From Metapseudomonas otitidis (GTDB lineage: Bacteria > Pseudomonadota > Gammaproteobacteria > Pseudomonadales > Pseudomonadaceae): a stretch of DNA of 64,000 nucleotides. The translations under genes were made by a program, and so were the position numbers. Each line of letters opens with the position of its first letter. Within the stretch, counting starts at the first letter, position 1. The notes under the pieces are model-generated. The model saw only the letters and a list, made by a program, of their open reading frames with translations, was not told where the DNA came from and did no database searches. Of this stretch, positions 1-64,000 are shown one piece after another. The DNA lies in assembly GCF_900111835.1 (NCBI RefSeq), contig NZ_FOJP01000014.1:124001-188000 (forward strand). Reading direction: 5' to 3'.

Positions 1-29
1 GCCGCTGGCTGAGGATCCACGATTGAACC

Positions 30-250
30 TGCGACAGCCTGCCGCAGGCACCTGTCCGGCGTGTAACGGCGCCTGCCGGGTACCCGGCTGCGGCAGGCCG
101 TCGCAGTTGAGGGGGTTTTCACGCCCCCACTAGGATGGCGGGGCCCCGAACCTGGAGTTGTCCTTGGCAGGGCTTCCACGGTTGGGTTCGGGGCCCCCCT
201 CGAATCGACACCGTCGATGACGACCCTCCCGCACGGGAGGGTCTTTTTTT
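30..250 (+). ncRNA. Candidate structured RNA or leader, unidentified
   Basis: No reading frame with codon bias is visible in the first 330 bases, but the DNA is full of dyads. Bases 30-47 pair with 88-105 over 18 positions with one mismatch. A five-G/five-C hairpin follows at about 111-128. Bases 140-152 pair perfectly with 185-197 (13 bp, 32-base loop). A textbook terminator closes the set at 222-250. This looks like the 3' part of a structured small RNA, or a transcribed leader. I do not recognise it as 6S, tmRNA, RNase P RNA, 4.5S RNA or CrcZ. Strand is inferred from the T-tract of the terminator. Confidence 0.3.
222..250 (+). terminator. Rho-independent terminator
   Basis: GACCCTCCCG at 222-231 pairs perfectly with CGGGAGGGTC at 234-243, followed by seven T at 244-250. 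It ends whatever is transcribed from the left, before the cytochrome gene. Confidence 0.9.
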
Positions 251-330
251 CAGGCTGTCGGGCCCGGCAAGATAGCGCCCGGCAGACGCCACCGTGATCC
301 GATAACAACACCCACGATGAGGAATCCCCG

Positions 331-627
331 ATGAAAGCCATCCTGCTCGCTTTCGGCCTGCTGTCCCTGGGCGCCATCCAGACCGCCCAAGCCGCCCAGG
401 ACCCGGAAGCCGTGTTCAACCGCGCCTGCGGCATGTGCCACAACGGCCAGCTGCCCCAGGCGCCGAAGAAAGGCGACCACGCCGCCTGGGCCCCGCGCCT
501 GGCCCAGGGCAACGACACCCTGGTCAAGCACGTCACCGAAGGCTTCAACGCCATGCCGCCGCGCGGCCTGTGCATGGACTGCTCGGCCGAGGACTACAAG
601 GCCGTCATCGAGTGGATGAGCAAGTAA
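331..627 (+). CDS. Cytochrome c5-like class I monoheme protein
   Basis: A 98-residue periplasmic electron carrier. Residues 1-21 form a signal peptide ending AQA. The heme attachment site CGMCH lies at residues 33-37, Met75 (NAMPP) is the likely sixth ligand, and Cys81/Cys84 match the extra disulfide of the cytochrome c5 family. GAGGA about 10 bases upstream supports the ATG. The gene stands alone between a terminator and a convergent chemoreceptor gene, so its redox partner is not shown. Family assignment is firm; physiological role is unknown. Confidence 0.88.
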   Translation: MKAILLAFGLLSLGAIQTAQAAQDPEAVFNRACGMCHNGQLPQAPKKGDHAAWAPRLAQGNDTLVKHVTEGFNAMPPRGLCMDCSAEDYKAVIEWMSK

Positions 628-671
628 CCCGGTAATGCCCTTCGCGGCGCCTGTCCATGGGCGCCGCTTCC

Positions 672-2702
672 CTAGCCGTTCACCCGCCCCGTCAACCCGC
701 TCAGGGTGTCCGCCAGCTCCCGCGTGCGGCTGGAGGTTTCCTCGGTCAGCAGCGCCGACTCGCGCAGCGTGCCGATCATCCCGCCCAGTGATGCCACTTC
801 GTCCGCCTGCTGCTGGATGTGCCCGGCCACCACGGTGATGGCCTGGGACAGCTGGTCGACGTCGGTGCCGATCTCGGCGGCGTTCTTGTGGGTGATCTGC
901 GCCAGGTTGCGCACCTCGTCCGCCACCACCGCGAACCCGCGTCCCATTTCCCCGGCCCGTGCCGCTTCGATGGCGGCGTTGAGCGCCAGCAGGTTGGTCT
1001 GCCCGGCGATCTGCTGGATGACCTGGACGATGGACTGGATGCGCAGGCTGGAGCGCGCCAGTTCGTCGGCGCTGCGCACCACCGTGGAGCCCTGCTCGGT
1101 GAGGCTGCGCACGGTCTGCTCGGCCTGGCCGGTGACTTCGCCCTGGCGGGCGATGTTCTCGGTCAGCACGTCCATGCTCTGGTGCAGGTCGTCGGCATGC
1201 AGGCGCAGCTGTTCACCGATCTCCCGCTGGCTGCTCTCCGCGGCCTGCAGCACGCGGCCCAGGTCGGCCAGGCCCTGGAACACCGGGCGGATGTGCTCGT
1301 CCAGGCCCTCGCTGTCGACGCTGCTGCTGTAGTCGTGGCGCTTGAACGCCTCGATCTGGCTGACCACCACCTGGCTGAGCCCGGCCAGCTTCTTCACCTG
1401 GCGGCGCAGGAAGAAGGCCTTGAACTCGCCGTAGTGGATGGGGAAGCGGTCCATGTACTCGTCGGTGAAGGCCTCGCCGGGCGCCACCTGGAAGAAGAAC
1501 ACCGCCGTCAGGGTCTGGTTGAGGTTGAGCCCGAGGATCTCGCCGAAGGTGGAGAACCCCACCACCGGCACCTCGCCGAACACCCCGCTCATGCGGCCCA
1601 GCTCGTCACCGTTGTTCAGGCGCCGGAGGATGCAGTCGTTGAGCAGCCCGAGCAGCGGCGTGCCGCCCTTGCCACGGAGGAACTGGGCGAAGTCGCGGCG
1701 GGTCGCCTCCACCAGCGAGGTGCGCTTGACCATCACCAGCTCTTCCCCCGGCGCCACGTCGCAGAACAGGTGCACCACCTCGCGCTGCAGGTCGATCTGG
1801 GCGATGGAGCGCACGAACAGCTGTTCGCCGACGCGAATGGCGAAGGAGTATTCCGCCAGGCGCCGCTCCAGTTCATCCGGGCGGCAGCCCAGTGCCTCGC
1901 ACAGTGCCGTGACCATGCTGACGATGCGCCCCTTGGCGTCCACCACCTGGCGGATGCTGCGTTCCTCCAGGGACGCGGTCAGCACGCTGAAGCTGACGCT
2001 GGTGGGCTCGAAGTTCTGGCTCTTGAACACCCCGAAGCGGATGCCCGGCGCGCTCTTGAGGAACACCACCAGGGCGTGGTTCTCGTAGCGCTGGCGACCG
2101 TCGTGGAGGAAGGTCTGGCGGAAATCCCCCTTGCCCCCGGCCGAGCCGCCCACGAACAGGCAGGGGAAGCGCCCGCATTCGTAGAGCGCCTCCATGAAGA
2201 AGGATTCCGAGGCCGACAGGCCATCGAACAGCACGTAGGCCAGGGTGTCGTGGGCCTCGATGGGCGTGGTCACCCGCAGGTTCTTCAGTGACTGGGTGAG
2301 CCGCGCGATGCGCTCGCGCAGCGCCATGCGGGTATCCCCCTGGCGGATGTCCTGGCTTTCCAGCGGCACGCTGACCACCTCGGCCGAGGCGATCACCGAG
2401 CCATCGAACAGGGCCAGCACCACCCGGTCCCACTGCCCGGAAGCATCGCAATAGAGCCGCCCGCCGCCTTCGCACAACTCGCCGGCGCTGCTGCTAAGGC
2501 TCAGCGCCACGCCGGGGAAGCGCTCGCTGACCTGGCGGGCCACCCGGTCGATGTCCAGGTGCGGGGATACATACCCGGTGATGAAAGTGGGCCGCAGCGA
2601 CAGCGCGGCCAGCTCCCGGGACAATTCGGCAGACGAACAGCTCAGGTGGCGCGCAGCCGCGCGGGACGAGCCGTTGGCAGTGAAGCGACTGAAGACACCC
2701 AT
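672..2702 (-). CDS. Soluble chemoreceptor with FIST sensor domain
   Basis: A 676-residue cytoplasmic methyl-accepting chemotaxis protein. Residues about 30-240 match a FIST N domain (many GGSAGG-like turns) and about 240-400 a FIST C domain, a sensory module proposed to bind small ligands such as amino acids. A coiled-coil MCP signalling domain fills the last 230 residues, with the hairpin-tip core [20 protein letters not shown]. No membrane segment or CheR-tethering pentapeptide is visible. The start chosen is ATG at 2702, because GGAGG sits 6 bases before it; the frame opens at a TTG at 2714 that contains this Shine-Dalgarno. It diverges from the mgtC leader. The ligand is unknown. Confidence 0.88.
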
Positions 2703-3146
2703 GACGGCCTCCAAAGGGCACCCTGATTATTTTCCCCAGACTATAGATGGCCATTCCTACGCGTCTGTAGTTCTTTGGGATGTCCTGCGACAACGTTTCG
2801 CAGAGGCCTACAGGACCGACGCCTGAACGCTGACTGAATGAAACGCAGGAGGCGATTGACCCCCTTGTGGGCCGGGCGTAGATTCCGCCCGCCTTCCCAC
2901 CCTAAACAGGAGAACCCCTTGGACAGTTGCCCCGGTCGATTGCGACAGGGCTGAACAGCGAGCACGTCCAGCGGTTCCCTCCGCCGTCGTCTCGCTGCCT
3001 TCAGCGGACGGTGGCCCGACGCCCCTTCCTTGACGTTCACCGACGCGCTGCCTGCGCGACGGCGACGCCTGCCTGTGCAATCCACGCCCCTTCAGCGCCG
3101 GTCACCCGGCACACACCCCGGCCCCTGGCCGGACACGAGGTGGAAC
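2703..3146 (+). other. Long leader of the mgtC-mgtA operon
   Basis: 444 bases separate the divergent chemoreceptor gene from mgtC. The left part should hold the divergent promoters. The right part (from about 2880) holds a short ORF with a good ribosome site (2919-2954), followed by a perfect 7-bp dyad CAGCGAG/CTCGCTG at 2956-2962/2991-2997. In Salmonella the mgtCB and mgtA leaders carry short regulatory ORFs and attenuator stems. Whether this leader works likewise is inference. Confidence 0.45.
2919..2954 (+). CDS. Possible 11-residue leader peptide
   Basis: AGGAG at 2909-2913 precedes a TTG start at 2919, and the frame stops at TGA 2952-2954. The peptide would read MDSCPGRLRQG. It begins about 230 bases before mgtC and immediately precedes a stem-loop. 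The spacing is right for translation-coupled attenuation, but the peptide is not Pro-rich like MgtL/MgtP. Could be chance. Confidence 0.3.
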   Translation: MDSCPGRLRQG

Positions 3147-3854
3147 ATGGATTGGAAAGTCTTCCTGCTGCGGGTCGCCGCGGCACTCGTACTCGGCGCC
3201 CTGATCGGCGCCGAGCGTCAACTGCGCCAGCGCCTCACCGGCCTGCGCACCAATGCCCTGGTGAGCACCGGAGCCTGCCTGTTCGTGCTGATGAGCCAGG
3301 GCGTACCGGGCATGGCGGGCGATGCCTCGCGCATCGCCGCCTACGTGGTCTCCGGCATCGGCTTCCTGGGGGGCGGCGTGATCATGCGCGACGGCCTCAA
3401 CGTGCGCGGCCTGAACACGGCCGCAACGCTCTGGTGCACCGCCGCCATCGGCGTGCTGTGCAGCATGGGCCTGCTGCTGGAAGCCGCCCTCGGCACCCTG
3501 GCGGTGCTCTGCGCCAACATCCTGCTGCGTGACATCGCTCAGCGCCTGAACCATCTGGACACCCTGCCCGGCAGCGAGGTCGAGCAGCGCTACAGCGTCG
3601 ACATCGTCTGCCGCGCCGAGGACGAGATCCAGGTGCGCAGCCTGATGCTGCATGACCTGGAGGGCGGCAGCCTGCGCCTGCAATCACTGCACAGCCAGGA
3701 CCAGGCCACGCCCGGGCGCCTGGAGGTGCGCGCCGAACTGCTCGGCAAGCCCGGCACCACCACCCAGCTGGAGCGCCTGGTCAGCCGGGTGAGCCTGGAG
3801 AAAGGCGTCAGCTCGGTGCGCTGGCGGCTTCACGACCTGGCGGCGGACGCATAA
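3147..3854 (+). CDS. mgtC: MgtC/SapB family protein
   Basis: A 235-residue inner-membrane protein of the MgtC family, which in Salmonella and P. aeruginosa supports growth in low magnesium and survival in host cells, partly by modulating F1Fo ATP synthase. The N-terminal half has four to five hydrophobic helices with the family signatures GALIGAERQ and GIGFLGGGVI. The C-terminal half is a soluble ACT-like domain. The ATG at 3147 has GAGGTGG 4-10 bases upstream. The frame stays open 39 codons further upstream, but that stretch is Pro/Arg-rich and lacks a ribosome site, so I excluded it. It lies 70 bases ahead of mgtA and is probably co-transcribed with it. Confidence 0.9.
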   Translation: MDWKVFLLRVAAALVLGALIGAERQLRQRLTGLRTNALVSTGACLFVLMSQGVPGMAGDASRIAAYVVSGIGFLGGGVIMRDGLNVRGLNTAATLWCTAAIGVLCSMGLLLEAALGTLAVLCANILLRDIAQRLNHLDTLPGSEVEQRYSVDIVCRAEDEIQVRSLMLHDLEGGSLRLQSLHSQDQATPGRLEVRAELLGKPGTTTQLERLVSRVSLEKGVSSVRWRLHDLAADA

Positions 3855-3924
3855 CCCATCGGCACCGGGCCGCTCGCCCGGCCCCTCGAACAGCCATCGC
3901 TCCACGAGTGACGAGGAAACCACC

Positions 3925-6642
3925 ATGTTGATGTCCGCCCTGGGCCGGCGCCTGCTGGCCCTGTTCGACCACGGCCTCGGCCGCCATTTCCGCCGCCGCG
4001 CCCTGCTCGACGCGCTGCGCGGCCGGCGCACCGCCGCCACCCTGCCGCCGGCATTCGTCCAGCAACTGGAGGCGTTCGCCAGTTGCCCGCCCGAGCAGCT
4101 GTTCCGGCAACTGGACAGCCAGCCCGGCGGCCTCGACCCGGCCCAGGTGCAGCGGGTGCGCGAACGGGTCGGCACCAACCTGGTGGAACAGGAGAAGCCG
4201 CTGTCGCCCCTGCACCACCTCTGGCTCTGCTACTGCAACCCGTTCAACCTGCTGCTGACCGCCCTGGCGGTGCTCTCCTGGGTCACCGAAGACCTCCAGG
4301 CGGCGCTGGTGATCGGCTGCATGGTGCTGGTCTCGACGCTGCTCCGTTTCGTCCAGGAGACCCGCTCCAACCGCGCGGCGGAAAGCCTGCGGGCGCTGGT
4401 GGACAACACCGCCAGCGTGCTGCGCCCCGGTGCGCCGTCACCCGACCGGCGCGGTGCAGTGGAAGTGCCGTTCCGCGACCTGGTGCCGGGCGACGTGGTG
4501 CTGCTGGCGGCCGGCGACATGATCCCGGCGGACCTGCGGGTGCTGGAGGCGCGCAACCTCTTCCTCAACCAGTCCGCCATCACCGGCGAAGCGCTGCCGG
4601 TGGAGAAGTTCGCCACGCCCCAGGGCCCGACCCCGGGCACGCCCCTGGAGCGCGAAACCCTGTGCTTCATGGGCACCAACGTGGTCAGCGGCAGCGCCCG
4701 CGCGCTGGTGCTGGGCACCGGGCCGAACACCTACTTCGGCAACCTCGCCGCCCATGTGCTGGAGCCCGACCGCGAGCCCAGCGCCTTCCAGCAGGGGGTC
4801 AACAAGGTCAGCTGGCTGCTGATCCGCTTCATGCTGGTGATGGCCCCGGTGGTGCTGCTGGTCAATGGTTTCACCAAGGGCGACTGGCTGCAGGCCTCGC
4901 TGTTCGCCCTCTCCATCGCCGTGGGCCTGACGCCCGAAATGCTGCCGATGATCGTCACCTCGACCCTGGCCAAGGGCGCCCTGGCGCTCTCGCGCAAGAA
5001 GGTGATCGTCAAGCGCCTCGACGCCATCCAGAACTTTGGGGCCATGGACGTGCTGTGCACCGACAAGACCGGCACCCTCACCCAGGACCGCATCGTGCTC
5101 GAACGCCACACCGATGTGCGGGGCCGCCCCTGCGACGCGGTGCTGGACGACGCCTGGCTGAACAGCTACCACCAGACCGGCCTGCGCAACCTGCTGGACG
5201 TGGCGGTGCTGGAGCACGGCGATGCCCTGCGCCGGGCGCAGCTGGCCGAGGCGTTCAGCAAGGTCGACGAACTGCCCTTCGATTTCGAGCGGCGGCGCAT
5301 GTCGGTGGTGGTGGCAGAACACGGCGACGGCCACCGGCTGGTGTGCAAGGGCGCGCTGGACGAGGTGCTGGCGGTGTGCGACCGGGTGCGCCTGGACGGC
5401 GAGGAATTCCCCTTGCACGACGCCCTGCGTGCCGACATCCGCGAGCACGCCGCCCGCCTCAACGACGAGGGGCTTCGGGTGGTGGCGGTGGCGGTGCGGC
5501 AGTTCCCCGGGGAGCGCCGCGACTACCGCGTGGAGGACGAGCAGGACCTGCTGCTCACCGGCTACATCGCCTTCCTCGATCCCCCCAAGGAGACCAGCCG
5601 CGAAGCCCTGCAGGCGCTGCGCGAGCATGGCGTGTCGGTGAAGGTGCTGACCGGCGACAACGAGCGCGTGAGCCAGCGCGTGCTGCGTGAAGTGGGGCTG
5701 CCGGTGGAGGGCCTGCTGCTGGGCAGCGAGGTGGACGCCCTGGATGACCGCGAGCTGGGCGAACGGGCCGCCGCCTGCTCGCTGTTCGCCCGCCTGACGC
5801 CCGCGCAGAAGGCCCGGGTGGTGCGCCTGCTGCGCGAGCGCGGGCACGTGGTGGGCTTCCTCGGTGACGGCATCAACGACGCGCCGGCCCTGCGCGCGGC
5901 GGACATCGGCATCTCGGTGGACACCGCCGTGGACATCGCCAAGGAGGCGGCCGACATCATCCTCCTGGAGAAGAGCCTGATGGTGCTGGAAGCCGGGGTT
6001 CGCGAAGGCCGGCGCACCTTCTCCAACATGCTCAAGTACATCAAGATGACCGCCAGCTCGAACTTCGGGAACGTGTTCAGCGTACTGGTGGCCAGCGCCT
6101 TCCTGCCCTTCCTGCCGATGCTGCCCCTGCACCTGCTGGTGCAGAACCTGCTCTACGACCTGTCGCAGACCGCCATTCCCTTCGACAACGTCGACGACGA
6201 GCAACTGGCCAGGCCGCAGCAGTGGCGGGCCGACGAGATCGGTCGCTTCATGGTGTTCTTCGGGCCGCTCAGCTCCATCTTCGACATCCTCACCTACGCC
6301 CTGATGTGGTTCGTCTTCGCCGCCAGCACACCGGCGCACCAGACCCTGTTCCAGACCGGCTGGTTCGTCGAAGGGCTGCTGTCGCAGACCCTGGTGGTGC
6401 ACCTGATCCGCACACGTCGCCTGCCTTTCCTGCATAGCCGTGCCGGCTGGCCGCTGCTGCTGATGACCCTGGTGATCGCCAGCATCGGCTTGCTGCTGCC
6501 GTTCTCGCCCCTGGCGGCGCACTTCAAGCTGCAGCCCCTGCCGCTGTCGTACTTCCCCTTCCTGCTGGCGCTGCTGCTGGGTTATGCCGCCGTGGTACAG
6601 GCCATGAAAGGGTGGTTCGCCCGCCGCTACGGCTGGCAGTGA
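3925..6642 (+). CDS. mgtA: Magnesium-translocating P-type ATPase
   Basis: A 905-residue P3B-type ATPase, the usual length for MgtA/MgtB, importing Mg2+ at the expense of ATP. The actuator motif TGEALP, the phosphorylation motif DKTGTLT (Asp380), the hinge GDGINDAPAL and about ten membrane helices are all present, so the enzyme should be active. The start is an ATG after GAGGAA. The mgtC-mgtA order matches the Salmonella mgtCB arrangement. A GC hairpin (CCGGGC/GCCCGG near 3868-3884) lies between the two genes and might set their relative expression. A strong terminator follows. Confidence 0.95.
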   Translation: MLMSALGRRLLALFDHGLGRHFRRRALLDALRGRRTAATLPPAFVQQLEAFASCPPEQLFRQLDSQPGGLDPAQVQRVRERVGTNLVEQEKPLSPLHHLWLCYCNPFNLLLTALAVLSWVTEDLQAALVIGCMVLVSTLLRFVQETRSNRAAESLRALVDNTASVLRPGAPSPDRRGAVEVPFRDLVPGDVVLLAAGDMIPADLRVLEARNLFLNQSAITGEALPVEKFATPQGPTPGTPLERETLCFMGTNVVSGSARALVLGTGPNTYFGNLAAHVLEPDREPSAFQQGVNKVSWLLIRFMLVMAPVVLLVNGFTKGDWLQASLFALSIAVGLTPEMLPMIVTSTLAKGALALSRKKVIVKRLDAIQNFGAMDVLCTDKTGTLTQDRIVLERHTDVRGRPCDAVLDDAWLNSYHQTGLRNLLDVAVLEHGDALRRAQLAEAFSKVDELPFDFERRRMSVVVAEHGDGHRLVCKGALDEVLAVCDRVRLDGEEFPLHDALRADIREHAARLNDEGLRVVAVAVRQFPGERRDYRVEDEQDLLLTGYIAFLDPPKETSREALQALREHGVSVKVLTGDNERVSQRVLREVGLPVEGLLLGSEVDALDDRELGERAAACSLFARLTPAQKARVVRLLRERGHVVGFLGDGINDAPALRAADIGISVDTAVDIAKEAADIILLEKSLMVLEAGVREGRRTFSNMLKYIKMTASSNFGNVFSVLVASAFLPFLPMLPLHLLVQNLLYDLSQTAIPFDNVDDEQLARPQQWRADEIGRFMVFFGPLSSIFDILTYALMWFVFAASTPAHQTLFQTGWFVEGLLSQTLVVHLIRTRRLPFLHSRAGWPLLLMTLVIASIGLLLPFSPLAAHFKLQPLPLSYFPFLLALLLGYAAVVQAMKGWFARRYGWQ

Positions 6643-6650
6643 GCCCACTC

Positions 6651-6680
6651 CGCCACCCGCCCGGGCGGGTGGCGCTTTTA
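6651..6680 (+). terminator. Terminator after mgtA
   Basis: A perfect 24-base palindrome at 6651-6674 (CGCCACCCGCCC then its complement) is followed by CTTTTATTT. Confidence 0.9.
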
Positions 6681-6684
6681 TTTC

Positions 6685-6694
6685 GTTACGTAAC
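6685..6694. promoter_or_regulatory. Palindrome GTTACGTAAC, copy 1
   Basis: A perfect 10-bp palindrome (12 bp with flanking C/G) in an AT-rich island. It is followed at once by two copies of TAACGCCAA (6691-6699 and 6701-6709) separated by one base. It lies about 115 bp upstream of the AT-hook-like gene and may be its operator. Confidence 0.45.
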
Positions 6695-6749
6695 GCCAAA
6701 TAACGCCAATGCTTCTATAGGCCTTGTTCTCAAGGGCTTGCAGGTTTCT

Positions 6750-6759
6750 GTTACGTAAC
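6750..6759. promoter_or_regulatory. Palindrome GTTACGTAAC, copy 2
   Basis: The second perfect copy, 65 bp from the first centre to centre (about six helical turns), 48 bp before the AT-hook-like gene. GATAAT at 6760-6765 could be a -10 element, so the palindrome would overlap the promoter. Confidence 0.45.
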
Positions 6760-6806
6760 GATAATCAGCCTCCTGAATCAGCCTTCAAGGCCACCCGGAC
6801 ATCCCC

Positions 6807-7283
6807 ATGAGCCCAACCGCCCCTCCGCCGCGCAAGCGCGGGCGCCCCTGCAACGGCCAGGCCCAGAGCAACGCCGAACGCCAGCGTGCCTGGCGCCAGC
6901 GCCAGGCTGAACAGCGCGAGCGCCAGGCGCGGGACGACCACGCCAGCAGCTGCCTCACCGAGTTCCTCCGCCAGGAGCGCGACCAGGCCCAGGCCGCCCT
7001 GGTGGAGGCGCAACGCCGGCTGGAAGCCCTCGAAGCCCAGGTCCGGCAGCTGCAGCAGCGGCCCGATGACCGCGAAGCGGCGCTGCCCTGGTACCAGGAC
7101 CACGGCCTGGAGGCGGTCTTCGTCCTGGAGTCACGCCTGCGGGAGGAGCGCACCTGGAAGCGGGTCGCCTCCATGGGCGCCTTCACCCGTCGCGACGTGG
7201 CCGAGCAGTGGCTGCAGACCATGCAGGCCCACAGCAGCATGATCGACTACCGCGTCACCCGGCTGCGCTTCTGCGGCGACTGA
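6807..7283 (+). CDS. AT-hook-like coiled-coil protein, function unknown
   Basis: A 158-residue protein I cannot name. Residues 9-14 (RKRGRP) are an AT-hook-like core. An Arg/Gln-rich segment with the NAERQRAW type of motif follows, then a long predicted coiled coil (about residues 25-90) and a small C-terminal globular part. Such GRP...AERQR proteins occur on plasmids and phages as DNA-binding factors. Two GTTACGTAAC palindromes sit upstream, so autoregulation is plausible. No strong Shine-Dalgarno is visible before the ATG. The last 153 bases overlap the convergent GNAT/C39 gene, which is unusual. Confidence 0.7.
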   Translation: MSPTAPPPRKRGRPCNGQAQSNAERQRAWRQRQAEQRERQARDDHASSCLTEFLRQERDQAQAALVEAQRRLEALEAQVRQLQQRPDDREAALPWYQDHGLEAVFVLESRLREERTWKRVASMGAFTRRDVAEQWLQTMQAHSSMIDYRVTRLRFCGD

Positions 7284-8375
7284 GCCCTCGCGGCGGAACA
7301 GCGTCACCGAAGCCCGCAGCTTGTGGCGGCCGAAGGCGCTCATGCGGGCAAACGCCTCCCGGCTCACCGGCAGGTGCTGGCAATCCAGGGGCTGCCGGCT
7401 GTGGTCGACGTCGGGGTCGTGGAGGTAGACGAAATCCTCGTCGCACCCGGTGACCACCACCCAGTGCGGTGACTTGGAACGGGTCAGCCGGTAGCTGCTG
7501 ATCAACACCAGCAACACACCGCCGGCCTGCAGGCCGCCGTCCAGCTCCGCCCAGGGCGCCTCCACCTGCTCAACGTCGGTACCGGCCAGGGCATCGAGAA
7601 ACACCTCGTGCACCAGGCGCATCACCGCGCGCTTGTCCTCGCTGCGCACGCCTTCGAGGAACAGCGGCCCGCGCCGGCTCACCTGCAGGCGCACCCGAAA
7701 GCCCCGTCGCCAGGCCGCCAGGGCCAGGCCCTGGGGGCTGCAGCCACCGTGGCCGGCGGTCATGAACACCGTGGTCGCCTCGCGCCACAGCTGCACTTCC
7801 TCGCGGCGCTCCATGGCCCGCTGCGGGTACAGCGCCGCCATGGCCATCAGCAGGCAGGCCGGGCCGCAGGTGAAGTCGGTGCTTTGCGGGTAATAGGGCA
7901 CGCGGCGGGTGCCGGCCTGGCGCGGCTGGCGGATGCGCTTCTCGTAGCGCAGCGCGCCGGCGTGGTCCTCGTAGTAGTCGTCGATCACCGCGAAGCGCCG
8001 ATAGCCGGCACGCTCGTAGAGGGCGATGGCCGCCGGGTTGTCGACCCGCACCTCCAGCCGCAGGTAGGCACAGTCGTGCGCGTGGGCGCAGCGTTCGGCC
8101 TGCTCCAGCAGCTGCCGGCCGATGCCCCGGCCCTGCAGGTGCCCGGCAATGGCCAGGGAATACAACCGGGCCAGGGAGGTGCCCCGGTGGAACAGCACCA
8201 GGGCATAGCCCACCACCGCCCCCTCATGCTCCGCCACGGTGAAGGCGGCATGGGCGCGGTTGACCATCCAGGCCAGGCTGCGGGGGCTGAGCCGGTCGTG
8301 GCTGAAAGTGCGGTTTTCCAGGGCCACCAGTTCGGGCAGGTCGGCCGCCCGAGCAACGCGAAAATCAAGTTTCAT
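7131..8375 (-). CDS. GNAT acetyltransferase fused to C39-like peptidase
   Basis: A 414-residue fusion. Residues 1-148 are a GNAT domain of RimI type with the acetyl-CoA loop QGRGIG. Residues 160-363 are a papain-like peptidase C39 domain with Cys170 (FTCGPACL), His304 (PHWVV) and Asp320 in place, so a catalytic triad is likely. The last 51 residues lie beyond the natural end of the domain and run antisense through the 3' end of the AT-hook gene, as if an earlier stop had been lost. The ATG at 8375 has GGAG 6 bases upstream. It is divergent from an ATP-grasp ligase gene; GNAT, peptidase and ATP-grasp partners suggest making, capping and cleaving a peptide. Confidence 0.85.
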   Translation of the reverse strand: MKLDFRVARAADLPELVALENRTFSHDRLSPRSLAWMVNRAHAAFTVAEHEGAVVGYALVLFHRGTSLARLYSLAIAGHLQGRGIGRQLLEQAERCAHAHDCAYLRLEVRVDNPAAIALYERAGYRRFAVIDDYYEDHAGALRYEKRIRQPRQAGTRRVPYYPQSTDFTCGPACLLMAMAALYPQRAMERREEVQLWREATTVFMTAGHGGCSPQGLALAAWRRGFRVRLQVSRRGPLFLEGVRSEDKRAVMRLVHEVFLDALAGTDVEQVEAPWAELDGGLQAGGVLLVLISSYRLTRSKSPHWVVVTGCDEDFVYLHDPDVDHSRQPLDCQHLPVSREAFARMSAFGRHKLRASVTLFRREGSVAAEAQPGDAVVDHAAVGLHGLQPLLGHVATGEGAHGGDPLPGALLPQA

Positions 8376-8469
8376 GGGAACTCCGTAAAGAGTGCGTAAC
8401 GGTCCGGGACATTTCCAAAAGCGCGTGCTTAATAGAAAGCCTGTGTTCCCGAACGGATCGATAAATCCC

Positions 8470-10053
8470 ATGAATGCGGTGCAGAACCGGTGGCAGGAAG
8501 TATTGGACAGAACACGAACGGCAGCAACTTTCAAATTGACGCCGATTCAAACGGAAGAACTTTCCAACCACCCCCTGATCATTGTCGAGCGGACCGAAGA
8601 CTGGTCGGCCTACTTCCCCACGGATTACCTGATCAGTGCTCGCGACTACCTGGAACAGTCGCCCGGCGGGCCTTCCAGGCCGCGTGCGCAGGTCATCAAC
8701 CTGTGTCGCAACTACAAGTACCTGGGCCACGGTTATTACTGTTCGCTGTTGGCCGAGGCACGCGGACATAAAGTCATCCCGTCGGTGAAGACCATCAATG
8801 AACTGACCCGCAAGTCCATCTACGGGCTGGCGCTGGATGAACTTGAAACTTCACTGGACGATGCACTCGAACAACAACCCTGCGGCAATACCGAAGGGTT
8901 CACCTTGAGTCTTTATTTCGGCCATACCGAACTTGAAAGTCTCCAGGACATTGCCCGCCAGCTGTTCGAGGCCTTCCCCTGCCCGATCCTGCTGGTGGAC
9001 TTCCGCAAGGGCGAGCGCTGGCAGGTGACCGGTGTGCGACCGGGTGCCCTGCACCGCCTGCGGGACGACCAGCAGGACCTCTTCGCCGACGCCCTGGACC
9101 GCTTCAGCCGTAAGGTCTGGCGCCAGCCCCGCGCACCGCGCCAGGCCCGCTACGACCTGGCCATCCTGCATGACCCGGGCGAAGCGCTGCCGCCGTCCAA
9201 CCCACGGGCCCTGCAGCGCTTCGTCGAGGTGGGCGAGCGCCTGGGCATCGCCGTGGACCTGATCGGCCGCAAGGACTATGCACGGCTCGCCGAGTACGAC
9301 GCCCTGCTGATCCGCGAGACCACCAGCGTCGACAGCCACACCTACCGCTTCGCCCGCAAGGCCGAGAGCGAAGGGCTGGTGGTGATGGACGACCCCAGCT
9401 CCATCCTGCGCTGCACCAACAAGGTCTACCTGGCCGACCTGCTGACCAGCCACGGGCTGGGCATGCCCGCCACCGAGATCCTCTACCGCGAACGGCTCGG
9501 CGAGATCGAGCAGGTCGGCGAGCGCCTGGGCTTCCCCCTGGTGCTGAAGATCCCCGACGGCTGCTTCTCCCGCGGGGTGATCAAGGTGACCTCCGCCGCC
9601 GAGCTGCGCCGCGCGGCCGGCGAGCTGTTCGAGCACTCGGTGCTGCTGCTCGCCCAGGAGTACTGCTACACCGAGTACGACTGGCGCATCGGCGTCCTCA
9701 ACCGCAAGCCGCTGTATGCCTGCCAGTACTTCATGTCCAAGGGCCACTGGCAGATCTACAACCACAAGGCCAAGGGCGCCGACATCAACGGCGAGTGCCG
9801 CACCCTGCCGGTGCACGAGGCGCCACGCGCCGTGGTGGACCTGGCCCTGCAGGCCGCCGGGCTGATCGGCGATGGCCTCTACGGGGTGGACCTGAAGCAG
9901 GCCGGCGACCGCGTGGTGGTGATCGAGGTGAACGACAACCCCAACCTGGATGCGGGCATCGAGGACGCCTACCTGCAGGACGACCTCTACGCCCTGGTGC
10001 TGGAGGAGTTCATCCGCCGCCTCGATCTCCGCCGTCGCGGCCAGGCCTGGTGA
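8470..10053 (+). CDS. RLAN-RimK family ATP-grasp ligase
   Basis: A 527-residue protein with an N-terminal RLAN domain (about 1-200) and a C-terminal RimK-type ATP-grasp domain (about 290-515). Visible marks are LVLKIPDGCFSRGV (ATP-binding loop) and the metal-binding end VIEVNDNPNLDAG. ATP-grasp enzymes of this type join a carboxylate to an amine, often adding glutamates to peptides or proteins; the substrate here is unknown. The start is set at ATG 8470 from the RLAN domain, though the ribosome site is weak. Divergent from the GNAT/C39 gene and 4 bases ahead of the CorA-like gene, so operonic with it. Confidence 0.87.
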   Translation: MNAVQNRWQEVLDRTRTAATFKLTPIQTEELSNHPLIIVERTEDWSAYFPTDYLISARDYLEQSPGGPSRPRAQVINLCRNYKYLGHGYYCSLLAEARGHKVIPSVKTINELTRKSIYGLALDELETSLDDALEQQPCGNTEGFTLSLYFGHTELESLQDIARQLFEAFPCPILLVDFRKGERWQVTGVRPGALHRLRDDQQDLFADALDRFSRKVWRQPRAPRQARYDLAILHDPGEALPPSNPRALQRFVEVGERLGIAVDLIGRKDYARLAEYDALLIRETTSVDSHTYRFARKAESEGLVVMDDPSSILRCTNKVYLADLLTSHGLGMPATEILYRERLGEIEQVGERLGFPLVLKIPDGCFSRGVIKVTSAAELRRAAGELFEHSVLLLAQEYCYTEYDWRIGVLNRKPLYACQYFMSKGHWQIYNHKAKGADINGECRTLPVHEAPRAVVDLALQAAGLIGDGLYGVDLKQAGDRVVVIEVNDNPNLDAGIEDAYLQDDLYALVLEEFIRRLDLRRRGQAW

Positions 10054-10057
10054 GCCC

Positions 10058-10996
10058 ATGCTCGACGCCTACCGCCTGGGCGACGGCCGCCTGCAGCGCA
10101 CCTCCGAAGCGGACGCCAGCGTGCTGCTGTGCGTCGACCCCGATGCCGGCGAACGCGAGCACCTGTGCCGCACCTGGCAGCTGGACCAGCACGCGCTGGA
10201 CTCGGCCCTGGATCCCGACGAGGTATCACGCATCGAATTCCACGGCGAGCGGCTGTTCCTGATCTGGAAGCGCCCGGAGCGCTGCACCGGGCAGGACGGC
10301 ATGGTCTTCGAAGTGAGCGCCTTCGGCATGCTGCTGGAGCCGACGCGGCTGCTGGTGATCGCCGCCGGCGATTCGCTGCTGCAGGGGGTCGGCCAGCGCG
10401 GCGCCCTCGCCACCCCACGCGACGTGCTGCTGGACATGCTGTTCAGCAGCGTCCACCACTACCTCGGCCACCTGCGGGTCATCAAGCTGGTGGCCCGCGA
10501 GCTGCAGGCCCGCTTCAACCGCTCGCTGGACAACAGCCACCTGATGCAGATGGTCAACCTCAGCGAAAGCCTCATCCACTACCTCAACGCCATCCAGAGC
10601 AACGCCACCGTGCTGGTGCGCCTGCGCAACCACGCCGCCGAGTACCAGCTGGATGCGGCCGCCCTGGCGACCCTGGACGACCTGATCATCGAGAACGAGC
10701 AGTGCTACAAGCAGGCGCGGATCTACTCCACGGTGTTCGCCGCGCTGATGGACGCACGGGGCAGCCTGGCCAACCACGGCATCAACGACATGCTGCGCAA
10801 GCTGACACTGATCAACGTGGTGTTCCTGCCGCTCAACCTGGTGGCCAGCATCGGCGGTATGTCGGAATTCAGCATGATGACCGCCGGTGCGCCCTGGTGG
10901 GTCGCCTACCCGCTCCTGCTGCTCGGGATGCTGCTCCTGAGCGGCCTCATGCTGGCCTTTCTCAGGCGAATGGCGCACCCTCGCCACCAGCCCTGA
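10058..10996 (+). CDS. CorA/ZntB-like divalent cation transporter
   Basis: A 312-residue protein with a soluble alpha/beta N-terminal part, a long helical stalk and two C-terminal membrane helices (about 250-268 and 280-303), the architecture of CorA. The pore signature, normally GMN, reads GMS at 267-269. ZntB and some CorA relatives also deviate, so transport may persist with changed selectivity. It starts 4 bases after the ATP-grasp stop. Whether it moves Mg2+ or Zn2+, or only supports the ligase system, cannot be told. Confidence 0.85.
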   Translation: MLDAYRLGDGRLQRTSEADASVLLCVDPDAGEREHLCRTWQLDQHALDSALDPDEVSRIEFHGERLFLIWKRPERCTGQDGMVFEVSAFGMLLEPTRLLVIAAGDSLLQGVGQRGALATPRDVLLDMLFSSVHHYLGHLRVIKLVARELQARFNRSLDNSHLMQMVNLSESLIHYLNAIQSNATVLVRLRNHAAEYQLDAAALATLDDLIIENEQCYKQARIYSTVFAALMDARGSLANHGINDMLRKLTLINVVFLPLNLVASIGGMSEFSMMTAGAPWWVAYPLLLLGMLLLSGLMLAFLRRMAHPRHQP

Positions 10997-11025
10997 GCCC
11001 ACCGCACCCATTGGAAACGGAATCC

Positions 11026-11154
11026 ATGATGCAGAACGCTCAACTCGGACTGGCCGTCTCGGCGATCATCGTCGCCTTCGGCCTCGTACTCTTCTATTTC
11101 GACCACCTGCGCGGCCCGCGCAGGCAACGGGACGAGGAGGACCCGGGACACTGA
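11026..11154 (+). CDS. Small single-pass membrane protein (42 aa)
   Basis: A 42-residue ORF with GGAAACGGA upstream and an ATG at 11026 (a second ATG follows directly). Residues 8-25 form one hydrophobic helix; the tail is charged (RRQRDEEDPGH). It lies 29 bases behind the CorA-like gene and ahead of a hairpin, so it looks like the last gene of that operon. Possibly a small partner of the transporter. No known family recognised. Confidence 0.55.
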   Translation: MMQNAQLGLAVSAIIVAFGLVLFYFDHLRGPRRQRDEEDPGH

Positions 11155-11157
11155 CCG

Positions 11158-11180
11158 GCGGGGGCTTCGGCCCCCGCTTC
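11158..11180 (+). terminator. Hairpin after the CorA-like operon
   Basis: GCGGGGGC and GCCCCCGC form a perfect 8-bp stem around a TTCG tetraloop (11158-11177), followed only by TTC, so it is a weak terminator. Confidence 0.6.
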
Positions 11181-11230
11181 CCCATCACGCACAGGCCTTC
11201 CCGAGGCTGTGCACGCTCCACTCCCCACCT

Positions 11231-12109
11231 TCAGCCACGGCTGCGTTGCAGCCAGGCCGCCCCCAGTCCACTGAGGCAGACGATGCCGATGCCCACCAGG
11301 GTGGTCAGGTCCGGCGCGTGGGCGTACAGCAGGTAGCCCAGCAGCCCGGCGAAGACGATCTGGCAGTAGCCGAAGGGCGCCAGCAAGGCTGCCGGCGCAT
11401 GGCGGAAGGCCTGGGTCAGGAACAGGTGCGCCGCCATGCCCAGGGTGCCCAGGGCCACCAGCAGCAAGCCGTCGAACAGGCTCGGCAACTGCCAGAAGAA
11501 CGGCACCAGCAGACTCATCACCAGGGTGTTGCACACCCCCGCGAGGAAGTTGCTGGTGGTGGGGCTGTCGTGGGCCGAGAGGATGCGCGTCAGCAGCTGA
11601 TAGGCGCAGAAGCCCAGGGCCGAGCCCAGCGGGAAGAGGATCGCCGGGGTGAACAGCGCCCCGCCCGGGTGCACGATCACCACCACGCCGACGAAGCCCA
11701 TCGCCACCGCCAGCCACTGGCCGGCACTGACCCGCTCCTTCAGCAGCGGTGCCGAGAGCGCCGTCACCAGGATCGGCGCCAGGAAGTTCACCGCCGTGGC
11801 CTCGGCCAGCGGCACGAACTGCAGGCCGGTGGTGAACAGCAGGCTGGTGCTCAGCAGGCTCAGCGCCCGCAGCACCTGCAGCACCGGTCGTTGGGTGCGC
11901 AGCCCGCGCAGGCCGGCGCGGGGCAGGAACAGCCCGGCCATCAGCAGGCTGTGCACCAGGTAGCGCGCCCACACCACCATCACCACCGGGTACAGGCCCC
12001 CCAGGTGCTTGGACAGTGCGTCGTGCCCGGCGAACAGGAAGGTCGCCAGCAGGACCAGCGCCACACCGCGCAAGGGCTGGCTGACAGCGGTTGAAATCGG
12101 ATCGCTCAT
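11231..12109 (-). CDS. EamA/DMT family permease
   Basis: A 292-residue inner-membrane protein with ten predicted helices in two EamA repeats, typical of drug/metabolite exporters such as RhtA or YdcZ relatives. The ATG at 12109 follows a GAGG. It lies 33 bases downstream of the TIM-barrel isomerase gene and probably shares its transcript. The substrate is not predictable; context with an IclR regulator, an isomerase and an OprD porin suggests a carbon source or metabolite. Confidence 0.88.
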   Translation of the reverse strand: MSDPISTAVSQPLRGVALVLLATFLFAGHDALSKHLGGLYPVVMVVWARYLVHSLLMAGLFLPRAGLRGLRTQRPVLQVLRALSLLSTSLLFTTGLQFVPLAEATAVNFLAPILVTALSAPLLKERVSAGQWLAVAMGFVGVVVIVHPGGALFTPAILFPLGSALGFCAYQLLTRILSAHDSPTTSNFLAGVCNTLVMSLLVPFFWQLPSLFDGLLLVALGTLGMAAHLFLTQAFRHAPAALLAPFGYCQIVFAGLLGYLLYAHAPDLTTLVGIGIVCLSGLGAAWLQRSRG

Positions 12110-12142
12110 GACACCTCGAGAACCGGCGCAAAGGCCGATGGA

Positions 12143-12958
12143 TCAGAGACCGGCCAACAGCGCCAGGGTTCGCTCGCGCGCCTGGCGCGCCCGCGCCTCG
12201 GCGCTCACGCCCTGCTCCAGCAACTGCCGGGTGGGGATCTCCAGGCTCAGGGGGATGCCTGCCGGCAACGCCCGCAGCAACCCCGCCAGGTCGCAGTCCC
12301 CCTCCCCCGGGAAGCGCCGCTCGTTGCGGGCCTGGCGGAGGATTTCCTGCATGTCGTCCGGGCGCGGCCCGGCCACGTCGCACAACTGGGCGTAGCGCAG
12401 GCGCTGCGGTGGCAGGGCCCGCAGGTCCGCCAGGCGCGAGGCCGAGCGGTCGAAGTGGAAGGCATCCACCAGCACCGCGCCGTTGGGCTGGCCCGCGCGT
12501 TCGACGACCCGGGCCGCCTGGCCGAGGTCGCGGGCGTCGGTCCAGGGCATGAATTCCAGGCTGACGTGCAGCCCCAGGGGCGCCGCACGCTCGCACAGTT
12601 CGGCGAAGCGGTCGGCCAGCCGGGTTTCATCCGGGTCGTTGCCGGCCACCAGCACCTCGCTGGCGCCGAACTCGGCCCCGGCTTCCAGCACGGCGGCGAA
12701 GTCCGCCACACAGGTCTCCGGCTTCAGCCGCAGGATCTCGATGTCCAGCACCTGCACCCCGGTATCGCCCAGGCGCTGGCGGGTGCGCCGACGCAGATCG
12801 GCATCGGCCACCACGGGGAAGTGGTGCTCCTCCGGCGTCGCCGGGATCAGCCGCAAGCCCACATGGCTGTAGCCGGTGCGGGCGGCCACCTCGACCATGT
12901 CCGGGGGTGCCAGCTCCAGCACCGTCAAGGCGGCGAGCGACAGCGCACGGTCAGCCAC
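12143..12958 (-). CDS. Xylose isomerase-like TIM-barrel protein
   Basis: A 271-residue sugar phosphate isomerase/epimerase (AP endonuclease 2) family protein. Acidic metal ligands appear in the expected strands: Glu in SLEFMPW, Asp in VDAFHFDR, Asp in QLCDVAG and Glu in SLEIPT. The family includes ketose epimerases, inosose dehydratases and 3-dehydroshikimate dehydratases; I cannot choose among these. The start is GTG at 12958 with AGGAGG 7-8 bases upstream. Upstream, after a terminator, lies an IclR regulator on the same strand; downstream is an EamA permease. Confidence 0.82.
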   Translation of the reverse strand: MADRALSLAALTVLELAPPDMVEVAARTGYSHVGLRLIPATPEEHHFPVVADADLRRRTRQRLGDTGVQVLDIEILRLKPETCVADFAAVLEAGAEFGASEVLVAGNDPDETRLADRFAELCERAAPLGLHVSLEFMPWTDARDLGQAARVVERAGQPNGAVLVDAFHFDRSASRLADLRALPPQRLRYAQLCDVAGPRPDDMQEILRQARNERRFPGEGDCDLAGLLRALPAGIPLSLEIPTRQLLEQGVSAEARARQARERTLALLAGL

Positions 12959-12998
12959 GGCGGGCCTCCTGCCTAGTCGGCATCATCGGGAAGGCATG

Positions 12999-13022
12999 AA
13001 AAAACCGGCCAGGCAGCCGGTT
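12999..13022 (-). terminator. Terminator of the IclR gene
   Basis: Read on the minus strand, AACCGGC and GCCGGTT form a 7-bp stem (13003-13022) followed by six T. It separates the IclR gene from the TIM-barrel gene. Confidence 0.8.
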
Positions 13023-13151
13023 GGCGAAGGACGGGACGGACACGGGGACCTCACAGCAAGGGGGTTCTGAAATCGGCTTCGCGTTATTTAGAACAGAGTT
13101 CCATTTTTACGCAATAGGCGATCTTCACGGCCCGTGGCGAGGCCCAGCGGA

Positions 13152-13928
13152 TCACGGGAAGAGTTCGGAGGCCTGGCTCGCGTCGCCCAGTTCAGCGGCC
13201 GCAGCCAGCAGGCACGGGGCCAGTTCGTGCATGCGCGCCTCCGGCAGGCGGGCGCTGGGGCCGGCCACGCTGAGCACACCGATGACCTGGCCAGTGGCCG
13301 GGTGACGCACCACGGCGGCCATCGCCGACATGCCCACGGCGGAGCTTTCCACCACCCAGGCGTAGCCGCGCTCACGGGCGCGGCGCAGGCGCTCCAGCAG
13401 CTCGATGTTCGAGTGCGGCGCGTTGGGGCCGAAGCCGGCCGGGTCGGCGATGCCCTGGCGCTCCACCAGGGCCAGTGCCTCGGCATCGCTCAGGGCCGCC
13501 AGCCAGGCGTGCCCCGAGGCGGTGTAGAACAACGGCGCGTCCCGGCCCATGTCCGGGTCGTAGCGCAGGCCGGAGCGAGCCCCCTGGGACTTGGCGATCC
13601 AGGTCAGCCGCCCCCCCTCGGTCACGCCCAGGCGCACCAGTTCGGCGCTCTCCTGGGCCAGGCGGTCGAGGATCGGCTGGACGATGTCCGCACCGCTGCT
13701 GGCCAGGTGGCGGAAGGCCATGGCCACCAGCCGCGTGGACAGCTGGTAACGGCTGTTGTCGGGGTTCTGCCGCACGTAGCCGAGGCGGATCAGCTCGGCC
13801 AGCATGCGGTGGGTCGCGCTCTTGGGGATCTGCAGCTCATCGGAGAGGGCCTGCAGCGCCAACCCCTGGGGGTCGGAGGTCAGGCGTTCGAGGAGGCTGA
13901 AGGCGCGTTCGATCTGGCTACCGGCCAT
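13152..13928 (-). CDS. IclR family transcriptional regulator
   Basis: A 258-residue regulator with an N-terminal winged helix (residues about 6-65, LTSDPQGLALQALSD then IPKSATHR as recognition helix) and a C-terminal IclR effector domain (about 80-250). IclR proteins often control aromatic or sugar-acid catabolism by binding pathway intermediates. The ATG at 13928 has AGGA 10 bases upstream; the open frame further upstream carries no ribosome site. Likely targets are the adjacent OprD porin gene and the isomerase/permease pair. Confidence 0.9.
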   Translation of the reverse strand: MAGSQIERAFSLLERLTSDPQGLALQALSDELQIPKSATHRMLAELIRLGYVRQNPDNSRYQLSTRLVAMAFRHLASSGADIVQPILDRLAQESAELVRLGVTEGGRLTWIAKSQGARSGLRYDPDMGRDAPLFYTASGHAWLAALSDAEALALVERQGIADPAGFGPNAPHSNIELLERLRRARERGYAWVVESSAVGMSAMAAVVRHPATGQVIGVLSVAGPSARLPEARMHELAPCLLAAAAELGDASQASELFP

Positions 13929-14160
13929 GGCGTGGGTCCTGGATGAGGGTGCGGCGATTCTAGAAGACACAGCCCCCAGGCCGAAACCTGGAACGCATCC
14001 GTCGTTTCGCGCACAAATGTACGAACCAGTTAGTTTTCGTTCGCTGATCGAACACAAGCGCCTTGGACGAATTGAACAGCGCCCAGCCTGCAACCACTAT
14101 CGGCCCAGGCCCGGCGCCCTGACGCCGGCGACCCCAATAACGACAAGAAAGGTCATCCCG

Positions 14161-14253
14161 ATGCACCCCACCTGCTTCCTCCCACGCCTTCGCGTCCCTG
14201 ATCGCCAGCCCGCTGCCGCCTGCCCGGCACCGCACAGCCCGCGCCCGGCCTGA
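14161..14253 (+). CDS. Possible 30-residue ORF in the porin leader
   Basis: ATG at 14161 follows AAGAAAGG at a good distance (8 bases), and an A-rich CA-like stretch (AATAACGACAAGAAAGG) precedes it, as at the catabolic genes elsewhere in this window. The encoded peptide is Pro/Arg/Cys-rich with no recognisable fold. It may be a leader peptide, the decayed start of a deleted catabolic gene, or chance. Confidence 0.25.
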   Translation: MHPTCFLPRLRVPDRQPAAACPAPHSPRPA

Positions 14254-14314
14254 TCACCCGCTCCACGCCCACCGCCCATTCGCCAACGCCGCGAAGGGCC
14301 TCCTGCGCCCCGAC

Positions 14315-14322
14315 AACAACAA
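14315..14322 (+). promoter_or_regulatory. CA motif (Crc/Hfq type) before OprD porin
   Basis: AACAACAA matches the AAnAAnAA consensus bound by Hfq/Crc in Pseudomonas. It lies just before the GAGG ribosome site of the porin gene. Confidence 0.65.
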
Positions 14323-14335
14323 GACAGAGGCCACC

Positions 14336-15598
14336 ATGCCCCTCACTCATCGCCACGCCCTGCACACCACCCTCCTGGCCAGCGCCATCGCCCTCGCCAG
14401 CCAGGCCGCCCAGGCTGCCGAAAGCCCCGGATTCATCGACGGCAGCAGCGCCACGCTGAACCTGCGCAACTTCTACATGAACCGCAACTTCGTCGGCACC
14501 AGCACCCAGGACCAGGCCGAGGAATGGACCCAGAGCTTCATCCTCGACGCCAAGTCCGGCTTCACCCAGGGCACCGTCGGCTTCGGGGTCGACGTGCTCG
14601 GGCTCTACGCCCTCAAGCTCGACGGCGGCAAGGGCACCCGCGGCACCCAGTTGCTGCCGGTGCACGACGACGGCCGCCCGGCCGACGACTTCGGCCGCCT
14701 GGCGGTGGCCGGCAAGATGAAGGTCTCCGACACCGAGCTGAAGGTGGGCGAGTGGATGCCGGTGCTGCCGATCCTGCGTTCCGACGATGGCCGCTCGCTG
14801 CCGCAGACCTTCCGGGGCGCCCAGGTGACCTCCAGGGAGATCGCCGGCCTGACCCTCTACGGCGGCCAGTTCCGCGGCAACAGCCCGCGCAACGACGCCA
14901 GCATGGAAGACCTGTCCCTGATGGGTAAGGCGGCCTTCACCTCCGACCGCTTCAACTTCGCCGGCGGCGAATACAGCTTCAACGAGAACCGCACCCTGGT
15001 CGGGCTCTGGTACGCCGAGCTGCAGGACATCTACCGCCAGAACTACCTGCAGGTGGTGCACAGCCAGCCCCTGGGCGACTGGACCCTGGGCGCCAACCTC
15101 GGTTACTTCACCGGCCGGGAAGACGGCTCCGCCCGGGCCGGCGACCTCGACAACCGCACCTGGTCCGCCCTGCTCTCCGCCAAGTACGGCAGCAGCACCT
15201 TCTACCTGGGCCTGCAGAAGGTCAGCGGCGACGACGCCTGGATGCGCGTCAACGGCACCAGCGGCGGCACCCTGGCCAACGACAGCTACAACTCCAGCTA
15301 CGACAACGCCAAGGAGCGCTCCTGGCAGCTGCGCCACGACTTCAACTTCGCCGCCCTCGGCGCGCCCGGCCTGACCCTGATGAACCGCTACATCCACGGC
15401 AGCGACGCCCATGTCGGTGGCGTGACCGATGGCAAGGAATGGGGCCGCGAGAGCGAGCTGGCGTACGTCATCCAGTCGGGCACCTTCAAGAGCCTCTCGG
15501 TCAAATGGCGCAACTCCAGCCAGCGCCGCGACTGGGGCAACACCAACAGCTTCGACGAGAACCGCCTGATCGTGAGCTACCCGCTCTCGCTGCTCTGA
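14336..15598 (+). CDS. OprD family outer-membrane porin
   Basis: A 420-residue substrate-specific porin. A signal peptide ends near residue 27 (AQAAE). The N-terminal LNLRNFYMNRNF block and the alternating beta-strand pattern are typical of the 18-stranded OprD/Opd group, which takes up basic amino acids (OccD) or carboxylates and aromatic acids (OccK). The last residue is Leu instead of the usual aromatic. GAGG precedes the ATG, and a CA motif overlaps the leader. Divergent from an IclR regulator. The substrate is probably a carboxylate, but this is inference. Confidence 0.92.
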   Translation: MPLTHRHALHTTLLASAIALASQAAQAAESPGFIDGSSATLNLRNFYMNRNFVGTSTQDQAEEWTQSFILDAKSGFTQGTVGFGVDVLGLYALKLDGGKGTRGTQLLPVHDDGRPADDFGRLAVAGKMKVSDTELKVGEWMPVLPILRSDDGRSLPQTFRGAQVTSREIAGLTLYGGQFRGNSPRNDASMEDLSLMGKAAFTSDRFNFAGGEYSFNENRTLVGLWYAELQDIYRQNYLQVVHSQPLGDWTLGANLGYFTGREDGSARAGDLDNRTWSALLSAKYGSSTFYLGLQKVSGDDAWMRVNGTSGGTLANDSYNSSYDNAKERSWQLRHDFNFAALGAPGLTLMNRYIHGSDAHVGGVTDGKEWGRESELAYVIQSGTFKSLSVKWRNSSQRRDWGNTNSFDENRLIVSYPLSLL

Positions 15599-15621
15599 CG
15601 CCCCCTCCTCGCTGGACCTCG

Positions 15622-15646
15622 GGCCCGCCCTGGCGGGCCATTTTTT
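15622..15646 (+). terminator. Terminator after OprD porin
   Basis: GGCCCGCC and GGCGGGCC form an 8-bp stem at 15622-15639, followed by ATTTTTT. Confidence 0.9.
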
Positions 15647-15760
15647 CGTGCCCGCCACCTGGCACCGGCACGCCGGAACCTCCTGTTTCCCTTATCCATC
15701 CACGACACCGGCTGCCGTTTCGCTGGTCGCCAGGTTGCAAACCGCCAAACCTCCTCAAGA

Positions 15761-17176
15761 ATGAATACCGACCCTCCAGGTATTCAGCCCCTGATGCCCG
15801 CCTCCCAGCCCTTTTTCAAACGCCTGAAGCAGCTGTGGCTCGCCCACGACCTGGCCTTGATCGGCCAGCGCCGCGAGCGACGCATGCGCATGCTGGCCAG
15901 CCTGGTGATGCTGGTGATCGGGGTGCTCTGGGGCGCCGTGTTCGCCGCGCGGGATGCCTGGCTGATCGTGGCGATGGACCTGCTGCTGGTGCTCTGCGGC
16001 ATCGGCGTACTGGCCCTGACCCTGCGCAACCGCGCGCGCAGCGCCAACCTCCTGCTGTTCGCCGTGCTGGTGGTGGTCATCAGCATCTCCACCCTGCTGC
16101 TGGACGAGCCCAGCCCGGCAGCACCTCGGGCATCCCACCTCTATTTGCTGCCGGTGTCGGTGGCCGCGTTGATGGCCTTCCGCGACGAGCCGATGTGGCT
16201 GCGCTACGGCGTCTCGCTGTTCTGCCTGGCGCTGTTCACCGTCATGGCCTCCACCTCCTGGAGCCCTGGCCTCGGCTACGGCCTGCCGGACGAGCTGCGG
16301 GTGATCGGCTCCTGGGTGCAGAGCATCGCCGCGGCGGTGATGCTGTTCCTGCTGCTGCACATCCTGCAGACCGATGCCGCCGAGCGCTCCGAGCTGGACC
16401 GCGACCTGCGCACGGCCCTGCGGGAGCAGCAGTTCGTGCTGCACTACCAGCCGCAGCTGGACATCCAGGGGCGCGTGCTCGGCGCCGAAGTGCTGATCCG
16501 CTGGCAACACCCCCAGCGCGGCCTGCTGGCGCCCGCCGAGTTCATCGACCACGCCGAGAAGACCGGGCTGATCATCCCCATCGGCCAGTGGGTGCTGCAC
16601 GAGACCTGCGCCCAGCTGGCCGCGTGGAAGGCCATCCCGCTGTTCCGCGAGCTGCACCTGGCGGTGAACATCAGCCAGAACCAGTTCCGCCAGGCCACCT
16701 TCGTCAACGACGTGCTGGGGCTGATCCAGCGGTCGGGCATCGAGGCGCGCAACCTGGAACTGGAGCTGACCGAGACCCTGATCGTGCAGGACATGGAGGA
16801 CCTGTCGCGGAAGATGGCCGCCCTGGTGGAACACGGCGTGCGCTTCTCCCTCGACGACTTCGGCACCGGCTTCTCGTCCCTCAGCCACCTCAAGCGCCTG
16901 CCCCTGGACAAGCTGAAGATCGACCGTTCCTTCGTCTGCGACGTGCTCACCGACAGCAGCAGCGAAACCATCGTGCGCACCGTCATCGCCCTGGGCCAGA
17001 GCATGGGCATGAGCGTGATCGCCGAGGGCGTGGAGACCCAGGCGCAGCAGCGTTTCCTCGCCGACAGCGGTTGCCTGCAATACCAGGGCTACCTGTTCAG
17101 CCGCCCGCTGCCGCTGCAGGCGTTCCAGGCCTTCGTCAGCGAACGCGCCGAGCGGCAGGCCGACGCCGCCGGCTGA
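15761..17176 (+). CDS. Membrane-anchored EAL domain c-di-GMP phosphodiesterase
   Basis: A 471-residue protein. Residues about 40-205 contain seven or so hydrophobic helices in an uncharacterised sensor region. Residues about 213-460 are an EAL domain with no GGDEF domain ahead of it. Signature residues are intact: EVLIRW, NISQNQ, ELTET, DDFGTG, KLKID and EGVET, so hydrolysis of cyclic di-GMP is expected. The ATG at 15761 lacks a strong Shine-Dalgarno; a second ATG at 15794 would lose only 11 residues. It converges with a small membrane protein gene, only 3 bases between stops. Confidence 0.9.
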
Positions 17177-17179
17177 CCC

Positions 17180-17782
17180 TCAGCGCTCCGCCTGCATCAG
17201 CGCATCGTGCTGCTCCCGGGGCAGTTCGAGGCGTATCGGCAACTCGGCCGCACCGGGCAATTGGCTGATCCGCTCCAGGTCCTGGAGCACCAGGTGCAGC
17301 GGGCGGAAGGTGTTGATCAGCACGTGGGGGCGCTCCCCCTCCTGATGGGTGCGGATGCGGTACTGCCGCCACTGGTGGATGCGGCTGCCCTCGCGGTTGA
17401 CCTTGGACTCCATCACCAGGTCCTGCAGGGCCGCGAAGGGGATGTGCACCTCCCGCCCCGGCTCCGACTCGCGTGCCGGCACCAGCTTCAGCAACAGGCC
17501 CTCGGCGTCGAAATAGGCCTCCTCGCGCGCCGGTGGGTGCAGCCAGCTGCTCACTCCCAGCATGACGAGCGGCACCACCACGGCACCCAGCAGCCCCAGG
17601 GCCACCAGCCACTCCTGATCGCTCCAGAAACCCAGCACGAACAGGCCGAGCATGCCCAGGATCACGGCGAGGATGAGCTTGCCCAGCGTGCTGTTGACGG
17701 GAGCCAGGGGTTGCAGGCGTTCGAAGTCGGTGTCGACGAAATGGACGTTGCTCGCGAAGAGGCGAATGCGTGGCGTGCTCAT
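17180..17782 (-). CDS. Two-helix membrane protein, function unknown
   Basis: A 200-residue protein with two hydrophobic helices (about 29-48 and 54-73) followed by a soluble domain rich in beta strands. That layout resembles YcxB-like proteins, in which a C-terminal domain follows a two-helix hairpin. GGAAGG precedes the ATG at 17782. The upstream neighbour on the same strand has the same layout, so the two may be diverged paralogs working together. No function is known. Confidence 0.7.
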   Translation of the reverse strand: MSTPRIRLFASNVHFVDTDFERLQPLAPVNSTLGKLILAVILGMLGLFVLGFWSDQEWLVALGLLGAVVVPLVMLGVSSWLHPPAREEAYFDAEGLLLKLVPARESEPGREVHIPFAALQDLVMESKVNREGSRIHQWRQYRIRTHQEGERPHVLINTFRPLHLVLQDLERISQLPGAAELPIRLELPREQHDALMQAER

Positions 17783-17868
17783 GGACCTTCCGTGGTGGCA
17801 TCGAGGGGCCGCCACTCTAATTGAAGTGGCAGGACGAGGCCGTGCACAGGCCCCATTCCGAACACATC

Positions 17869-18381
17869 TCAGTAGGACGGGCCGACTTCCCGCGCCAGGG
17901 TGGTGCGCAGCGCCTCCAGGGGAAAGCCGGCCTCGGCGATCCGCTTGGGCAACACGTAGAAGACCCGGGGTGCGATGAACAGCACCAGGAACTCGTCGTT
18001 CTCCCGCCAGCCATGGAAGTTGCCCCAATTGACGACCGCCTGGCCAACGGCCGACTGGAAGTGCAGGCCCTCGGGCGCGAAGCCGACCTTCTGCTCCTGC
18101 TGCATCAGCGCATAGCGGCGGTACTGCCGGCAAACCAGGACCGGTCGCACCACCAGGCGTATCACCAGGGCGGCCAGCACCCCGCCACCGATACCGCCCA
18201 CCAGGGGATAGGCCGTCGCCTTGTCCCCGATCTTCAGCGAGTACAAGGCCATGGCGACCAGCACGAACAGCCCCGCCAGCAACAGGTTGCGGTGGCGGGT
18301 ACGCAGGCGTCCGCCGAGGCGGCTGCTGCGCAGGTAGTCCTGTTCGCTGATGCGATAGGGGGTGAGGGTCGGCTCGCTCAT
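17869..18381 (-). CDS. YcxB-like membrane protein
   Basis: A 170-residue protein with two membrane helices (about 29-44 and 52-73) and a C-terminal YcxB-like domain (FAPEGLHFQ, WGNFHGW, FLVLFIAPRVFYVLPKR). AGGA lies 9 bases before the ATG at 18381. It precedes a similar two-helix protein gene by 86 bases on the same strand. The family has no assigned function. Confidence 0.78.
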   Translation of the reverse strand: MSEPTLTPYRISEQDYLRSSRLGGRLRTRHRNLLLAGLFVLVAMALYSLKIGDKATAYPLVGGIGGGVLAALVIRLVVRPVLVCRQYRRYALMQQEQKVGFAPEGLHFQSAVGQAVVNWGNFHGWRENDEFLVLFIAPRVFYVLPKRIAEAGFPLEALRTTLAREVGPSY

Positions 18382-18642
18382 CCGGGGCGTCCTGCGGTGA
18401 TCGGTCGCGCAGCATAACGGCCGCGTGATCACGCGGCGATGACGGCCCGCACAAAACCTCCGCAGGCCCCGCCACCTGGGCGTTCGACCCTCCCGTGAGG
18501 GCCAGGCGCCAGCATCGCCGATGATCAGGTCGGCGCGTCAGGCGGTTGGCGCCAAGGTGCGTTTGGCTCTACCCTGAGCCGCGCCCGGAGCCCTGTCCCA
18601 TGACATCTGGACGCCTCATTCCGCCAGAACAAGAACGTACGG

Positions 18643-19281
18643 ATGCCCGCAGAAACACCCCAGCAACGGGTCATCGTCGCCGATGACCACCCCGTATTCC
18701 GCGAGGGCCTGCGCCGCATCGTGCAGCGCGTCCTGCCCCACGCCGTGATCGAAGAAGCCGGCACCATGGACGAGGTGCTGGCCCTGGCACACCAAGGCCC
18801 GCCCCCTGCCCTGTTCATCCTCGACCTGCTGTTCCCCGGCCAGTCCATGGCGGCCATCGGCGAGCTGCGCCAGGCCTTCAAGCGCAGTTCCCTGGCGGTG
18901 GTGTCGATGGTGGACAACCAGAAGACCGTCGACGAGGTCATGGCCGCCGGGGCCGATGGCTTCATCGGCAAGGCCGTGGCGCCGGACGAGATGGGCGCGG
19001 CCCTGGCGGCGATCCTCGCCGGCGAGTTCGTGGTGCGCTACGACCACAGCCAGGCCGGCCTCGACGGCGGGCTCGACGTCGACCCGCTCTACACCCAGCT
19101 CACCCCGCGCCAGCAGGACGTGCTGCGGCTGATCGCCAATGGCCTGTCCAACAAGGAGATCGCCCGGGAGCTGGACATCTCGCCCTTCACCGTGCGCATC
19201 CACGTCTCCTCGCTGTTGCGCGTGCTGGGGGTCAGCAGCCGCGCCGCTGCTGCGGCCTGGGCCGCCAAGACGGGGCTCTGA
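18643..19281 (+). CDS. LuxR-type response regulator
   Basis: A 212-residue NarL/FixJ-type regulator. Receiver residues 8-125 include Asp13/Asp14 and the phosphoacceptor Asp61 (FILDLLFPG). The LuxR-type helix-turn-helix is at about 150-205 (LTPRQQDVLRLIANGLSNKE). It converges with a hybrid kinase gene with 6 bases between stops, which makes that kinase its likely partner. Similar to ErdR/AgmR-type regulators of alcohol oxidation in pseudomonads, but too weakly to name. Confidence 0.88.
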   Translation: MPAETPQQRVIVADDHPVFREGLRRIVQRVLPHAVIEEAGTMDEVLALAHQGPPPALFILDLLFPGQSMAAIGELRQAFKRSSLAVVSMVDNQKTVDEVMAAGADGFIGKAVAPDEMGAALAAILAGEFVVRYDHSQAGLDGGLDVDPLYTQLTPRQQDVLRLIANGLSNKEIARELDISPFTVRIHVSSLLRVLGVSSRAAAAAWAAKTGL

Positions 19282-19287
19282 GGCCGC

Positions 19288-20928
19288 TCAGGCCTCGGCG
19301 TGCTCCCGCGCCAGCCCCACCTTCAGTGCCATCAGCACCGAACGCAGCTCCGCCGGGTGCACCGGCTTGGACAGCACCGGCACGTCGGGGTCGTCCAGCG
19401 CATCCTGCACGCGGCGCACGTCGTGCCCGGTGATCACCACCGCCGGCACCGGCCAGCCGGCCTGGTCCCGCAGGCGGGCGATGCAGTCCGCACCGGAGGC
19501 CTCGGTGCCCAGGTCGAAGTCGGTGATCACCAGGTCGCACGCCTCCGGTGCCTTCGGCAGGGCCGCGCTGGCCTCCACCCGGCAGCCCCAGCGCTCCAGC
19601 AGGCTGGCGGTGGCATGCAGGACGTTGCGGTCGTCCTCCAGCAGCAGCACCCGCAGCCCGTCCAGCAGGCGCAGCGGCAGGCTGCTCACGGTCGACGGCT
19701 GGCGCTGCGGCGCCTGGACCGCCTGCAAGCCCTCGATGGCCACGCTGGTGCCGCGCCCGAGCCGTGAGGCGATGCGGATCTCCAGGCCCATCAGGCCACT
19801 GAGCCGACGCACGATGGCAAGCCCCAGGCCGACGCCCTCGATGTCGTGGTCACGGGCCTGGCGCACCCGGTAGAACTCGTCGAAGACGTTCTCCAGATGC
19901 TGCGGGGCGATGCCCTTGCCCCGGTCGTGCACCTCGATGGACCAGCCGCCGTTGCGCCGCCGGCAGGCCACCAGCATGGGCTTGCCCGGCGCGTACTTGA
20001 GGGCGTTGGAGATGAGGTTCTGCACCATGGTCGCCAGCAGGTTCGGGTCGCAGGAGACATGCACGTCGCCCGGCACCCGCAAGCGGATGTCCACCCCGGC
20101 CCAGCGCGCCGCCTGGGCGTTCTGCTCCACCAGCTCGCCCAGCAGCTCGGACACCGACACCGGCTGCAGGCGCGGCGCCACCTTGCCGCCGTCCAGGCTG
20201 TACATGTCGAGGATCGAACGGAACAGCTGGGCCACGCTGTGCAGCGACTTGTCGATGCTGTCCACCAGGCGGCGCTCGTCCTGGCCCAGCTCGGCATCGC
20301 GCAGGCAGGCGGTGAACAGGCTGATGGAGTGGATCGGCTGGCGCAGGTCATGGCTGGCCTGGGCGAGGAAGCGCGACTTGGCCAGGTTGGCGGCACGCTC
20401 CGCCTCGCTGGCGCGCTTGGCCTGGGCCAGCAGCACGTTGACGTAGGCCGGCACGATCAGGGTGGTCACCACCAGGGTGAGCACCAGGTAGGGCTGCTCC
20501 CGCCAGTACGATGACGTCAGGGTGACGATGGCCAGGCAGCACAGCGCCAGGCCGGTGGCGATGGTCAGGTAGCGCGAGCCATAGCGCAGGCCGTTGCCCA
20601 CCGTGACCCACAGCAGCACGCCATACACCGGCAGCAGGGGCGGACCGCCCACCACCAGGCCGAAGGTCAGCGCCGAATAGTCATGCAGCATGCTGAACAG
20701 CCGCCGCGCCGGGTAATGCCCGGGCCAGCGCACGATGCACGCCAGCAGCACCAGGCTGGCGAAGAAGAAGCAGCCGAAGTAGATGAGGATGGGCACCGTC
20801 TGCGCCGGCGTCGCCAGGCCGGTGAACAACATGAAGCTGATGTAGAGGCTGGCGGCCACCGCCATCACCAGGCGGACGACTGCCTGGGAGCGTTCGGTGT
20901 CCGGGACGCGGTCCGGTGCAGTGCTCAT
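19288..20928 (-). CDS. Hybrid sensor histidine kinase with receiver domain
   Basis: A 546-residue inner-membrane kinase. Residues about 17-165 hold five to six helices without a large periplasmic loop, suggesting membrane or respiratory sensing. HisKA has the phosphoacceptor His193 (ASHDLRQP). HATPase boxes are NLISNALKYAPG and GVGLGLAIV. A C-terminal receiver has Asp in VITDFDLG. There is no HPt domain, so phosphotransfer beyond the receiver needs another protein, or the receiver regulates the kinase. Convergent with the LuxR-type regulator gene. Confidence 0.88.
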   Translation of the reverse strand: MSTAPDRVPDTERSQAVVRLVMAVAASLYISFMLFTGLATPAQTVPILIYFGCFFFASLVLLACIVRWPGHYPARRLFSMLHDYSALTFGLVVGGPPLLPVYGVLLWVTVGNGLRYGSRYLTIATGLALCCLAIVTLTSSYWREQPYLVLTLVVTTLIVPAYVNVLLAQAKRASEAERAANLAKSRFLAQASHDLRQPIHSISLFTACLRDAELGQDERRLVDSIDKSLHSVAQLFRSILDMYSLDGGKVAPRLQPVSVSELLGELVEQNAQAARWAGVDIRLRVPGDVHVSCDPNLLATMVQNLISNALKYAPGKPMLVACRRRNGGWSIEVHDRGKGIAPQHLENVFDEFYRVRQARDHDIEGVGLGLAIVRRLSGLMGLEIRIASRLGRGTSVAIEGLQAVQAPQRQPSTVSSLPLRLLDGLRVLLLEDDRNVLHATASLLERWGCRVEASAALPKAPEACDLVITDFDLGTEASGADCIARLRDQAGWPVPAVVITGHDVRRVQDALDDPDVPVLSKPVHPAELRSVLMALKVGLAREHAEA

Positions 20929-21121
20929 GGGCTATCCCTGTGCGGGGCTCCGTCGGGAGCCGGTTCCATCGAGACGGACACCTTATGCGCCACGCGGGGC
21001 CTCGTTCAAGGCTGCGTTTCGCCTGCGCCGCGCTGGGCGACCACTGGTCCCCCTGACCCGAACCTTGCGGGGCCGGCACAGGCCGAACCCTGTGTCAGTC
21101 AACGCAACCCAGGAGACGACC

Positions 21122-21538
21122 ATGAATATGAAACGCCCCCTCTACACCCTGCTGCTCGGCGCCATGCTCGGTGCCAGTGCCTTGCCGGCGCTCGCTGCCA
21201 ACGACGGCAGCACCGGCCCCACCCAACCCGGCGTCACCAGCCCCGATTCCCCCGCCTCGCCCAGTTCGCCGGGCGCGTTGCCGGGCAACAACACCGGCCC
21301 TGGCAGCAATGGCTCGTCGAACGGCACCGGCACCTCGGGCAGCCCAACCACCCCGGGCGGCAGCGGGTCGGGCGGCATGGGCAGCGACGGCATGGGTAAC
21401 GGCGGCTCGGGCATGGGCTCCGGGACGGGCACCGGCTCCGGTGGCTCCACGGGCGGCTCCTCCACAGGGGGCGCGAGCGGCGGTGCCACCGGGGGCTCCA
21501 GCGGCGGCGCCAGTGGCGGCAGCAGCGGCGGGCAGTAG
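21122..21538 (+). CDS. Gly/Ser-rich secreted low-complexity protein
   Basis: A 138-residue protein. Residues 1-25 are a signal peptide ending in ALA. The rest is almost only Gly, Ser, Thr, Pro and Asn, turning into GGS/GGAS repeats at the C terminus. No folded domain is visible, and it should be disordered in the periplasm or outside. AGGAGA precedes the ATG. The antisense frames here are long only because of the repetitive GC-rich codons. Role unknown. Confidence 0.7.
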   Translation: MNMKRPLYTLLLGAMLGASALPALAANDGSTGPTQPGVTSPDSPASPSSPGALPGNNTGPGSNGSSNGTGTSGSPTTPGGSGSGGMGSDGMGNGGSGMGSGTGTGSGGSTGGSSTGGASGGATGGSSGGASGGSSGGQ

Positions 21539-21549
21539 CCGCGCGTGCC

Positions 21550-21583
21550 ACGGGGCTGCGCCCAATGGTCGCAGCCCCGTTTC
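21550..21583 (+). terminator. Terminator after the Gly-rich gene
   Basis: ACGGGGCTGCG (21550-21560) pairs perfectly with CGCAGCCCCGT (21570-21580), followed by TTCC. The T-tract is short. Confidence 0.75.
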
Positions 21584-21679
21584 CAAGGCCGCGCCAGAGG
21601 CCCAACTCCTTCATTTGGCAAGGAAATTTCGGACACGTCCGTATCGCGCCAGTACCGCCGACTGATAAAGTCGCCGCCC

Positions 21680-22069
21680 ATGAAACCCGCCCCCTCGACC
21701 CGGACACTGACCGCCTGGCTGCTCTACGCGAGCGTCCTTTTCAGCCTGTTCGCCTGCGGGTTGCACCACGGCCAGATGACCGGCCTGGAGCTCAGCGGTC
21801 TCGATGGCGGCTACTGCAGCCTCGGCCACGATGCGTCCGACAGCCTCGGCGACAACGGCAGCGACCACGCACAGATGCAGTTCACCTGCCCGCTGTGCTC
21901 CTCCTACGCTGCCGCCGTTGCGCTGAACAGCGACGCCTGGCAGCTCGACCTGGGCATCGCCCCGCGCGTGGTGCCCCTCGACGCCAACCAGCACCCCCAG
22001 CCGCCGCCCCGCGAACGCTGGCCCTCGCTCAACCCCCGCGCCTCCCCCGCCCCTTTCCTGCCCGCCTGA
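21680..22069 (+). CDS. DUF2946 family protein
   Basis: A 129-residue protein with one N-terminal hydrophobic segment (signal or anchor, about 11-27) and the family marks HHGQM and CPLCSSY in a His/Asp/Cys-rich stretch. DUF2946 proteins are usually found beside TonB-dependent receptors and PepSY proteins and are suspected of metal binding, often copper. That is the arrangement here: the receptor gene follows 59 bases downstream. No convincing ribosome site is visible before the ATG at 21680. Confidence 0.75.
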   Translation: MKPAPSTRTLTAWLLYASVLFSLFACGLHHGQMTGLELSGLDGGYCSLGHDASDSLGDNGSDHAQMQFTCPLCSSYAAAVALNSDAWQLDLGIAPRVVPLDANQHPQPPPRERWPSLNPRASPAPFLPA

Positions 22070-22128
22070 ACCGCCCCGGCGCCTGACGCGCCGGCTCGCT
22101 GCTGCACGCTTGCAAGGAAAGAGCCTCC

Positions 22129-24300
22129 ATGACTCCGAAGTACACCTGCCTGGCGCTGGCGATCTGCGCCTGCAACCTCGCCTACGCCACTGAAAACAAG
22201 CACGACGCCCTCGAACTGCCCACCAGCACCGTCAACGCCGACCGTGAGAAGCAACCCGGCCTGGACCTGGACAGCCAGTCCCCCGGCACCTCGCGCCTGG
22301 GCCTGAGCCTGCGGGAGAACCCCGCCTCGGTGGCCGTGGCCGACCGCGAGAAGATCGACCGCATCGGCGCGCGCAACTTCCTCGACGTGGCCAACGCCCT
22401 GCCCGGCGTCAACGCCTCCGCCCCACCCGGCTGGGGTGGCTACGTCGCCTACCGCGGCTTCAACGGCGCCCAGGTCAACCAGCTGTTCAACGGCATCAGC
22501 CTGCAGTACAGCGCCGCCAACCGCCCGGTGGACGCCTGGATCTACGACCGCGTCGAGCTGGTCGGCGGCCCTTCCTCCTTCCTCCACGGCAGCGGCTCGG
22601 TGGGCGGCAGCCTCAACTACATCACCCGCCTGGCCAGCCGCGAGGACAGCGGCGAAGCGCGCATCCGCTACGCCCGCTTCGATGACCGGGAAACCTCCAT
22701 CGGCATCAACCGTGCCCTCAACGACGGCCCCGGCCCGCGTCATTACGCGCGCCTGGACTTCAGCCGCAACGACAGCAACGGCTACATCGACCGCCAGGAG
22801 CGCGGCGCCAGCAACGTCGCCTTCTCCCTGCTCAGCGACCTCACCGACCGCCTCTCCCACACCCTGGCGGTGGAGTACCTGGAAGAGAAGGAAGACAGCC
22901 CCTACTGGGGCGCACCGACGCTCAACGCCAACCGCACCGGCGAGCTGAAGATCGACCGCCACGACCGCTTCAGCAACTACAACGTCGACGACGGCCGCTA
23001 CGAGCAACGTACCCGCTGGCTGCGCTCCATCACCGACTACCAGGTGGATGACGCCACCAGCCTGCGCAACACCTTCTACCACTACGAAGGCCAGCGCGAT
23101 TACCGCAACCTCGAGGTCTACAAGTACAACGCCGCCGGCAACATCGCCCGCAGCAGCGCCTACCTGCAGCGTCACGACCAGGAGCTCAACGGCAACCGCC
23201 TGGAGCTGCTGCACAAGGGCGAGCTGTTCGATCGCGTCAGCGACTGGGCCTTCGGCCTCGACTACAGCGTCAACCAGCAGAGCGTCTACCCGCGTTCCAG
23301 CAGCGGCACCGTCGACATCGTCACCCCGGGCAACCCCGACCCCGGCAGCTTCGACGACATCCCCGGCATGGCCAGCGGGCTGGTCAAGGCCCGCAGCAAC
23401 GAGGTACGCACCACTTCCGGCTTCGCCGAAAACCGCCAGCAGCTGACCGACAGCCTCTCGCTGATCACCGCCCTGCGCTACGACCACATCGAGCTGGACG
23501 CCACCAACCACGGTGCCGTCAGCGCCAACGCGCCGTCCTCCTTCGAGCGCCGCTGGGACGCCATCACCGGGCGTGCCGGGCTGGTCTGGCAGTTCACCTC
23601 CGACGCCAACCTCTATGTGCAATACAGCACCTCGGCCGAGCCGCCGGGCGGCACCCTCACCGGCGCCTCCTTCACCCAGGTGCGCGACTACGACCTGAGC
23701 ACCGGCAAGCAGCTGGAAGTGGGCAGCAAGCTGGACTTCGACGAAGGCCGTGGCAGCGCCACCGTCGCCGCCTACCGGATCGTCCGCAAGGACTTCCCCA
23801 TCAGCGACGTCAACAACCCCAACGGCACCGTCCAGGCCGGCCAGCAGACCTCCGACGGCGTGGAACTGGCGGCCTCCTACCGCTTCACCCCGCAGTGGAC
23901 CCTGGAAGGCAACGTCGCCTGGGTGGACGCCCGCTTCGACGACTTCAACGAGACCGTCGGCGGCGTCAACGTCTCGCGCAAGGGCAAGACCCCGGTGAAC
24001 ATCCCCGACCGCCTGGCCAACCTCTGGCTCACCTGGGAGCCGGTGCAGGGCTGGCGCACCGGCGTGGACGCGCGCTACGTGTCGGCGGTGTACGCCAACA
24101 ACGCCAACACCCAGTGGGTGCCCTCCTACACGCTCTACGGCGCCTTCGTGGAGCACCAGCTGGACGCCAACACCAAGGTCAGCGCGCGGCTGCGCAACCT
24201 GACCGACGAGGTCTACGCACGCTTCATCCACCAGAGCAACGCGCAGTACTACCTGGGTGAGCCGCGCAGCCTCGAAGTAGCGCTGGACCTGCGTTTCTGA
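22129..24300 (+). CDS. TonB-dependent outer-membrane receptor
   Basis: A 723-residue receptor. A signal peptide of about 20 residues precedes a plug domain (about 60-170, ending in VGGPSSFLHGSGSVGGSLNY) and a 22-strand beta barrel ending in LRF. The family takes up ferric siderophores or other metal chelates, powered by TonB-ExbBD. AAGGA precedes the ATG. The downstream PepSY gene suggests reduction or release of the imported metal in the inner membrane. The ligand is not identifiable; the DUF2946 neighbour makes copper a candidate beside iron siderophores. Confidence 0.92.
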   Translation: MTPKYTCLALAICACNLAYATENKHDALELPTSTVNADREKQPGLDLDSQSPGTSRLGLSLRENPASVAVADREKIDRIGARNFLDVANALPGVNASAPPGWGGYVAYRGFNGAQVNQLFNGISLQYSAANRPVDAWIYDRVELVGGPSSFLHGSGSVGGSLNYITRLASREDSGEARIRYARFDDRETSIGINRALNDGPGPRHYARLDFSRNDSNGYIDRQERGASNVAFSLLSDLTDRLSHTLAVEYLEEKEDSPYWGAPTLNANRTGELKIDRHDRFSNYNVDDGRYEQRTRWLRSITDYQVDDATSLRNTFYHYEGQRDYRNLEVYKYNAAGNIARSSAYLQRHDQELNGNRLELLHKGELFDRVSDWAFGLDYSVNQQSVYPRSSSGTVDIVTPGNPDPGSFDDIPGMASGLVKARSNEVRTTSGFAENRQQLTDSLSLITALRYDHIELDATNHGAVSANAPSSFERRWDAITGRAGLVWQFTSDANLYVQYSTSAEPPGGTLTGASFTQVRDYDLSTGKQLEVGSKLDFDEGRGSATVAAYRIVRKDFPISDVNNPNGTVQAGQQTSDGVELAASYRFTPQWTLEGNVAWVDARFDDFNETVGGVNVSRKGKTPVNIPDRLANLWLTWEPVQGWRTGVDARYVSAVYANNANTQWVPSYTLYGAFVEHQLDANTKVSARLRNLTDEVYARFIHQSNAQYYLGEPRSLEVALDLRF

Positions 24301-24310
24301 GGCGGCCGTG

Positions 24311-25771
24311 ATGAAACGCCACCTCTACCTCTGGCACCGCTGGCTGGGCATCGCGCTGTGCCTGTTCATGGCGCTGTGGTTCGTCTCCGGCATCGTCATG
24401 CTCTACGTCGGCTACCCCAAGCTGACCCAAGCCGAGCGCCTGCAGCACCAGGCGCCGCTGGCCTGTACCGGCTGCGTGTCGCCGGCCCAGGCCCTGCAGG
24501 CGGCCGGCGGCGAGCCGCCGCGCAGCCTGCGCCTGGCCCAGGTGGCGGGCCAGCCGCGCTACCTGCTCGGCTACGCCAGCGGCAACCGCGCGGTGGACGC
24601 CCGCAGCGGCCAGGTGCTGGACGGGGTCGGTTCCGCCGAAGCGCTGGGCATCGCCCGGCATTTCGGCGGCGCCGAGGCGGACCACCTCGGCCTGGTCGAG
24701 GAAGACCTCTGGAGCCACAGCCGCGCCCTCGACGCGGACCGGCCCCTGCACCGCGTGCAGCTGCGCGATGCCGCCGGCACCCAGCTTTACCTGTCCTCGC
24801 GCACCGGTGAAGTGGTGCGCGACGCCAGCGCCCACGAGCGCGCCTGGAACCTGCTCGGGGCCTGGCTGCACTGGCTGTATCCGCTGCGCGGTGGATGGCT
24901 GGATGGCGCCTGGTCGAACATCGTCATCTACCTCGCCCTCGCCGCCACGCTGATGGCCCTGCTGGGCATGGTGGTCGGGCTGCTGCGCTGGCGCTTCTCC
25001 AAGCCCTACCGCAGCGGCTCGCGCTCGCCCTACCCCTCGGGGTTCGGCCGCTGGCACCACATCAGCGGGCTGCTGTTCGGCACCCTGCTGGTGCTGTGGA
25101 TCTTCAGCGGGCTGATGTCCATGCGCCCCTGGCACCTTACCGAAGGCCGCTCGACCTTGACGCCGGCAGCCTTCCAGGGCGCCCCACTCAGCGCGGCGGC
25201 ACTGCAAGGCGACCTGGCGGACGCCGTGCAACGCCTGGAGCAATCGGGCCTCGCGCCGGTGGAGCTGGAATGGCGGATGCTCGGCGGGCATGCCTACCTC
25301 AGCGCGCTGGATGCCCAGGGCAACAGCCGCGTGCTGCCGCTGGATGGCACCGGCCCAGCGCTGGAGCGGCTGCCCCAGGCGACCCTGGAAGCGGCTGCGC
25401 CGATCCCGGTGGCCCACGCCGAATGGCTGCAGCACTACGACGCGTACTACTACGCCCGGGGCGACGCCAGCATGTACGGCGGCCAGCCCCGCCGCCTGCC
25501 GATGCTGCGGCTCCGGTTCGAGGACGACGGCCACAGCTGGGTCCACCTGGACCCGCACACCGGCGCGGTGCTGGACGTGCTGGACGGCAACCGCCGGGCC
25601 GGCCGCTGGCTGTTCAACCTGCTGCACAGCTGGGATTGGCCCCCGCTGCTGGAGCGGCCCCTGCTGCGCGAGGCGCTGGTGATCGGCGTCAGCCTCGGCG
25701 GCCTGGCGATCTGCCTCAGCGGCGTGGTGATCGGCTGGCGCCGCCTGCGCCCACGGCGGCGCAGGCGCTGA
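24311..25771 (+). CDS. PepSY-associated TM protein
   Basis: A 486-residue inner-membrane protein with four helices (N-terminal, about 195-220, about 245-270 and C-terminal) and two periplasmic PepSY-like segments. Conserved His-containing ends such as LYLWHRWLGI and RWHHISG suggest heme or metal-linked redox function, as proposed for ferric-siderophore reductases of the FoxB/FpvG kind. I chose the ATG at 24311 over the GTG directly before it because of the GAGG at 24299-24302. It ends the DUF2946-receptor-PepSY operon. Confidence 0.85.
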   Translation: MKRHLYLWHRWLGIALCLFMALWFVSGIVMLYVGYPKLTQAERLQHQAPLACTGCVSPAQALQAAGGEPPRSLRLAQVAGQPRYLLGYASGNRAVDARSGQVLDGVGSAEALGIARHFGGAEADHLGLVEEDLWSHSRALDADRPLHRVQLRDAAGTQLYLSSRTGEVVRDASAHERAWNLLGAWLHWLYPLRGGWLDGAWSNIVIYLALAATLMALLGMVVGLLRWRFSKPYRSGSRSPYPSGFGRWHHISGLLFGTLLVLWIFSGLMSMRPWHLTEGRSTLTPAAFQGAPLSAAALQGDLADAVQRLEQSGLAPVELEWRMLGGHAYLSALDAQGNSRVLPLDGTGPALERLPQATLEAAAPIPVAHAEWLQHYDAYYYARGDASMYGGQPRRLPMLRLRFEDDGHSWVHLDPHTGAVLDVLDGNRRAGRWLFNLLHSWDWPPLLERPLLREALVIGVSLGGLAICLSGVVIGWRRLRPRRRRR

Positions 25772-25775
25772 AACA

Positions 25776-25807
25776 CCGTGCGCGCCGGTGCAACCCGGCG
25801 CGCACGG
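25776..25807 (+). terminator. Perfect 13-bp hairpin after the PepSY gene
   Basis: CCGTGCGCGCCGG (25776-25788) pairs with CCGGCGCGCACGG (25795-25807) around a 6-base loop. There is no T-tract, so termination strength is uncertain. Confidence 0.55.
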
Positions 25808-25905
25808 GCTCCCCGCCCCGCAACGTTGTGCACATCCACCGTTCAGAAAACCACCAGCCCGGCACAGGCCCCGCCCGCCGGGCGCCGAGGTCGTCGGTCA
25901 ACCGC

Positions 25906-25914
25906 TTATCCACA
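25906..25914 (+). promoter_or_regulatory. Perfect DnaA box (TTATCCACA)
   Basis: A consensus DnaA 9-mer, with imperfect relatives nearby: TTGTGCACA at 25826-25834, TCATCCACC at 25918-25926 and the complement of CTACCCACA at 25931-25939. It lies in the gap between two convergent operons. No dnaA, dnaN or gyrB gene is near, so this is not oriC; it could be a DnaA titration site or chance. Confidence 0.4.
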
Positions 25915-25941
25915 GAGTCATCCACCGTTTCTGTGGGTAGC

Positions 25942-25961
25942 ACCCGGCCATCACGCCGGGT
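25942..25961. terminator. Hairpin at the end of the agmatine operon
   Basis: ACCCGGC and GCCGGGT form a 7-bp stem with a 6-base loop, 12 bases beyond the last gene of the minus-strand agmatine operon. No T-tract. Confidence 0.45.
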
Positions 25962-25972
25962 TGCACCTGCCC

Positions 25973-26980
25973 TCAGACCTGCGGCAGGTGCTTGGTCACG
26001 CAGTGGATGCCGCCGCCCCCGGCAGCGATCGGGTCGATGTTCAACTGCTCCACCACCCGCCCCGGGTAGAGCCGGGTCAGCAGCGACTTGCAGTAGGCGT
26101 CCGCCGCCGCATCGCCGAACTGCGGGGCGATCACCGCGCCGTTGAGCAGCAGGAAGTTGATGTAGCCGGGGGCGAAGTCCGGGTTGCCCTGGGTGTACAC
26201 ATTGCTGCGCACCTTCAGCGGCGGCGGCAGCGTGTGCACCACCAGGCGACGGCCATCGGCGTCGGTGGCCGCCTTGAGGATCTCCAGGTGGCGGCGGGTC
26301 ACCGCGTAGTCGTAGGACTTGGGGTCGTTGTCCAGGTTGGCGATGACCACGCCCGGCTCCACGAAGCGCGCGTAGAAGTCCACGTGGGCGTCGGTGATGT
26401 CCTTGTCCTTGATGCCGGGCAGCCAGATGATCTTGCGCAGCCCGAGGTTGGCCTTCAGCTCCGCCTCGATCTGTGCCTTGCCCAGCCCCGGGTTGCGGTT
26501 GCCGTTGATCCAGCAGCTCTCGGTGAGGATCGCCGTGCCGGCGCCGTCCACTTCGATACCGCCGCCCTCGCCCACCAGCGCGCTGCGCAGGTAGTTGGCT
26601 TCCATCTCCTCGCTGAGGAGGTCGGCGACGCGGGTGTCGTTGCCGGCCGCCTGCTTGCGCCCCCAGCCGTTGAAGTTGAAGTCCACCAGCCCCAGGCCGC
26701 CGGGGCGGTGCAACACGGTGACCGGCTGGTACTTGGCAATGGTGCGGGCCAGCTTGCCCAGGGTGGCGTTCACCGCGCCGGCCCAGTCCTCCCAGATGGC
26801 GGAGGATGCGGCGTAGGCGATGATCACCCGCTCCTGGCGGTGGTGCTCGCCGGGCATGTACCAGCTGGCGGCCAGCGCCGCCGGCACCCGCGCCGCACCG
26901 AACCCCAGGCCCAGGGTGGCCGCGGCACCGAGCCCGCTGGCCACCATCATGTGTTTCATGAAATCGCGTCGTGTCGTCAT
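25973..26980 (-). CDS. Tat-exported agmatine/peptidylarginine deiminase family protein
   Basis: A 335-residue guanidino-group hydrolase of the PPAD/agmatine deiminase family. The N terminus TTRRDFMKHM is a twin-arginine signal, so the folded enzyme should be periplasmic. Catalytic positions are present: Glu/Asp in GGIEVDG, His in DAHVDFYARF and Cys in GGIHCVT near the C terminus. It would convert agmatine (or another guanidino compound) to a ureido product outside the cytoplasm. The ATG at 26980 was chosen because the Tat signal begins there. Last gene of a four-gene operon that also encodes a cytoplasmic agmatine deiminase, an odd duplication. Confidence 0.87.
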   Translation of the reverse strand: MTTRRDFMKHMMVASGLGAAATLGLGFGAARVPAALAASWYMPGEHHRQERVIIAYAASSAIWEDWAGAVNATLGKLARTIAKYQPVTVLHRPGGLGLVDFNFNGWGRKQAAGNDTRVADLLSEEMEANYLRSALVGEGGGIEVDGAGTAILTESCWINGNRNPGLGKAQIEAELKANLGLRKIIWLPGIKDKDITDAHVDFYARFVEPGVVIANLDNDPKSYDYAVTRRHLEILKAATDADGRRLVVHTLPPPLKVRSNVYTQGNPDFAPGYINFLLLNGAVIAPQFGDAAADAYCKSLLTRLYPGRVVEQLNIDPIAAGGGGIHCVTKHLPQV

Positions 26981-27005
26981 TGCACGTGCTCCGTTCAACA
27001 GGCGG

Positions 27006-28097
27006 TCACTGGGACCGGGCGGTCTTGAAGGTGGTCCAGGCACGCATCCGCGCGCGCATGTCCCGCTGGGGGATGTCCTTGCCGGGAATCAGCCGCTCGT
27101 AGGTGGCCGCGTCGACGTAGATGTCCGGGTTGTTGCGCATGTCCTCGGCCACCAGGGGCCGCGCCGCCGCGCTGGAGGTCGGGTAGCCGGTGGCGTTGCT
27201 GATGGCCGCCATGCGCTCGGGACGCATGAGGAAGTTGATCAGCGCGTAGGCGTACTCCGGGTGCACGGCGTCGGCGGGAATGGCCATGGTGTCCATCCAC
27301 ACCGTGGTGCCTTCGCGGGGCACCCGGTACTGGAAGCGCACGGCCTTGCCGGCTTCGTCGGCGCTGCGCTGGGCCTGGGTCATGTCGCCGCTGTAGCCGA
27401 GGGACAGGCAGATGTCACCGTTGACCAGCTGGGTGACCGGCTGCGACTGGAACTTGCGGATGTAGGGCTTGATGCCCTTGAGCAGCGCCACGGCCTCGGC
27501 CAGGTCCTCCGGCCGGGCGCTGCGCGGGTCATGCCCCAGGTAGTTGAGCACCACCGCCAGCACCTCGTCGGGGGAGTCGATGAGGGAGATGCCGCAATCG
27601 GCGAAGCGCGCGGCCAGCTCGGGCTTGAACAGCATGTCCAGGCTGTTGACCGGTGCACCGGGCAGGCGCGCGTCGATCTGCGCCTGGTTGTAGGTGAGGC
27701 CGATGGTGCCCCAGGTGTAGGGCACGGTGGCGTGGCGCGAGTATGGGTAGCGGGTCTGCAACGTCTTCAGGCCGGGCTCGATCTCGTCCAGGTGCTCCAG
27801 CCTGGCCGGGTCCAGCGGCTGCAGCGCACCGGCACGCATCAGCCGCTCGGCCACGGTGTCGCCGGGGAAGATCAGGTCGTAGCCGCTGTGGCCGGACATC
27901 ATCTTGGCTTCCAGCGTCTCGCTGCTGTCCATCACGTCGTAGATGACGCGGATGCCGGTCTCGCGGGTGAAGGCCTCCAGGGTGTCGGGGGCGAAGTAGT
28001 CCGCCCAGTTGTAGAGGCGCAGCAGCTTCTCCTCGGCGTGCGCGCTGCCCAGGCCGAGCCCGATGGCCAGGACCAGCAGGGATCTGCCCATGTTCAT
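27006..28097 (-). CDS. Polyamine-type periplasmic binding protein (SpuD/PotF family)
   Basis: A 363-residue ABC-type solute-binding protein. A signal peptide ends SAHA at about residue 21. The family start LRLYNWADYF and the ligand-pocket blocks (SSETLEAKMM, YDLIFPGD, WMDTMAIP) match putrescine/spermidine binders. No permease or ATPase gene is adjacent. GGAGG precedes the ATG, and its start overlaps the N-carbamoylputrescine amidase stop (ATGA). With a Tat-exported deiminase next to it, its ligand may be agmatine, N-carbamoylputrescine or putrescine. Confidence 0.9.
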   Translation of the reverse strand: MNMGRSLLVLAIGLGLGSAHAEEKLLRLYNWADYFAPDTLEAFTRETGIRVIYDVMDSSETLEAKMMSGHSGYDLIFPGDTVAERLMRAGALQPLDPARLEHLDEIEPGLKTLQTRYPYSRHATVPYTWGTIGLTYNQAQIDARLPGAPVNSLDMLFKPELAARFADCGISLIDSPDEVLAVVLNYLGHDPRSARPEDLAEAVALLKGIKPYIRKFQSQPVTQLVNGDICLSLGYSGDMTQAQRSADEAGKAVRFQYRVPREGTTVWMDTMAIPADAVHPEYAYALINFLMRPERMAAISNATGYPTSSAAARPLVAEDMRNNPDIYVDAATYERLIPGKDIPQRDMRARMRAWTTFKTARSQ

Positions 28098-29008
28098 CGG
28101 CCGGCCTCCGTGGGGTGCCAGTGGCAGTGGGTGTGACGCCCGTCCAGGCCCAGCAGCGGACGGTACATCTCCGGCCGGCGGTCGCGGTAGACGCCCCAGG
28201 TGAGGCGCTCCTCGGCCATGGCCGGGAGGTCCAGCGCCTGCACCCACACGCCTTCGGATTCACGGTCCGCCTCGGCCAGCAGGCGGCCCTTGTGGTCGGT
28301 GATGAAGGACGAGCCGTAGAACCGCATGCGCAGGTCGGCGTCGCTGCCGGCCACTTCCTCGCCGACGCGGTTGGCGGCGATCACCGGGAGGATGTTGGCG
28401 GCCGCGTGGCCACGCTGGGTCAGCTGCCAGTGGTCGCGGGAGTCCAGCCCGGCCGCCTCCGGCTCGGAGCCGATGGCCGTGGGGAACAGCAGCACCTCGG
28501 CGCCCATCAGCGCCAGGCAGCGCGCGGTCTCGGGGAACCACTGGTCCCAGCAGATGCCGGTGCCGATGCGCCCATGGGCGGTATCCCAGACGCGGAAGCC
28601 GGTGTCGCCGGGGCTGAAGTACTCCTTCTCCTGGTAGCCGATGGCGTTGGGGATATGGGTCTTGCGGTAGACGCCCAGCAGGCGGCCGTCGGCATCGGCC
28701 ACGCTGAGGGCGTTGAAGTAGGCGTTGCCGGCCCGCTCGAACCAGCTCAGCGGCAGCACCACGCCCAGCTCCCGGGCAAGATCGGCGAAGCGCGCGAGGA
28801 TCGGGCTGCGTCCGTATTCCTGGGCCAGGGCCAGGTGGCGGTGGTCCTGCTCGATGCAGAAGTACGGGGTGGCGAACAGCTCCTGCAGCAGGATCAGCCG
28901 GGCACCCTGGGCGGCCGCTTCGCGCACCAGCGCTTCGGCCCGGTCCAGGTTGCGCGCCAGGTCCCAGCTGCAGGCGAACTGGGTGGTGGCGACGGTGAGA
29001 AGGCTCAT
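28094..29008 (-). CDS. aguB: N-carbamoylputrescine amidase
   Basis: A 304-residue nitrilase-superfamily enzyme that hydrolyses N-carbamoylputrescine to putrescine, CO2 and ammonia, the second step of the agmatine deiminase pathway. The Glu-Lys-Cys triad is visible in LLQELFATPYF, YRKTHIP and TGICWDQWFPE. Length and motifs match AguB closely. GGAGGG precedes the ATG at 29008. The gene starts 4 bases after the agmatine deiminase stop and overlaps the binding-protein start by 4 bases, so the genes are translationally coupled. Confidence 0.93.
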   Translation of the reverse strand: MSLLTVATTQFACSWDLARNLDRAEALVREAAAQGARLILLQELFATPYFCIEQDHRHLALAQEYGRSPILARFADLARELGVVLPLSWFERAGNAYFNALSVADADGRLLGVYRKTHIPNAIGYQEKEYFSPGDTGFRVWDTAHGRIGTGICWDQWFPETARCLALMGAEVLLFPTAIGSEPEAAGLDSRDHWQLTQRGHAAANILPVIAANRVGEEVAGSDADLRMRFYGSSFITDHKGRLLAEADRESEGVWVQALDLPAMAEERLTWGVYRDRRPEMYRPLLGLDGRHTHCHWHPTEAGR

Positions 29009-29012
29009 CGGC

Positions 29013-30062
29013 TCAACCCTCCAGCGGCCAGGCCGGCTGCTGCTGGGTGATGCAGTGCACCCCGCCGCCGCCATGGGCCAGGTGGTTGATGCGCACCGGC
29101 ACCACTTCGCGGCCGGGGAACGCCAGGCGCAGCGTGGCAGCCGCTTCGTCGTCCGCAGCAATGCCGTAGGCCGGCATGATGATGGCGCCGTTGGCGATGT
29201 AGAAGTTGGTGTAGGAGGCGCAGAACACCTCGGCCTCGGTGTCCACCGCGTCGGTGGCCTCGAAAAGCTCCAGCATCTCGAAACGACGGCCCCGGGCATC
29301 GGTGGCCAGCTCCAGTGCACGGCGGTTCTCCCGCACCACGTCGGCGTACACCGAGCCGCTGTCGCGGGTGGCGTCCACCAGCAGCGCGCCGGGCCTGGCG
29401 AAGGCACAGACGCCGTCCACGTGGCCGTCGGTCATGTCGCCGGTGACGTGGTCCGGGTCGCCCGGCAGCCAGATGGTCTTGCGCACCCCCAGCAGGCGGG
29501 CGAACAGCGCCTCCATCTCGGCCTTGCTCACGCCGGGGTTGCGGTTGGCGTTGAGCAGCACCGACTCGGTGGTGATCAGCGTGCCCTGCCCGTCCACATG
29601 GATCGCACCGCCTTCGTTCACCAGCGGCGCATGGAGGCAGTACAGGCCCAGGTCCGCCAGGATGCGCGCCCCCAGGGTGGCGTCCAGGCCGTGGGCCGAC
29701 TTGCCGCCCCAGGCATTGAAGCGCCAGCTGACGCCGGCGGCGCCCAGGCGCGGGTGCAGCACGAAGCTCGGGCCGGAATCGCGGCACCAGCTGTCGTCGA
29801 TGGCCATCACCACCAGCTCCACATTCGGCCCGCACAAGGCCCGCGCCCGCTCCACGGCGGACGGGTCCACCACCAGCTTCACCGGTTCGAAGCGGGCAAT
29901 GGCGTTGGCCACCCGGGCGAAGTCGCCCTGGACGTCCGCCAGGGTCACGCCCCAGCCGTGCTCCCAGAGCGCCTGGTTGTGGGGAAACGCCATCCAGGTG
30001 GCGGCGTGGGGCGCCCATTCCGCCGGCATGAACCAGCCGTCACGTGCATCGTCGATTTGCAT
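29013..30062 (-). CDS. aguA: Agmatine deiminase (cytoplasmic)
   Basis: A 349-residue enzyme converting agmatine to N-carbamoylputrescine and ammonia. It has WCRDSGPSF, NEGGAIHVDG, DGHVDGVC and the C-terminal GGGGVHCITQQ with the nucleophilic Cys. There is no signal peptide, unlike the second copy at 25973. First gene of the minus-strand operon, 134 bp from a divergent LysR gene. GAAGG lies upstream of the ATG at 30062. In P. aeruginosa aguBA is governed by a TetR protein (AguR); here a LysR protein sits in that place. Confidence 0.92.
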   Translation of the reverse strand: MQIDDARDGWFMPAEWAPHAATWMAFPHNQALWEHGWGVTLADVQGDFARVANAIARFEPVKLVVDPSAVERARALCGPNVELVVMAIDDSWCRDSGPSFVLHPRLGAAGVSWRFNAWGGKSAHGLDATLGARILADLGLYCLHAPLVNEGGAIHVDGQGTLITTESVLLNANRNPGVSKAEMEALFARLLGVRKTIWLPGDPDHVTGDMTDGHVDGVCAFARPGALLVDATRDSGSVYADVVRENRRALELATDARGRRFEMLELFEATDAVDTEAEVFCASYTNFYIANGAIIMPAYGIAADDEAAATLRLAFPGREVVPVRINHLAHGGGGVHCITQQQPAWPLEG

Positions 30063-30090
30063 ACAAAGTGCCTTCAGTTAAAGATTTGTT

Positions 30091-30117
30091 ATCACTGAAA
30101 ACCGTGGCCGCGGTGAT
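30091..30117. promoter_or_regulatory. Candidate LysR operator in the agmatine intergenic region
   Basis: ATCACTG at 30091-30097 and CGGTGAT at 30111-30117 form a dyad (6 of 7 positions). A second dyad GGCCCGA/TCGGGCC lies at 30131-30148. Both are between divergent aguA and lysR, where an activator would bind. Confidence 0.4.
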
Positions 30118-30196
30118 GGGCTGCATGCTAGGCCCGATGATTCGGGCCAACAAACGATGCTTTTTCCGTATTTCTGATTAGACAGGCTTATCAATC

Positions 30197-31072
30197 ATGC
30201 TCAAGCACTGGCCTCCCCTGAACGCCCTGCGGGGTTTCGAAGCCGCCGCACGGCTGGGCAGCTTCCACAAGGCGGCGGATGAGTTGCACCTGACCCAGTC
30301 GGCCATCAGCCAGCAGATCCGCAGCCTGGAAAGCTACCTGGAGCAGCCGCTGTTCTTCCGCAACGGGCGCAGCGTGGCCCTCACCGACGCCGGCCTGGAC
30401 CTGCTCAGCACCACCCAGTCGATGCTTCAGCAACTGGCCGTGGGCATCCGCCGACTGGACCAGTACCGCAAGCCCAACCAGCTGGTGGTGAACACCACGC
30501 CGGCCTTCGCCCGCCATTGGCTGGTACCGAACCTGGCGGACTTCCACCGGCACCACCCCGAGGTGGACCTCTGGCTGCTGACCACCGACGAAACCCCGAA
30601 CATGGCCACCCAGACCATCGACATCGCCGTGCGCGACGACCTCAGCGCCCAGGCCGAGTGCAGCTTCCGCGTACTGCTGGAAGACCGCTTGCAGCCGGCC
30701 TGCCACCCGGAGCTGCTGGCCACGCCCAGTGCAGCACGCACCACCCTGCACGGCGAACGGGAAATGGATTGGAGTCACTGGCAGGTACAAGGCGGTGAGG
30801 ATGTGGGGCAACAGAGCCAGGGCCTGAACTTCTCCGACCCTGGCCTGCTGCTGGACGCGGCCAGCCAGGGCCTGGGCATTGCCCTGGTGAGCCGGCTGCT
30901 GTCGGCCCGGGTGCGCGAACAGGGCCTGCTGGTGGCGCTGTCGGCGCGTGAGGTCCGCGGCCCGAACTGGAGCTGGCTGGTGCACCGCGACAGCGAGGGC
31001 GATGCCCTCACCCGCAGCTTCTGCGACTGGCTGCTGGCGCGCCTGGAGGCAGCGGCCGGCGTCGCGGATTGA
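30197..31072 (+). CDS. LysR family regulator, likely of the agmatine operon
   Basis: A 291-residue regulator of the GcvA/AmpR-like group. Winged helix at residues about 6-65 (GSFHKAADELHLTQSAISQQ) and a type 2 periplasmic-binding-like effector domain after residue 90. It is divergent from the agmatine operon with dyads in between, so it is the natural candidate activator, perhaps sensing agmatine or N-carbamoylputrescine. It converges with a lipoprotein gene behind a shared hairpin. Confidence 0.9.
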   Translation: MLKHWPPLNALRGFEAAARLGSFHKAADELHLTQSAISQQIRSLESYLEQPLFFRNGRSVALTDAGLDLLSTTQSMLQQLAVGIRRLDQYRKPNQLVVNTTPAFARHWLVPNLADFHRHHPEVDLWLLTTDETPNMATQTIDIAVRDDLSAQAECSFRVLLEDRLQPACHPELLATPSAARTTLHGEREMDWSHWQVQGGEDVGQQSQGLNFSDPGLLLDAASQGLGIALVSRLLSARVREQGLLVALSAREVRGPNWSWLVHRDSEGDALTRSFCDWLLARLEAAAGVAD

Positions 31073-31083
31073 GGTATCGAGCA

Positions 31084-31114
31084 GCCTGCCGGCCCCGCTG
31101 GGAAACCGGCAGGC
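31084..31114. terminator. Bidirectional hairpin between convergent genes
   Basis: GCCTGCCGG (31084-31092) pairs with CCGGCAGGC (31106-31114) around a 13-base loop, between the lysR and DUF3313 stops. T-tracts are poor on both sides. Confidence 0.6.
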
Positions 31115-31122
31115 ATACAGCC

Positions 31123-31803
31123 TTACGGCGCGGCCTTGGCCGTCTGGAACTGCAGGGCGTCGCGGGTGAGCTGGTCGACCACCGGGGCCAGATCGGCGGC
31201 GGTGACCTTCTGCCGGTCGTTGCTCAGGGTCTTGCCGAAGCCCTTGCGCACCACCCGCAGCACCGACTTGCCGGTGGTGTTCTCCACCAGCTCACCTTCC
31301 AGGTAAAGCTCGGTGTTCTGGTCGCGCTCGCCGGTGGCGGCCATGGCGCCGCCCAGCACCAGGGCGATCGGCAGCACCTCGTAGGGTCGCAGGCCCTGGT
31401 TCGCGGCGGCGACGCCGGTGATGGCGCCACGGAACACCAGAGTGCGCGGGCCAGCCTGCTCGGGGCGGACCAGGCGCAGGCGCTGCCCCAGGACGGCGGC
31501 CATCTGCTGGTTGGCACGGGCCAGCACGGCATCCAGGGTGGCCTGGTCGATGCGGGCATCGGGCTTGGGTTGCGGGTAGAAGCCCAGCGGTTGCAGCACC
31601 AGGCTGTCGTAGCGGGACAGGTCGAAGCCGGGGTCCACCCAGCGCATCACCGGCACACCGGAGGCGGAGCGGGTCGGTTCAAGGCCTTCGTAGCTGGAGA
31701 GGAAGCCGGAATACTGGTCCTGGCTCACGGTCTTGCTGGTGCAGCCACCGAGGGCGACACCCACGGCGAGGACAACGGGGAGCAGCGTGCGGATCGGGTT
31801 CAT
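31123..31803 (-). CDS. DUF3313 family lipoprotein
   Basis: A 226-residue predicted lipoprotein. A lipobox LGGC puts the lipidated Cys at residue 21, with no Asp at +2, so outer-membrane sorting is likely. The body (YSGFLSSYEGLEPT, RYDSLVLQPL, FRGAITGV, YLEGELVENTTG) matches DUF3313, a family without assigned function. It stands alone between two convergent or tandem units. Confidence 0.82.
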   Translation of the reverse strand: MNPIRTLLPVVLAVGVALGGCTSKTVSQDQYSGFLSSYEGLEPTRSASGVPVMRWVDPGFDLSRYDSLVLQPLGFYPQPKPDARIDQATLDAVLARANQQMAAVLGQRLRLVRPEQAGPRTLVFRGAITGVAAANQGLRPYEVLPIALVLGGAMAATGERDQNTELYLEGELVENTTGKSVLRVVRKGFGKTLSNDRQKVTAADLAPVVDQLTRDALQFQTAKAAP

Positions 31804-31918
31804 GCGGGTGTTCCTCCAGGGGTGAAATCATCGTTCTCGGGGCGTACGGATGCCGGCACCCTTGCCATGGCCGGGCCCCAAATCGTTGAAACCTGCGTCA
31901 AGAACAGCCGGGAACCGG

Positions 31919-32572
31919 CTACAGCTCCCGGAAAATCGAATCCGCTGCGGGCTCGGGCTCACCGAAGTCGATCCCACTGGCCTGTTCGGCCAGCTGCGGC
32001 TCCAACCCCAGCGCCAGGAGAATGCTTCTGGCCAGCGCCCGGATGTAGGCCTCGTCGATCTCCCGCTGCAGCAACGTGCCAAAGGTGCAGAGCACCGGAC
32101 CGAGCACCAGGTCGATCGCCAGCGACGTCTCCTGCACCGTGAACAACCCCTGCTCGCGACCGCTGAGCACTTCGCGCCCGATCACCGCCATGGCACTGCC
32201 ACCGGCGAACACCGCCTGGGCACCACCCTTGGCGAGGAACGCGGCAATGACCGGGTAGCGCCGCGCCAGCTTCACGCACAAGGTCACGCCACAGGCCACG
32301 CGCACAGCCGGGTTGTCGTGGCGGAGCACGATCGGGTCGACCGAGCCGATGATCTCCACGCTCACCTCTGCCGCCACCGCCAGGAACAGCTCCCGCTCCG
32401 AGCGGAAGTGGTTGTAGAAAGTGCCTCTCGACAGCTCCGCCTGGCGGATCACCAGGTCGATGATCGGCTCGTCGATGCCCCGCTCCGCCAGCAGGCGGAA
32501 CGCCGTGATGACCAACTTGCGACGGGTACGCTGGCGGCGCTCGGCGCCCACCTTGGTGCGGTGATCAGGCAC
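31919..32572 (-). CDS. TetR family regulator of the sulfatase operon
   Basis: A 217-residue repressor-type regulator. The helix-turn-helix lies at about residues 18-62 (IRQAELSRGTFYNHF as the recognition part); the rest is a helical ligand domain. The start is GTG at 32572 with AGGTGG upstream, since an in-frame stop lies just before it. A TAGGAGG further upstream drives a 7-codon ORF (32588-32565) that overlaps the GTG in another frame, perhaps coupling translation. It follows the outer-membrane protein gene by 25 bases and likely closes the sulfatase operon. Confidence 0.85.
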   Translation of the reverse strand: MPDHRTKVGAERRQRTRRKLVITAFRLLAERGIDEPIIDLVIRQAELSRGTFYNHFRSERELFLAVAAEVSVEIIGSVDPIVLRHDNPAVRVACGVTLCVKLARRYPVIAAFLAKGGAQAVFAGGSAMAVIGREVLSGREQGLFTVQETSLAIDLVLGPVLCTFGTLLQREIDEAYIRALARSILLALGLEPQLAEQASGIDFGEPEPAADSIFREL

Positions 32573-32597
32573 GTGCCACCTGATGCATCAAAGCCTC

Positions 32598-33380
32598 CTA
32601 GAAGTGATAGGACATCCCGAGGTAGGGGCCCTCGTTCTCCATGTCGTAGACGAAATCGCCCTTGTCGTAGTCGACCTTCATGTAGCGGAACCCCATTTCC
32701 GCCTCGAACTGGTCGCTCAGCATCCAGGACAGCCCCAGCGATGCCTGGGTGGTGAGGTCCGACCCGAGCCCGAACCCGCCGACATCGCCACTGGCCACCA
32801 CCGCCACCTCGCGGGTGAGCGGAACGCGCCCGCGCAGACCGATGAAGGGCTCGACCCAGTCGACGCTCTGGGTGTGGTCCAGCTCGGCCGTGGCACCGAA
32901 GACCGAGGCATCCAGGTCGAGGGACGCCTTGATGCGGTTGTAGCGAATGCCGACGAAGCCGTCCGAAACGACTGGCGAGTCTAGCCATCTGTAGGCCAGC
33001 GCACTAGAGAGCATCAGCTGGCTGGTGGTCATGTCGGCATCCACCCTGGCGCGCCCGCCGGGTGAGGCGACGCCTACCGAGTCGGAGGTCTTCATGTACA
33101 GGCTGTCGACGAGGATGCCCCAGCGCCCCTTCTGGAACTCCATGGCCCCCATGAAGCCGGCATCCAGGGTGTTGAGGATGTCGTAGAAGCTCATGTCCAC
33201 CTGGGCCTCGGGCAGGTCGCGGATCCGGGTGCTGCCGTGCATGCGGGTGGCCCAGAGATAGGGGTTGATCTTCACCGCCCAGGCATCGGGATCGGCGCGG
33301 TCGGCCGCCTGGGTGGGAACGCTGGTGATCGCGCCACCCAGCAGCAGGGTGGCGAGGGCGAAAACATGGCGTGCGTCCAT
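32598..33380 (-). CDS. Outer-membrane beta-barrel protein
   Basis: A 260-residue protein with a signal peptide (cleaved near residue 25, TQAAD) followed by alternating strands and a C-terminal SYHF, a typical barrel end. The layout resembles small outer-membrane proteins of the OmpW/OmpA-barrel size, but I cannot name the family. AGGAG precedes the ATG at 33380. It lies 17 bases downstream of the sulfatase gene, suggesting a role in taking up the sulfated substrate or its product. Confidence 0.75.
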   Translation of the reverse strand: MDARHVFALATLLLGGAITSVPTQAADRADPDAWAVKINPYLWATRMHGSTRIRDLPEAQVDMSFYDILNTLDAGFMGAMEFQKGRWGILVDSLYMKTSDSVGVASPGGRARVDADMTTSQLMLSSALAYRWLDSPVVSDGFVGIRYNRIKASLDLDASVFGATAELDHTQSVDWVEPFIGLRGRVPLTREVAVVASGDVGGFGLGSDLTTQASLGLSWMLSDQFEAEMGFRYMKVDYDKGDFVYDMENEGPYLGMSYHF

Positions 33381-33397
33381 CTGCAGGCTCCTGGCGG

Positions 33398-35185
33398 TCA
33401 GAGGTCGATGCTGGAGATGGCCCAGTCGATGCCCTTGAAATCGGGCATCTCGCGGCCGTCGTCGGCGCCGAATTCGGCCGCCATCACGGTGTTGAGCTTG
33501 GCGTTGAGCGACATCAGCAGTGCGCTGTCCGCCGAGGCGGCGAGGTTGGTCTTCTCCAGCGGGTCGGCCGCGAGGTCGAACAGCTCCAGCTCGTTCCAGC
33601 GCCGCAAGGCCTCCAGGGTGGTGGGCGTGTTGCGCTCCACCGGCGCGAAGTAGCGGGTGAACTTGTGGCGCCCGTCGAACACCGTGCGCAGGCTGCCGCG
33701 CTTCTTCATGTCGGGGCGGTAGCCGGCCTCCTGCATCGCCACGTTGGGCGGCACGCCCCGTGTGCGCCCCTCGGAGACGATGCGGATCAGCTCGCTGTCG
33801 TTGGTGGCGATGCCGCTGTAGGTGAAGAGGATCTGTTCGCGCACGGTGTGCAGCCCGCTCGCCTGGACGTTGTTCAGCGCGCGGGAAATGTCGCGCCCCG
33901 GCAGGTCGCGACCGGCGACGTCGGCCACCTTGCCCGCCTCGACCCCACACAGTGAGAGCACCGAAGGCACCAGGTCGAGGTGGCTGGTCAGCGACAGGCA
34001 GCGCTGCCCGCCCCGCACATCCGGGTGGCGGACGATCATCGGGACGTGGACGGACTCCTCGTAGGCGAACGGGCCCTTTCCACGCAGGCCGTGGGCGCCG
34101 CCCATTTCGCCGTGGTCGGAGGTGAAGATGACGAGGGTGTTCTGGTCCAGGCCCAACTGGTCCAGCTCGTCGAGCAGGCGGTTGAGCTGGCTGTCCACCG
34201 ACACCAGGGAGTTGTAGTAGAAGTCGTTGAAGCGCCGCCAGCGGGCGTCCTCGTTGGGGATGTGGCCCAGGGTGTAGCCCCAGGCGCGGTCGAACTCGCC
34301 ATGGGCCTTGGGCCGGCCGGCCTCGGTCAGGCTCTGGTAGCGGGTGGCGGCCAGCGGCAGGGACCAGCGCTTCTCGTATGCCGGGTGCTTCGGGGCGCGG
34401 GCCGCCGGCATCAACAGCTTGCCGTTGTCCTGCACCTGCTCGGCGCCGTGGTCGGTGTTGAAGTACATGATGTCGTGGGGGTTCACCAGGCTGACGAACA
34501 GCGACCAGGGCTTGCCCTCGTCGGCCAGCGCCTTGCCGGTGCCACGCAGCCAGGAGATGGCGCTGCCGGCGATCATGTGGTCGTTCTGGTAGCCGCCCAG
34601 GGTGTGAGTGAGCACGTCGCCGGGCCAGGCGTAGTCGGAGAAGCCGTAGGCATCCATCTCGGGGGTGAACAGGCGCTCCGGGGTCTCCGGGTCGAAGGCG
34701 GAATTGAGGTGCCACTTGCCTTTGTAGGCCGTGTAGTAGCCGTGCTTGCGCAGCATGTGGCCGATGGTCGGGATGTCGGTGGAGAGCGACTTCACGTAGG
34801 GCATGTCGACGTTCTCGAACATGCCGTTGTCGGCGGTCTGCAGGCCGGTCATCAGCACCGCGCGCGAGCTGGTGCACATCACCGCCGAGCTGTAGTGGTT
34901 GTGGAAGGTGGTGCCGCTGTCCATCAGGCGCTGATGGCCGCTGAGGGCCAGGTCTTCATGCAGCGTGCGGGAGAAGCGCTCCTGGTCGGTGAAGATGAAC
35001 AGCACGTTCGGGCTACCGGCACGCTTGCCCAGCGCTGCCGCCTTCGCGCCAGGCGCTGGGGTGCTGGCGGCCTGTGCCGCGTTGGGCAGCACCGAGGCTG
35101 CCAGGGTCACCCCCGCCATGCCCAGGAACAGCCGCCGGGAAACACCACCCTCCTCCTGCTCCTCGTCTTGCTTGTCGATCGCCAC
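33398..35185 (-). CDS. Exported sulfatase
   Basis: A 595-residue sulfatase-family hydrolase. A twin-arginine-like signal (SRRLFLGMAG, residues 16-25) directs it to the periplasm. The modification site CTSSR starts at Cys104, fitting C-x-S-x-R rather than the commoner C-x-P-S-R; conversion to formylglycine needs a maturase not present in this window. Metal ligands are suggested by FIFTDQE, KGKWHL and SDHGEMGG. I chose GTG at 35185 because AGGAGA lies 8 bases before it; the TTG at 35203 contains that ribosome site. Operon with the outer-membrane protein and TetR genes. Substrate unknown. Confidence 0.85.
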   Translation of the reverse strand: MAIDKQDEEQEEGGVSRRLFLGMAGVTLAASVLPNAAQAASTPAPGAKAAALGKRAGSPNVLFIFTDQERFSRTLHEDLALSGHQRLMDSGTTFHNHYSSAVMCTSSRAVLMTGLQTADNGMFENVDMPYVKSLSTDIPTIGHMLRKHGYYTAYKGKWHLNSAFDPETPERLFTPEMDAYGFSDYAWPGDVLTHTLGGYQNDHMIAGSAISWLRGTGKALADEGKPWSLFVSLVNPHDIMYFNTDHGAEQVQDNGKLLMPAARAPKHPAYEKRWSLPLAATRYQSLTEAGRPKAHGEFDRAWGYTLGHIPNEDARWRRFNDFYYNSLVSVDSQLNRLLDELDQLGLDQNTLVIFTSDHGEMGGAHGLRGKGPFAYEESVHVPMIVRHPDVRGGQRCLSLTSHLDLVPSVLSLCGVEAGKVADVAGRDLPGRDISRALNNVQASGLHTVREQILFTYSGIATNDSELIRIVSEGRTRGVPPNVAMQEAGYRPDMKKRGSLRTVFDGRHKFTRYFAPVERNTPTTLEALRRWNELELFDLAADPLEKTNLAASADSALLMSLNAKLNTVMAAEFGADDGREMPDFKGIDWAISSIDL

Positions 35186-35566
35186 GATTCTTCTCCTAGC
35201 CAACCGGTTAATGTCCGACGTCGATTTACGCGCCGAACTGTACGAATTGTCATTTTGGAGTTTTAGTTCACTTCAAGAATCGAGCAATCCCTCCTGGCCC
35301 TCGTCATACGGTTGTTTGACGCTTTTCCAAGGCATCGGAAAGCAGGTGCCAAGTCCGCGTTCTGATTGAAAAAAAGTGTAGGAAGCCCTCTGCCAACTGG
35401 TAGCACCTTGATGGCGAAAGACCCGACAATCGGTAGAAAATAGGAGATGAACGGTAGGAACTTTCTCAACGCGCAGCAGGCGAGCCATTGCTCGCCGGGG
35501 CATGCACACGTTGCCGATGATCGCCCGCCTGAAGCGAAGCCCCAGCCCGAAGGCCAGGGCGCGCGG
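35186..35566 (-). other. Non-coding AT-rich region upstream of the sulfatase operon
   Basis: 381 bases with markedly lower GC than the surroundings. No ORF here shows Pseudomonas codon bias. On the minus strand ATGACA (35253-35248) and GTAAAT (35229-35224) with 18-base spacing could be a promoter for the sulfatase gene. The palindrome AACCGGTT (35202-35209) lies between it and the start and is a possible TetR site. The right part should hold the end of the acd transcript, but no clear terminator is seen. Confidence 0.45.
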
Positions 35567-37276
35567 TCAAGCGAGGGCCAGGCGCAACCGGTAGTGCGCC
35601 TCGGGGAACAGGCGGCGGAAGAAGAAGCGCGCGGTGGCTTCCCGCGCTGTCCCGAGGCTGCGCTCGCGGCTGACCCGTGCGGCACGCAGCCAGGCATGGC
35701 CCAGCAGCAGCAAGGCGGTCACCTGCAGCAGGTCGGTGGCGGCCTCGTAGGGGCGTTGCGGCTCGCTCGCCTGGACCTCGCGCAACGTGGCCAGCGCGGC
35801 CTGCCAGTCGGCCATCAGCTGTGCCACCGCCATCCCTTCATCGTGCAGGGCGGTGCCTTCGGCCCGCTGGCACTCTGCGTCGATACAGGTCACCAGCGCG
35901 GCCAGGCCTGGCGCATCGTCCGGCAGCAGCTTGCGCAGCAGCAGGTCGTTGGCCTGGATCTCGTTGGTGCCCTCGTAGATCAGCGCGATGCGACTGTCCC
36001 GCAGGGTCTGCTCGATGGGGTATTCGGTGCAGTAGCCGTAGCCGCCGAACACCTGCAGCGCCTGGCTGGCGAGCTGGAAGCCCTGCTCGGTGAACCAGGC
36101 CTTGACCACCGGCGTCAGCAGGGATGCCAGGGCGTGGGCCTCCGCTCGGCGGGAGGCCTCCGGCGCCTGCTCGGCGATGTCCAGCAGGTGTGCCGCCCAG
36201 TAGCCCAGCATGCGCATGCCCTGGCTGTGCGCCTCCAGGGTCCGGAGGATGCGCTGCATGGCCGGGTGTGCGGCAATGGGATCGGCCTCGCCGCTGGCTC
36301 CGGGCGGGCGCGGCACCGCGCGCATCTGCCGGCGTTCGGCGGCATAGGCGCCGGCCTGCTGGCGGGCGAACTCGGCATGCCCGAGCCCCTGCAAGCCCAC
36401 GTGCAGCCGCGCGCCATTCATCATCACGAACATCGCCGCCAGCCCCTGGTTCGGCTCGCCCAGCAACCACCCCTTGGCACCGTCGAAACGCAGGCTGCAG
36501 GTGGCGCTGCCACGGATGCCGAGCTTGTGTTCGAGGCCATCGCAGCACACGCCATTGGCCTGCCCGTCCAGCTCCCGGGGCACCAGGAACAGCGAGATGC
36601 CACGGGTGCCGGCGGGCGCATCGGGCAGGCGCGCCAGCACCAGGTGGAGGATGGCGTCGCCCAGGTCGTGATCGCCCCCGGAAATGAACAGCTTGCTGCC
36701 ATGCAGGCGGTAGCTGCCCGCCTCCGCCGGTTCGGCACGGCAATGCAGCAGCCCCACGTCGCTGCCGGCCTGGGGCTCGGTGAGGCACATGGTGGGCACG
36801 CAACGGCCGCTCACCAGGGCCGGCAGCCAGGCAGCCTGGAGTTCCGCGCTGGCGAAGCGCCGCAGCACTTCGTAGGCGCCGTGGGCGATGCCCGGGTACA
36901 TCGCCCAGGCATGGTTGGTGGCGTAGAGCATCTCCAGCAGGCCGACATTGAGCAGCTGCGGCAGGCCCTGCCCGCCCCATTCCGGGTCGCAGGCGAGCGA
37001 TGGCCAGCCGCCCTCGACGAAGGCGCGGTAGGCGTCGGCGAAGCCGTCCGGGGTGAGCACCCGGCCGTTCTCCAGCCGGCATCCCTGACGATCGCCGGGG
37101 GTGTTCAGCGGTGCCAGGCGGTCCTCGGCGAAGCGCGCGGCCTGCTCCAGCACCTGGGCGGCCAGGGCATGGTCCAGCTCGGCGAAGGCCGGCAGCCGTG
37201 CCCAGTCCTGTTCGGCGTCCAGCCAGTGTTCGATGACGAATTGCATGTCATCCAGCGGGGCACGGTAGTGCGTCAT
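35567..37276 (-). CDS. acd: Acyl-CoA dehydrogenase of the ferulate operon
   Basis: A 569-residue FAD enzyme of the long acyl-CoA dehydrogenase type (with the extended C-terminal domain seen in DmdC-like members). The catalytic Glu lies in ALIYEGTNEIQ, and the FAD-binding block is CLTEPQAGSD. It is last in the ech-vdh-fcs-aat-acd order, as in P. putida, where acd and aat were proposed to serve a beta-oxidative alternative route for feruloyl-CoA but are not needed for the main one. AAGGA precedes the ATG at 37276. Confidence 0.9.
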   Translation of the reverse strand: MTHYRAPLDDMQFVIEHWLDAEQDWARLPAFAELDHALAAQVLEQAARFAEDRLAPLNTPGDRQGCRLENGRVLTPDGFADAYRAFVEGGWPSLACDPEWGGQGLPQLLNVGLLEMLYATNHAWAMYPGIAHGAYEVLRRFASAELQAAWLPALVSGRCVPTMCLTEPQAGSDVGLLHCRAEPAEAGSYRLHGSKLFISGGDHDLGDAILHLVLARLPDAPAGTRGISLFLVPRELDGQANGVCCDGLEHKLGIRGSATCSLRFDGAKGWLLGEPNQGLAAMFVMMNGARLHVGLQGLGHAEFARQQAGAYAAERRQMRAVPRPPGASGEADPIAAHPAMQRILRTLEAHSQGMRMLGYWAAHLLDIAEQAPEASRRAEAHALASLLTPVVKAWFTEQGFQLASQALQVFGGYGYCTEYPIEQTLRDSRIALIYEGTNEIQANDLLLRKLLPDDAPGLAALVTCIDAECQRAEGTALHDEGMAVAQLMADWQAALATLREVQASEPQRPYEAATDLLQVTALLLLGHAWLRAARVSRERSLGTAREATARFFFRRLFPEAHYRLRLALA

Positions 37277-37287
37277 GGGCGAATCCT

Positions 37288-38520
37288 TCAGCGAGGGGCG
37301 GGGTTTTCCAGCAGCAGGGCCATGCCCTGTCCGCCGCCGATGCAGGCGGCGGCGATGCCGTAGCGGGTACCGCGCACGGCCAGTTGGCGGGCGACGCTGT
37401 GGGCCAGGCGCAGGCCGGTGGCGGCCAGGGGGTGCCCCAGGGCGATGGCGCCGCCGTGGCGGTTGAGGCGCTCCGGGTCCAGCTCCAGCTCGCGCTGCAC
37501 GGCCAGCACCTGGGCGCCCTGGGCTTCATTGATCTCCAGGCTGTCGATGGCGTCCAGCGTCAGGCCGGCCCCCTCCAGCAGCAGGCGGATGGCCGGCGCC
37601 GGGCCGATGCCCATGATCTCCGGCGGCACCCCGACCACGGCGCTGGCCCGCAGCAACGCCAATGGCGCCTTGGCACCCCGGGCGTCGCCCACCAGCATGG
37701 CGGCGGCACCGTCCACCAGGGCACAGCTGTTGCCGGCGGTCTGTACCGATCCGGGGCTGACCGGAGAAAGGGCCGCGAGGGCGTCCAGGCTGGTCTCGCG
37801 GGGGTGGCTGTCGTGACTGAGCCGGGTGACCTTGCGCGGCAGGTCCAGAGCACGGGGTTGATAGCCCGGCAGCTCGAAACGGGCACGCTCGACGGGGGCT
37901 ATCTCGGCGTCGAACCAGCCGCTTGCCTGGGCCGCCAGGGCCTTGCGGAAGCTGCCGAGGGCGAAGGCGTCCACCTCTTCGCGGCGCAGGCCGTAGCGTT
38001 GGGCGAGGTTCTGCGCGGTGTCGATCATGGTCTGGCCGATGGCCGGGTCCAGCAGCGCTTCCCAGAGGAAATCCCTGAAGCCCACCGGTGCGCCGAGGCG
38101 GAAGCCGCCCCGGTGCTCGTAGCTGGCAATCGGGTTGCGCGACATGGACTCGGTGGCCACGCACAGCGCCAGGCGTGCGCTGTCGCGCTCCAGCTGGTTG
38201 CCGGCCTGGCGCAGCAGCTCCAGGCCGGTCCCGCAGATCCGCTGCACCGCCAAGGCCGGCACCTCCAACGGCACGCCGGCATAGAGCCCGATGTGCCGGG
38301 GCAGCATGTAGGCGTCGAAGCTGGCCTGGGCCATGCTGCCGGCCAGCACGCTGTCCACCTGCCCGCCCGCCACGCCGGCCCGCGCCAACACGGCACGGGC
38401 GACGTGGATGCCGAGGTCGATGGGCGAAACCTGGGCCAGCGGGCCGCAGTAGTCGACCCAGGGCGTGCGGGCGCCGGCCAGCAGCGCCACTTCGCGGAAC
38501 AGCTCGAACTGGCCTTTCAT
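37288..38520 (-). CDS. aat: Thiolase (acetyl-CoA acetyltransferase family)
   Basis: A 410-residue thiolase. Active residues are Cys in QRICGTGLEL, His in GGAIALGHPLAATG and Cys in AACIGGGQGMAL, so it should be catalytic. Its start ATG at 38520 overlaps the fcs stop by 4 bases (ATGA), giving coupled translation. It ends 11 bases before acd. In P. putida the matching gene is named aat and is dispensable for ferulate growth; here it may handle short CoA esters from phenylpropanoid side chains. Confidence 0.92.
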   Translation of the reverse strand: MKGQFELFREVALLAGARTPWVDYCGPLAQVSPIDLGIHVARAVLARAGVAGGQVDSVLAGSMAQASFDAYMLPRHIGLYAGVPLEVPALAVQRICGTGLELLRQAGNQLERDSARLALCVATESMSRNPIASYEHRGGFRLGAPVGFRDFLWEALLDPAIGQTMIDTAQNLAQRYGLRREEVDAFALGSFRKALAAQASGWFDAEIAPVERARFELPGYQPRALDLPRKVTRLSHDSHPRETSLDALAALSPVSPGSVQTAGNSCALVDGAAAMLVGDARGAKAPLALLRASAVVGVPPEIMGIGPAPAIRLLLEGAGLTLDAIDSLEINEAQGAQVLAVQRELELDPERLNRHGGAIALGHPLAATGLRLAHSVARQLAVRGTRYGIAAACIGGGQGMALLLENPAPR

Positions 38521-40385
38521 GCGCCCGCCTCCGCCAGCACGCAGTGGCGCGCGGGATCGTCGTAGAGCCGGTCGATCAGCTCGGCGCGGCGGCCGAGCAC
38601 GGCCCGCTGGTTGAGCGAGCCCTTGTCGGTGATCTCCCCGGCATCCAGGCTCGGCGGCTCCACCATCGGGCAGGCCCAGGCGATGTGCGACGCCAGGCCG
38701 GTGGCCTCGCGGTTGAGGGTGGCCAGCAAGCCGGCCAGCCAGGTTTTCAGCGCGGGCGCGGCCAGCACCGCCTCGACGCTGGCCTCGGGCCCGAGCCCGG
38801 CCAGTTCGCGGCAGGCCGGCAGGTTGGGGAACACCAGCAGGCCGATGCGCTGGCGGTCCGGCCCGGTGACCACCACGTCCTGCACGTAGGGCGCGCCCTG
38901 TAGGATGACGCGGGTGCGTAGCGGCCCGACGCTGACGAAAACGCCGGTACTGAGCTTGAAGTCCTCGGCGATGCGGCCATCGAACATCAGCCCCCACTCC
39001 GGTCGCTCGGCGTCGGCGAAGCGCAGGGCATCGCCGGAGCGGTAGAAGCCTTCCTCGTCGAAGGCCTCTTGGTTCAGTTCGTCCTGGCGCCAGTAGCCGG
39101 GCATCACGTGGGGGCCACGGAAGCGTGCCTCCAGCTTGCCGTCCACCGGCGCCAGCTTCACTTCGCAGCCCGGCGCCGGCAGGCCGACGTAGCCGGCCAG
39201 GGACAGCGGCCCGGTGGTGAAGGTGCAGGACGGGGCGGTCTCGGTCATGCCCAGGCCGGCCATCATGCGGATGCGCTCGCCGCAGTGCTGCTCGGCGATG
39301 CGGTCCAGGCGGTTCCACACCGGCTGGCTGAGGCCGGCGCCAGCGAAGAAGAACAGCGTGATGCGGGCGAAGAAGCGTTCGCGCAGCTCGGCGTCCCGCT
39401 CCAGGGCCTCCACCAGCTCTTCCCAGCCCTTGGGCACGGTGAGGTAGGCGGTGGGGGAGATTTCCCGCAGGTTGCGCAGGGTCTCGCCGAACAGCTGGGG
39501 CGTCGGGCGGCCGTCGTCCAGGTACAGGCTGCCGCCGTTGTAGAGGACGATGCCGACGTTGTGGCTGCCGCCGAAGGTGTGGTTCCACGGCAGCCAGTCC
39601 ACCAGCACCGGCGGTGCCTCGCCGAACACCGGGAAGGTCTGCTGCAGCATCTGCTGGTTGGCGCAGAGCATGCGCTGGGTGGTGACCACGGCCTTGGGCA
39701 GCTTGGTGGAGCCGCTGGTGAAGAGGAACTTGGCGATGGTGTCGGGCCCGGTGCGGGCGAAGGCGGCGTCGGCAGCCGCCGGGTCGCGGGGGGCCAGCAA
39801 CGCATCGAAGCGCTGCTGCGGGCGCCCCGCCACGTCGCCCTGCACCAGCAGCAGGGGCACCTCGGTCGGTACTACCGCCTCGATGGCGCGGGCGAAGGCG
39901 TCGCCGTCCGCCGCCATCACCAGGCCGGGCTGCAGCAGGTCGACGATGTGCTGCAGCTTGGCGAAATCACGGGCCACCAGCGAATAGGCCGGCGACACCG
40001 GGCAGTACGGCACGCCGATGTAATAGGCCGCCAAGGCCAGCTGCAGGTGCTCCAGGTCGTTGCCGGAGAGGATCACCAGCGGCCGCGCCGGGCTCAGCCC
40101 GTAGTCCAGCAGGTGCGCGGCGATGCGGCGGATGCGCCCGAGCATGTCGCGGTAGCTGATGGCCTGCCAGGCGCCCTGGGCGTCGCGGCGGGCCACGAAG
40201 GTCTGCTCGCCACGCACTTCGGCCCAGTGCAGCAGGCGGTCCAGCAGGCGCCCGGGAAGCGGCTGCAGTACTTCACGGGGGTTGAGGTAGAGGTTGCCGG
40301 CGCGCGCCTCGATGCGCACGTCGGGCATGCCCAGGGACACCGGCCGGTAGCGGGCGGCGGGCTGGACGGAGGATTCATTGTTCAC
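38517..40385 (-). CDS. fcs: Feruloyl-CoA synthetase
   Basis: A 622-residue AMP-forming acyl-CoA ligase that activates ferulate (and p-coumarate or caffeate) with CoA and ATP. The P-loop-like FLFTSGSTKLPKAV and the core GLGMTETAPS are present. The start is GTG at 40385, with GGAGG 9 bases upstream; the frame also opens at a GTG 9 bases earlier, next to the ribosome site. The 79-base gap to vdh contains a strong hairpin. Identity is secured by its place between vdh and aat. Confidence 0.93.
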   Translation of the reverse strand: MNNESSVQPAARYRPVSLGMPDVRIEARAGNLYLNPREVLQPLPGRLLDRLLHWAEVRGEQTFVARRDAQGAWQAISYRDMLGRIRRIAAHLLDYGLSPARPLVILSGNDLEHLQLALAAYYIGVPYCPVSPAYSLVARDFAKLQHIVDLLQPGLVMAADGDAFARAIEAVVPTEVPLLLVQGDVAGRPQQRFDALLAPRDPAAADAAFARTGPDTIAKFLFTSGSTKLPKAVVTTQRMLCANQQMLQQTFPVFGEAPPVLVDWLPWNHTFGGSHNVGIVLYNGGSLYLDDGRPTPQLFGETLRNLREISPTAYLTVPKGWEELVEALERDAELRERFFARITLFFFAGAGLSQPVWNRLDRIAEQHCGERIRMMAGLGMTETAPSCTFTTGPLSLAGYVGLPAPGCEVKLAPVDGKLEARFRGPHVMPGYWRQDELNQEAFDEEGFYRSGDALRFADAERPEWGLMFDGRIAEDFKLSTGVFVSVGPLRTRVILQGAPYVQDVVVTGPDRQRIGLLVFPNLPACRELAGLGPEASVEAVLAAPALKTWLAGLLATLNREATGLASHIAWACPMVEPPSLDAGEITDKGSLNQRAVLGRRAELIDRLYDDPARHCVLAEAGA

Positions 40386-40399
40386 TGTTATCACCTCCG

Positions 40400-40424
40400 A
40401 CCGCGCCCGGACGGCGGGCGCGGT
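40400..40424 (-). terminator. Intra-operon hairpin between vdh and fcs
   Basis: ACCGCGCCC and GGGCGCGGT form a perfect 9-bp stem with a 7-base loop. No T-tract, so it may slow or process the mRNA rather than end it. It lies just upstream of the fcs ribosome site. Confidence 0.45.
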
Positions 40425-40464
40425 GCGATACCGGGCAGGGCCCGGCGTATTCAGTTCGTGCCGC

Positions 40465-41907
40465 TCAGATGGGGTAGTGGCGCGGGCCGTTCTGCACCGT
40501 CACCCAGCGCAACTGGGTGAACTGCTCGATGCTCGCGCTGGAACCGAAGCTGCCGTAGCCGCTGGACTTCACCCCGCCGAAGGGCATGGGCGCCTCGTCA
40601 TGCACGGTCGGGCCGTTGATGTGGCAGATGCCCGACTCCACGCGCTGGGCCAGCGCCAGGGCACGGGACACATCGCGGCTGAAGATCGCCGCCGACAGGC
40701 CGAACTCCGAGTCATTGGCCAGGCGCAGCAGCTCCTCGTCACCCTGCCCGCGCAGGATCACCGCCACCGGGCCGAAGGATTCCTCGCGGTACAGGCGCAT
40801 GGCCGGGGTGACCCGGTCCAGCAGCACCGGCTGCATCACGCTGCCGCTGCATTCACCACCGGCCAGCAGGACCGCGCCCTTGTCGAGGGCGTCCTGCACC
40901 AGGGCCATGATGCGTGCGCCCGCCTGGGCGTCGATCAGCGAGCCGAGTACCGCCTCGCCGGGCAAGCCGGCCTTGAGGGTGCCGACCTTGCTCGCCAGGC
41001 GCGCGGCGAAGTCGTCGGCAATGCGCGCGTCTACCACCAGCCGCTCGGTGGACATGCAGATCTGCCCCTGGTTGAAGTAGGCCCCGAAGGCCGAGGCGGC
41101 CACGGCCTGGTCCAGGTCCGCGTCGTCCAGCACCAGCAGCGGCGCCTTGCCGCCCAGCTCCAGCACCGCCGGTTTCAGGTGGCGCGCGGCGAGCTGGCCG
41201 ATGATGCGGCCGACATGGGTGGAGCCGGTGAAGTTGACGCGGCGCACCGCCGGGTTGGCCACCAGCCGCTCGACGATGGCGGCAGCGTCTGCCGGGGTAT
41301 TGCTGATGACGTTGACCACGCCATCGCCCAGGCCTGCCTGCTGCAGCACCTCGCCGATCAGCGCGTGCACCGCTGGGCTGTTCTCCGAGGCCTTGAGCAC
41401 CACGGTGTTGCCACAGGCCAGGGGCATGGCCAGGGCACGGGTGGCGAGGATGATCGGTGCATTCCAGGGCGCGATGCCCAGCACCACGCCGCAGGGCTGA
41501 CGCAGGGCCATGGCGAAGCTGCCGGGTACATCGGAAGGGATCACTTCGCCCTTGATCTGGGTGGTCATGCCGGCGGCATCGCGCAGCATGTTGGCGGCCA
41601 GCTTCACGTTGAAGCCGTACCAGTCGGCGGTGGCGCCGGTTTCCACGGCCATCGCCATGAAGCGCTCGCGGCTGGCCTCCAGCAGGCGGGCCGCCTCCAG
41701 CAGGCGCGCCCGGCGCTCGGCGGGACCGAGGGCGGCCCAGGCCGGGAAGGCGGCCTGGGCGGCGGCCACGGCGGCATCGGCGTCTTCCAGGGTGGCGGCG
41801 GCCACGCGGCTGACGACTTCACCGGTGAAGGGGCTGTGGCGCTCGAACACCGCGCCGGTGGCGGCAGGACGGGTACGGCCGGCGATCAGCAAAGGCACGT
41901 CGAACAT
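40465..41907 (-). CDS. vdh: Vanillin dehydrogenase
   Basis: A 480-residue NAD-dependent aldehyde dehydrogenase oxidising vanillin to vanillate (also 4-hydroxybenzaldehyde). The catalytic Cys is in NQGQICMSTER and the general base Glu in VLELGGKAP; the Rossmann block FTGSTHVG is intact. AGGAG lies before the ATG at 41907, preceded by a CA motif. It lies 75 bases after ech, with a small GCCTGG/CCAGGC hairpin at 41944-41959 in between. Confidence 0.94.
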   Translation of the reverse strand: MFDVPLLIAGRTRPAATGAVFERHSPFTGEVVSRVAAATLEDADAAVAAAQAAFPAWAALGPAERRARLLEAARLLEASRERFMAMAVETGATADWYGFNVKLAANMLRDAAGMTTQIKGEVIPSDVPGSFAMALRQPCGVVLGIAPWNAPIILATRALAMPLACGNTVVLKASENSPAVHALIGEVLQQAGLGDGVVNVISNTPADAAAIVERLVANPAVRRVNFTGSTHVGRIIGQLAARHLKPAVLELGGKAPLLVLDDADLDQAVAASAFGAYFNQGQICMSTERLVVDARIADDFAARLASKVGTLKAGLPGEAVLGSLIDAQAGARIMALVQDALDKGAVLLAGGECSGSVMQPVLLDRVTPAMRLYREESFGPVAVILRGQGDEELLRLANDSEFGLSAAIFSRDVSRALALAQRVESGICHINGPTVHDEAPMPFGGVKSSGYGSFGSSASIEQFTQLRWVTVQNGPRHYPI

Positions 41908-41917
41908 GATCTGCTCC

Positions 41918-41930
41918 TGTTGTGATTGTT
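41918..41930 (-). promoter_or_regulatory. CA motif (Crc/Hfq type) before vdh
   Basis: Minus strand AACAATCACAACA directly upstream of the AGGAG of vdh; an imperfect AAnAAnAA series. Confidence 0.5.
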
Positions 41931-41982
41931 CTGCGGGGACGGTGCCTGGCGAACCAGGCGAACGCCCCCGGAGCGCGCGCTG

Positions 41983-42813
41983 TCAGCGCTTGTAGGCTTG
42001 CAGGCCGGGCTTGATGCTCTTGTCGTCGAGGAACTGCTTCATGCCCTGCTCGCGGCCGCCTTCCTTGTCCAGCAGGCGGGACTGGTCGAGCTTGGCGTAG
42101 AGGTAGTCCTCGTTCTGCTCCCAGGTCAGCTCGCGGCAACGCTTGAAGCCATTCTTCGCGGCACGCATCACCACCGGGTTCTTGTCCAGCAGGTTGCGTG
42201 CCAGCTCGATGGTGGTCTCGCGCAGCTGGGCCAGCGGCACGCTCTCGTTCACCAGGCCCATCTCGGCGGCCTTGCGGCCATCGAAGGTCTTGCCGGTCAT
42301 GATGTAGTACAGCGACTGGCGGTGGCCCACGGTGTCGGCCATGGCCTTGCTCACCAGGTTGCCCGGGGGGATGCCCCAGTTGATCTCCGACAGGCCGAAG
42401 GTCGCCTCGTCGGCGCAGATGGCCAGGTCGCAGGCCACCAGCGGGCTGAAGCCACCGCCGAAGCACCAGCCGTTGACCATGGCGATGGTGGGCTTGGCGT
42501 ACATGCGCAGCAGCTTCCACTGCCATTGCGAGGCTTCGCGGCGGATCTTCTCCTGGAGGATCTCGGGGCCGGCGTCCACTTCGCGGAAGTATTCCTTCAG
42601 GTCCATGCCGGCCGTCCAGGACTCGCCCGCGCCGGTCAGCACCAGCACGCCCACGTCCGGGTCCTGCTCCAGGGTTTCGAGCACGTCGACCATCTCGCGG
42701 TTCAGCGTCGGGCTCATCGCGTTGCGCTTCTCGGGGCGGTTGAGGGTCACCCAGCCGATGCCCTCCTCCACGTCGACTTTCACGGTCTGCCAGCGGTTCT
42801 CGTAGTTGCTCAT
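41983..42813 (-). CDS. ech: Feruloyl-CoA hydratase/lyase
   Basis: A 276-residue crotonase-fold enzyme that hydrates feruloyl-CoA and splits it to vanillin and acetyl-CoA. Sequence blocks typical for this enzyme include AGMDLKEYF, NGWCFGGGFSPLV (oxyanion hole) and FGLSEINWGIPPG. First gene of the ferulate operon. A CA-like stretch and an AGG ribosome site precede the ATG at 42813. Upstream dyads at 42866-42900 mark the probable operator. Confidence 0.95.
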   Translation of the reverse strand: MSNYENRWQTVKVDVEEGIGWVTLNRPEKRNAMSPTLNREMVDVLETLEQDPDVGVLVLTGAGESWTAGMDLKEYFREVDAGPEILQEKIRREASQWQWKLLRMYAKPTIAMVNGWCFGGGFSPLVACDLAICADEATFGLSEINWGIPPGNLVSKAMADTVGHRQSLYYIMTGKTFDGRKAAEMGLVNESVPLAQLRETTIELARNLLDKNPVVMRAAKNGFKRCRELTWEQNEDYLYAKLDQSRLLDKEGGREQGMKQFLDDKSIKPGLQAYKR

Positions 42814-42827
42814 GTCGCGTACCTGCT

Positions 42828-42835
42828 CTTGTTTT
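42828..42835 (-). promoter_or_regulatory. CA motif (Crc/Hfq type) before ech
   Basis: Minus strand AAAACAAG, one mismatch from AAnAAnAA, 15 bases before the ech start. Confidence 0.45.
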
Positions 42836-42865
42836 GGAATGGCCTCAAGGTATGCCGGCCATTTA

Positions 42866-42900
42866 GTTATGTCAATTAACGATTAATTCGCACTGTGCGA
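42866..42900. promoter_or_regulatory. Operator-like dyads upstream of the ferulate operon
   Basis: Three dyads lie in tandem: GTTA-N7-TAAC (42866-42880), ATTAA-N3-TTAAT (42875-42887) and the perfect TCGCAC-T-GTGCGA (42888-42900). Ferulate operons in pseudomonads are often under MarR-type repressors (FerR); no marR gene is in this window, so the binding protein is unknown. Confidence 0.45.
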
Positions 42901-42974
42901 TCAGCGAACCAGAGCGGGTCGGCACCCGGCTACTGATTAGCCTGCGTAACCAAACCAGCCCAGAACACACGACT

Positions 42975-44177
42975 TCAGGCCGAAGCCAGCGGCCTTCCGG
43001 CACGGCTGCCAAGGGCCACCACCACCAGCGCCGCCACCAGCAGGCCGGGCGCTGCGGCCATCAGTACGCCGGCCGTGCCGGCGCCGGCGGCGAGGATCTG
43101 CCCGGCGGCCAGGGGCCCGCTGACCGAGCCCAGCCGGCCGACGGCCACCGCCGCCCCGACCCCGGTGGCCCGGACCTGGGTCGGGTAGTAGGCCGGCGCC
43201 AGGGCGTAGAGCACCAGCTGCGCAGCCATCACGAAGACACCCGCGGCGAAGCCTGCCGCCGCCATGCTCGCGACGCTGCCGGAGAAGCCGATGCCGGCCA
43301 GGGCCAGCAACAGGCCGGTGTAGATGGACAGCACCACCGGCGTGCGGCGGAAGCGGTCCAGCAGCACGCCGCCCATCAACGAGCCCAGGGCCCCGCCGAC
43401 GTTGAAGACCATCTGCACCATGCCCGCCTGGGGCTTGCTGAAGCCAAGCTCCAGCAGCAGCGAAGGCAGCCAGTTGAGCAGCATGTACATCACCGTGAGG
43501 GTGAAGAAGTAGCTGACCCAGAGGGACAGGGTGATGCGCGTGCGACCGTCGCCGCAGAGCGCTTCGACGGTGGACGGACGCACCGCGCCGCCCTGGTCGC
43601 GCTGCTGATGGAAGGCGGCGGACTCGGGCAGCATCAGCAGCATCAGCGGGGCGATGACCAGGGGCGCGACGCCCCCGACGATGAACACCCACTGCCAGGC
43701 TTCGCCGGCCAGCATGCCCACCAGGGCCGCAACCGCCCCGCCCAGGGGCACGCCGCAGTACATGATGCTGATGGCGGTGCTGCGCTGGCGCTCCTCTACG
43801 GCTTCGGCGCACAGCGCGATCAGGTTCGGCAGCGCCGCGCCCAGGCCCAGCCCGGTCAGGAAGCGCGCCGCCAGGAGTCCGGTCAGGCTGCCGGCGTAGG
43901 CGGTCCACAGGGAGAAGATGCCGAACAGCACCACCGCCGCCACCAGCACCTTCTTGCGGCCGATGCGGTCGGCGATGCAGCCACCGAGGAAGGCCCCGGG
44001 CAGCAGGCCGATGATGCTGGCGCTGAACATCCAGCCCATCATTTTCGGGTCCAGGTTGAAGGCGGCGCGGATGCCGGCAGCGGCGATGCCGGCGGATTGC
44101 AGGTCAAGCCCCTCGATCAGGGCGACGATGAAGCACAGCAGGATGGTCAGCCGCGAGCGGCCGGTAGTGGCGTGCAT
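42975..44177 (-). CDS. Aromatic-acid MFS transporter (AAHS family)
   Basis: A 400-residue, 12-helix proton symporter. The AAHS signature pieces are visible: the acidic LIEGLDLQ in helix 1, GGCIADRIGRKK in loop 2-3 and GALGSLMGGVLLDR in loop 8-9. Similar to PcaK, MhpT and the HcnK-type hydroxycinnamate carriers. GAGG precedes the ATG, with a CA motif upstream. It is transcribed in the same direction as ech with 161 bases between, and is divergent from an OprD porin: a matched outer/inner-membrane uptake pair, probably for ferulate and related acids. Confidence 0.9.
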   Translation of the reverse strand: MHATTGRSRLTILLCFIVALIEGLDLQSAGIAAAGIRAAFNLDPKMMGWMFSASIIGLLPGAFLGGCIADRIGRKKVLVAAVVLFGIFSLWTAYAGSLTGLLAARFLTGLGLGAALPNLIALCAEAVEERQRSTAISIMYCGVPLGGAVAALVGMLAGEAWQWVFIVGGVAPLVIAPLMLLMLPESAAFHQQRDQGGAVRPSTVEALCGDGRTRITLSLWVSYFFTLTVMYMLLNWLPSLLLELGFSKPQAGMVQMVFNVGGALGSLMGGVLLDRFRRTPVVLSIYTGLLLALAGIGFSGSVASMAAAGFAAGVFVMAAQLVLYALAPAYYPTQVRATGVGAAVAVGRLGSVSGPLAAGQILAAGAGTAGVLMAAAPGLLVAALVVVALGSRAGRPLASA

Positions 44178-44189
44178 GGAAGGCCTCGC

Positions 44190-44202
44190 TTTTATTGTTC
44201 TT
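44190..44202 (-). promoter_or_regulatory. CA motif (Crc/Hfq type) before the MFS gene
   Basis: Minus strand AAGAACAATAAAA, containing AAnAAnAA, just upstream of the GAGG of the transporter gene. Confidence 0.6.
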
Positions 44203-44452
44203 GTGAAGGGACGACAGGCCGTCGTCCGGCTTCAGAAGATTAACAAACAAAACTAAAAAAACAGCCCCCAGCCTCCGCCTGCCACTGGCAACGGATCTTC
44301 CTTCTGTGACAAGGACTTGGCGTCCTGCCACCACGAATCAGGCAAACAAGTTAATGTTTTTAATGTTCGATTAACGGCCACTCCCAATTGATAAGCCGGG
44401 TCGGCACTTCCATCCTGCGGTCGCGATCGGCCCTGTGCCGTCGCATGCCCAC

Positions 44453-44465
44453 AAGAACAACAAAA
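44453..44465 (+). promoter_or_regulatory. CA motif (Crc/Hfq type) before OprD porin
   Basis: AAGAACAACAAAA overlaps the AAAAGGA ribosome site of the porin gene, an ideal place for translational repression by Hfq/Crc. Confidence 0.65.
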
Positions 44466-44476
44466 GGACTCCGCAC

Positions 44477-45772
44477 ATGCCTGCACGCCCTGGTCGCGCC
44501 CAGCGCCCGCACCCGCTTTGCCACCTTTCGCCGCTGCTGCTCAGCCTGGCCACCGGAACCGCCCTGGCGGACGGCTTCGTCGACGACAGCCACGCCAGCC
44601 TGACCCTGCGCAACTACTACCTGGACCGTGACTACCAGGACGATGGCGCCAAGTCCGAAGCCCGCGAGTGGGCCCAGGGCTTCATCCTCAAGTTCCAGTC
44701 CGGCTTCACCCCTGGCCCGGTGGGCTTCGGCCTGGATGCCACCGGGCTGCTGGGGGTCAAGCTCGACTCCTCGCCCTCGCGCAGCGGCACCGAGCTGCTG
44801 CCGGTGTCCCCCAGCAGCGGCCGCGCCGCCGACGAGTACGCACGCCTGGGGCTGACCGGCAAGGTGAAGGTCGACAAGAGCCTGCTGCAGGCCGGTGACC
44901 TCAACCTGGCCCTGCCCTCGGCGCTCTCCAGCCCCTCGCGCCTGCTGCCGCAGACCTTTCGCGGGGCATACCTGACCTCCGGCCAGGTGGAGGGCCTGAC
45001 CCTGCATGCCGGCTACCTGGACCGCATCGCCAAGCGCAACTCCACCAACTACGAGGCCATGTCCATCGCCTCGCCCAACGGGCGCTTCAACGGGCGCGCC
45101 ACCACGTCCCACGTGAACCTGCTGGGGGCCGACTACGCCGTCAGCCCGGCACTCACGCTCAAGGCTCATTACCTGGAAGCCCCCGACCTCTACGACCAGG
45201 CCTACCTCGGCCTGCTGCACAAGCTGCCCGTGGGCCCCGGCAACCTGAGTACCGACGTGCGCGCCTTCTTCAGCGACGACAACGGCCGCGCCGAAGCCGG
45301 CAAGGTGGACAACCGCCACCTCTCCCTGCAGTTCGCCTACGGCCTGGGCGGGCACCGCTGGACCCTGGGCTATGCGCACCAGTCCGGCGACACCGCCACG
45401 CCCTACCTCTCCGGCACCGAGCTGATGGGCATCAGCGAGATGACCATGAGCTCGGACTACCTCAACGCCCGGGAGCGCATGTGGCAGGCGATCTGGGACT
45501 ACGATTTCGCGGCGTCCGGCGTGCCGGGCCTGACCGCGCGGTTGCGCTACGTGCGCGGGGACCACATCGAGCTGGCGGCCCTGCGCGCCGATGACCGCAA
45601 GGAGCGCGAGCTGCAGTGGGAGGCCGGCTACGTGATCCAGGAGGGGCCGCTGCGCAACGTCGGCTTCCGTGTGCGGCAGTCCTTCTACCGCAACGACTTC
45701 CCCACCGGCGCCGCCTTCCGCGACGAGAACCAGACCCGCTTCCTGGTGACCTACACGCTGCCGATCTGGTAG
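44477..45772 (+). CDS. OprD family porin, probably for hydroxycinnamates
   Basis: A 431-residue porin. The N terminus is an unusually long, Arg/His-rich signal (hydrophobic core at about 17-28, cleavage near ALAD at 31). The mature start matches the OprD family (LTLRNYYLDRDYQD). The barrel ends TLPIW. ATG 44477 was preferred because AGGA lies 8 bases upstream; a GTG 42 bases earlier lacks one. Divergent from an aromatic-acid symporter, so it is likely the outer-membrane route for ferulate-type acids (compare OpdK for vanillate and benzoate). Confidence 0.9.
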   Translation: MPARPGRAQRPHPLCHLSPLLLSLATGTALADGFVDDSHASLTLRNYYLDRDYQDDGAKSEAREWAQGFILKFQSGFTPGPVGFGLDATGLLGVKLDSSPSRSGTELLPVSPSSGRAADEYARLGLTGKVKVDKSLLQAGDLNLALPSALSSPSRLLPQTFRGAYLTSGQVEGLTLHAGYLDRIAKRNSTNYEAMSIASPNGRFNGRATTSHVNLLGADYAVSPALTLKAHYLEAPDLYDQAYLGLLHKLPVGPGNLSTDVRAFFSDDNGRAEAGKVDNRHLSLQFAYGLGGHRWTLGYAHQSGDTATPYLSGTELMGISEMTMSSDYLNARERMWQAIWDYDFAASGVPGLTARLRYVRGDHIELAALRADDRKERELQWEAGYVIQEGPLRNVGFRVRQSFYRNDFPTGAAFRDENQTRFLVTYTLPIW

Positions 45773-45784
45773 CCGCCGGCAACC

Positions 45785-45813
45785 GACCGTCGCGGCAACG
45801 GTCCGCGACGGTC
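45785..45813 (+). terminator. Hairpin after OprD porin
   Basis: GACCGTCGCGG (45785-45795) and CCGCGACGGTC (45803-45813) form a perfect 11-bp stem. No T-tract follows. It lies between convergent genes and may serve both. Confidence 0.6.
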
Positions 45814-45894
45814 CTGCGCCCTGCCCCGCTCTCGGCACGGCCGCCCCCCTGTCGGCCAGGGGCGGCATTGGCAGCAAGGCGCACGGCATGCCGA

Positions 45895-47055
45895 TCAATC
45901 CGCAAGAAAGCGCCCGGCGGGTCGGCGCTGGGCCATGCGTGCGAGCAGTTGCAGCACACCGCCGAACAGCACCGCCACCAGGGAGAAGGTGAAGATCAGC
46001 CCCTGGCCGTCGCTGCCCATCGCCAGGCTCAGCAAGGTGGGTGCGCTGGCAGCCGAACTCACCTGCACCACGCTGACCAGGCGCGCCAGGCGACCGTCCG
46101 GGTCATGGGTGACCACGGCCGCCATGTAGTAGGTCAGCGCCAGGACCCAGCCGAAGTTCATCAGGAACACCACGCCCGCCAGCCCGGCGGCGTGTTCGAC
46201 GCCACGGGCCAGCAGCACCACGGACAGCGCGACGCAGAGGCTGCCGACGAGGATCATCGGCAAGCGCCCGACCCGCCGACCGAGCAGGCTCGGCAGGCCG
46301 GCACCGGGCAGCCCGCCCAGCAGCCCGAGGCTGACGGCCCAGCCCACCTGGGCGGCATCCAGCCCCTGTTCACCGGCCAGCCCGTCGACGAAACCCCACA
46401 CCGCGTAGATGGAAAACTGCAGGCAGAGCATGCCCAGCAACGCGGCGATGCCGACGGCTGCCGAGCCGCAGGCAGCAGGGCCGCTCAGCACCGCCTCGCC
46501 AACCTCCAGCTGGCGCGGCAGCACGCCACACGCCCACCACGCCAGCGCGAACCAGCCGGTGATCACCCCCAGGGCAACCCCGCCTCCGAGGTGCTCGGCC
46601 AGCTGCGGAACGACGGCCGCCATCAGCGCGAAGACCAGTGTCTGCGTCAACAGCAGCAGGCCGAAGGAGCGGTCCGGCCCCGGCATCCGCCCCAGGGCGA
46701 ACACCGCCTGGGCATAGAGCGCACCGGAAGCCATTCCGGCCAGCAACCGCAGCGCCAGCAGCGGCCCCAGGGCGTCGGCCAGGCAGGCAGCGGCGTTGAA
46801 CAGCACCAGGGCGGCCGCCATGGACTGGCAAGCCAGGCGATTGCCCAGGCGCGCGGCGAACAGCGGAACCAGCAGCGTGCCGATCACCGAGCCGCACATT
46901 TCCACGGCGATCAGGGTGCCCTGCTGGGGCAGCGAGAGGCCGAGGCGTTCGGCCATCAGGCCGATGAAGACCGGCTGGATGCCCACCACCAGGATGGCGA
47001 TGGCGGCCACGAAGATGCAGGCCGCGCGGGCGGCTCGCGAGTGATGCGTGATCAT
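45895..47055 (-). CDS. MFS transporter
   Basis: A 386-residue, 12-helix major-facilitator protein of the sugar/drug type. Helices are evenly spaced with GTLLVPLFAARLGNRL as the loop 2-3 signature and GGLPGAGLPSLLGRRVGRLP in the second half. Last gene of the minus-strand hydrolase operon. It is probably the inner-membrane carrier for the compound used or made by this operon. AGGA lies 10 bases before the ATG. Confidence 0.83.
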   Translation of the reverse strand: MITHHSRAARAACIFVAAIAILVVGIQPVFIGLMAERLGLSLPQQGTLIAVEMCGSVIGTLLVPLFAARLGNRLACQSMAAALVLFNAAACLADALGPLLALRLLAGMASGALYAQAVFALGRMPGPDRSFGLLLLTQTLVFALMAAVVPQLAEHLGGGVALGVITGWFALAWWACGVLPRQLEVGEAVLSGPAACGSAAVGIAALLGMLCLQFSIYAVWGFVDGLAGEQGLDAAQVGWAVSLGLLGGLPGAGLPSLLGRRVGRLPMILVGSLCVALSVVLLARGVEHAAGLAGVVFLMNFGWVLALTYYMAAVVTHDPDGRLARLVSVVQVSSAASAPTLLSLAMGSDGQGLIFTFSLVAVLFGGVLQLLARMAQRRPAGRFLAD

Positions 47056-47095
47056 GGTGTCGAATCCTGAAAGACGGGCGCGAGGCCCGGGCGGG

Positions 47096-47578
47096 TCAGT
47101 CCAGCCGGTAGATGCGGATGACGACCCGGTCCTCGCCGGGGTAGGTCACCCGCCCGATGAAGGCGGCCTCGGTGAGCCAGCCGAGCGCGCCCCGTGCCAC
47201 CTGGAAGCGCGGGCTGCAGGTGCAGCGATAGAGGTGTTCCGGCAACGGCCAGGTGCCCTCGTCTTCACGGCGGCGGCCCTCCTCGCTGAGCACCAGGAAG
47301 CCCCGGTTGTGCACGTTGATCAGCTCGCCCCGGTCGGTACGCAGGCTGTAGGTGGCGTCCAGGTCGCCGACCCCATCCGGACGCAGGCAGTAGAAGTCGG
47401 CGCCACCGGGCAGCACGTCGCCCTGCAGGCCCGGACCGACGAAATGTCCACCGAGGATCGGGTAGTTGGCACGACGCCCGTCGATGGCCTCCCCCAGGGG
47501 CTGGGGCTCGCCGATGGCCACGTCCAGGGTCATCACCCACTCCAGCGCCGGTGCCGGCACGCTCATGTCGTCTTGCAT
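47096..47578 (-). CDS. DUF3237 (UPF0311) family protein
   Basis: A 160-residue protein of the DUF3237 family, a small beta-barrel fold without known activity. Typical pieces are GRRANYPILGGHFVGPGL, GDVLPGGADFY and INVHNRGF. Such genes often sit in aromatic-compound catabolic clusters. AGGAG precedes the ATG at 47578. It lies 45 bases after the binding-protein gene and 40 bases before the MFS gene. Confidence 0.83.
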   Translation of the reverse strand: MQDDMSVPAPALEWVMTLDVAIGEPQPLGEAIDGRRANYPILGGHFVGPGLQGDVLPGGADFYCLRPDGVGDLDATYSLRTDRGELINVHNRGFLVLSEEGRRREDEGTWPLPEHLYRCTCSPRFQVARGALGWLTEAAFIGRVTYPGEDRVVIRIYRLD

Positions 47579-47623
47579 GGGTCGCTCCTCGCAAGGGGCC
47601 CGGGTCGCCCCGGGCCGGCGGGG

Positions 47624-48721
47624 TCAGTGGGAGGTCTTCACGGTCGTCCAGGTGCGGGTGCGCACCCGCTCGGTGGCGGAAGACACCGGCTCCAGCGGGA
47701 ACAGCGTCCGGCGCACCTCGTCGGAGACGTACATGTTCGGGTCGTTGCGGATCTCCGGCGACACCAGGGCGGTGGCGTCCTTGTTGGGGTTGGGGTAGCC
47801 GATGGCATCGCTGATGCGGGCGATCACCTCGGGCCGCAGGATGTAATTGATGAAGGCGTGGGCCTCGTCAGGGTGCGAGGCCTTGGCCGCCACGGCCATC
47901 ACGTCGGACCACATCGGCGCGCCCTCCTTCGGCATCGCCATGGTCACCTTCACGCCCTTGCCGGCGGCGTTGGCCAGCTTGCGCGCCAGTGCCACGCCGC
48001 CGGACCAGCCGACGGCGACGCAGATCTCGTCGTTGGCCAGGTCCATGCCGTAGCGCGAGGAGTTGAAGTAGGTGACGTAGGGGCGGATCGCCTGCAGCGC
48101 CTCGGCAGCCTTCTTGTAGTCGCCGCGGTCCTCGCTGTTGGGCGGCAGCCCTTGGTAGTGCAAGGCGATGGGCAGGATTTCGTTGCCGGCATCGAGGAAG
48201 CCGACCCCGCAGCTGGCGAGCTTCGAGAGGTTCTCGGGCTTGAAGATGAGGTCCCAGGTGTTCATCGCCACGTTCGGCCCCAGGGCCGCCTGCACCTTGT
48301 CGACGTTGTAGCCGATCAGGGTGGTGCCCCAGAGGTAGGGCACGGTGAAGCGGTTGCCGGCATCGCCCACCGCTTCGAGGCTGGTCATGAAGGTGGGGTC
48401 CAGGTGCTGCCAGTTGGGCAGCTTGGCGCGGTCCAGTGGTTCGAAGGCGCCGGCGGTGATGAGCTTGCCGATGTTGGCGCTGCTGGGGAACACCACGTCA
48501 TAGCCGGAATTGCCGGTGAGCAGCTTGGACTCCAGGGTCTCGACGCTGTCGAACACGTCGTACACCGGGCGGATGCCGGTCTCCTTCTGGAAGTCCTTGA
48601 GCACGTCGGGCGGCAGGTACTCGATCCAGTTGTAGATGCGCACGGTGCGCTCGTCGGCGTGGGCGCCGGCCAGGGTGGCAAGCGCCAGGGCCAAGGCGGC
48701 CGCGATGCGGAAGGGTTTCAT
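47624..48721 (-). CDS. Polyamine-type periplasmic binding protein, second copy
   Basis: A 365-residue solute-binding protein with a signal peptide (cleavage near AHAD at 22) and the SpuD/PotF family marks VRIYNWIEYLPPD, DSVETLESKLLTG and YDVVFPSS. It is clearly related to the copy at 27006 but well diverged. No ABC permease genes are adjacent. AGGAG precedes the ATG. Placed between a porin and a DUF3237 gene, downstream of a hydrolase, it suggests that the operon substrate or product contains an amine or polyamine. Confidence 0.9.
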   Translation of the reverse strand: MKPFRIAAALALALATLAGAHADERTVRIYNWIEYLPPDVLKDFQKETGIRPVYDVFDSVETLESKLLTGNSGYDVVFPSSANIGKLITAGAFEPLDRAKLPNWQHLDPTFMTSLEAVGDAGNRFTVPYLWGTTLIGYNVDKVQAALGPNVAMNTWDLIFKPENLSKLASCGVGFLDAGNEILPIALHYQGLPPNSEDRGDYKKAAEALQAIRPYVTYFNSSRYGMDLANDEICVAVGWSGGVALARKLANAAGKGVKVTMAMPKEGAPMWSDVMAVAAKASHPDEAHAFINYILRPEVIARISDAIGYPNPNKDATALVSPEIRNDPNMYVSDEVRRTLFPLEPVSSATERVRTRTWTTVKTSH

Positions 48722-48741
48722 GGCGAGGTCTCCTGGCGCGA

Positions 48742-50076
48742 TCAGTAACGGTAGGTGAAATAGAGTTCGAGGGCGCTGAAGCGGTCGTCGTTGCCGAACA
48801 CCTGCTTGGCGGCCGCCTTCGGGTCCACCCAGTTGTACGACAGCGAGGTGTACAGCCGCTCGGTGGGTGTCCAGTCGAGGTACACCACGCTCTCGTCGGC
48901 AAAGCGACGGTCATCGACGGCCACGCCCTGGTAGTTCTTCTCGTCCAGCCAGAACTGGTAGTGGATGGCCCCCAGGGCCAGGGTCTGGCTCAGCCGGGTC
49001 TTCACCGAGAACTGCTGCACCCGCTCGTTGCTGTTGAAGAGCACGTAGTTGCCCATCACGTCGCCCACCAGCCAGGTGCTCCAGTCGACGAAGCCCTTGG
49101 CCAGCGGGTCCCAGGATTTCTGGGTGGTGTCGGTGACGTCGTCATCGCCGGAGAACACCGCGTAGCGATAGCCCAGCACCGGGGTCAGCGGCAGCGTCTC
49201 GAAGGCGTAGTCAGCCTGGGCGTACCAGGCCTTGGCGTCGTAGTCGACACCGTCGCCGCTGCCGCGCTGCACGGCATATTCACCGTTCAGGGTCAGCGCA
49301 TCCAGGCCCGGCAGCTTGCCGTTCAGTGCACGCAGGTTGTAGACGTGCATGCCGTCGCGGCGGATCGGCGTGCTGTAGTGGCGGGTCAGCGAATCCACGT
49401 TCATCGCCATGGCGCCCAGGGTGACGCGACCGTCGAGGTCGTAGTCGAGGTTGGCGCCGTTGAGGCGGTAGTCGCCCAGTTGGGTGTCGGTGCGCAGGCT
49501 GAAGGCCTGGACCTTCAGGGCGCCGTGGTCCCAGGCGAGGAGCCCGGAGTCCCGAAAGGCGGTACGCGGGCCGAGCCAGTAGGCGCCGTCATCCAGGGCG
49601 TCGAGGTTGCCGTCCATGACGATGAAGCCGGTGCCCACCTTGTAGTTCTGCCGGCCGGCGGTGAAGGTCCACTCGCCGGCACGGAACCCTGCGTACAGCT
49701 CCTCGGTGGAGACCTGGCCGTCGGAGCTGCGGGTGAAGCCGCCGGCATCGCCGTCGCCCAGGGTCTTGGAGGCGACCACCGAGCCACCGGCGATCAGGTC
49801 GAAGTCCGGCGTCACCCCGTACTTCAGGGTCACGCCCGGCTTCAGGTACATCTCCTGCCAGTCGACGCGGGTGCCGCCGTTGCGGCCGTTGCGCTGATCG
49901 ACGCGGCCGGCGCCGAAGTTGACGTTGCGGGTCATGACGGTGGAAGCGCCTGCCGTGAGGGTCGCCTCGCCGGAGAGGTCGCTCTCTTCGAAGGTGTAGC
50001 CGGCCAGTGCGGCCTGGCTGGCCAGCGGGAGGGCGAGCGCGGTCAGCGCCCGCTGGAAACGCAGGGTGCGGTACAT
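48742..50076 (-). CDS. Outer-membrane porin, unassigned family
   Basis: A 444-residue barrel protein. A signal peptide of about 25 residues (cleavage near ALAG) precedes dense alternating strands ending in LYFTYRY. It is not an OprD member; it resembles the large single-chain porins of the DUF1302/alginate-export type, without certainty. AGGAG and a CA motif precede the ATG at 50076. Located 20 bases before the binding-protein gene, it should be the outer-membrane entry for the operon substrate. Confidence 0.78.
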   Translation of the reverse strand: MYRTLRFQRALTALALPLASQAALAGYTFEESDLSGEATLTAGASTVMTRNVNFGAGRVDQRNGRNGGTRVDWQEMYLKPGVTLKYGVTPDFDLIAGGSVVASKTLGDGDAGGFTRSSDGQVSTEELYAGFRAGEWTFTAGRQNYKVGTGFIVMDGNLDALDDGAYWLGPRTAFRDSGLLAWDHGALKVQAFSLRTDTQLGDYRLNGANLDYDLDGRVTLGAMAMNVDSLTRHYSTPIRRDGMHVYNLRALNGKLPGLDALTLNGEYAVQRGSGDGVDYDAKAWYAQADYAFETLPLTPVLGYRYAVFSGDDDVTDTTQKSWDPLAKGFVDWSTWLVGDVMGNYVLFNSNERVQQFSVKTRLSQTLALGAIHYQFWLDEKNYQGVAVDDRRFADESVVYLDWTPTERLYTSLSYNWVDPKAAAKQVFGNDDRFSALELYFTYRY

Positions 50077-50092
50077 GGTGAGCTCCTGTGCA

Positions 50093-50101
50093 TTTGTTCT
50101 T
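50093..50101 (-). promoter_or_regulatory. CA motif (Crc/Hfq type) before the porin gene
   Basis: Minus strand AAGAACAAA, matching AAnAAnAA, 17 bases upstream of the porin start at 50076. Confidence 0.55.
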
Positions 50102-50192
50102 GTGTTACAGGGCAGTGGAAGTAGGCGGCTGGGCCGCCGAACGCCCGCCGGGGCGGGCGAATCCGGAATCGGTGTTCCGTGTTGGAATCAGG

Positions 50193-51455
50193 TCAGGCCT
50201 TCAGGTGTGCGGCGATGGCCCTCAGCATGCGGACGCTGTCGGCGTCGAGGTCGGTGACGGCCTCGGGCAACGAGGACTGCTTGACGATCACCACCCGCGA
50301 CGGCCAGTCGATGAACAGGTACTGGCCATGGATGCCGCCGGCCATGAGCGCCAGGCTGTGGTCGTTGAACACGTACCACTGGCTGCGGTACGAGGCGCCG
50401 GGGGTCCACTCGGAGAAGTCGGCGTTGGCCGCGTAGATCGCCGGATCGGCGCCGGCGGCGATGCGCTCGATGGTGTCCGCGCCCAGCAGCTGGCGGCCCT
50501 GGTGGCGTCCACCATTGGCCAGCAGCAGGCCGAAGCGCCCCATGTCACGCAGGGTGGCGCTGAAGCCGGCACCGGCCACGCCCCGCCCCCAGGGGTCGGC
50601 CATGAAGTAGCCATCACGCTCGCAGCCCAGCTCCTGCCAGACCCGTTGCAGCATCGCCGGGCAACTCTCGCCGCTGGCGCGCTCCATCACCCAGGCCAGG
50701 GCCTCGGTGGTGGCGGTGACGTAGTGGAAGAAGCCGCCGTGCTCGCCCTTCTTCTGCAGCGACGGCAGGTACTCGTAGAGCGAGGCGTAGCGCGCGTAGG
50801 CCGCGGGCGCCGGTTGGAAGCCACAGGCGTAGCCGTACTGGGAGCTTTCCGAGTCGGGGTCGTCGTAGACCTCGCTGTAGTCGATGCCCACGGCCATGTC
50901 GAACAGCTGGCGCACACTGGCATCGCCGAAGGCACTGCCGGCGAGTTCCGGCACGTAGTGGGCGGCCGGCAAGGCCGGGTCCAGCACGCCATCGCTGACC
51001 AGTTGCTCGCCGAGCGTGCCGATCAGCGACTTGGTGACCGAGAACATGATGTGGCGGTCCTGCGGACGCTGGCCGCCGAAATAGCGCTCGCACACCACTT
51101 CGCCGGCCTTGAGCACCAGGAAGGCGTCGGTGTGGCTGGCCAGCAGGTGCTCCTGCACCGATACCGACGCGCCGCTGACGCTTTCGAAATGCAGGCCTTC
51201 CAGGCTGCGCGTGGCCGCCGGGAACACGCTGGCCGGGCCGGGGCCCGCCTCCACATCGATGCTCGGACGCAGCCGCGCCAGGGAACGGAAGCCCCAGCGG
51301 TTGTAGGGCGGGCTCATCCAGTTGCCCCAGGTCACCCGCTGTTCGGGTGCGGCGGGGAAGCCCTGCATCAGCGGCGTTTCGGGCTCTCCGGCCTGGACAA
51401 GGCGACGGGCGTGCTCATACAGCGGGACAAGGGGGTGGGCGTTGGGGTGACTCAT
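50193..51455 (-). CDS. Serine hydrolase, beta-lactamase class C / NylB-like
   Basis: A 420-residue cytoplasmic hydrolase (no signal peptide). The nucleophile motif S-V-T-K is at residues 139-142 (MFSVTKSL). A Tyr in GIDYSEVY (193) matches the loop that carries a catalytic Tyr in NylB. This fold covers esterases (EstB), 6-aminohexanoate-dimer hydrolase (NylB, an amidase) and D-aminopeptidases. Neighbours are a porin and a polyamine-type binding protein, so an amide of an amine is an attractive substrate. First gene of the operon, divergent from a TetR gene. AGGA precedes the ATG. Confidence 0.85.
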   Translation of the reverse strand: MSHPNAHPLVPLYEHARRLVQAGEPETPLMQGFPAAPEQRVTWGNWMSPPYNRWGFRSLARLRPSIDVEAGPGPASVFPAATRSLEGLHFESVSGASVSVQEHLLASHTDAFLVLKAGEVVCERYFGGQRPQDRHIMFSVTKSLIGTLGEQLVSDGVLDPALPAAHYVPELAGSAFGDASVRQLFDMAVGIDYSEVYDDPDSESSQYGYACGFQPAPAAYARYASLYEYLPSLQKKGEHGGFFHYVTATTEALAWVMERASGESCPAMLQRVWQELGCERDGYFMADPWGRGVAGAGFSATLRDMGRFGLLLANGGRHQGRQLLGADTIERIAAGADPAIYAANADFSEWTPGASYRSQWYVFNDHSLALMAGGIHGQYLFIDWPSRVVIVKQSSLPEAVTDLDADSVRMLRAIAAHLKA

Positions 51456-51506
51456 CTCGGCATTCCTGGACAGGTGACTCTGCGTGTGGAGCAGATGCCC
51501 AGAAAT

Positions 51507-51520
51507 GATTAATCCGATTA
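51507..51520. promoter_or_regulatory. Candidate TetR operator GATTAATC-C-GATTA
   Basis: GATTAATC (51507-51514) is a perfect 8-bp palindrome followed after one base by GATTA, in an AT-rich gap between the divergent hydrolase and TetR genes. Related CGATTAA cores occur upstream of ech and the MFS/porin pair. Confidence 0.45.
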
Positions 51521-51542
51521 TTTATTTAAGTCAATAAAGTTT

Positions 51543-51572
51543 TTGTGCCGATCAACGCTCTCCGTCTATCAT
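51543..51572 (+). promoter_or_regulatory. Putative sigma-70 promoter of the TetR gene
   Basis: TTGTGC (51543-51548), an 18-base spacer and TATCAT (51567-51572), 33 bases before the GTG start. Confidence 0.45.
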
Positions 51573-51604
51573 CGCCGCCACATGCACCCGAGCCGAGGAA
51601 TTCA

Positions 51605-52228
51605 GTGAGCGGACTACGAGAACGTCAGAAGGAACTGCGCCGCCAGGCCATCGCCGAGAGCGCCGTCGCCCTGTTCAAGAGCCAGGGGTACGGCAACACC
51701 ACCGTCGAGCAGATCGCACGCCAGGCCGGCGTCTCGGTGCCCACGGTGTTCAAGTACTTCGGCAGCAAGCAGGAAATCATCCTGGAGATGCTCAAGGAGG
51801 CCGACCGCCGCGCCATCCTCGACAGCCACGAACTGCCGCTGGACGGCGAGCCGGTGGACGTGCTCTGCCAGCTGGAGCAGCGCATCGTCGGCTATGCCCT
51901 GACCATGCTGCCGGCGGCGCTGTGGCGCGAGCTGCTGCCGCTGGTGCTCATCGGCGGCAGCGACGGCCTGCCGGAGGCCTACCGCCAGCTGAACAGCAAC
52001 CTGCAACGGGAAATCGCCGGGGTGCTGCGCGCCCTGCAGCAACGCGGCAGGCTGCGCGCCGACCTGGACGTGGAGCTGGCCGCCTTCCTGCTCAACGACT
52101 ACTCCCACCTGCAGTTGCTGCGCCTGACCAGCACCGACGAACCGGACCTGGCCGCCCACCGCGAGCAGGTCCGCCGCACCACCCAGCTGATCTTCGACGG
52201 CATGCGCGCCCTGCCGCCGCGCGACTGA
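51605..52228 (+). CDS. TetR family regulator of the hydrolase operon
   Basis: A 207-residue regulator. Helix-turn-helix at about 12-58 (TTVEQIARQAGVSVPTVFKYF) with a helical effector domain behind. The start is GTG at 51605 with GAGGAA 5 bases upstream; the ATG at 51581 leads only to an 8-codon frame. Divergent from the serine hydrolase operon, with a palindromic AT-rich gap between them, so it is probably that operon's repressor. It converges with vanR, 6 bases between stops. Confidence 0.9.
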   Translation: MSGLRERQKELRRQAIAESAVALFKSQGYGNTTVEQIARQAGVSVPTVFKYFGSKQEIILEMLKEADRRAILDSHELPLDGEPVDVLCQLEQRIVGYALTMLPAALWRELLPLVLIGGSDGLPEAYRQLNSNLQREIAGVLRALQQRGRLRADLDVELAAFLLNDYSHLQLLRLTSTDEPDLAAHREQVRRTTQLIFDGMRALPPRD

Positions 52229-52234
52229 GTCACC

Positions 52235-52942
52235 TCAGGAGAGGATCTTCAGGCCCTCCACCGGGCCGTCCTGGCCACCGAACAGGCGGGCATAGCGCAG
52301 CGTCGCGTTGGCGTGCTCACGCATGATCGCCTCGGCCCGGGCGCCCTGCCCGGCCAGCAGCGCGTCCACTACCGTGTGGTGCTGCAGGTGGGCGAAGTTG
52401 AAGCGGCGGAACTCACGGGCGAGGTCGTTGCGATCCACCGCCAGGGAGCTGACCGAGGCGAAGGGCAGGTGCTCGTTGCGCGCCAGGGCATCGGCGATGG
52501 CCGGGTTGCCGCTGGCCTCGATGATCACCTGATGGAAGCGCTTGTTGATGTCGTGGTACTCGGCCAGGTCGTCTTCGCTCACGTGGCCCTTCTCGAACAG
52601 CCGGTCGCCGTCGGCCAGGCATGCCAGCAGCACGGCCCGTGCCGCCTCCGACAGACCCCGCTCGGCCGCCTGGCGCGCCGCCAGCCCTTCCAGCACACCG
52701 CGCACTTCCACGGCACCGGCCAGGTCGTCGAAGGTCACCTGGCGCACGGCGAAGCCGCGTGCGCCCTGGCGAATCAGCAGCCCCTCCTGCTCCAAGGCGC
52801 GGAAGGCCATGCGCACCGGCATGCGCGACACCCCCAGGCGTTCGGCCGTGGGAATCTCGGCGATGCGCTCACCGGCGGGTATCTCGCCGTCCACGATCAT
52901 CTGCCGCAGGCGGTTCAGCACCCGTTGCCCTGCTCCACTCAT
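52235..52942 (-). CDS. vanR: GntR (FCD) family repressor VanR
   Basis: A 235-residue FadR-subfamily GntR regulator: winged helix at about 5-70 (IAEIPTAERLGVSRMPVRMAF) and an FCD effector domain behind, whose metal/ligand His and Asp residues (DINKRFHQVI, HLQHHTVVDAL) are visible. It is divergent from vanAB. The intergenic region holds the VanR operator ATTGGATCCAAT known from Caulobacter and Pseudomonas-type van systems. Vanillate should relieve repression. A degenerate copy of the operator 10 bases before its own start suggests autoregulation. Confidence 0.93.
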   Translation of the reverse strand: MSGAGQRVLNRLRQMIVDGEIPAGERIAEIPTAERLGVSRMPVRMAFRALEQEGLLIRQGARGFAVRQVTFDDLAGAVEVRGVLEGLAARQAAERGLSEAARAVLLACLADGDRLFEKGHVSEDDLAEYHDINKRFHQVIIEASGNPAIADALARNEHLPFASVSSLAVDRNDLAREFRRFNFAHLQHHTVVDALLAGQGARAEAIMREHANATLRYARLFGGQDGPVEGLKILS

Positions 52943-52951
52943 GCGCGCCCC

Positions 52952-52963
52952 TTGGGATCCAAT
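52952..52963. promoter_or_regulatory. VanR operator-like site 1
   Basis: TTGGGATCCAAT, 10 of 12 bases of ATTGGATCCAAT, 10 bases upstream of the vanR start. Confidence 0.65.
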
Positions 52964-53058
52964 TTCACGAAGGCCCGTACTCTAGCCAGCCGCCCAGCCC
53001 CCTGCCAGAGGCCGGACGCAGGCGTTCCTTGTCTCAGCGTTCGCTGATCGCACGGTTA

Positions 53059-53070
53059 TTGGATCCAAAC
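53059..53070. promoter_or_regulatory. VanR operator site 2
   Basis: ATTGGATCCAAA, 11 of 12 bases of the operator consensus, in the middle of the vanR-vanA gap. Confidence 0.85.
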
Positions 53071-53109
53071 AGCCGTAAATCATGGATTCCACCCGCCCGA
53101 AGCGCCAGC

Positions 53110-53121
53110 ATTGGATCCAAT
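53110..53121. promoter_or_regulatory. VanR operator site 3, perfect
   Basis: ATTGGATCCAAT, the exact palindromic vanO sequence, 51 bp from site 2 centre to centre and 24 bp before the vanA start. Confidence 0.92.
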
Positions 53122-53123
53122 AC

Positions 53124-53131
53124 AACAACAA
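53124..53131 (+). promoter_or_regulatory. CA motif (Crc/Hfq type) before vanA
   Basis: AACAACAA lies between the perfect VanR operator and the GAGGA ribosome site of vanA, so transcriptional and translational control are adjacent. Confidence 0.65.
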
Positions 53132-53144
53132 CGAGGACCGCCCC

Positions 53145-54203
53145 ATGTTCCCGAAGAATGCCTGGTACGTCGCCTGCACCCCGGATGAAATCGACGGCAA
53201 GCCCTTGGGCCGCATGATCTGCAACGAACGGATGGTGATCTACCGGGGGGCCGGCCAACGTGTCGCGGCCCTGGAGGACTTCTGCCCCCACCGCGGCGCG
53301 CCGCTGTCCCTTGGATCCATTCAGGACGGCAAGCTGGTGTGCGGCTACCACGGCCTGGTGATGGACTGCGACGGCCGTACCGCCTCCATGCCGGCCCAGC
53401 GGGTGCAGGCGTTTCCCTGCATCCGCGCGTTCCCGGTCCAGGAGCGCCACGGCTTCATCTGGGTCTGGCCCGGTGACGCCGCCCTCGCCGACCCGGCCCT
53501 GATCCCCCAGCTGGAGTGGGCCGAGAACCCGGCCTGGGCCTACGGTGGCGGGCTCTACCACATCGCCTGCGACTACCGGCTGATGATCGACAACCTCATG
53601 GACCTGACCCACGAGACCTACGTCCACGCCTCCAGCATCGGCCAGAAGGAGATCGACGAGGCACCGGTCTCCACCCGCGTGGAAGGCGACAGCGTCATCA
53701 CCAGCCGCTTCATGGAAGGCATCCTGGCCCCGCCCTTCTGGCGCGCCGCCCTGCGCGGGAATGGCCTGGCCGACGACGTGCCGGTGGACCGCTGGCAGAT
53801 CTGCCGCTTCACCCCGCCCAGCCATGTACTCATCGAAGTCGGCGTGGCCCACGCCGGCCGAGGGGGCTACGACGCCCCCGCCGACTGCAAGGCGAGCAGC
53901 ATCGTGGTGGACTTCATCACCCCCGAGACGGACACCTCCATCTGGTACTTCTGGGGCATGGCGCGCAGTTTCCGCCCCGAGGACGCCGAACTGACCGCGC
54001 GCATCCGCGAGGGCCAGGGCGCGATCTTCGCCGAGGACCTGGAGATGCTCGAACAGCAGCAGCGCAACCTGCTGGCCTGGCCCGAGCGGCCCCTGCTCAA
54101 GCTCAACATCGACGCCGGCGGCGTGCAGTCCCGGCGCATCATCGAGCGCCTGGTCAACGCCGAACGCGCCGCCGAGGCCCAGCTGATCGGGAGGCAAGCC
54201 TGA
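53145..54203 (+). CDS. vanA: Vanillate O-demethylase oxygenase subunit
   Basis: A 352-residue Rieske non-heme iron oxygenase that converts vanillate to protocatechuate and formaldehyde. The Rieske cluster ligands are Cys47/His49 (FCPHRG) and Cys66/His69 (CGYHG). The mononuclear iron site is in [21 protein letters not shown] precedes the ATG at 53145. The stop overlaps the vanB start by one base. A VanR-like site also falls inside the gene at 53310-53321. Confidence 0.95.
53310..53321. promoter_or_regulatory. VanR operator-like site 4, inside vanA
   Basis: CTTGGATCCATT, 10 of 12 bases of the operator, within codons 56-59 of vanA and 206 bp downstream of the perfect site. Could allow looping, or be chance. 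Confidence 0.4.
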
Positions 54204-55147
54204 TGCTCGACCTGATGATCCGTGGCCTGCGCCTGGAGGCGCCGGGCATCCTCGGCCTGGAACTGGTGGCTGCCGACGGTTCGCCCCTGCCCGCCTTCGA
54301 GGCCGGCGCGCACCTGGACCTGCACCTGCCCGGCGGCCTGGTGCGCCCCTACAGCCTGTGCAACGCCCCCGGCGAGACACACCGCTACTGCCTCGCCGTG
54401 CTGCTGGACCCGGCGTCCCGGGGCAGCTCCCGCGCCGTGCACGAACAGCTGCGGGTCGGCCAGCACCTGACCACCAGCGCACCGCGCAACCTCTTCCCCC
54501 TTGTGGCCGAAAGCAGCCGCAGCCTGCTGTTCGCCGGCGGCATCGGCATCACCCCGATCCTCGCCATGGCCCAGGCGCTGGCGGCCCGGGGCGACACATT
54601 CGAGCTGCATTACTGCGTGCGCTCGCGCAGGCTTGCGGCCTTCATCGACTGGCTGGAGGCCAGCACCTTCGCCGCGCACGTCCACCTGCACGCCGACGAC
54701 GGCCCCACGCCCTTCGACGCCCCTGCGCTGCTGCGGGACGCCGGCGACGCCCACCTCTACGTGTGCGGGCCGGGCGGCTTCATGGAGCACGTGCTGGGCT
54801 GTGCCCGCACCGCCGGCTGGGACGAAACGCGCCTGCACCGCGAATACTTCGCCGCCCCCGTGCAGCCTGCCGGCGAGGCGCGCGCCTTCGAGGTGCGCCT
54901 GGCGCGCAGCGGCCTGACCCTCCAGGTGCCGGCCGAACGCAGCGTCGCCCAGGTGCTGGACGACGCCGGGGTGTGCATCCCGCTGGCCTGCGAACAGGGC
55001 ATCTGCGGCACCTGCCTGACCCGGGTGCTGGACGGCGAACCCGAGCACCGCGACAGCTTCCTCACCGACGCGGAGCGGGCCCGCAACGACCAGTTCACCC
55101 CCTGCTGTTCGCGGGCCCGCAGCGCCTGCCTGGTACTGGACCTCTAG
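54203..55147 (+). CDS. vanB: Vanillate O-demethylase reductase subunit
   Basis: A 314-residue class IA oxygenase reductase passing electrons from NADH to VanA. Domain order: FMN-binding barrel (RPYSLCNAP), NAD-binding domain ([22 protein letters not shown]) and a C-terminal plant-type 2Fe-2S domain with CEQGICGTC plus a distal Cys. GGGAGG precedes the ATG, which overlaps the vanA stop. A 9-bp hairpin follows. Confidence 0.95.
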
Positions 55148-55153
55148 CAGGAC

Positions 55154-55182
55154 GACCCGGGCGGCTTGGCGGTGCCCGGGTC
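55154..55182. terminator. Bidirectional hairpin between vanB and SDR gene
   Basis: GACCCGGGC (55154-55162) pairs perfectly with GCCCGGGTC (55174-55182), between the convergent stops. No long T-tract. Confidence 0.65.
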
Positions 55183-55933
55183 AGTTACCGGCCGACAGCC
55201 CGCAGTCGATGGCCAGGTCCGCCCCGGTGATGGAGCGCGCCAGGGGTTGGCAGAGGAAGTGGCACAGCTCGGCCACTTCCTCCGGCTGGATGAAGCGCGC
55301 CTGTTCGCCCTGGGGGTACTTGGCCAGCAGCTCGCGGTAGTAGCCGTCGGGGTCGCCGTTGCCGTAGCGCTCGGCCTGGAAACTCAGCATCGGGGTGACG
55401 ATGTCCCCCGGGGACACCGCGTTGCAGCGCACGCCGTCCGGCGCCAGGTCCAGGGCCAGGGTCTTGGTCAGCAGTGCCACCCCACCCTTGCTGGCGCAGT
55501 AGGCGGCGGCGTTGCGGTTGCCCTGGCGCCCCGCATCGCTGGAGATGTTGACGATGCTGCCCTGGGTGGCGCGCAGGTGCGGGATGGCCGCCTTGCACAT
55601 GAAGAACACGGCCTTGAGGTTCACCCCCAGCACCAGGTCGAAGTCTTCCTCGCTGAAGTGCTCCACCGGGCCTTCGCGCCAGATGCCGGCGGCGTTGACC
55701 AGCGCGTCCAGCCGGCCAAAGGCGCTGACGGCGGCCGCGACCACCGCCTCGCAGTTGTCCGGGCGACGGATGTCGGCGGCGGCGATGGCGCACCCGGGGA
55801 ACGCCTCGCGCACCTGCTCCAGGCCGGCGGCGTCTACGTCGGTGGCCAGTACGTTCCAGCCGGCCTGGTGGAAGCGCTTCACCAGGCTGCGCCCCAGGCC
55901 TCCGGCGGCGCCGGTGATGACGATGCTGTTCAT
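55181..55933 (-). CDS. Short-chain dehydrogenase/reductase
   Basis: A 250-residue classical SDR. It has TGAAGGLG (NAD(P) site), NISSDAG and the catalytic YCASKGG, and an Asp at the end of the second strand (ATDVD), which favours NAD. It would oxidise a secondary alcohol or reduce a ketone. GAGGAG precedes the ATG; the start is 10 bases after the stop of a second SDR gene, so the two form an operon. Context next to vanAB suggests a side-chain alcohol of a guaiacyl compound, but this is inference. Confidence 0.88.
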   Translation of the reverse strand: MNSIVITGAAGGLGRSLVKRFHQAGWNVLATDVDAAGLEQVREAFPGCAIAAADIRRPDNCEAVVAAAVSAFGRLDALVNAAGIWREGPVEHFSEEDFDLVLGVNLKAVFFMCKAAIPHLRATQGSIVNISSDAGRQGNRNAAAYCASKGGVALLTKTLALDLAPDGVRCNAVSPGDIVTPMLSFQAERYGNGDPDGYYRELLAKYPQGEQARFIQPEEVAELCHFLCQPLARSITGADLAIDCGLSAGN

Positions 55934-55943
55934 GCAGTGCTCC

Positions 55944-56723
55944 TCAGGGGGCCTTGTTTTCGATCAGGCAGTTGCCGCCATCCACCACCAGCAGTTCGCC
56001 GGTGATGTAGCTGGCTTCGGGTGAGGCCAGGAAGGCCACCGCCGCCGCCACCTCCTCCGGCCGGCCGGCGCGCCCCACCGGCACGTAGCTAGCGGCATGG
56101 CGCTCCTCGTCGGTGCTGGAGGCAGTGGCGATCCAGCCTGGGGCCACGCTGTTGACGGTGATGCCGTGGCGCGCCACTTCCAGCGCCAGCCCCATGTTCA
56201 TCCCCACCATGGCGGCCTTGGCCGCGCTATAGGCCGCCTCGCCGGGGTTGCTGCCACGGGTGCCGGTGGTGGAGCTGATCTGCACGATGCGCCCGTAGCC
56301 CCGTGCCTGCATGCCCGGCAGCACGGCACGGGTGAGCAGGAAGGCGGTAGTGAGGTTGCGCGCCAGGGACAGGTTCCAGGTCGCCAGGTCCATCTCCGCG
56401 ACGTCGGCGAAGGGCTCCGGGCTGCCCTGCATGGCCATGCCGGCGTTGTTGACGAGGACGTCGATGCGGCCCCAGCGGGCTTCGGCCCAGCTCGCTAGTT
56501 CCACCACCTGGGCCTCGTCGGTGAGGTCCGCCGGGCGGCCTTCCGCCTCGAACCCCTCGGCGCGCAGCTCGGCCACCCGCTGGGCGATGCGCTCGCTGCT
56601 GGCGGTGATCACCAGGCGTGCGCCCGCCTGGCCCAGCCGCCGGGCAATGGCCATGCCGATGCCCGCCTCGCTTCCGGCGCCGCTGATCAGCGCCACCTGC
56701 CCCTGCCACCCTGTGGTTGTCAT
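55944..56723 (-). CDS. Short-chain dehydrogenase/reductase, 3-oxoacyl-ACP reductase-like
   Basis: A 259-residue SDR with SGAGSEAGIG at the cofactor site, NNAGMA, ISSTTG, and the catalytic YSAAKAAM, all intact. The first strand is followed by TASSERI, favouring NADP. AGGAG precedes the ATG. Divergent from a LysR gene across 91 bases. Two SDRs of different cofactor preference in one operon could interconvert alcohol stereoisomers through a ketone. Confidence 0.88.
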   Translation of the reverse strand: MTTTGWQGQVALISGAGSEAGIGMAIARRLGQAGARLVITASSERIAQRVAELRAEGFEAEGRPADLTDEAQVVELASWAEARWGRIDVLVNNAGMAMQGSPEPFADVAEMDLATWNLSLARNLTTAFLLTRAVLPGMQARGYGRIVQISSTTGTRGSNPGEAAYSAAKAAMVGMNMGLALEVARHGITVNSVAPGWIATASSTDEERHAASYVPVGRAGRPEEVAAAVAFLASPEASYITGELLVVDGGNCLIENKAP

Positions 56724-56814
56724 GGTCTCGCTCCTGCTGGTTTGTGATGGCGCTGGAAATTAGGCCCCTTTCGCTGATAGAAAAAGACGACCGTCATCAG
56801 CCGAGCTGACAACC

Positions 56815-57702
56815 ATGGCCTTCAGCCGCGACACCCTGCGCACCTTCCTCGCCGTGCTCGACCACGGCTCTTTCTCCGCCGCCGCGCGCCAGCTCGGGCG
56901 TGTGCCCTCGGCGGTGAGCATGGCCGTCTCGCAGCTGGAGGCGGAGCTGGACCTGGTGCTGTTCGACCGCTCCACCCGCAAGGCCCTGCCCACCCCGGCG
57001 GCACTGGCCCTGGAGCCCCAGGCCCGCCAGGCCGCCAGCCAGCTCAACCTGCTGGACGCCCATGCCCTGCAACTGCACCAGGGGCTGGAGCGCCGGCTCA
57101 GCCTGGCCATGGCGCCGGAGCTGCAGAGCGGCCCCTGGAGCCGCCCGCTGGCCAGCCTGGCGCGGGAGTTCCCGGCCCTGGAGGTGGAAGTCCGCTCGGC
57201 GCCCCAGGCCGAAGCCATCCGCCTGCTGCATGCCGGCGAAGTGCAACTGGCGCTGGTGTTCGAACGGCCGGGCATCGACGAGCGCGAGGCCTTCCAGGAA
57301 GCCGGCAGCCAGGTGCTGGTGGCCGTGGCGGCCCCGGACTTCGCCCCCGGTCCCCTGGACGAGCGGGAGATGGCCGCGCGGCGGCAGATCATCGTCGCCA
57401 GCGGCGCGCCCACGGCCTCGGACCCGCAGATCGTCCTGGCCCACCGCGTCTGGCTCTGCGACAGCCACCTGGCGGCGCTGGAGCTGGTGCAGGCCGGCGT
57501 CGGCTGGGCCTACCTGCCCGAACCCCTGGTGGCGCCGCTGGTGGCCGGTGGATCGCTGGAAACGCTGCGCTTCGACAACATGAGCAGCCACCTGCGCATC
57601 GGCGTGGACATCGTCTGGCTGAAAGCGAACCCGACCGGCCTCGGCGCCCGACGCTACCTGGCGCTGATGCGCGAGCAACTGGCCAGCAGCACCCCGGTGT
57701 GA
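56815..57702 (+). CDS. LysR family regulator of the SDR operon
   Basis: A 295-residue regulator. Winged helix at residues about 4-62 (GSFSAAARQLGRVPSAVSMA); effector-binding domain from about 88. The ribosome site before the ATG is weak. Divergent from the two-SDR operon, which is its probable target. A hairpin-poor gap of 123 bases follows to the binding-protein gene. Confidence 0.88.
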   Translation: MAFSRDTLRTFLAVLDHGSFSAAARQLGRVPSAVSMAVSQLEAELDLVLFDRSTRKALPTPAALALEPQARQAASQLNLLDAHALQLHQGLERRLSLAMAPELQSGPWSRPLASLAREFPALEVEVRSAPQAEAIRLLHAGEVQLALVFERPGIDEREAFQEAGSQVLVAVAAPDFAPGPLDEREMAARRQIIVASGAPTASDPQIVLAHRVWLCDSHLAALELVQAGVGWAYLPEPLVAPLVAGGSLETLRFDNMSSHLRIGVDIVWLKANPTGLGARRYLALMREQLASSTPV

Positions 57703-57825
57703 CCCGGGGCCGCCGAGGGCGGTCTCCCCCCCTACGGGAGTCGGGTTGCACCCCTGCGGTTTCGGCTCCACAGTTCCGGCATCCACGCCCCTCGACGGAC
57801 GCGGGCCATAACAGAAGAACCTCCC

Positions 57826-58578
57826 ATGCGATTCCTTTCTGCCTTTCTGATCCTGCTGTTCCCGGCGTTTGCGCTAGCCGGGGCCGACACCCTGCGCGTG
57901 GACCTGCGCGACCGCCCGCCCGAAATGTGGAGCATCGACGGGCGCCCTACCGGTCCCCTGGTCAAGGTGCTGGAAGTGGCCGCCGAGCGTGCCGGCCTGC
58001 ACCTGGAGTGGCGCTACGCGCCCTTCGCCCGCAGCCTGGCGGACCTGCGCGAAGGCCGCATCGACCTGGTGCCCCGGGTGCTGCCCGATCCCGAGCGCGA
58101 CCGCTACCTGCACTACCTGCCGAGCATCGGCACCCAGGACAAGGACATCCTCTTCGCCATCCGCCCCACCCGGCAGGTGGAGCGCTACGAAGACCTGGCG
58201 CCCCTGCGCATCGGCGTCAAGCGCAGCAGCCTGTACTTCCCGCGCTTCGACGCCGACACCGCCCTGCACAAGCAGCCGGCGGTGGACGACGACATCCTGG
58301 TGCGGATGTTCCGCGCCGGCCGTATCGACGCCATCGCCGTGCTGGACAAGGCCGCCATCGACACCGCCTTCGAGAACATCCGCTTCCGCGACTACGCCTA
58401 CGCCGGGTTGCGCGAGCCGATCCGCATCGAAAACCGCTTCGCCGCCTCGCAGAAGCTGTATGACAGCGGCCGCGCAGCGCTCTACGATCGCCTCGGCCGC
58501 GAGCTGGACGCCATGCGCCGCAACGGCGACGTGGTGTCCATCTACCGCGAACAAGGCGTCGAACCGCCCACCCCCTGA
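57826..58578 (+). CDS. Periplasmic binding protein, SBP_bac_3 type
   Basis: A 250-residue protein with a signal peptide (cleavage near ALAG at 19) and a family 3 solute-binding fold (VDLRDRPPEMWSIDG, GPLVKVLEVAAERAG). No permease genes are adjacent. Many such orphan proteins in pseudomonads are related to the sensor domains of signalling proteins or have unknown ligands. It precedes an alpha/beta hydrolase gene by 45 bases with a small GC hairpin in between, so co-transcription is possible. Confidence 0.82.
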   Translation: MRFLSAFLILLFPAFALAGADTLRVDLRDRPPEMWSIDGRPTGPLVKVLEVAAERAGLHLEWRYAPFARSLADLREGRIDLVPRVLPDPERDRYLHYLPSIGTQDKDILFAIRPTRQVERYEDLAPLRIGVKRSSLYFPRFDADTALHKQPAVDDDILVRMFRAGRIDAIAVLDKAAIDTAFENIRFRDYAYAGLREPIRIENRFAASQKLYDSGRAALYDRLGRELDAMRRNGDVVSIYREQGVEPPTP

Positions 58579-58623
58579 ACCCATCGATGCCCGGCCCCGC
58601 CGGGCCGCCGTATCGAGTACCGC

Positions 58624-59322
58624 ATGACCCCTTCACCCGATGCCCTGCTTCTGCTGCCGGGCCTGCTCAACGACTCGCGCCTCTGGGCCCACCAGGCCGA
58701 TGCCCTGCGCGCGGAGCGGCCGGTGCACGTCGCCGACCTGACCCGTGACGACAGCATTCCCGCCATGGCCCGCCGGGTACTGGCCGAGGCCCCGCCGCGC
58801 TTCGCCCTGGGCGCCCTCTCCATGGGCGGCTACGTGGCCTTCGAGATCCTCCGCCAGGCGCCGGAGCGGGTAACCCGCCTGGCCCTGGTGGACACCATGG
58901 CCAGCCCGGACAGCCCCGAGCGCGCCGCCAACCGCAAGGGCCTGCTGGAGCTGGCGCGCCATGGCCGCTTCGTCGGTGTCAGCCCGCAGTTGCTGCGCCG
59001 GCTGATCCACCCCCGCCACCTGAGCACCCCAGTGGCCGACACCGTGCGCGCCATGGCCCGCGATGTAGGGCGGGAAGGCTTCATCCGCCAGCAACAGGCG
59101 ATCATCCACCGCCAGGACGCCCTCGACCTGCTGCCACAGCTGACGCTCCCCACGCTCATCCTGGTGGGCGCCGACGACCTGATCACCCCGCCCGCCGAAG
59201 CGCGCCTGATGCACGCCGCCATTCCCGGCTCGCGCCTCGCAGTCATCCCCGAGTGCGGCCATCTGCCGCCCCTGGAGGCGCCGGAGCAGACGCTGTCGCT
59301 GCTGCGGGAATGGCTGGCCTGA
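58624..59322 (+). CDS. Alpha/beta hydrolase
   Basis: A 232-residue cytoplasmic alpha/beta-fold hydrolase. The nucleophile elbow LSMGGY contains the Ser, the acid is Asp in VGADDLITPP and the base is His in PECGHLPPLE. Oxyanion region LLPGLLNDSRLW. Similar to small esterases and C-C hydrolases; the substrate is not predictable. No strong ribosome site precedes the ATG. Confidence 0.85.
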   Translation: MTPSPDALLLLPGLLNDSRLWAHQADALRAERPVHVADLTRDDSIPAMARRVLAEAPPRFALGALSMGGYVAFEILRQAPERVTRLALVDTMASPDSPERAANRKGLLELARHGRFVGVSPQLLRRLIHPRHLSTPVADTVRAMARDVGREGFIRQQQAIIHRQDALDLLPQLTLPTLILVGADDLITPPAEARLMHAAIPGSRLAVIPECGHLPPLEAPEQTLSLLREWLA

Positions 59323-59392
59323 GCAAAAACCTGCCAGTACTTCGCCACTGATCCATACTCCTTCGGTCGCATCGCACGTGATCGGGGGATTC

Positions 59393-61216
59393 ATGGGCAA
59401 CCATGCAGACGAAAGCATCTATCGCCGTGCATTCGAATCGTCCTCGGTAGGCTTGGCCCTGCTGGGGCTGGACGGCCGCATCCAGCACATCAACCGGGCC
59501 CTGGTGGAGATGCTCGGGCAACCCGCAGCCGACCTGCTCGGCACCTCACTGGACGCCCTGCTGCACCCGCGCGACCGCCATGCGGTCCTCCGCGCCTTCG
59601 ACCGGGCGCAGCGCCAACATGAGGACCTGGAGTGCGGCGAGGTGCGCTTGGCCACCTCGGCAGCCACACCCCAATGGCTGCACCTGGGCCTGCGCATGGT
59701 CGAGGACGACCATGGCCAGCCCACCCATTACCTGGTGCGCCTGCAACTGCCCCTGGGGCATCGCCAGCGTGCCGAACAGATGTACCTGCTGAGCTACGCC
59801 CTGGACTACACCGCCGACGGGGTGCTGCTGCTGGATGGCGAGCGGCACATCCGCTACCTCAACGAGGCGGCCTGCCGCCTCACCGGGCAGCCACGCCACC
59901 GCTTGCTGGGCCAGTCCCTGTCCCAGGTCCTCGCGCCGCTGGCCGGCAAGCTGGCGGACCTGCTGGCCGACGACGAGAGCCTGCAGGAGGCAGTGGAGAG
60001 CCAGCGCATCCTCAGCTGCGAACTGCAGGTGCCCGACGAGGACTCGCCGCGCTACGTCACCCTCCAGTTCAGCCACTTCCACTACAACCAGCGCCCCTAC
60101 AGCCTGGCGCTGATCCACGACTTCACCGAGCAGCGGCGCATCGCCGACGCCCTGCTGCGCAACGAGCGGCAGTTCCGCGCGCTGATCGAGAACACCCCCG
60201 ACGCCATCGGCCGGCTGACCCCCGACTTCCGCCTAATCTACGCCAACCCGGCCCTGGAGGCGCTGTGCCGCCTGCCCCTGGTGGAAGCCCGCGGCCGCCC
60301 GGCACGGGAAGCCTTCGGCGACAACTCGCAGGTCGACATCATGGCCGACCTGGTGCGCGAGGTGGCCGCCACCGGCGAGTCCATGGAGGAGGAACTGATC
60401 CACGGCATCGACGGCCCGAGCGACCAGCAGATCCACTACCTCATGCAACTGGTGCCGGAGCGCAATGCCGAGGGCGAGGTGACCAGCGTCATCTCCGTGG
60501 CCCGCGACATCAGCGGCATCCGCAAGGCCGAACGGCGCCTGGCGGCCAGCAACCGCCAGCTGCGCGAGCTGTCCAGCCGCCGGGAAAGCGCCCGCGAGGA
60601 GGAGCGCAAGCTGATCGCCCGGGAAATCCACGACGAACTCGGCCAGCACCTCACCGCCCTGCGCATGGGCATCTCCCTGCTGCGCCTGCGGCACGGCGAG
60701 CAGGCACCGGGGCTCGGCGAGGGCGTGGAGCGGCTCATGGCCCTGTGCGACCGCACCATCGGCGTGGTTCGCTCCATCGCCACCAGCCTGCGGCCCGCCG
60801 CCCTCAACATGGGCCTGTACCCCGCACTGGAATGGCTGATCGACGAATTCCGCAGCCACCACACGCAGATCGCCTGCGAGCTGGTGGCCCACAGCGGCGC
60901 GCCGGCGCTGGACGACAGCCAGGCCACCACCGCCTTCCGCATCGTCCAGGAGGCGCTGACCAACATCGCCCGCCATTCCGGCGCCAGCCGCGCGGTGATC
61001 AGCCTGGAGCGGCTCGACGACCGCTACGTGCTGGACATCACCGACAACGGCCACGGCTTCGACCCGACCAAGGTCGGCAAGCGCTCCCTGGGCCTGGCCG
61101 GCATGCGCGAGCGCGGCACCAGCCTGGGCGGCGAGGTGGTGATCTTCAGCCACCCGGGCCAGGGCACCACGGTGCAGGCCACCTTCCCCGTCAACGAGCC
61201 TTCGGAGTCCCCATGA
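59393..61216 (+). CDS. PAS-containing sensor histidine kinase (NarL-partner type)
   Basis: A 607-residue soluble kinase. Three PAS domains (about 8-115, 130-245 and 260-385) precede a HisKA_3 dimerisation domain with phosphoacceptor His413 (REIHDELGQH) and a HATPase domain (DNGHGFDP, GLAGMRERG). No membrane helices, so a cytoplasmic cue such as redox state or a small ligand is likely. The start is ATG at 59393 after GGGGGA; a GTG 15 bases earlier is the alternative. Its stop overlaps the response regulator start. Confidence 0.9.
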   Translation: MGNHADESIYRRAFESSSVGLALLGLDGRIQHINRALVEMLGQPAADLLGTSLDALLHPRDRHAVLRAFDRAQRQHEDLECGEVRLATSAATPQWLHLGLRMVEDDHGQPTHYLVRLQLPLGHRQRAEQMYLLSYALDYTADGVLLLDGERHIRYLNEAACRLTGQPRHRLLGQSLSQVLAPLAGKLADLLADDESLQEAVESQRILSCELQVPDEDSPRYVTLQFSHFHYNQRPYSLALIHDFTEQRRIADALLRNERQFRALIENTPDAIGRLTPDFRLIYANPALEALCRLPLVEARGRPAREAFGDNSQVDIMADLVREVAATGESMEEELIHGIDGPSDQQIHYLMQLVPERNAEGEVTSVISVARDISGIRKAERRLAASNRQLRELSSRRESAREEERKLIAREIHDELGQHLTALRMGISLLRLRHGEQAPGLGEGVERLMALCDRTIGVVRSIATSLRPAALNMGLYPALEWLIDEFRSHHTQIACELVAHSGAPALDDSQATTAFRIVQEALTNIARHSGASRAVISLERLDDRYVLDITDNGHGFDPTKVGKRSLGLAGMRERGTSLGGEVVIFSHPGQGTTVQATFPVNEPSESP

Positions 61217-61842
61217 CCCGCATCCTCATTGCCGACGACCACGCCATCATGCGCGGCGGCCTCAAGCAGCTGATCGAGTTCGACGCCCGCCTGCAGGTGG
61301 CAGCCGAAGCGGAGAACGGCGCCCAGGTGCTGGAGCAGCTGCGGGCGGAGGAATTCGACCTGCTGCTGCTGGACATGAGCATGCCCGGGCTCAGCGGCGA
61401 GGACCTGATCAGCCGCGTGCACGGCCGCTACCCGCGCCTGCCGATCCTGGTGCTGAGCATGCACAACGAGGCGCAGATCGCCCAACGCGCCCTGCGTGCC
61501 GGGGCCAGCGGCTACCTGACCAAGGACCACAACCCGGAAACCCTGCTGGCTGCCATCCACCGGGTGGCCAGCGGCGGCCGCTACCTCGACCCGCGCATCG
61601 CCGAGCAGCTCGCCTTCGCCAGCAGCAGCCCCACGGACGACGCGGCCGCTCAGCTCTCCGACCGCGAGTTCCAGATCCTCCGCCTGCTGGCCCAGGGCCT
61701 CAGCGTCAACCAGATCGCCGACCAGCTGGTGATCAGCAACAAGACCGTCAGCACCCACAAGACCCGGCTGATGGAGAAGATGGGCTTCACCTGCAACGCC
61801 GACATCATCAAGTACGCCATGACCCACGGCCTGACGGCCTGA
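61213..61842 (+). CDS. LuxR-type response regulator, partner of the PAS kinase
   Basis: A 209-residue NarL/FixJ-type regulator with acidic pocket IADDH, phosphoacceptor Asp54 (LLLDMSMPGL), Lys in LTKDHN and a C-terminal LuxR helix-turn-helix (LSDREFQILRLLAQGLSVNQ). ATGA overlap with the kinase stop couples the pair. Targets are unknown; the 8-bp dyad downstream at 61890-61928 is one candidate. Confidence 0.92.
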   Translation: MTRILIADDHAIMRGGLKQLIEFDARLQVAAEAENGAQVLEQLRAEEFDLLLLDMSMPGLSGEDLISRVHGRYPRLPILVLSMHNEAQIAQRALRAGASGYLTKDHNPETLLAAIHRVASGGRYLDPRIAEQLAFASSSPTDDAAAQLSDREFQILRLLAQGLSVNQIADQLVISNKTVSTHKTRLMEKMGFTCNADIIKYAMTHGLTA

Positions 61843-61844
61843 CC

Positions 61845-61875
61845 GGGCCGTCTGCCCCGCCACATCCGACGGCCC
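61845..61875 (+). terminator. Hairpin after the two-component pair
   Basis: GGGCCGTC (61845-61852) pairs with GACGGCCC (61868-61875) around a 15-base loop, without T-tract. Confidence 0.45.
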
Positions 61876-61889
61876 GCCATCACGCGGCC

Positions 61890-61928
61890 CCTCGGGAAAT
61901 CCCTACAAAAAAGCAGGATGTCCCGAGG
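61890..61928. promoter_or_regulatory. Inverted repeat upstream of the chemosensory cluster
   Basis: CCTCGGGA (61890-61897) and TCCCGAGG (61921-61928) form a perfect 8-bp dyad around a 23-base AT-richer centre, 108 bases before the MCP start. Could be an operator or an RNA stem. Confidence 0.35.
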
Positions 61929-62035
61929 CCATCACCGGGATAGGACGATAGGGCCGATCACGCCCCGCGCCCATGCTGGACACAACCCCGCAACGCATTG
62001 CCGCTGCGGGTCGAGTGTCCTCAAGGAGCGCGACC

Positions 62036-63211
62036 GTGACGAGCCCGAACCCTACTTCCAGCGTCCCCTGGCTGCCCATCGCACTCTGCGGTGCCGGTTG
62101 CGCGGTGCTGTTCTGGACGGCCAGCCAGTTCCCCTCCCCGGCCTGGGCCCTGGCGGCCGTGGCGCCCACGCTGCTGCTGTGGGTCGTCATCGCCCAGCGT
62201 GACGGCGCCCACCAGCAGGCCCTGCACCGCACCCATGACGAGGCCCTGGCCGAAGGTGCCCGCCAGGAGGCCGAGCGCCATGTACAGGGGCTGCCGGAGC
62301 TGTGCACCCGCATCGCCCCCATCTGGTCGGCCCAGATCGAATCCGCCCGCCACCAGACCCAGACCGCCATCGAAGCCCTCGCCGAGCGCTTCGCCCGCCT
62401 CGCCGGCCGCATCAGCGACGCCGTCTCCAGCGGCATGCAGGCCGACAGCGATGCCCTGGTCACCCTGCTGGCCCAGAGCGAAGTGGAGCTGGAAGACATC
62501 GTCAGCCAGCTGCGCCTGGCGCTCTCCAGCAAGGAGAGCCTGCTGCAGGAGGTGGAGCGGCTGAACAGCTACACCGCCCAGCTGCGCACCATGGCCAAGG
62601 AAGTGGGCGACGTGGCCAAGCAGACCAACCTGCTGGCCCTCAACGCCGCCATCGAAGCCGCCCGCGCCGGTGAAGCCGGACGCGGCTTCGCCGTGGTCGC
62701 CGACGAAGTGCGCAAGCTCTCCACCCTCTCCGAGGAAACCGGCAAGCGCATCGGCGACACCATAGAGACCGTCAGTGGCGCCATCGAGCGCACCCTGCAG
62801 GTCTCCAACGAACACGCCACCCGCGATGCCGGAACCCTGGAGAACGCCAGCCAGGTGATCCGCCAGGTGATCGCCCAGTTCCGCTCCGGCGCCACCCGCC
62901 TGGTGGAACAGGGCAACGCCCTGCGCAACGACAACGCCGTGGTCGGCGAGGAAATCTCCGAGGTGCTGGTGGCCCTGCAGTTCCAGGACCGGGTCAGCCA
63001 GATGCTCGGCCACATGCGCGACGACATCAGCCGCCTGGCCCAGCACCTGGAGGAGGACGACGCCCGCCACGTGGACGCCCGCTCCTGGCTCGACGAGCTC
63101 TCCCGCACCTACACCACCCCCGAACAGCACGCCATCCACCAAGGCCGCAAGAGCAGCCAAAGCACCGCCAGTGGCGCCAGCGACTCCGCTTCCGACATCA
63201 CCTTCTTCTGA
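62036..63211 (+). CDS. Methyl-accepting chemotaxis protein without sensor domain
   Basis: A 391-residue chemoreceptor. Two adjacent membrane helices (about 13-30 and 36-51) are joined by a very short loop, so there is no periplasmic ligand domain; a long cytoplasmic coiled coil carries the hairpin tip [20 protein letters not shown]. The C terminus ends ITFF. The start is GTG at 62036 with AAGGAG 8 bases upstream; the frame is open further upstream without a ribosome site. First gene of an MCP-cheY-STAS-cheA cluster. Confidence 0.9.
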
Positions 63212-63220
63212 GGACAGATC

Positions 63221-63589
63221 ATGGCCAAGACCATTCTCATCGTCGACGACTCCGCCTCCATCCGCCAGGTGGTGGGCATGACCTTGAAAAACGCCGGCTA
63301 CGACGTGCTCGAAGGCGTCGACGGCAAGGACGCGCTGACCAAGCTGGACGGCCGCAAGGTCCACCTGATCATCAGCGACGTGAACATGCCGAACATGGAC
63401 GGCCTCACCTTCCTGAGGAACGTCAAGCAACTGGCGGCCTACAAGTTCACCCCCGTGATCATGCTCACCACCGAGGCCGGCGACGCCATGAAGTCCGAAG
63501 GCCAGGCCGCCGGGGCCAAGGCCTGGGTGGTCAAGCCCTTCCAGCCGGCCCAGATGCTGACGGCCGTTTCCAAGCTGATCCTGCCGTGA
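63221..63589 (+). CDS. cheY: CheY-like response regulator
   Basis: A 122-residue single-domain receiver with acidic pair VDDS, phosphoacceptor Asp53 (ISDVNMPNMDG), Thr in MLTTEA and Lys in VKPFQP. Single-domain regulators next to CheA pass the signal to a motor or other target. GAGGA precedes the ATG. It follows the MCP gene by 9 bases. Confidence 0.92.
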   Translation: MAKTILIVDDSASIRQVVGMTLKNAGYDVLEGVDGKDALTKLDGRKVHLIISDVNMPNMDGLTFLRNVKQLAAYKFTPVIMLTTEAGDAMKSEGQAAGAKAWVVKPFQPAQMLTAVSKLILP

Positions 63590-63602
63590 TCGGGAGACTG
63601 TC

Positions 63603-63908
63603 ATGAGCACCCTGGAATCCCCCGATGGCAGCCGCCGCCTGGCCCTGGACAGCGCGCTGACCATCTACACCGCCGCCGACACCAAGCTGCTGCTGGCCAA
63701 CGCCCTGCAAGGCGCCGTGGCCCTGCACCTGGACCTCAGCGCCATCGAGGAAGTGGATTGCGCCGGCCTGCAGCTGCTGCTGGCAGCCTGCCAGGAGGCT
63801 CGGCGCCAACACGTCAACCTCAGCCTCGAAGGGGCCAGCCCGGCCATGACCGAGATCCTGCAACTGAGCGGCCTGCGTGAACTGCTCCCCATCGGAGGGC
63901 TGCACTGA
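63603..63908 (+). CDS. STAS domain protein
   Basis: A 101-residue STAS (SpoIIAA-like) domain. The segment LHLDLSAIEEVDCAGLQLLLAA holds the loop where anti-sigma-factor antagonists carry a phosphorylatable Ser/Thr; here that position reads Cys-Ala-Gly. GGGAGA precedes the ATG. Its stop overlaps the cheA start by one base. STAS proteins are part of several non-flagellar or accessory chemosensory clusters. Confidence 0.87.
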   Translation: MSTLESPDGSRRLALDSALTIYTAADTKLLLANALQGAVALHLDLSAIEEVDCAGLQLLLAACQEARRQHVNLSLEGASPAMTEILQLSGLRELLPIGGLH

Positions 63909-64000
63909 TGAACCTCGACAGCGTGATCGGCACCTTCATCGCCGAAAGCCGGGAACTGCTGCAGCAGATGGAAGACGCCCTGCTGCAGATCGAGCAATCC
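63908..64000 (+). CDS. cheA: Chemotaxis histidine kinase CheA, 5' end only
   Basis: Only the first 31 codons are in the window (MNLDSVIGTF, then IAESRELLQQMEDALLQIEQ), the start of a CheA Hpt domain before its phosphorylated His. The gene runs off the right edge. Its ATG overlaps the STAS stop by one base. With the upstream MCP, CheY and STAS genes it forms a chemosensory operon distinct from the main flagellar set. Confidence 0.75.
   Translation, partial: MNLDSVIGTFIAESRELLQQMEDALLQIEQS

Follow-up and report, generated by a model that had tools for sequence, protein, structure and literature searches.

A four-gene variant of the RLAN-RimK ligase and GNAT acetyltransferase system in Pseudomonadaceae, with a CorA-like protein and a membrane microprotein

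Results

Organization of the locus

The analysed stretch of DNA (the window) comprises 64,000 nucleotides of the 6.34 Mb genome of Metapseudomonas otitidis, whose nearest named relatives in a search with the ligase are Pseudomonas species. The four genes that the initial annotation had described were confirmed at their positions by profile matches and by the sequence. A GNAT/C39 peptidase fusion lies on the minus strand (7290..8375), where Pfam, alignment and the structure model place a RimI/Ard1-like GNAT in residues 1-150 and a papain-like DUF3335/C39 domain in residues 159-361. The plus strand carries an RLAN-RimK ATP-grasp ligase of 527 amino acids (8470..10053; ATP-grasp module in residues 228-521), a CorA-superfamily protein (10058..10996; PF01544) with GGMSEF replacing the GMN signature, and a 42-aa microprotein with a single transmembrane segment (11026..11154), recognized by its IGL...I...NYFD-type family, its dN/dS and its location. 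The ligase is divergent from the fused gene, and its stop codon is separated from the CorA ATG by 4 bases, in agreement with the initial annotation.

The divergent intergenic region between the GNAT/C39 and ligase starts (8376..8469, 94 bp) gave no sigma-70-like site in a simple scan; promoters and terminators were likewise not found by simple scans, nor were Rfam elements at window positions 3000-16000. The ligase probably starts at ATG 8470 and not at the mechanically assigned GTG 8392, which is too early since the frames of close relatives contain stop codons in this part and begin at the position corresponding to ATG 8470; outside Pseudomonas the family start lies a further ~30 residues in. 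The full GNAT/C39 frame (minus strand, 8375-7131) ends in a tail (7131..7289, about residues 363-414, the last ~45-50) that nearly all of the 30 aligned relatives lack, has a pLDDT of about 33 in the structure model and runs antisense to a conserved gene, therefore it is a run-on and probably non-functional. This conserved gene (6807-7283, plus strand) converges with GNAT/C39 and overlaps its 3' end; it encodes 158 amino acids with an AT-hook-like RGRP start, a coiled region and no Pfam match, and 53-55% identical homologues of it were found in three relatives.

Upstream of the locus, on the plus strand, an MgtC-family gene (3030-3854) is followed by a gene for an MgtA-like P-type cation ATPase (3925-6642), an arrangement suggestive of magnesium. 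As a conserved neighbour the MgtA/MgtC pair was rejected, being found at the window only among the ligase loci searched.

The ligase and the acetyltransferase/peptidase

The ligase belongs to the RLAN family (PF14401, 5e-51, 172.7 bits against a cut-off of 25) and also matches the RimK domain (PF08443, 2.7e-7). Its structure model (pLDDT 82) contains a complete LysX/RimK fold at residues 228-521, with RLAN N-terminal to it, and the module resembles LysX 3vpd (Z 28.3, rmsd 2.2, 268 aligned) and P. aeruginosa RimK 7qyr (Z 27.5); the list of its structural matches was filled by ATP-grasp proteins and covers this module, outside the RLAN residues 35-225. The ATP/Mg residues K360, D474, E486 and N488 are invariant in 30 ligase rows. 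The score for the RimK alpha-L-glutamate ligase model TIGR00768 (73.1 bits) is below its cut-off of 143.4, and the 25 best matches listed for this protein do not include TIGR03103. In one close relative (L130, 1492-3078) an in-frame TAG, either decay or a sequencing error, interrupts the ligase, and CorA and the microprotein are still present there.

The fused protein contains Acetyltransf_1 (3e-18 in Pfam) and DUF3335 (PF11814, 2.8e-84, 282 bits), and its score with Peptidase C39 of bacteriocin exporters (PF03412) is 14.8 bits, below the cut-off of 22. The peptidase triad had been described as intact, and this holds: none of the 30 aligned homologues deviates at Cys170, His304 or the oxyanion-type Gln164, and position 320 is Asp or Glu (HDP/HEP). 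The list of structural matches of the model (pLDDT 84.8) was filled by GNATs and covers the GNAT half of the protein, the best being Ard1 4pv6 (Z 23.4) and RimI 2cnm (Z 23.1), which count as tied since matches with Z within 1 of each other were not ranked. The RimI equivalog TIGR01575 was passed marginally (89.2 vs 86.4 bits), whereas with the NAGGN synthetase model TIGR03103 the protein reached 28.3 bits, far below the cut-off of 569. The GNAT is thus predicted to be of the N-terminal-acetyltransferase, i.e. amine-capping, type, and its fusion with DUF3335 argues that its substrate would differ from ribosomal protein S18, the target of RimI. Fusion of DUF3335 to GNAT is described as frequent, with a 2009 amidoligase survey cited for it, in PMC10318531.

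The CorA-like protein and the microprotein

The match of the CorA-like protein with PF01544 (4e-30, 105.6 vs 27 bits) spans positions 11-292 of 292, which places it in the CorA superfamily, but with the CorA Mg channel model TIGR00383 it scored 61.3 bits against a cut-off of 200.75. The canonical CorA signature is YGMNF. All 22 aligned rows of the window's subfamily have GGMSEF or GGMSEY at this site, hence the signature Asn has been lost (GMN to GMS) and the label of cation channel can be regarded as putative. Two further CorA-family genes, with the motifs GMN and GIN, are present elsewhere in the source genome.

The ligase occurs in 54 of 248 Pseudomonadaceae genomes and a CorA of the window's subfamily in 22, in every case (22/22) on the same strand as a ligase match and no more than about 40 bp from its end; a search of 273 other genomes from the class draw found no member of this subfamily. 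Four changes are required on the ligase tree to account for the rows that bear CorA, a number as low as this was reached in 0 of 500 shuffles, and most simply CorA was gained once and lost three times.

The microprotein family (30-51 aa, mostly with an upstream Shine-Dalgarno-like site) is conserved in its transmembrane helix, IGL...I...NY(F)D, and variable in its tail. Across 11 distinct relatives differences fell at third codon positions 481 times, versus 133 at first and 112 at second positions, with a mean dN of 0.046 and a dS of 0.33 (dN/dS about 0.14). The gene lies directly 3' of CorA, or of the ligase where CorA is missing, and in four relatives (L252-L255) ligase, CorA, microprotein and GNAT/C39 follow one another co-directionally with short gaps, which are 13/71/55 bp in L253.

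Of the 27 strong copies of the microprotein found family-wide, 22 are at the locus beside ligase or CorA. The other five suggested an independent gene, a view that was mostly rejected, each of them being at the remnants or flanks of a deleted locus. One (L243) is beside GNAT and ligase fragments, another (L242) beside the last residues of C39, and three (L240/L241/L247) are flanked by a homologue of gene 6807-7283, and their DNA becomes similar to the window shortly ahead of the CorA stop, a short CorA remnant known from DNA alignments of 146-177 bp.

Conservation of the core and its neighbours

The initial annotation had proposed a comparative neighbourhood survey as a check, and the linkage of ligase and GNAT proved to be kept. 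Of 397 genomes from the phylum 81 contain RLAN, the core occurring in 46 of the 232 genera sampled, and 80 loci (<=20 kb each) were examined together with the window. A GNAT of the same subfamily adjoins the ligase, on either side and in either orientation, or is fused to it in 79/81 loci; in three of them (L096, L104, L110) the ligase frame itself begins with the GNAT domain. The peptidase domain is fused to GNAT in 57/81 loci, while the remaining 24 have a bare GNAT or, in two cases, no GNAT, and no such C39 was found within their stretches. The near-invariant pair is therefore ligase and GNAT, and C39, considered as a core part, was rejected as such and is optional. In a second collection, of named genomes, GNAT was found at 74/80 ligase loci, several of the remaining ones being cut by contig ends. 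Conversely, RLAN is present in 62 of the 63 genomes with DUF3335 (hypergeometric p 3e-54, with relatedness ignored) and is no further than 6 kb from 60 of the 66 DUF3335 copies, a linkage far beyond chance.

Outside Pseudomonadaceae neither CorA nor the 42-aa protein was detected in the loci of the phylum survey or, for CorA, in the class draw; they are additions of this family to the core. The proposal that the four genes form one system consequently stands in part. In Pseudomonadaceae, where co-directional operons, a ligase-bound CorA subfamily and deletion scars were observed, it applies to all four genes, which have been inherited and lost together. Beyond this family it applies to ligase and GNAT, but not to the often absent C39 or to CorA and the microprotein.

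Several individual loci deserve separate mention. Three genomes of one genus hold two copies of the system (L041/L048, L049/L046, L047/L050), one with and the other without the peptidase domain, and the microprotein accompanies only the copy without it. A record named Pantoea sp. Cy-639 (L171) contains a Pseudomonas-like locus with a 71% identical ligase, GNAT/C39 and the microprotein, and is probably misnamed. Two MAGs named Bacteroidetes and Pontiellaceae (L202, L216) carry GNAT and a 56-57% identical ligase of gammaproteobacterial type, which could reflect transfer or contaminated bins.

DUF2817 genes were detected at 22/161 loci. They are arranged in three ways, lying between GNAT/C39 and the ligase, behind the ligase in convergent orientation, or co-directionally, and one member also matches the succinylglutamate desuccinylase/aspartoacylase domain. 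In L061 the ligase is flanked by another C39-type peptidase and, on its opposite side, overlapped by a GCS2 ligase. A sodium/calcium exchanger is encoded close to the ligase in 7 loci, which come from three of the surveyed families. When 67 near neighbours, taken from diverse loci, were scanned with Pfam, no family appeared in more than two members. Downstream of one ligase (L221, 8059-11158) DUF2817, GNAT/C39 and DUF155 (RMND1-like) are in series. In two loci (L045, L184) an EAL-domain gene converges with the ligase about 100-160 bp from its end, which recalls rimA beside rimK; EAL genes are common and this may be chance. An anti-phage defence system was also considered and rejected, as PADLOC-DB 2.0.0 gave no defence-system model match, apart from a lone partial match of CorA (14.8 bits).

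Discussion

It is proposed that the four genes form one functional unit, in which a widespread core of ligase and GNAT, complemented by membrane parts added in this clade, would produce a capped peptide; we hold this reading, the most likely of those considered, tentatively, as one that could well prove wrong. The RLAN-RimK ligase would activate a carboxylate with ATP and attach an amino acid to an acceptor (a further amino acid or a short peptide) held by the RLAN domain. The RimI/Ard1-type GNAT might then acetylate the exposed amine, resulting in a capped small peptide as in NAGGN synthesis, and the papain-like domain, or DUF2817 in other lineages, could hydrolyse or trim the product. In Pseudomonas the CorA-like protein and the microprotein would move or sense, at the membrane, a divalent cation tied to the product. 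The LysX/RimK fold, the invariant E486/N488 and the Ard1/RimI-like GNAT make carboxylate activation and alpha-amine acetylation the most likely reactions, and the chemistry of the ligase, GNAT and peptidase steps is moderately supported by family membership. The earlier idea of a system that adds and removes amino acids is plausible as a hypothesis.

DUF2817-like deacylases and GCS2 are small-molecule enzymes. Together with the GNAT-ligase fusions and the constancy of GNAT, not of the peptidase, this favours a small peptide over a protein as the product. The DUF2817, GCS2 and sodium/calcium exchanger neighbours support small-molecule peptide chemistry and hint at cations. The cation step of CorA and microprotein at the membrane is a weak suggestion drawn from such neighbours and from the MgtC and MgtA-like genes of the window, and against it most of the systems are devoid of CorA and, among the ligase loci searched, MgtA/MgtC occur in one genome only.

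A different view, which we consider unlikely but deserving of attention, is protein tagging, in which the ligase would extend the C-terminus of a protein with Glu-like residues, as RimK does with S6, the papain-like domain would take these residues off again and the GNAT would acetylate the N-terminus of a protein. The usual targets are protein N-termini for RimI/Ard1-type GNATs and protein C-termini for LysX/RimK enzymes, so that protein modification fits these families as well as small peptides do; the closest folds to the ATP-grasp module are those of LysX and RimK, enzymes of protein carboxy ends, and the GNAT is just above the RimI cut-off (89.2 vs 86.4 bits). Precedents for such tagging are offered by the RimK/RimB ligase-protease pair and by RloA/B/C (PMC12239564). 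However, the ligase does not reach the cut-off of TIGR00768 (73 vs 143 bits), the locus has no linked gene for a protein substrate, and removal is not a core function since the peptidase is missing at 24/81 loci while GNAT is nearly always kept.

The membrane genes could also be an independent cation-transport pair which rides behind the ligase promoter and is unrelated to the ligase product. Their absence from most ligase loci, the MgtC/MgtA-like neighbours in the window and the persistence of the microprotein at deletion scars in five genomes would agree with this, but all 22 CorA copies are behind the ligase, none having been found by itself, four relatives have CorA and the microprotein enclosed by ligase and GNAT/C39, and the source genome has two other CorA-family genes elsewhere, which makes this explanation quite unlikely. 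Highly unlikely in our estimation, and bolder than the capped-peptide proposal, is that the GGMSEF CorA-like protein and the microprotein constitute a membrane gate of a new kind for export or import of the ligase's capped peptide or its metal complex; if this were true, the locus would use a peptide for the homeostasis of divalent cations, with the CorA pore repurposed. In a RiPP-like (graspetide-like) pathway, finally, the microprotein would serve as ribosomal substrate, modified by ligase and GNAT and cut by C39. The presence of a small gene in one operon with genes for an ATP-grasp ligase and a papain-like peptidase suggests this, but it is hardly credible given that the microprotein is restricted to Pseudomonadaceae while the core occurs in 46/232 genera, that its helix and not its tail is conserved, and that it is kept where C39 has been lost.

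Returning to the proposed capped-peptide unit, its ligase and GNAT are widespread, with RLAN-RimK in 81/397 sampled genomes of the phylum. The self-contained version of Pseudomonas with its dedicated membrane part, and the close relatives from which the locus has been deleted, provide a tractable route to the product. Furthermore, a CorA relative always accompanied by one particular ligase would be a test of how far the CorA fold can be repurposed.

Comparison with known systems

The RLAN-RimK/GNAT-peptidase neighbourhood was reportedly described by Iyer et al. in the 2009 amidoligase survey, and the Pfam RLAN entry PF14401 presumably names the same ligase-GNAT/peptidase neighbourhood. The window shares with it the ligase, the GNAT-papain-like fusion and their tight linkage, whereas the dedicated non-GMN CorA and the microprotein are additions of the window's clade. 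NAGGN is N-acetylglutaminylglutamine amide, and TIGR03103 is a GNAT/ATP-grasp synthetase accompanied by an amidotransferase and a peptidase. The locus has the same logic of acetyltransferase, ATP-grasp ligase and peptidase, but no amidotransferase was seen in it, and RLAN and CorA are not part of the NAGGN system. From the CorA/ZntB Mg/Zn transporters, with which the window's CorA shares PF01544 over nearly its full length and hydrophobic C-terminal segments, its subfamily is distinguished by GMS in place of GMN (22 rows) and by a score far below the CorA equivalog cut-off.

PA1766-PA1768 of P. aeruginosa, which we took to be a possible counterpart of the locus, yielded no RLAN system and was rejected; PA1768 is mentioned in the Rlo paper (PMC12239564). 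In P. fluorescens RimK and RimB are a ligase-plus-protease pair acting on RpsF, and in RloA/B/C an ATP-grasp protein is paired with secreted peptidases and a membrane protein (PMC12239564). Both resemble the window in combining an ATP-grasp protein with a peptidase, and Rlo also in its membrane protein; they differ in their retropepsin-like peptidases, in having no GNAT partner and, for RimK, in having no RLAN (PMC12239564).

Our literature search found no paper mentioning RLAN, DUF3335 only in PMC10318531, and no paper on CorA or microprotein partners of the ligase. The optional C39, the GNAT-ligase fusions, the DUF2817 arrangements and the deletion scars mapped here go beyond the known RLAN neighbourhood. 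The association of ligase and GNAT/C39, and thus the system as such, was already known, whereas its four-gene variant, which is well supported, with the non-GMN (GGMSEF) CorA and the microprotein, appears to be new.

Follow-up and report, generated by a model that had tools for sequence, protein, structure and literature searches.

The closest described relative of the operon considered here is agu2ABCA' of Pseudomonas aeruginosa PA14, for which Williams et al. 2010 (Mol. Microbiol. 76:104) reportedly described two deiminases, a periplasmic Agu2A' and induction by agmatine, and reportedly attributed the biofilm effect to Agu2A' itself. Later papers state that P. aeruginosa has an alternate agmatine operon, detected by PCR in ~20% of isolates (PMC4287709), that this operon raises biofilm biomass with agmatine present (PMC4287709, PMC4211729), and that an agmatine response and a biofilm effect are reported for PA14 (PMC4211729). 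PA14_48450, which is Agu2A' with a mass of 40.5 kDa, is an experimentally identified Tat substrate, and its signal peptide has been published (PMC6085387). The canonical aguBA operon of P. aeruginosa provides the same two cytoplasmic reactions as those proposed for Agu2A and Agu2B, but differs from agu2ABCA' in having the order B-A and in lacking both an exported enzyme and a binder; its repressor, AguR, is a TetR-family protein (PMC4287709).

The agu2ABCA' operon of the window

The window, that is, the whole analysed stretch of 64,000 nucleotides from Metapseudomonas otitidis, contains four open frames on the minus strand, from 30062 to 25973, in the order agu2A, agu2B, agu2C, agu2A', and the following features:

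29013..30062, minus strand: agu2A, agmatine deiminase, 349 aa, complete, without signal peptide
28094..29008, minus strand: agu2B, N-carbamoylputrescine amidase, 304 aa, complete
27006..28097, minus strand: agu2C, SpuD/PotF-like polyamine-binding protein, 363 aa, with a signal peptide by reading
25973..26980, minus strand: agu2A', deiminase of 335 aa with a Tat signal, lacking 39 internal codons (in frame)
26701..26702, minus strand: deletion junction in agu2A', residues 93/94, a single 117-column gap in the DNA alignment against eight relatives
30149..30158, minus strand: second conserved block ATCGTTTGTT of the LysR-A intergenic region, 63-70/70 per base
30175..30193, minus strand: candidate LysR operator TGATAAG-N5-CTAATCA, a conserved imperfect inverted repeat in the same region
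30197..31072, plus strand: LysR-type regulator gene, 291 aa, divergent from agu2A

The frames are separated by 4 nt (agu2A/agu2B) and 25 nt (agu2C/agu2A'), and agu2B and agu2C overlap by 4 nt. Both deiminases match PF04371 in Pfam. Agu2A does so in one stretch (residues 12-343) and by reading contains DDSWCRDSG, DGHVD and GGGGVHC, so that the Asp of the W-x-R-D motif is kept there. Against the agmatine deiminase equivalog TIGR03380 (cut-off 381.8 bits), Agu2A scores 292.6 and Agu2A' 198.5 bits, both below the cut-off, and Agu2B scores above that of TIGR03381 (443.1 against 410.25 bits). Agu2C matches SBP_bac_8, is nearest to SpuD/SpuE/PotF (best PDB sequence 3ttm), and is a relative and not an equivalog of PotF, since it reaches 322 bits in the NCBIfam PotF model, whose cut-off is 636. 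By reading, the W-x-D-Y motif and acidic residues align within this one sequence family, but Agu2C differs from SpuD/SpuE/PotF at some of the pocket positions, and the agu2ABCA' operon has no ABC permease gene. For the regulator, the nearest NCBIfam model is GcvA, with a score below its cut-off. The preliminary description had placed two deiminases, an AguB and a SpuD-like binder in one operon with a LysR regulator; the frames and the family matches agree with this gene content and order, and the family search confirms the regulator.

In an alignment of 70 LysR-A intergenic regions, the window included, each base of GATAAG (30192-30187) is kept in 69-70 of the 70 regions and the bases of CTAATCA in 60-70, the leading T of TGATAAG being kept in 44; every base of the candidate operator except this first T and one A is thus found in at least 69/70. 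The conserved repeat would be a LysR site, and the divergent LysR probably controls the agu2ABCA' operon.

The window operon is agu2ABCA', already described from P. aeruginosa PA14, and is not new. As in PA14, two deiminases, an AguB and a polyamine binder lie in the same order, and the last gene carries a Tat signal. Matches to A' occur in 68 plasmid records, the strongest being in NZ_CP131792, an 847 kb plasmid from a blood isolate of P. aeruginosa. On it, LysR, A, B, C and A' are arranged as in the window (L169, 210042-223151), with LysR divergent in both. P. aeruginosa identities were measured on this plasmid copy: 81% for A, 78% for B and 82% for C, with A, B, C and LysR ranging over 78-82%, and 64% for A', whose alignment runs across the gap. 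The plasmid-borne A' contains the PA14_48450 signal peptide (33/33 letters, after one extra M) and has a mass of 40.5 kDa, as given for PA14 in PMC6085387; the window product has 36.0 kDa, and its 335 residues without the W-x-R-D unit compare with 373 in P. aeruginosa. NZ_CP131792 is typed as conjugative, so a mobile element can carry the agu2 operon. The novelty suggested in the preliminary description is therefore not upheld, the PA14 operon being known and its Agu2A' a listed Tat substrate (PMC6085387). Its statement that P. aeruginosa has neither the exported enzyme nor the binder holds for aguBA but not for the species, as PA14 and NZ_CP131792 demonstrate.

The 39-residue deletion in Agu2A'

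The N-terminus of the window Agu2A', MTTRRDFMKH, reads as a twin-arginine signal, and the motifs DAHVD and GGGGIHC are retained. We take these to be the active-site His and Cys motifs, presumably the counterparts of H236/D238 and C351 of PPAD, a correspondence made by family only. Compared with relatives, whose A' proteins mostly have ~374 residues, the 335-residue window protein is without 39 residues, and in the DNA alignment against eight relatives the window shows a single gap, exactly 117 nt long, between 26702 and 26701. The PF04371 match of Agu2A' (6.8e-84) falls into two parts, of which the main one covers residues 98-333, and it is split because the 39 codons present in the aligned relatives are missing. 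The W-x-R-D motif occurs in all 90 aligned relative rows (79 from named loci and 11 from genomes of the genus, with at least five genomes in both sets) and is absent only in the window Agu2A'. The 80th named locus, L053, was left out by a motif filter, and its match to the intact A' covers residues 1-374; L036 and L038 have two deiminases each, of which only the second entered the alignment. Eight of the 112 near-invariant A' columns lie inside the gap, and the window differs at one of the 104 others. A deletion common to a clade was considered, but the gap is absent from the 79 named loci aligned, out of the best 80 of 493, and from the 11 genus genomes.

In the AlphaFold model of the intact protein, the lost piece comprises a helix (93-103), a strand (108-112), a second helix (117-121) and a second strand (125-129); in the window model, pLDDT falls below 50 at residues 94-107, beside the cut. 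The ten best Foldseek matches have TMq values of 0.80-0.81 for the intact model and 0.75-0.80 for the window model, and agmatine deiminases are matched by fold with both. Since the window model keeps its match to the deiminase fold, the model alone is no proof that the protein cannot fold. Porphyromonas PPAD and the agmatine iminohydrolases, which share their sequence family and the PF04371 fold with Agu2A', have the substrate-Asp piece that the window protein is without. In PPAD, D130 is indispensable and the W127A variant is not produced (PMC4487231). The lost Trp and Asp are equated with W127 and D130 because the W-x-x-D spacing agrees and the proteins share family and fold, not by residue alignment.

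The remaining codons of agu2A' are under purifying selection, with window-branch dN/dS values of 0.34 and 0.25 in two sets of relatives. Relaxed selection, which would be a sign of a dead gene, differs with the relatives used: dN/dS on the window branch is 2.83x that of the rest of the tree with the first set (bootstrap 1.90-4.40) and 1.21x with the second (bootstrap 0.78-1.95). In the second-set test, the same-genome controls give 2.48x for agu2B, 2.62x for canonical aguB (168 codons only) and 1.67x for canonical aguA (bootstrap 0.79-3.36). Because control genes rise as much or more, any rise in dN/dS is not particular to agu2A'. From the conserved columns and the purifying selection, it would follow that the deletion is recent, unless some function of the protein is still maintained.

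Distribution and apparent erosion of the locus

Named relatives were found by similarity to A', and the best 80 of 493 were kept. LysR and A-B-C-A' are all present and in the same order in 68 of these 80 loci, and 68/80 have a LysR gene in a window-like position. Among the remaining 12 are contigs that are short or cut, a locus whose agu2B match is shortened, and loci from Dyella, Luteibacter, Massilia, Duganella and Pseudoduganella in which A' lacks the other four genes within the stretch examined. The second binder (see below) apart, 22 other window frames, some of them perhaps non-genes, gave no match at >40% identity and 60% coverage in the flanks (up to ~6 kb) of 87 related loci. As judged from these flanks, the five genes, LysR and A-B-C-A', probably behave as one unit inserted at different places. 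One record labelled Bacillus subtilis SK7B5 (L034) has a Pseudomonas-like LysR and Agu2A' without A, B and C, and is probably a contamination or a mislabelled assembly.

Some other loci of the window and its genome were also noted. A third agmatine deiminase of 369 aa, by reading without a signal peptide, is encoded at G000:C16:73398-74462 (L004 122-3388), with a LysR-like gene before it and a PotF-like binder after it (both by reading), making a second LysR-deiminase-binder set in this genome; the canonical aguB-aguA pair is also present (G000:C19). Within the window, the minus-strand frame 47624-48721 encodes a second PotF-like binder, with 40% identity to Agu2C; genes for a beta-lactamase-family serine hydrolase and an MFS transporter are close by. 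On the same strand, 35567-44177 is a likely hydroxycinnamate catabolism cluster with an acyl-CoA dehydrogenase, an AMP-binding enzyme, an aldehyde dehydrogenase, a p-hydroxycinnamoyl-CoA hydratase/lyase and an MhpT-like MFS transporter. A tie through feruloyl-agmatine between the operon and these genes (35-44 kb) is unsupported, the 22 unmatched frames of the flank comparison, a weak test given the short flanks, bearing on this as well. A sulfatase-family protein (33398-35203, minus strand) has an N-terminus, KQDEEQEEGGVSRRLFLGMAG, that is twin-arginine-like by reading.

Eighteen genomes of the genus were searched with the intact A'. The gene is whole in 11 of the 18, the window genome has the 39-codon deletion, four other species (G003, G008, G009 and G012) have only remnants, and G006 and G011 gave no A' match. 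The remnants take different forms. In G012 (L147 5065-5283), the Tat signal and residues 1-58 are joined in frame to residues 359-374, and beside this reduced gene A, B, C and LysR are matched over nearly their full length. In G008, a piece of C is fused to A' residues 304-374; in G003, only the C-terminal part of A' is left, adjoining the end of a LysR gene; and G009 has a weak A' fragment in two frames. Judging by these remnants, different deletions seem to have shortened agu2A' in several species of the genus. A separate change is seen in G014 (L149 5789-6879), where the agu2C match shifts frame midway and agu2A' is whole. In a literature search with most subscription papers outside it, no title among the 20 listed of 54 matching papers points to agu2A' loss.

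A shortened exported enzyme and its alternatives

We favour, at a probability of about 0.78, an agu2ABCA' operon in which Agu2A' is inactivated by its deletion and the cytoplasmic branch alone works. In intact copies, Agu2A' would be exported folded via Tat and would deiminate agmatine in the periplasm, where Agu2C would bind a polyamine, and in the cytoplasm Agu2A and Agu2B would convert agmatine to N-carbamoylputrescine and then to putrescine. In the window, the deletion would have taken a helix-strand-helix-strand unit with the guanidinium-binding Asp and a structural Trp, leaving an inactive and badly folded protein. Tat exports folded proteins, and poor folding of Agu2A' would therefore also hinder its export; Tat dependence is published for the PA14 protein, and the window copy may have lost export by this route. 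Only the cytoplasmic steps, with A, B and C presumably still functional, would be left working in the window strain. Taken from the alignment, the models and the analogy with PPAD, the window Agu2A' most likely neither binds agmatine nor folds well. Counting against inactivation are the single difference among 104 near-invariant columns, the purifying selection and the deiminase fold kept by the window model.

Three other explanations compete with inactivation by deletion. That the gap is an assembly or sequencing error, and that the organism has an intact agu2A', is improbable. The sequence is one draft assembly of 50 contigs and the remainder of the gene is well conserved, as such an error would allow, but the 117-nt gap preserves the reading frame, as one in three would by chance, the relatives have no direct repeats longer than 5 bp in register with the gap, and over the 12 bases to the left of the junction at least four mismatches separate the window from each of the eight relatives (TTGCACCGCCCC versus CTGTGCCGSGCC); these diverged bases speak against a collapsed assembly, which would not produce them. 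It is less probable still that, as the preliminary description proposed, the exported enzyme acts on agmatine or a conjugate in the periplasm and the binder takes the product. The window protein keeps the Tat signal, DAHVD and GGGGIHC, and its intact homologue is a known Tat substrate (PMC6085387), but it has lost the guanidinium-binding Asp together with the surrounding unit, and the equivalent single mutants of PPAD are inactive or not produced (PMC4487231). The exported deiminase has its Tat signal by reading but is not a whole enzyme, with 39 residues missing; conversion of agmatine before uptake is unlikely here given the loss of the Asp segment, and the window organism probably does not carry out the periplasmic step that was proposed.

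There is a similarly slight chance that the short Agu2A' is retained for a periplasmic role other than catalysis, such as holding agmatine or, as a pseudo-enzyme, sensing it with Agu2C. The window gene would then mark one stage of a course along which other species of the genus have gone further, losing more of agu2A'. The retained frame and Tat signal, the 103 of 104 unchanged near-invariant positions outside the gap and the purifying selection on the remaining codons are consistent with such a role, but the residues lost include the ligand-binding Asp, A' and the control genes are not set apart by the selection test, and the four other species, having lost more of the gene, retain mere remnants.

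With Agu2A' inactivated by deletion as the preferred reading, presence of the gene here does not imply periplasmic agmatine conversion. In an operon linked to biofilm in PA14, the exported enzyme is shortened in the window genome and reduced to a remnant in four other species of the genus, and in G012 the remnant persists while the cytoplasmic genes remain. With such natural agu2A' variants, the contribution of the exported enzyme to the operon could be studied.
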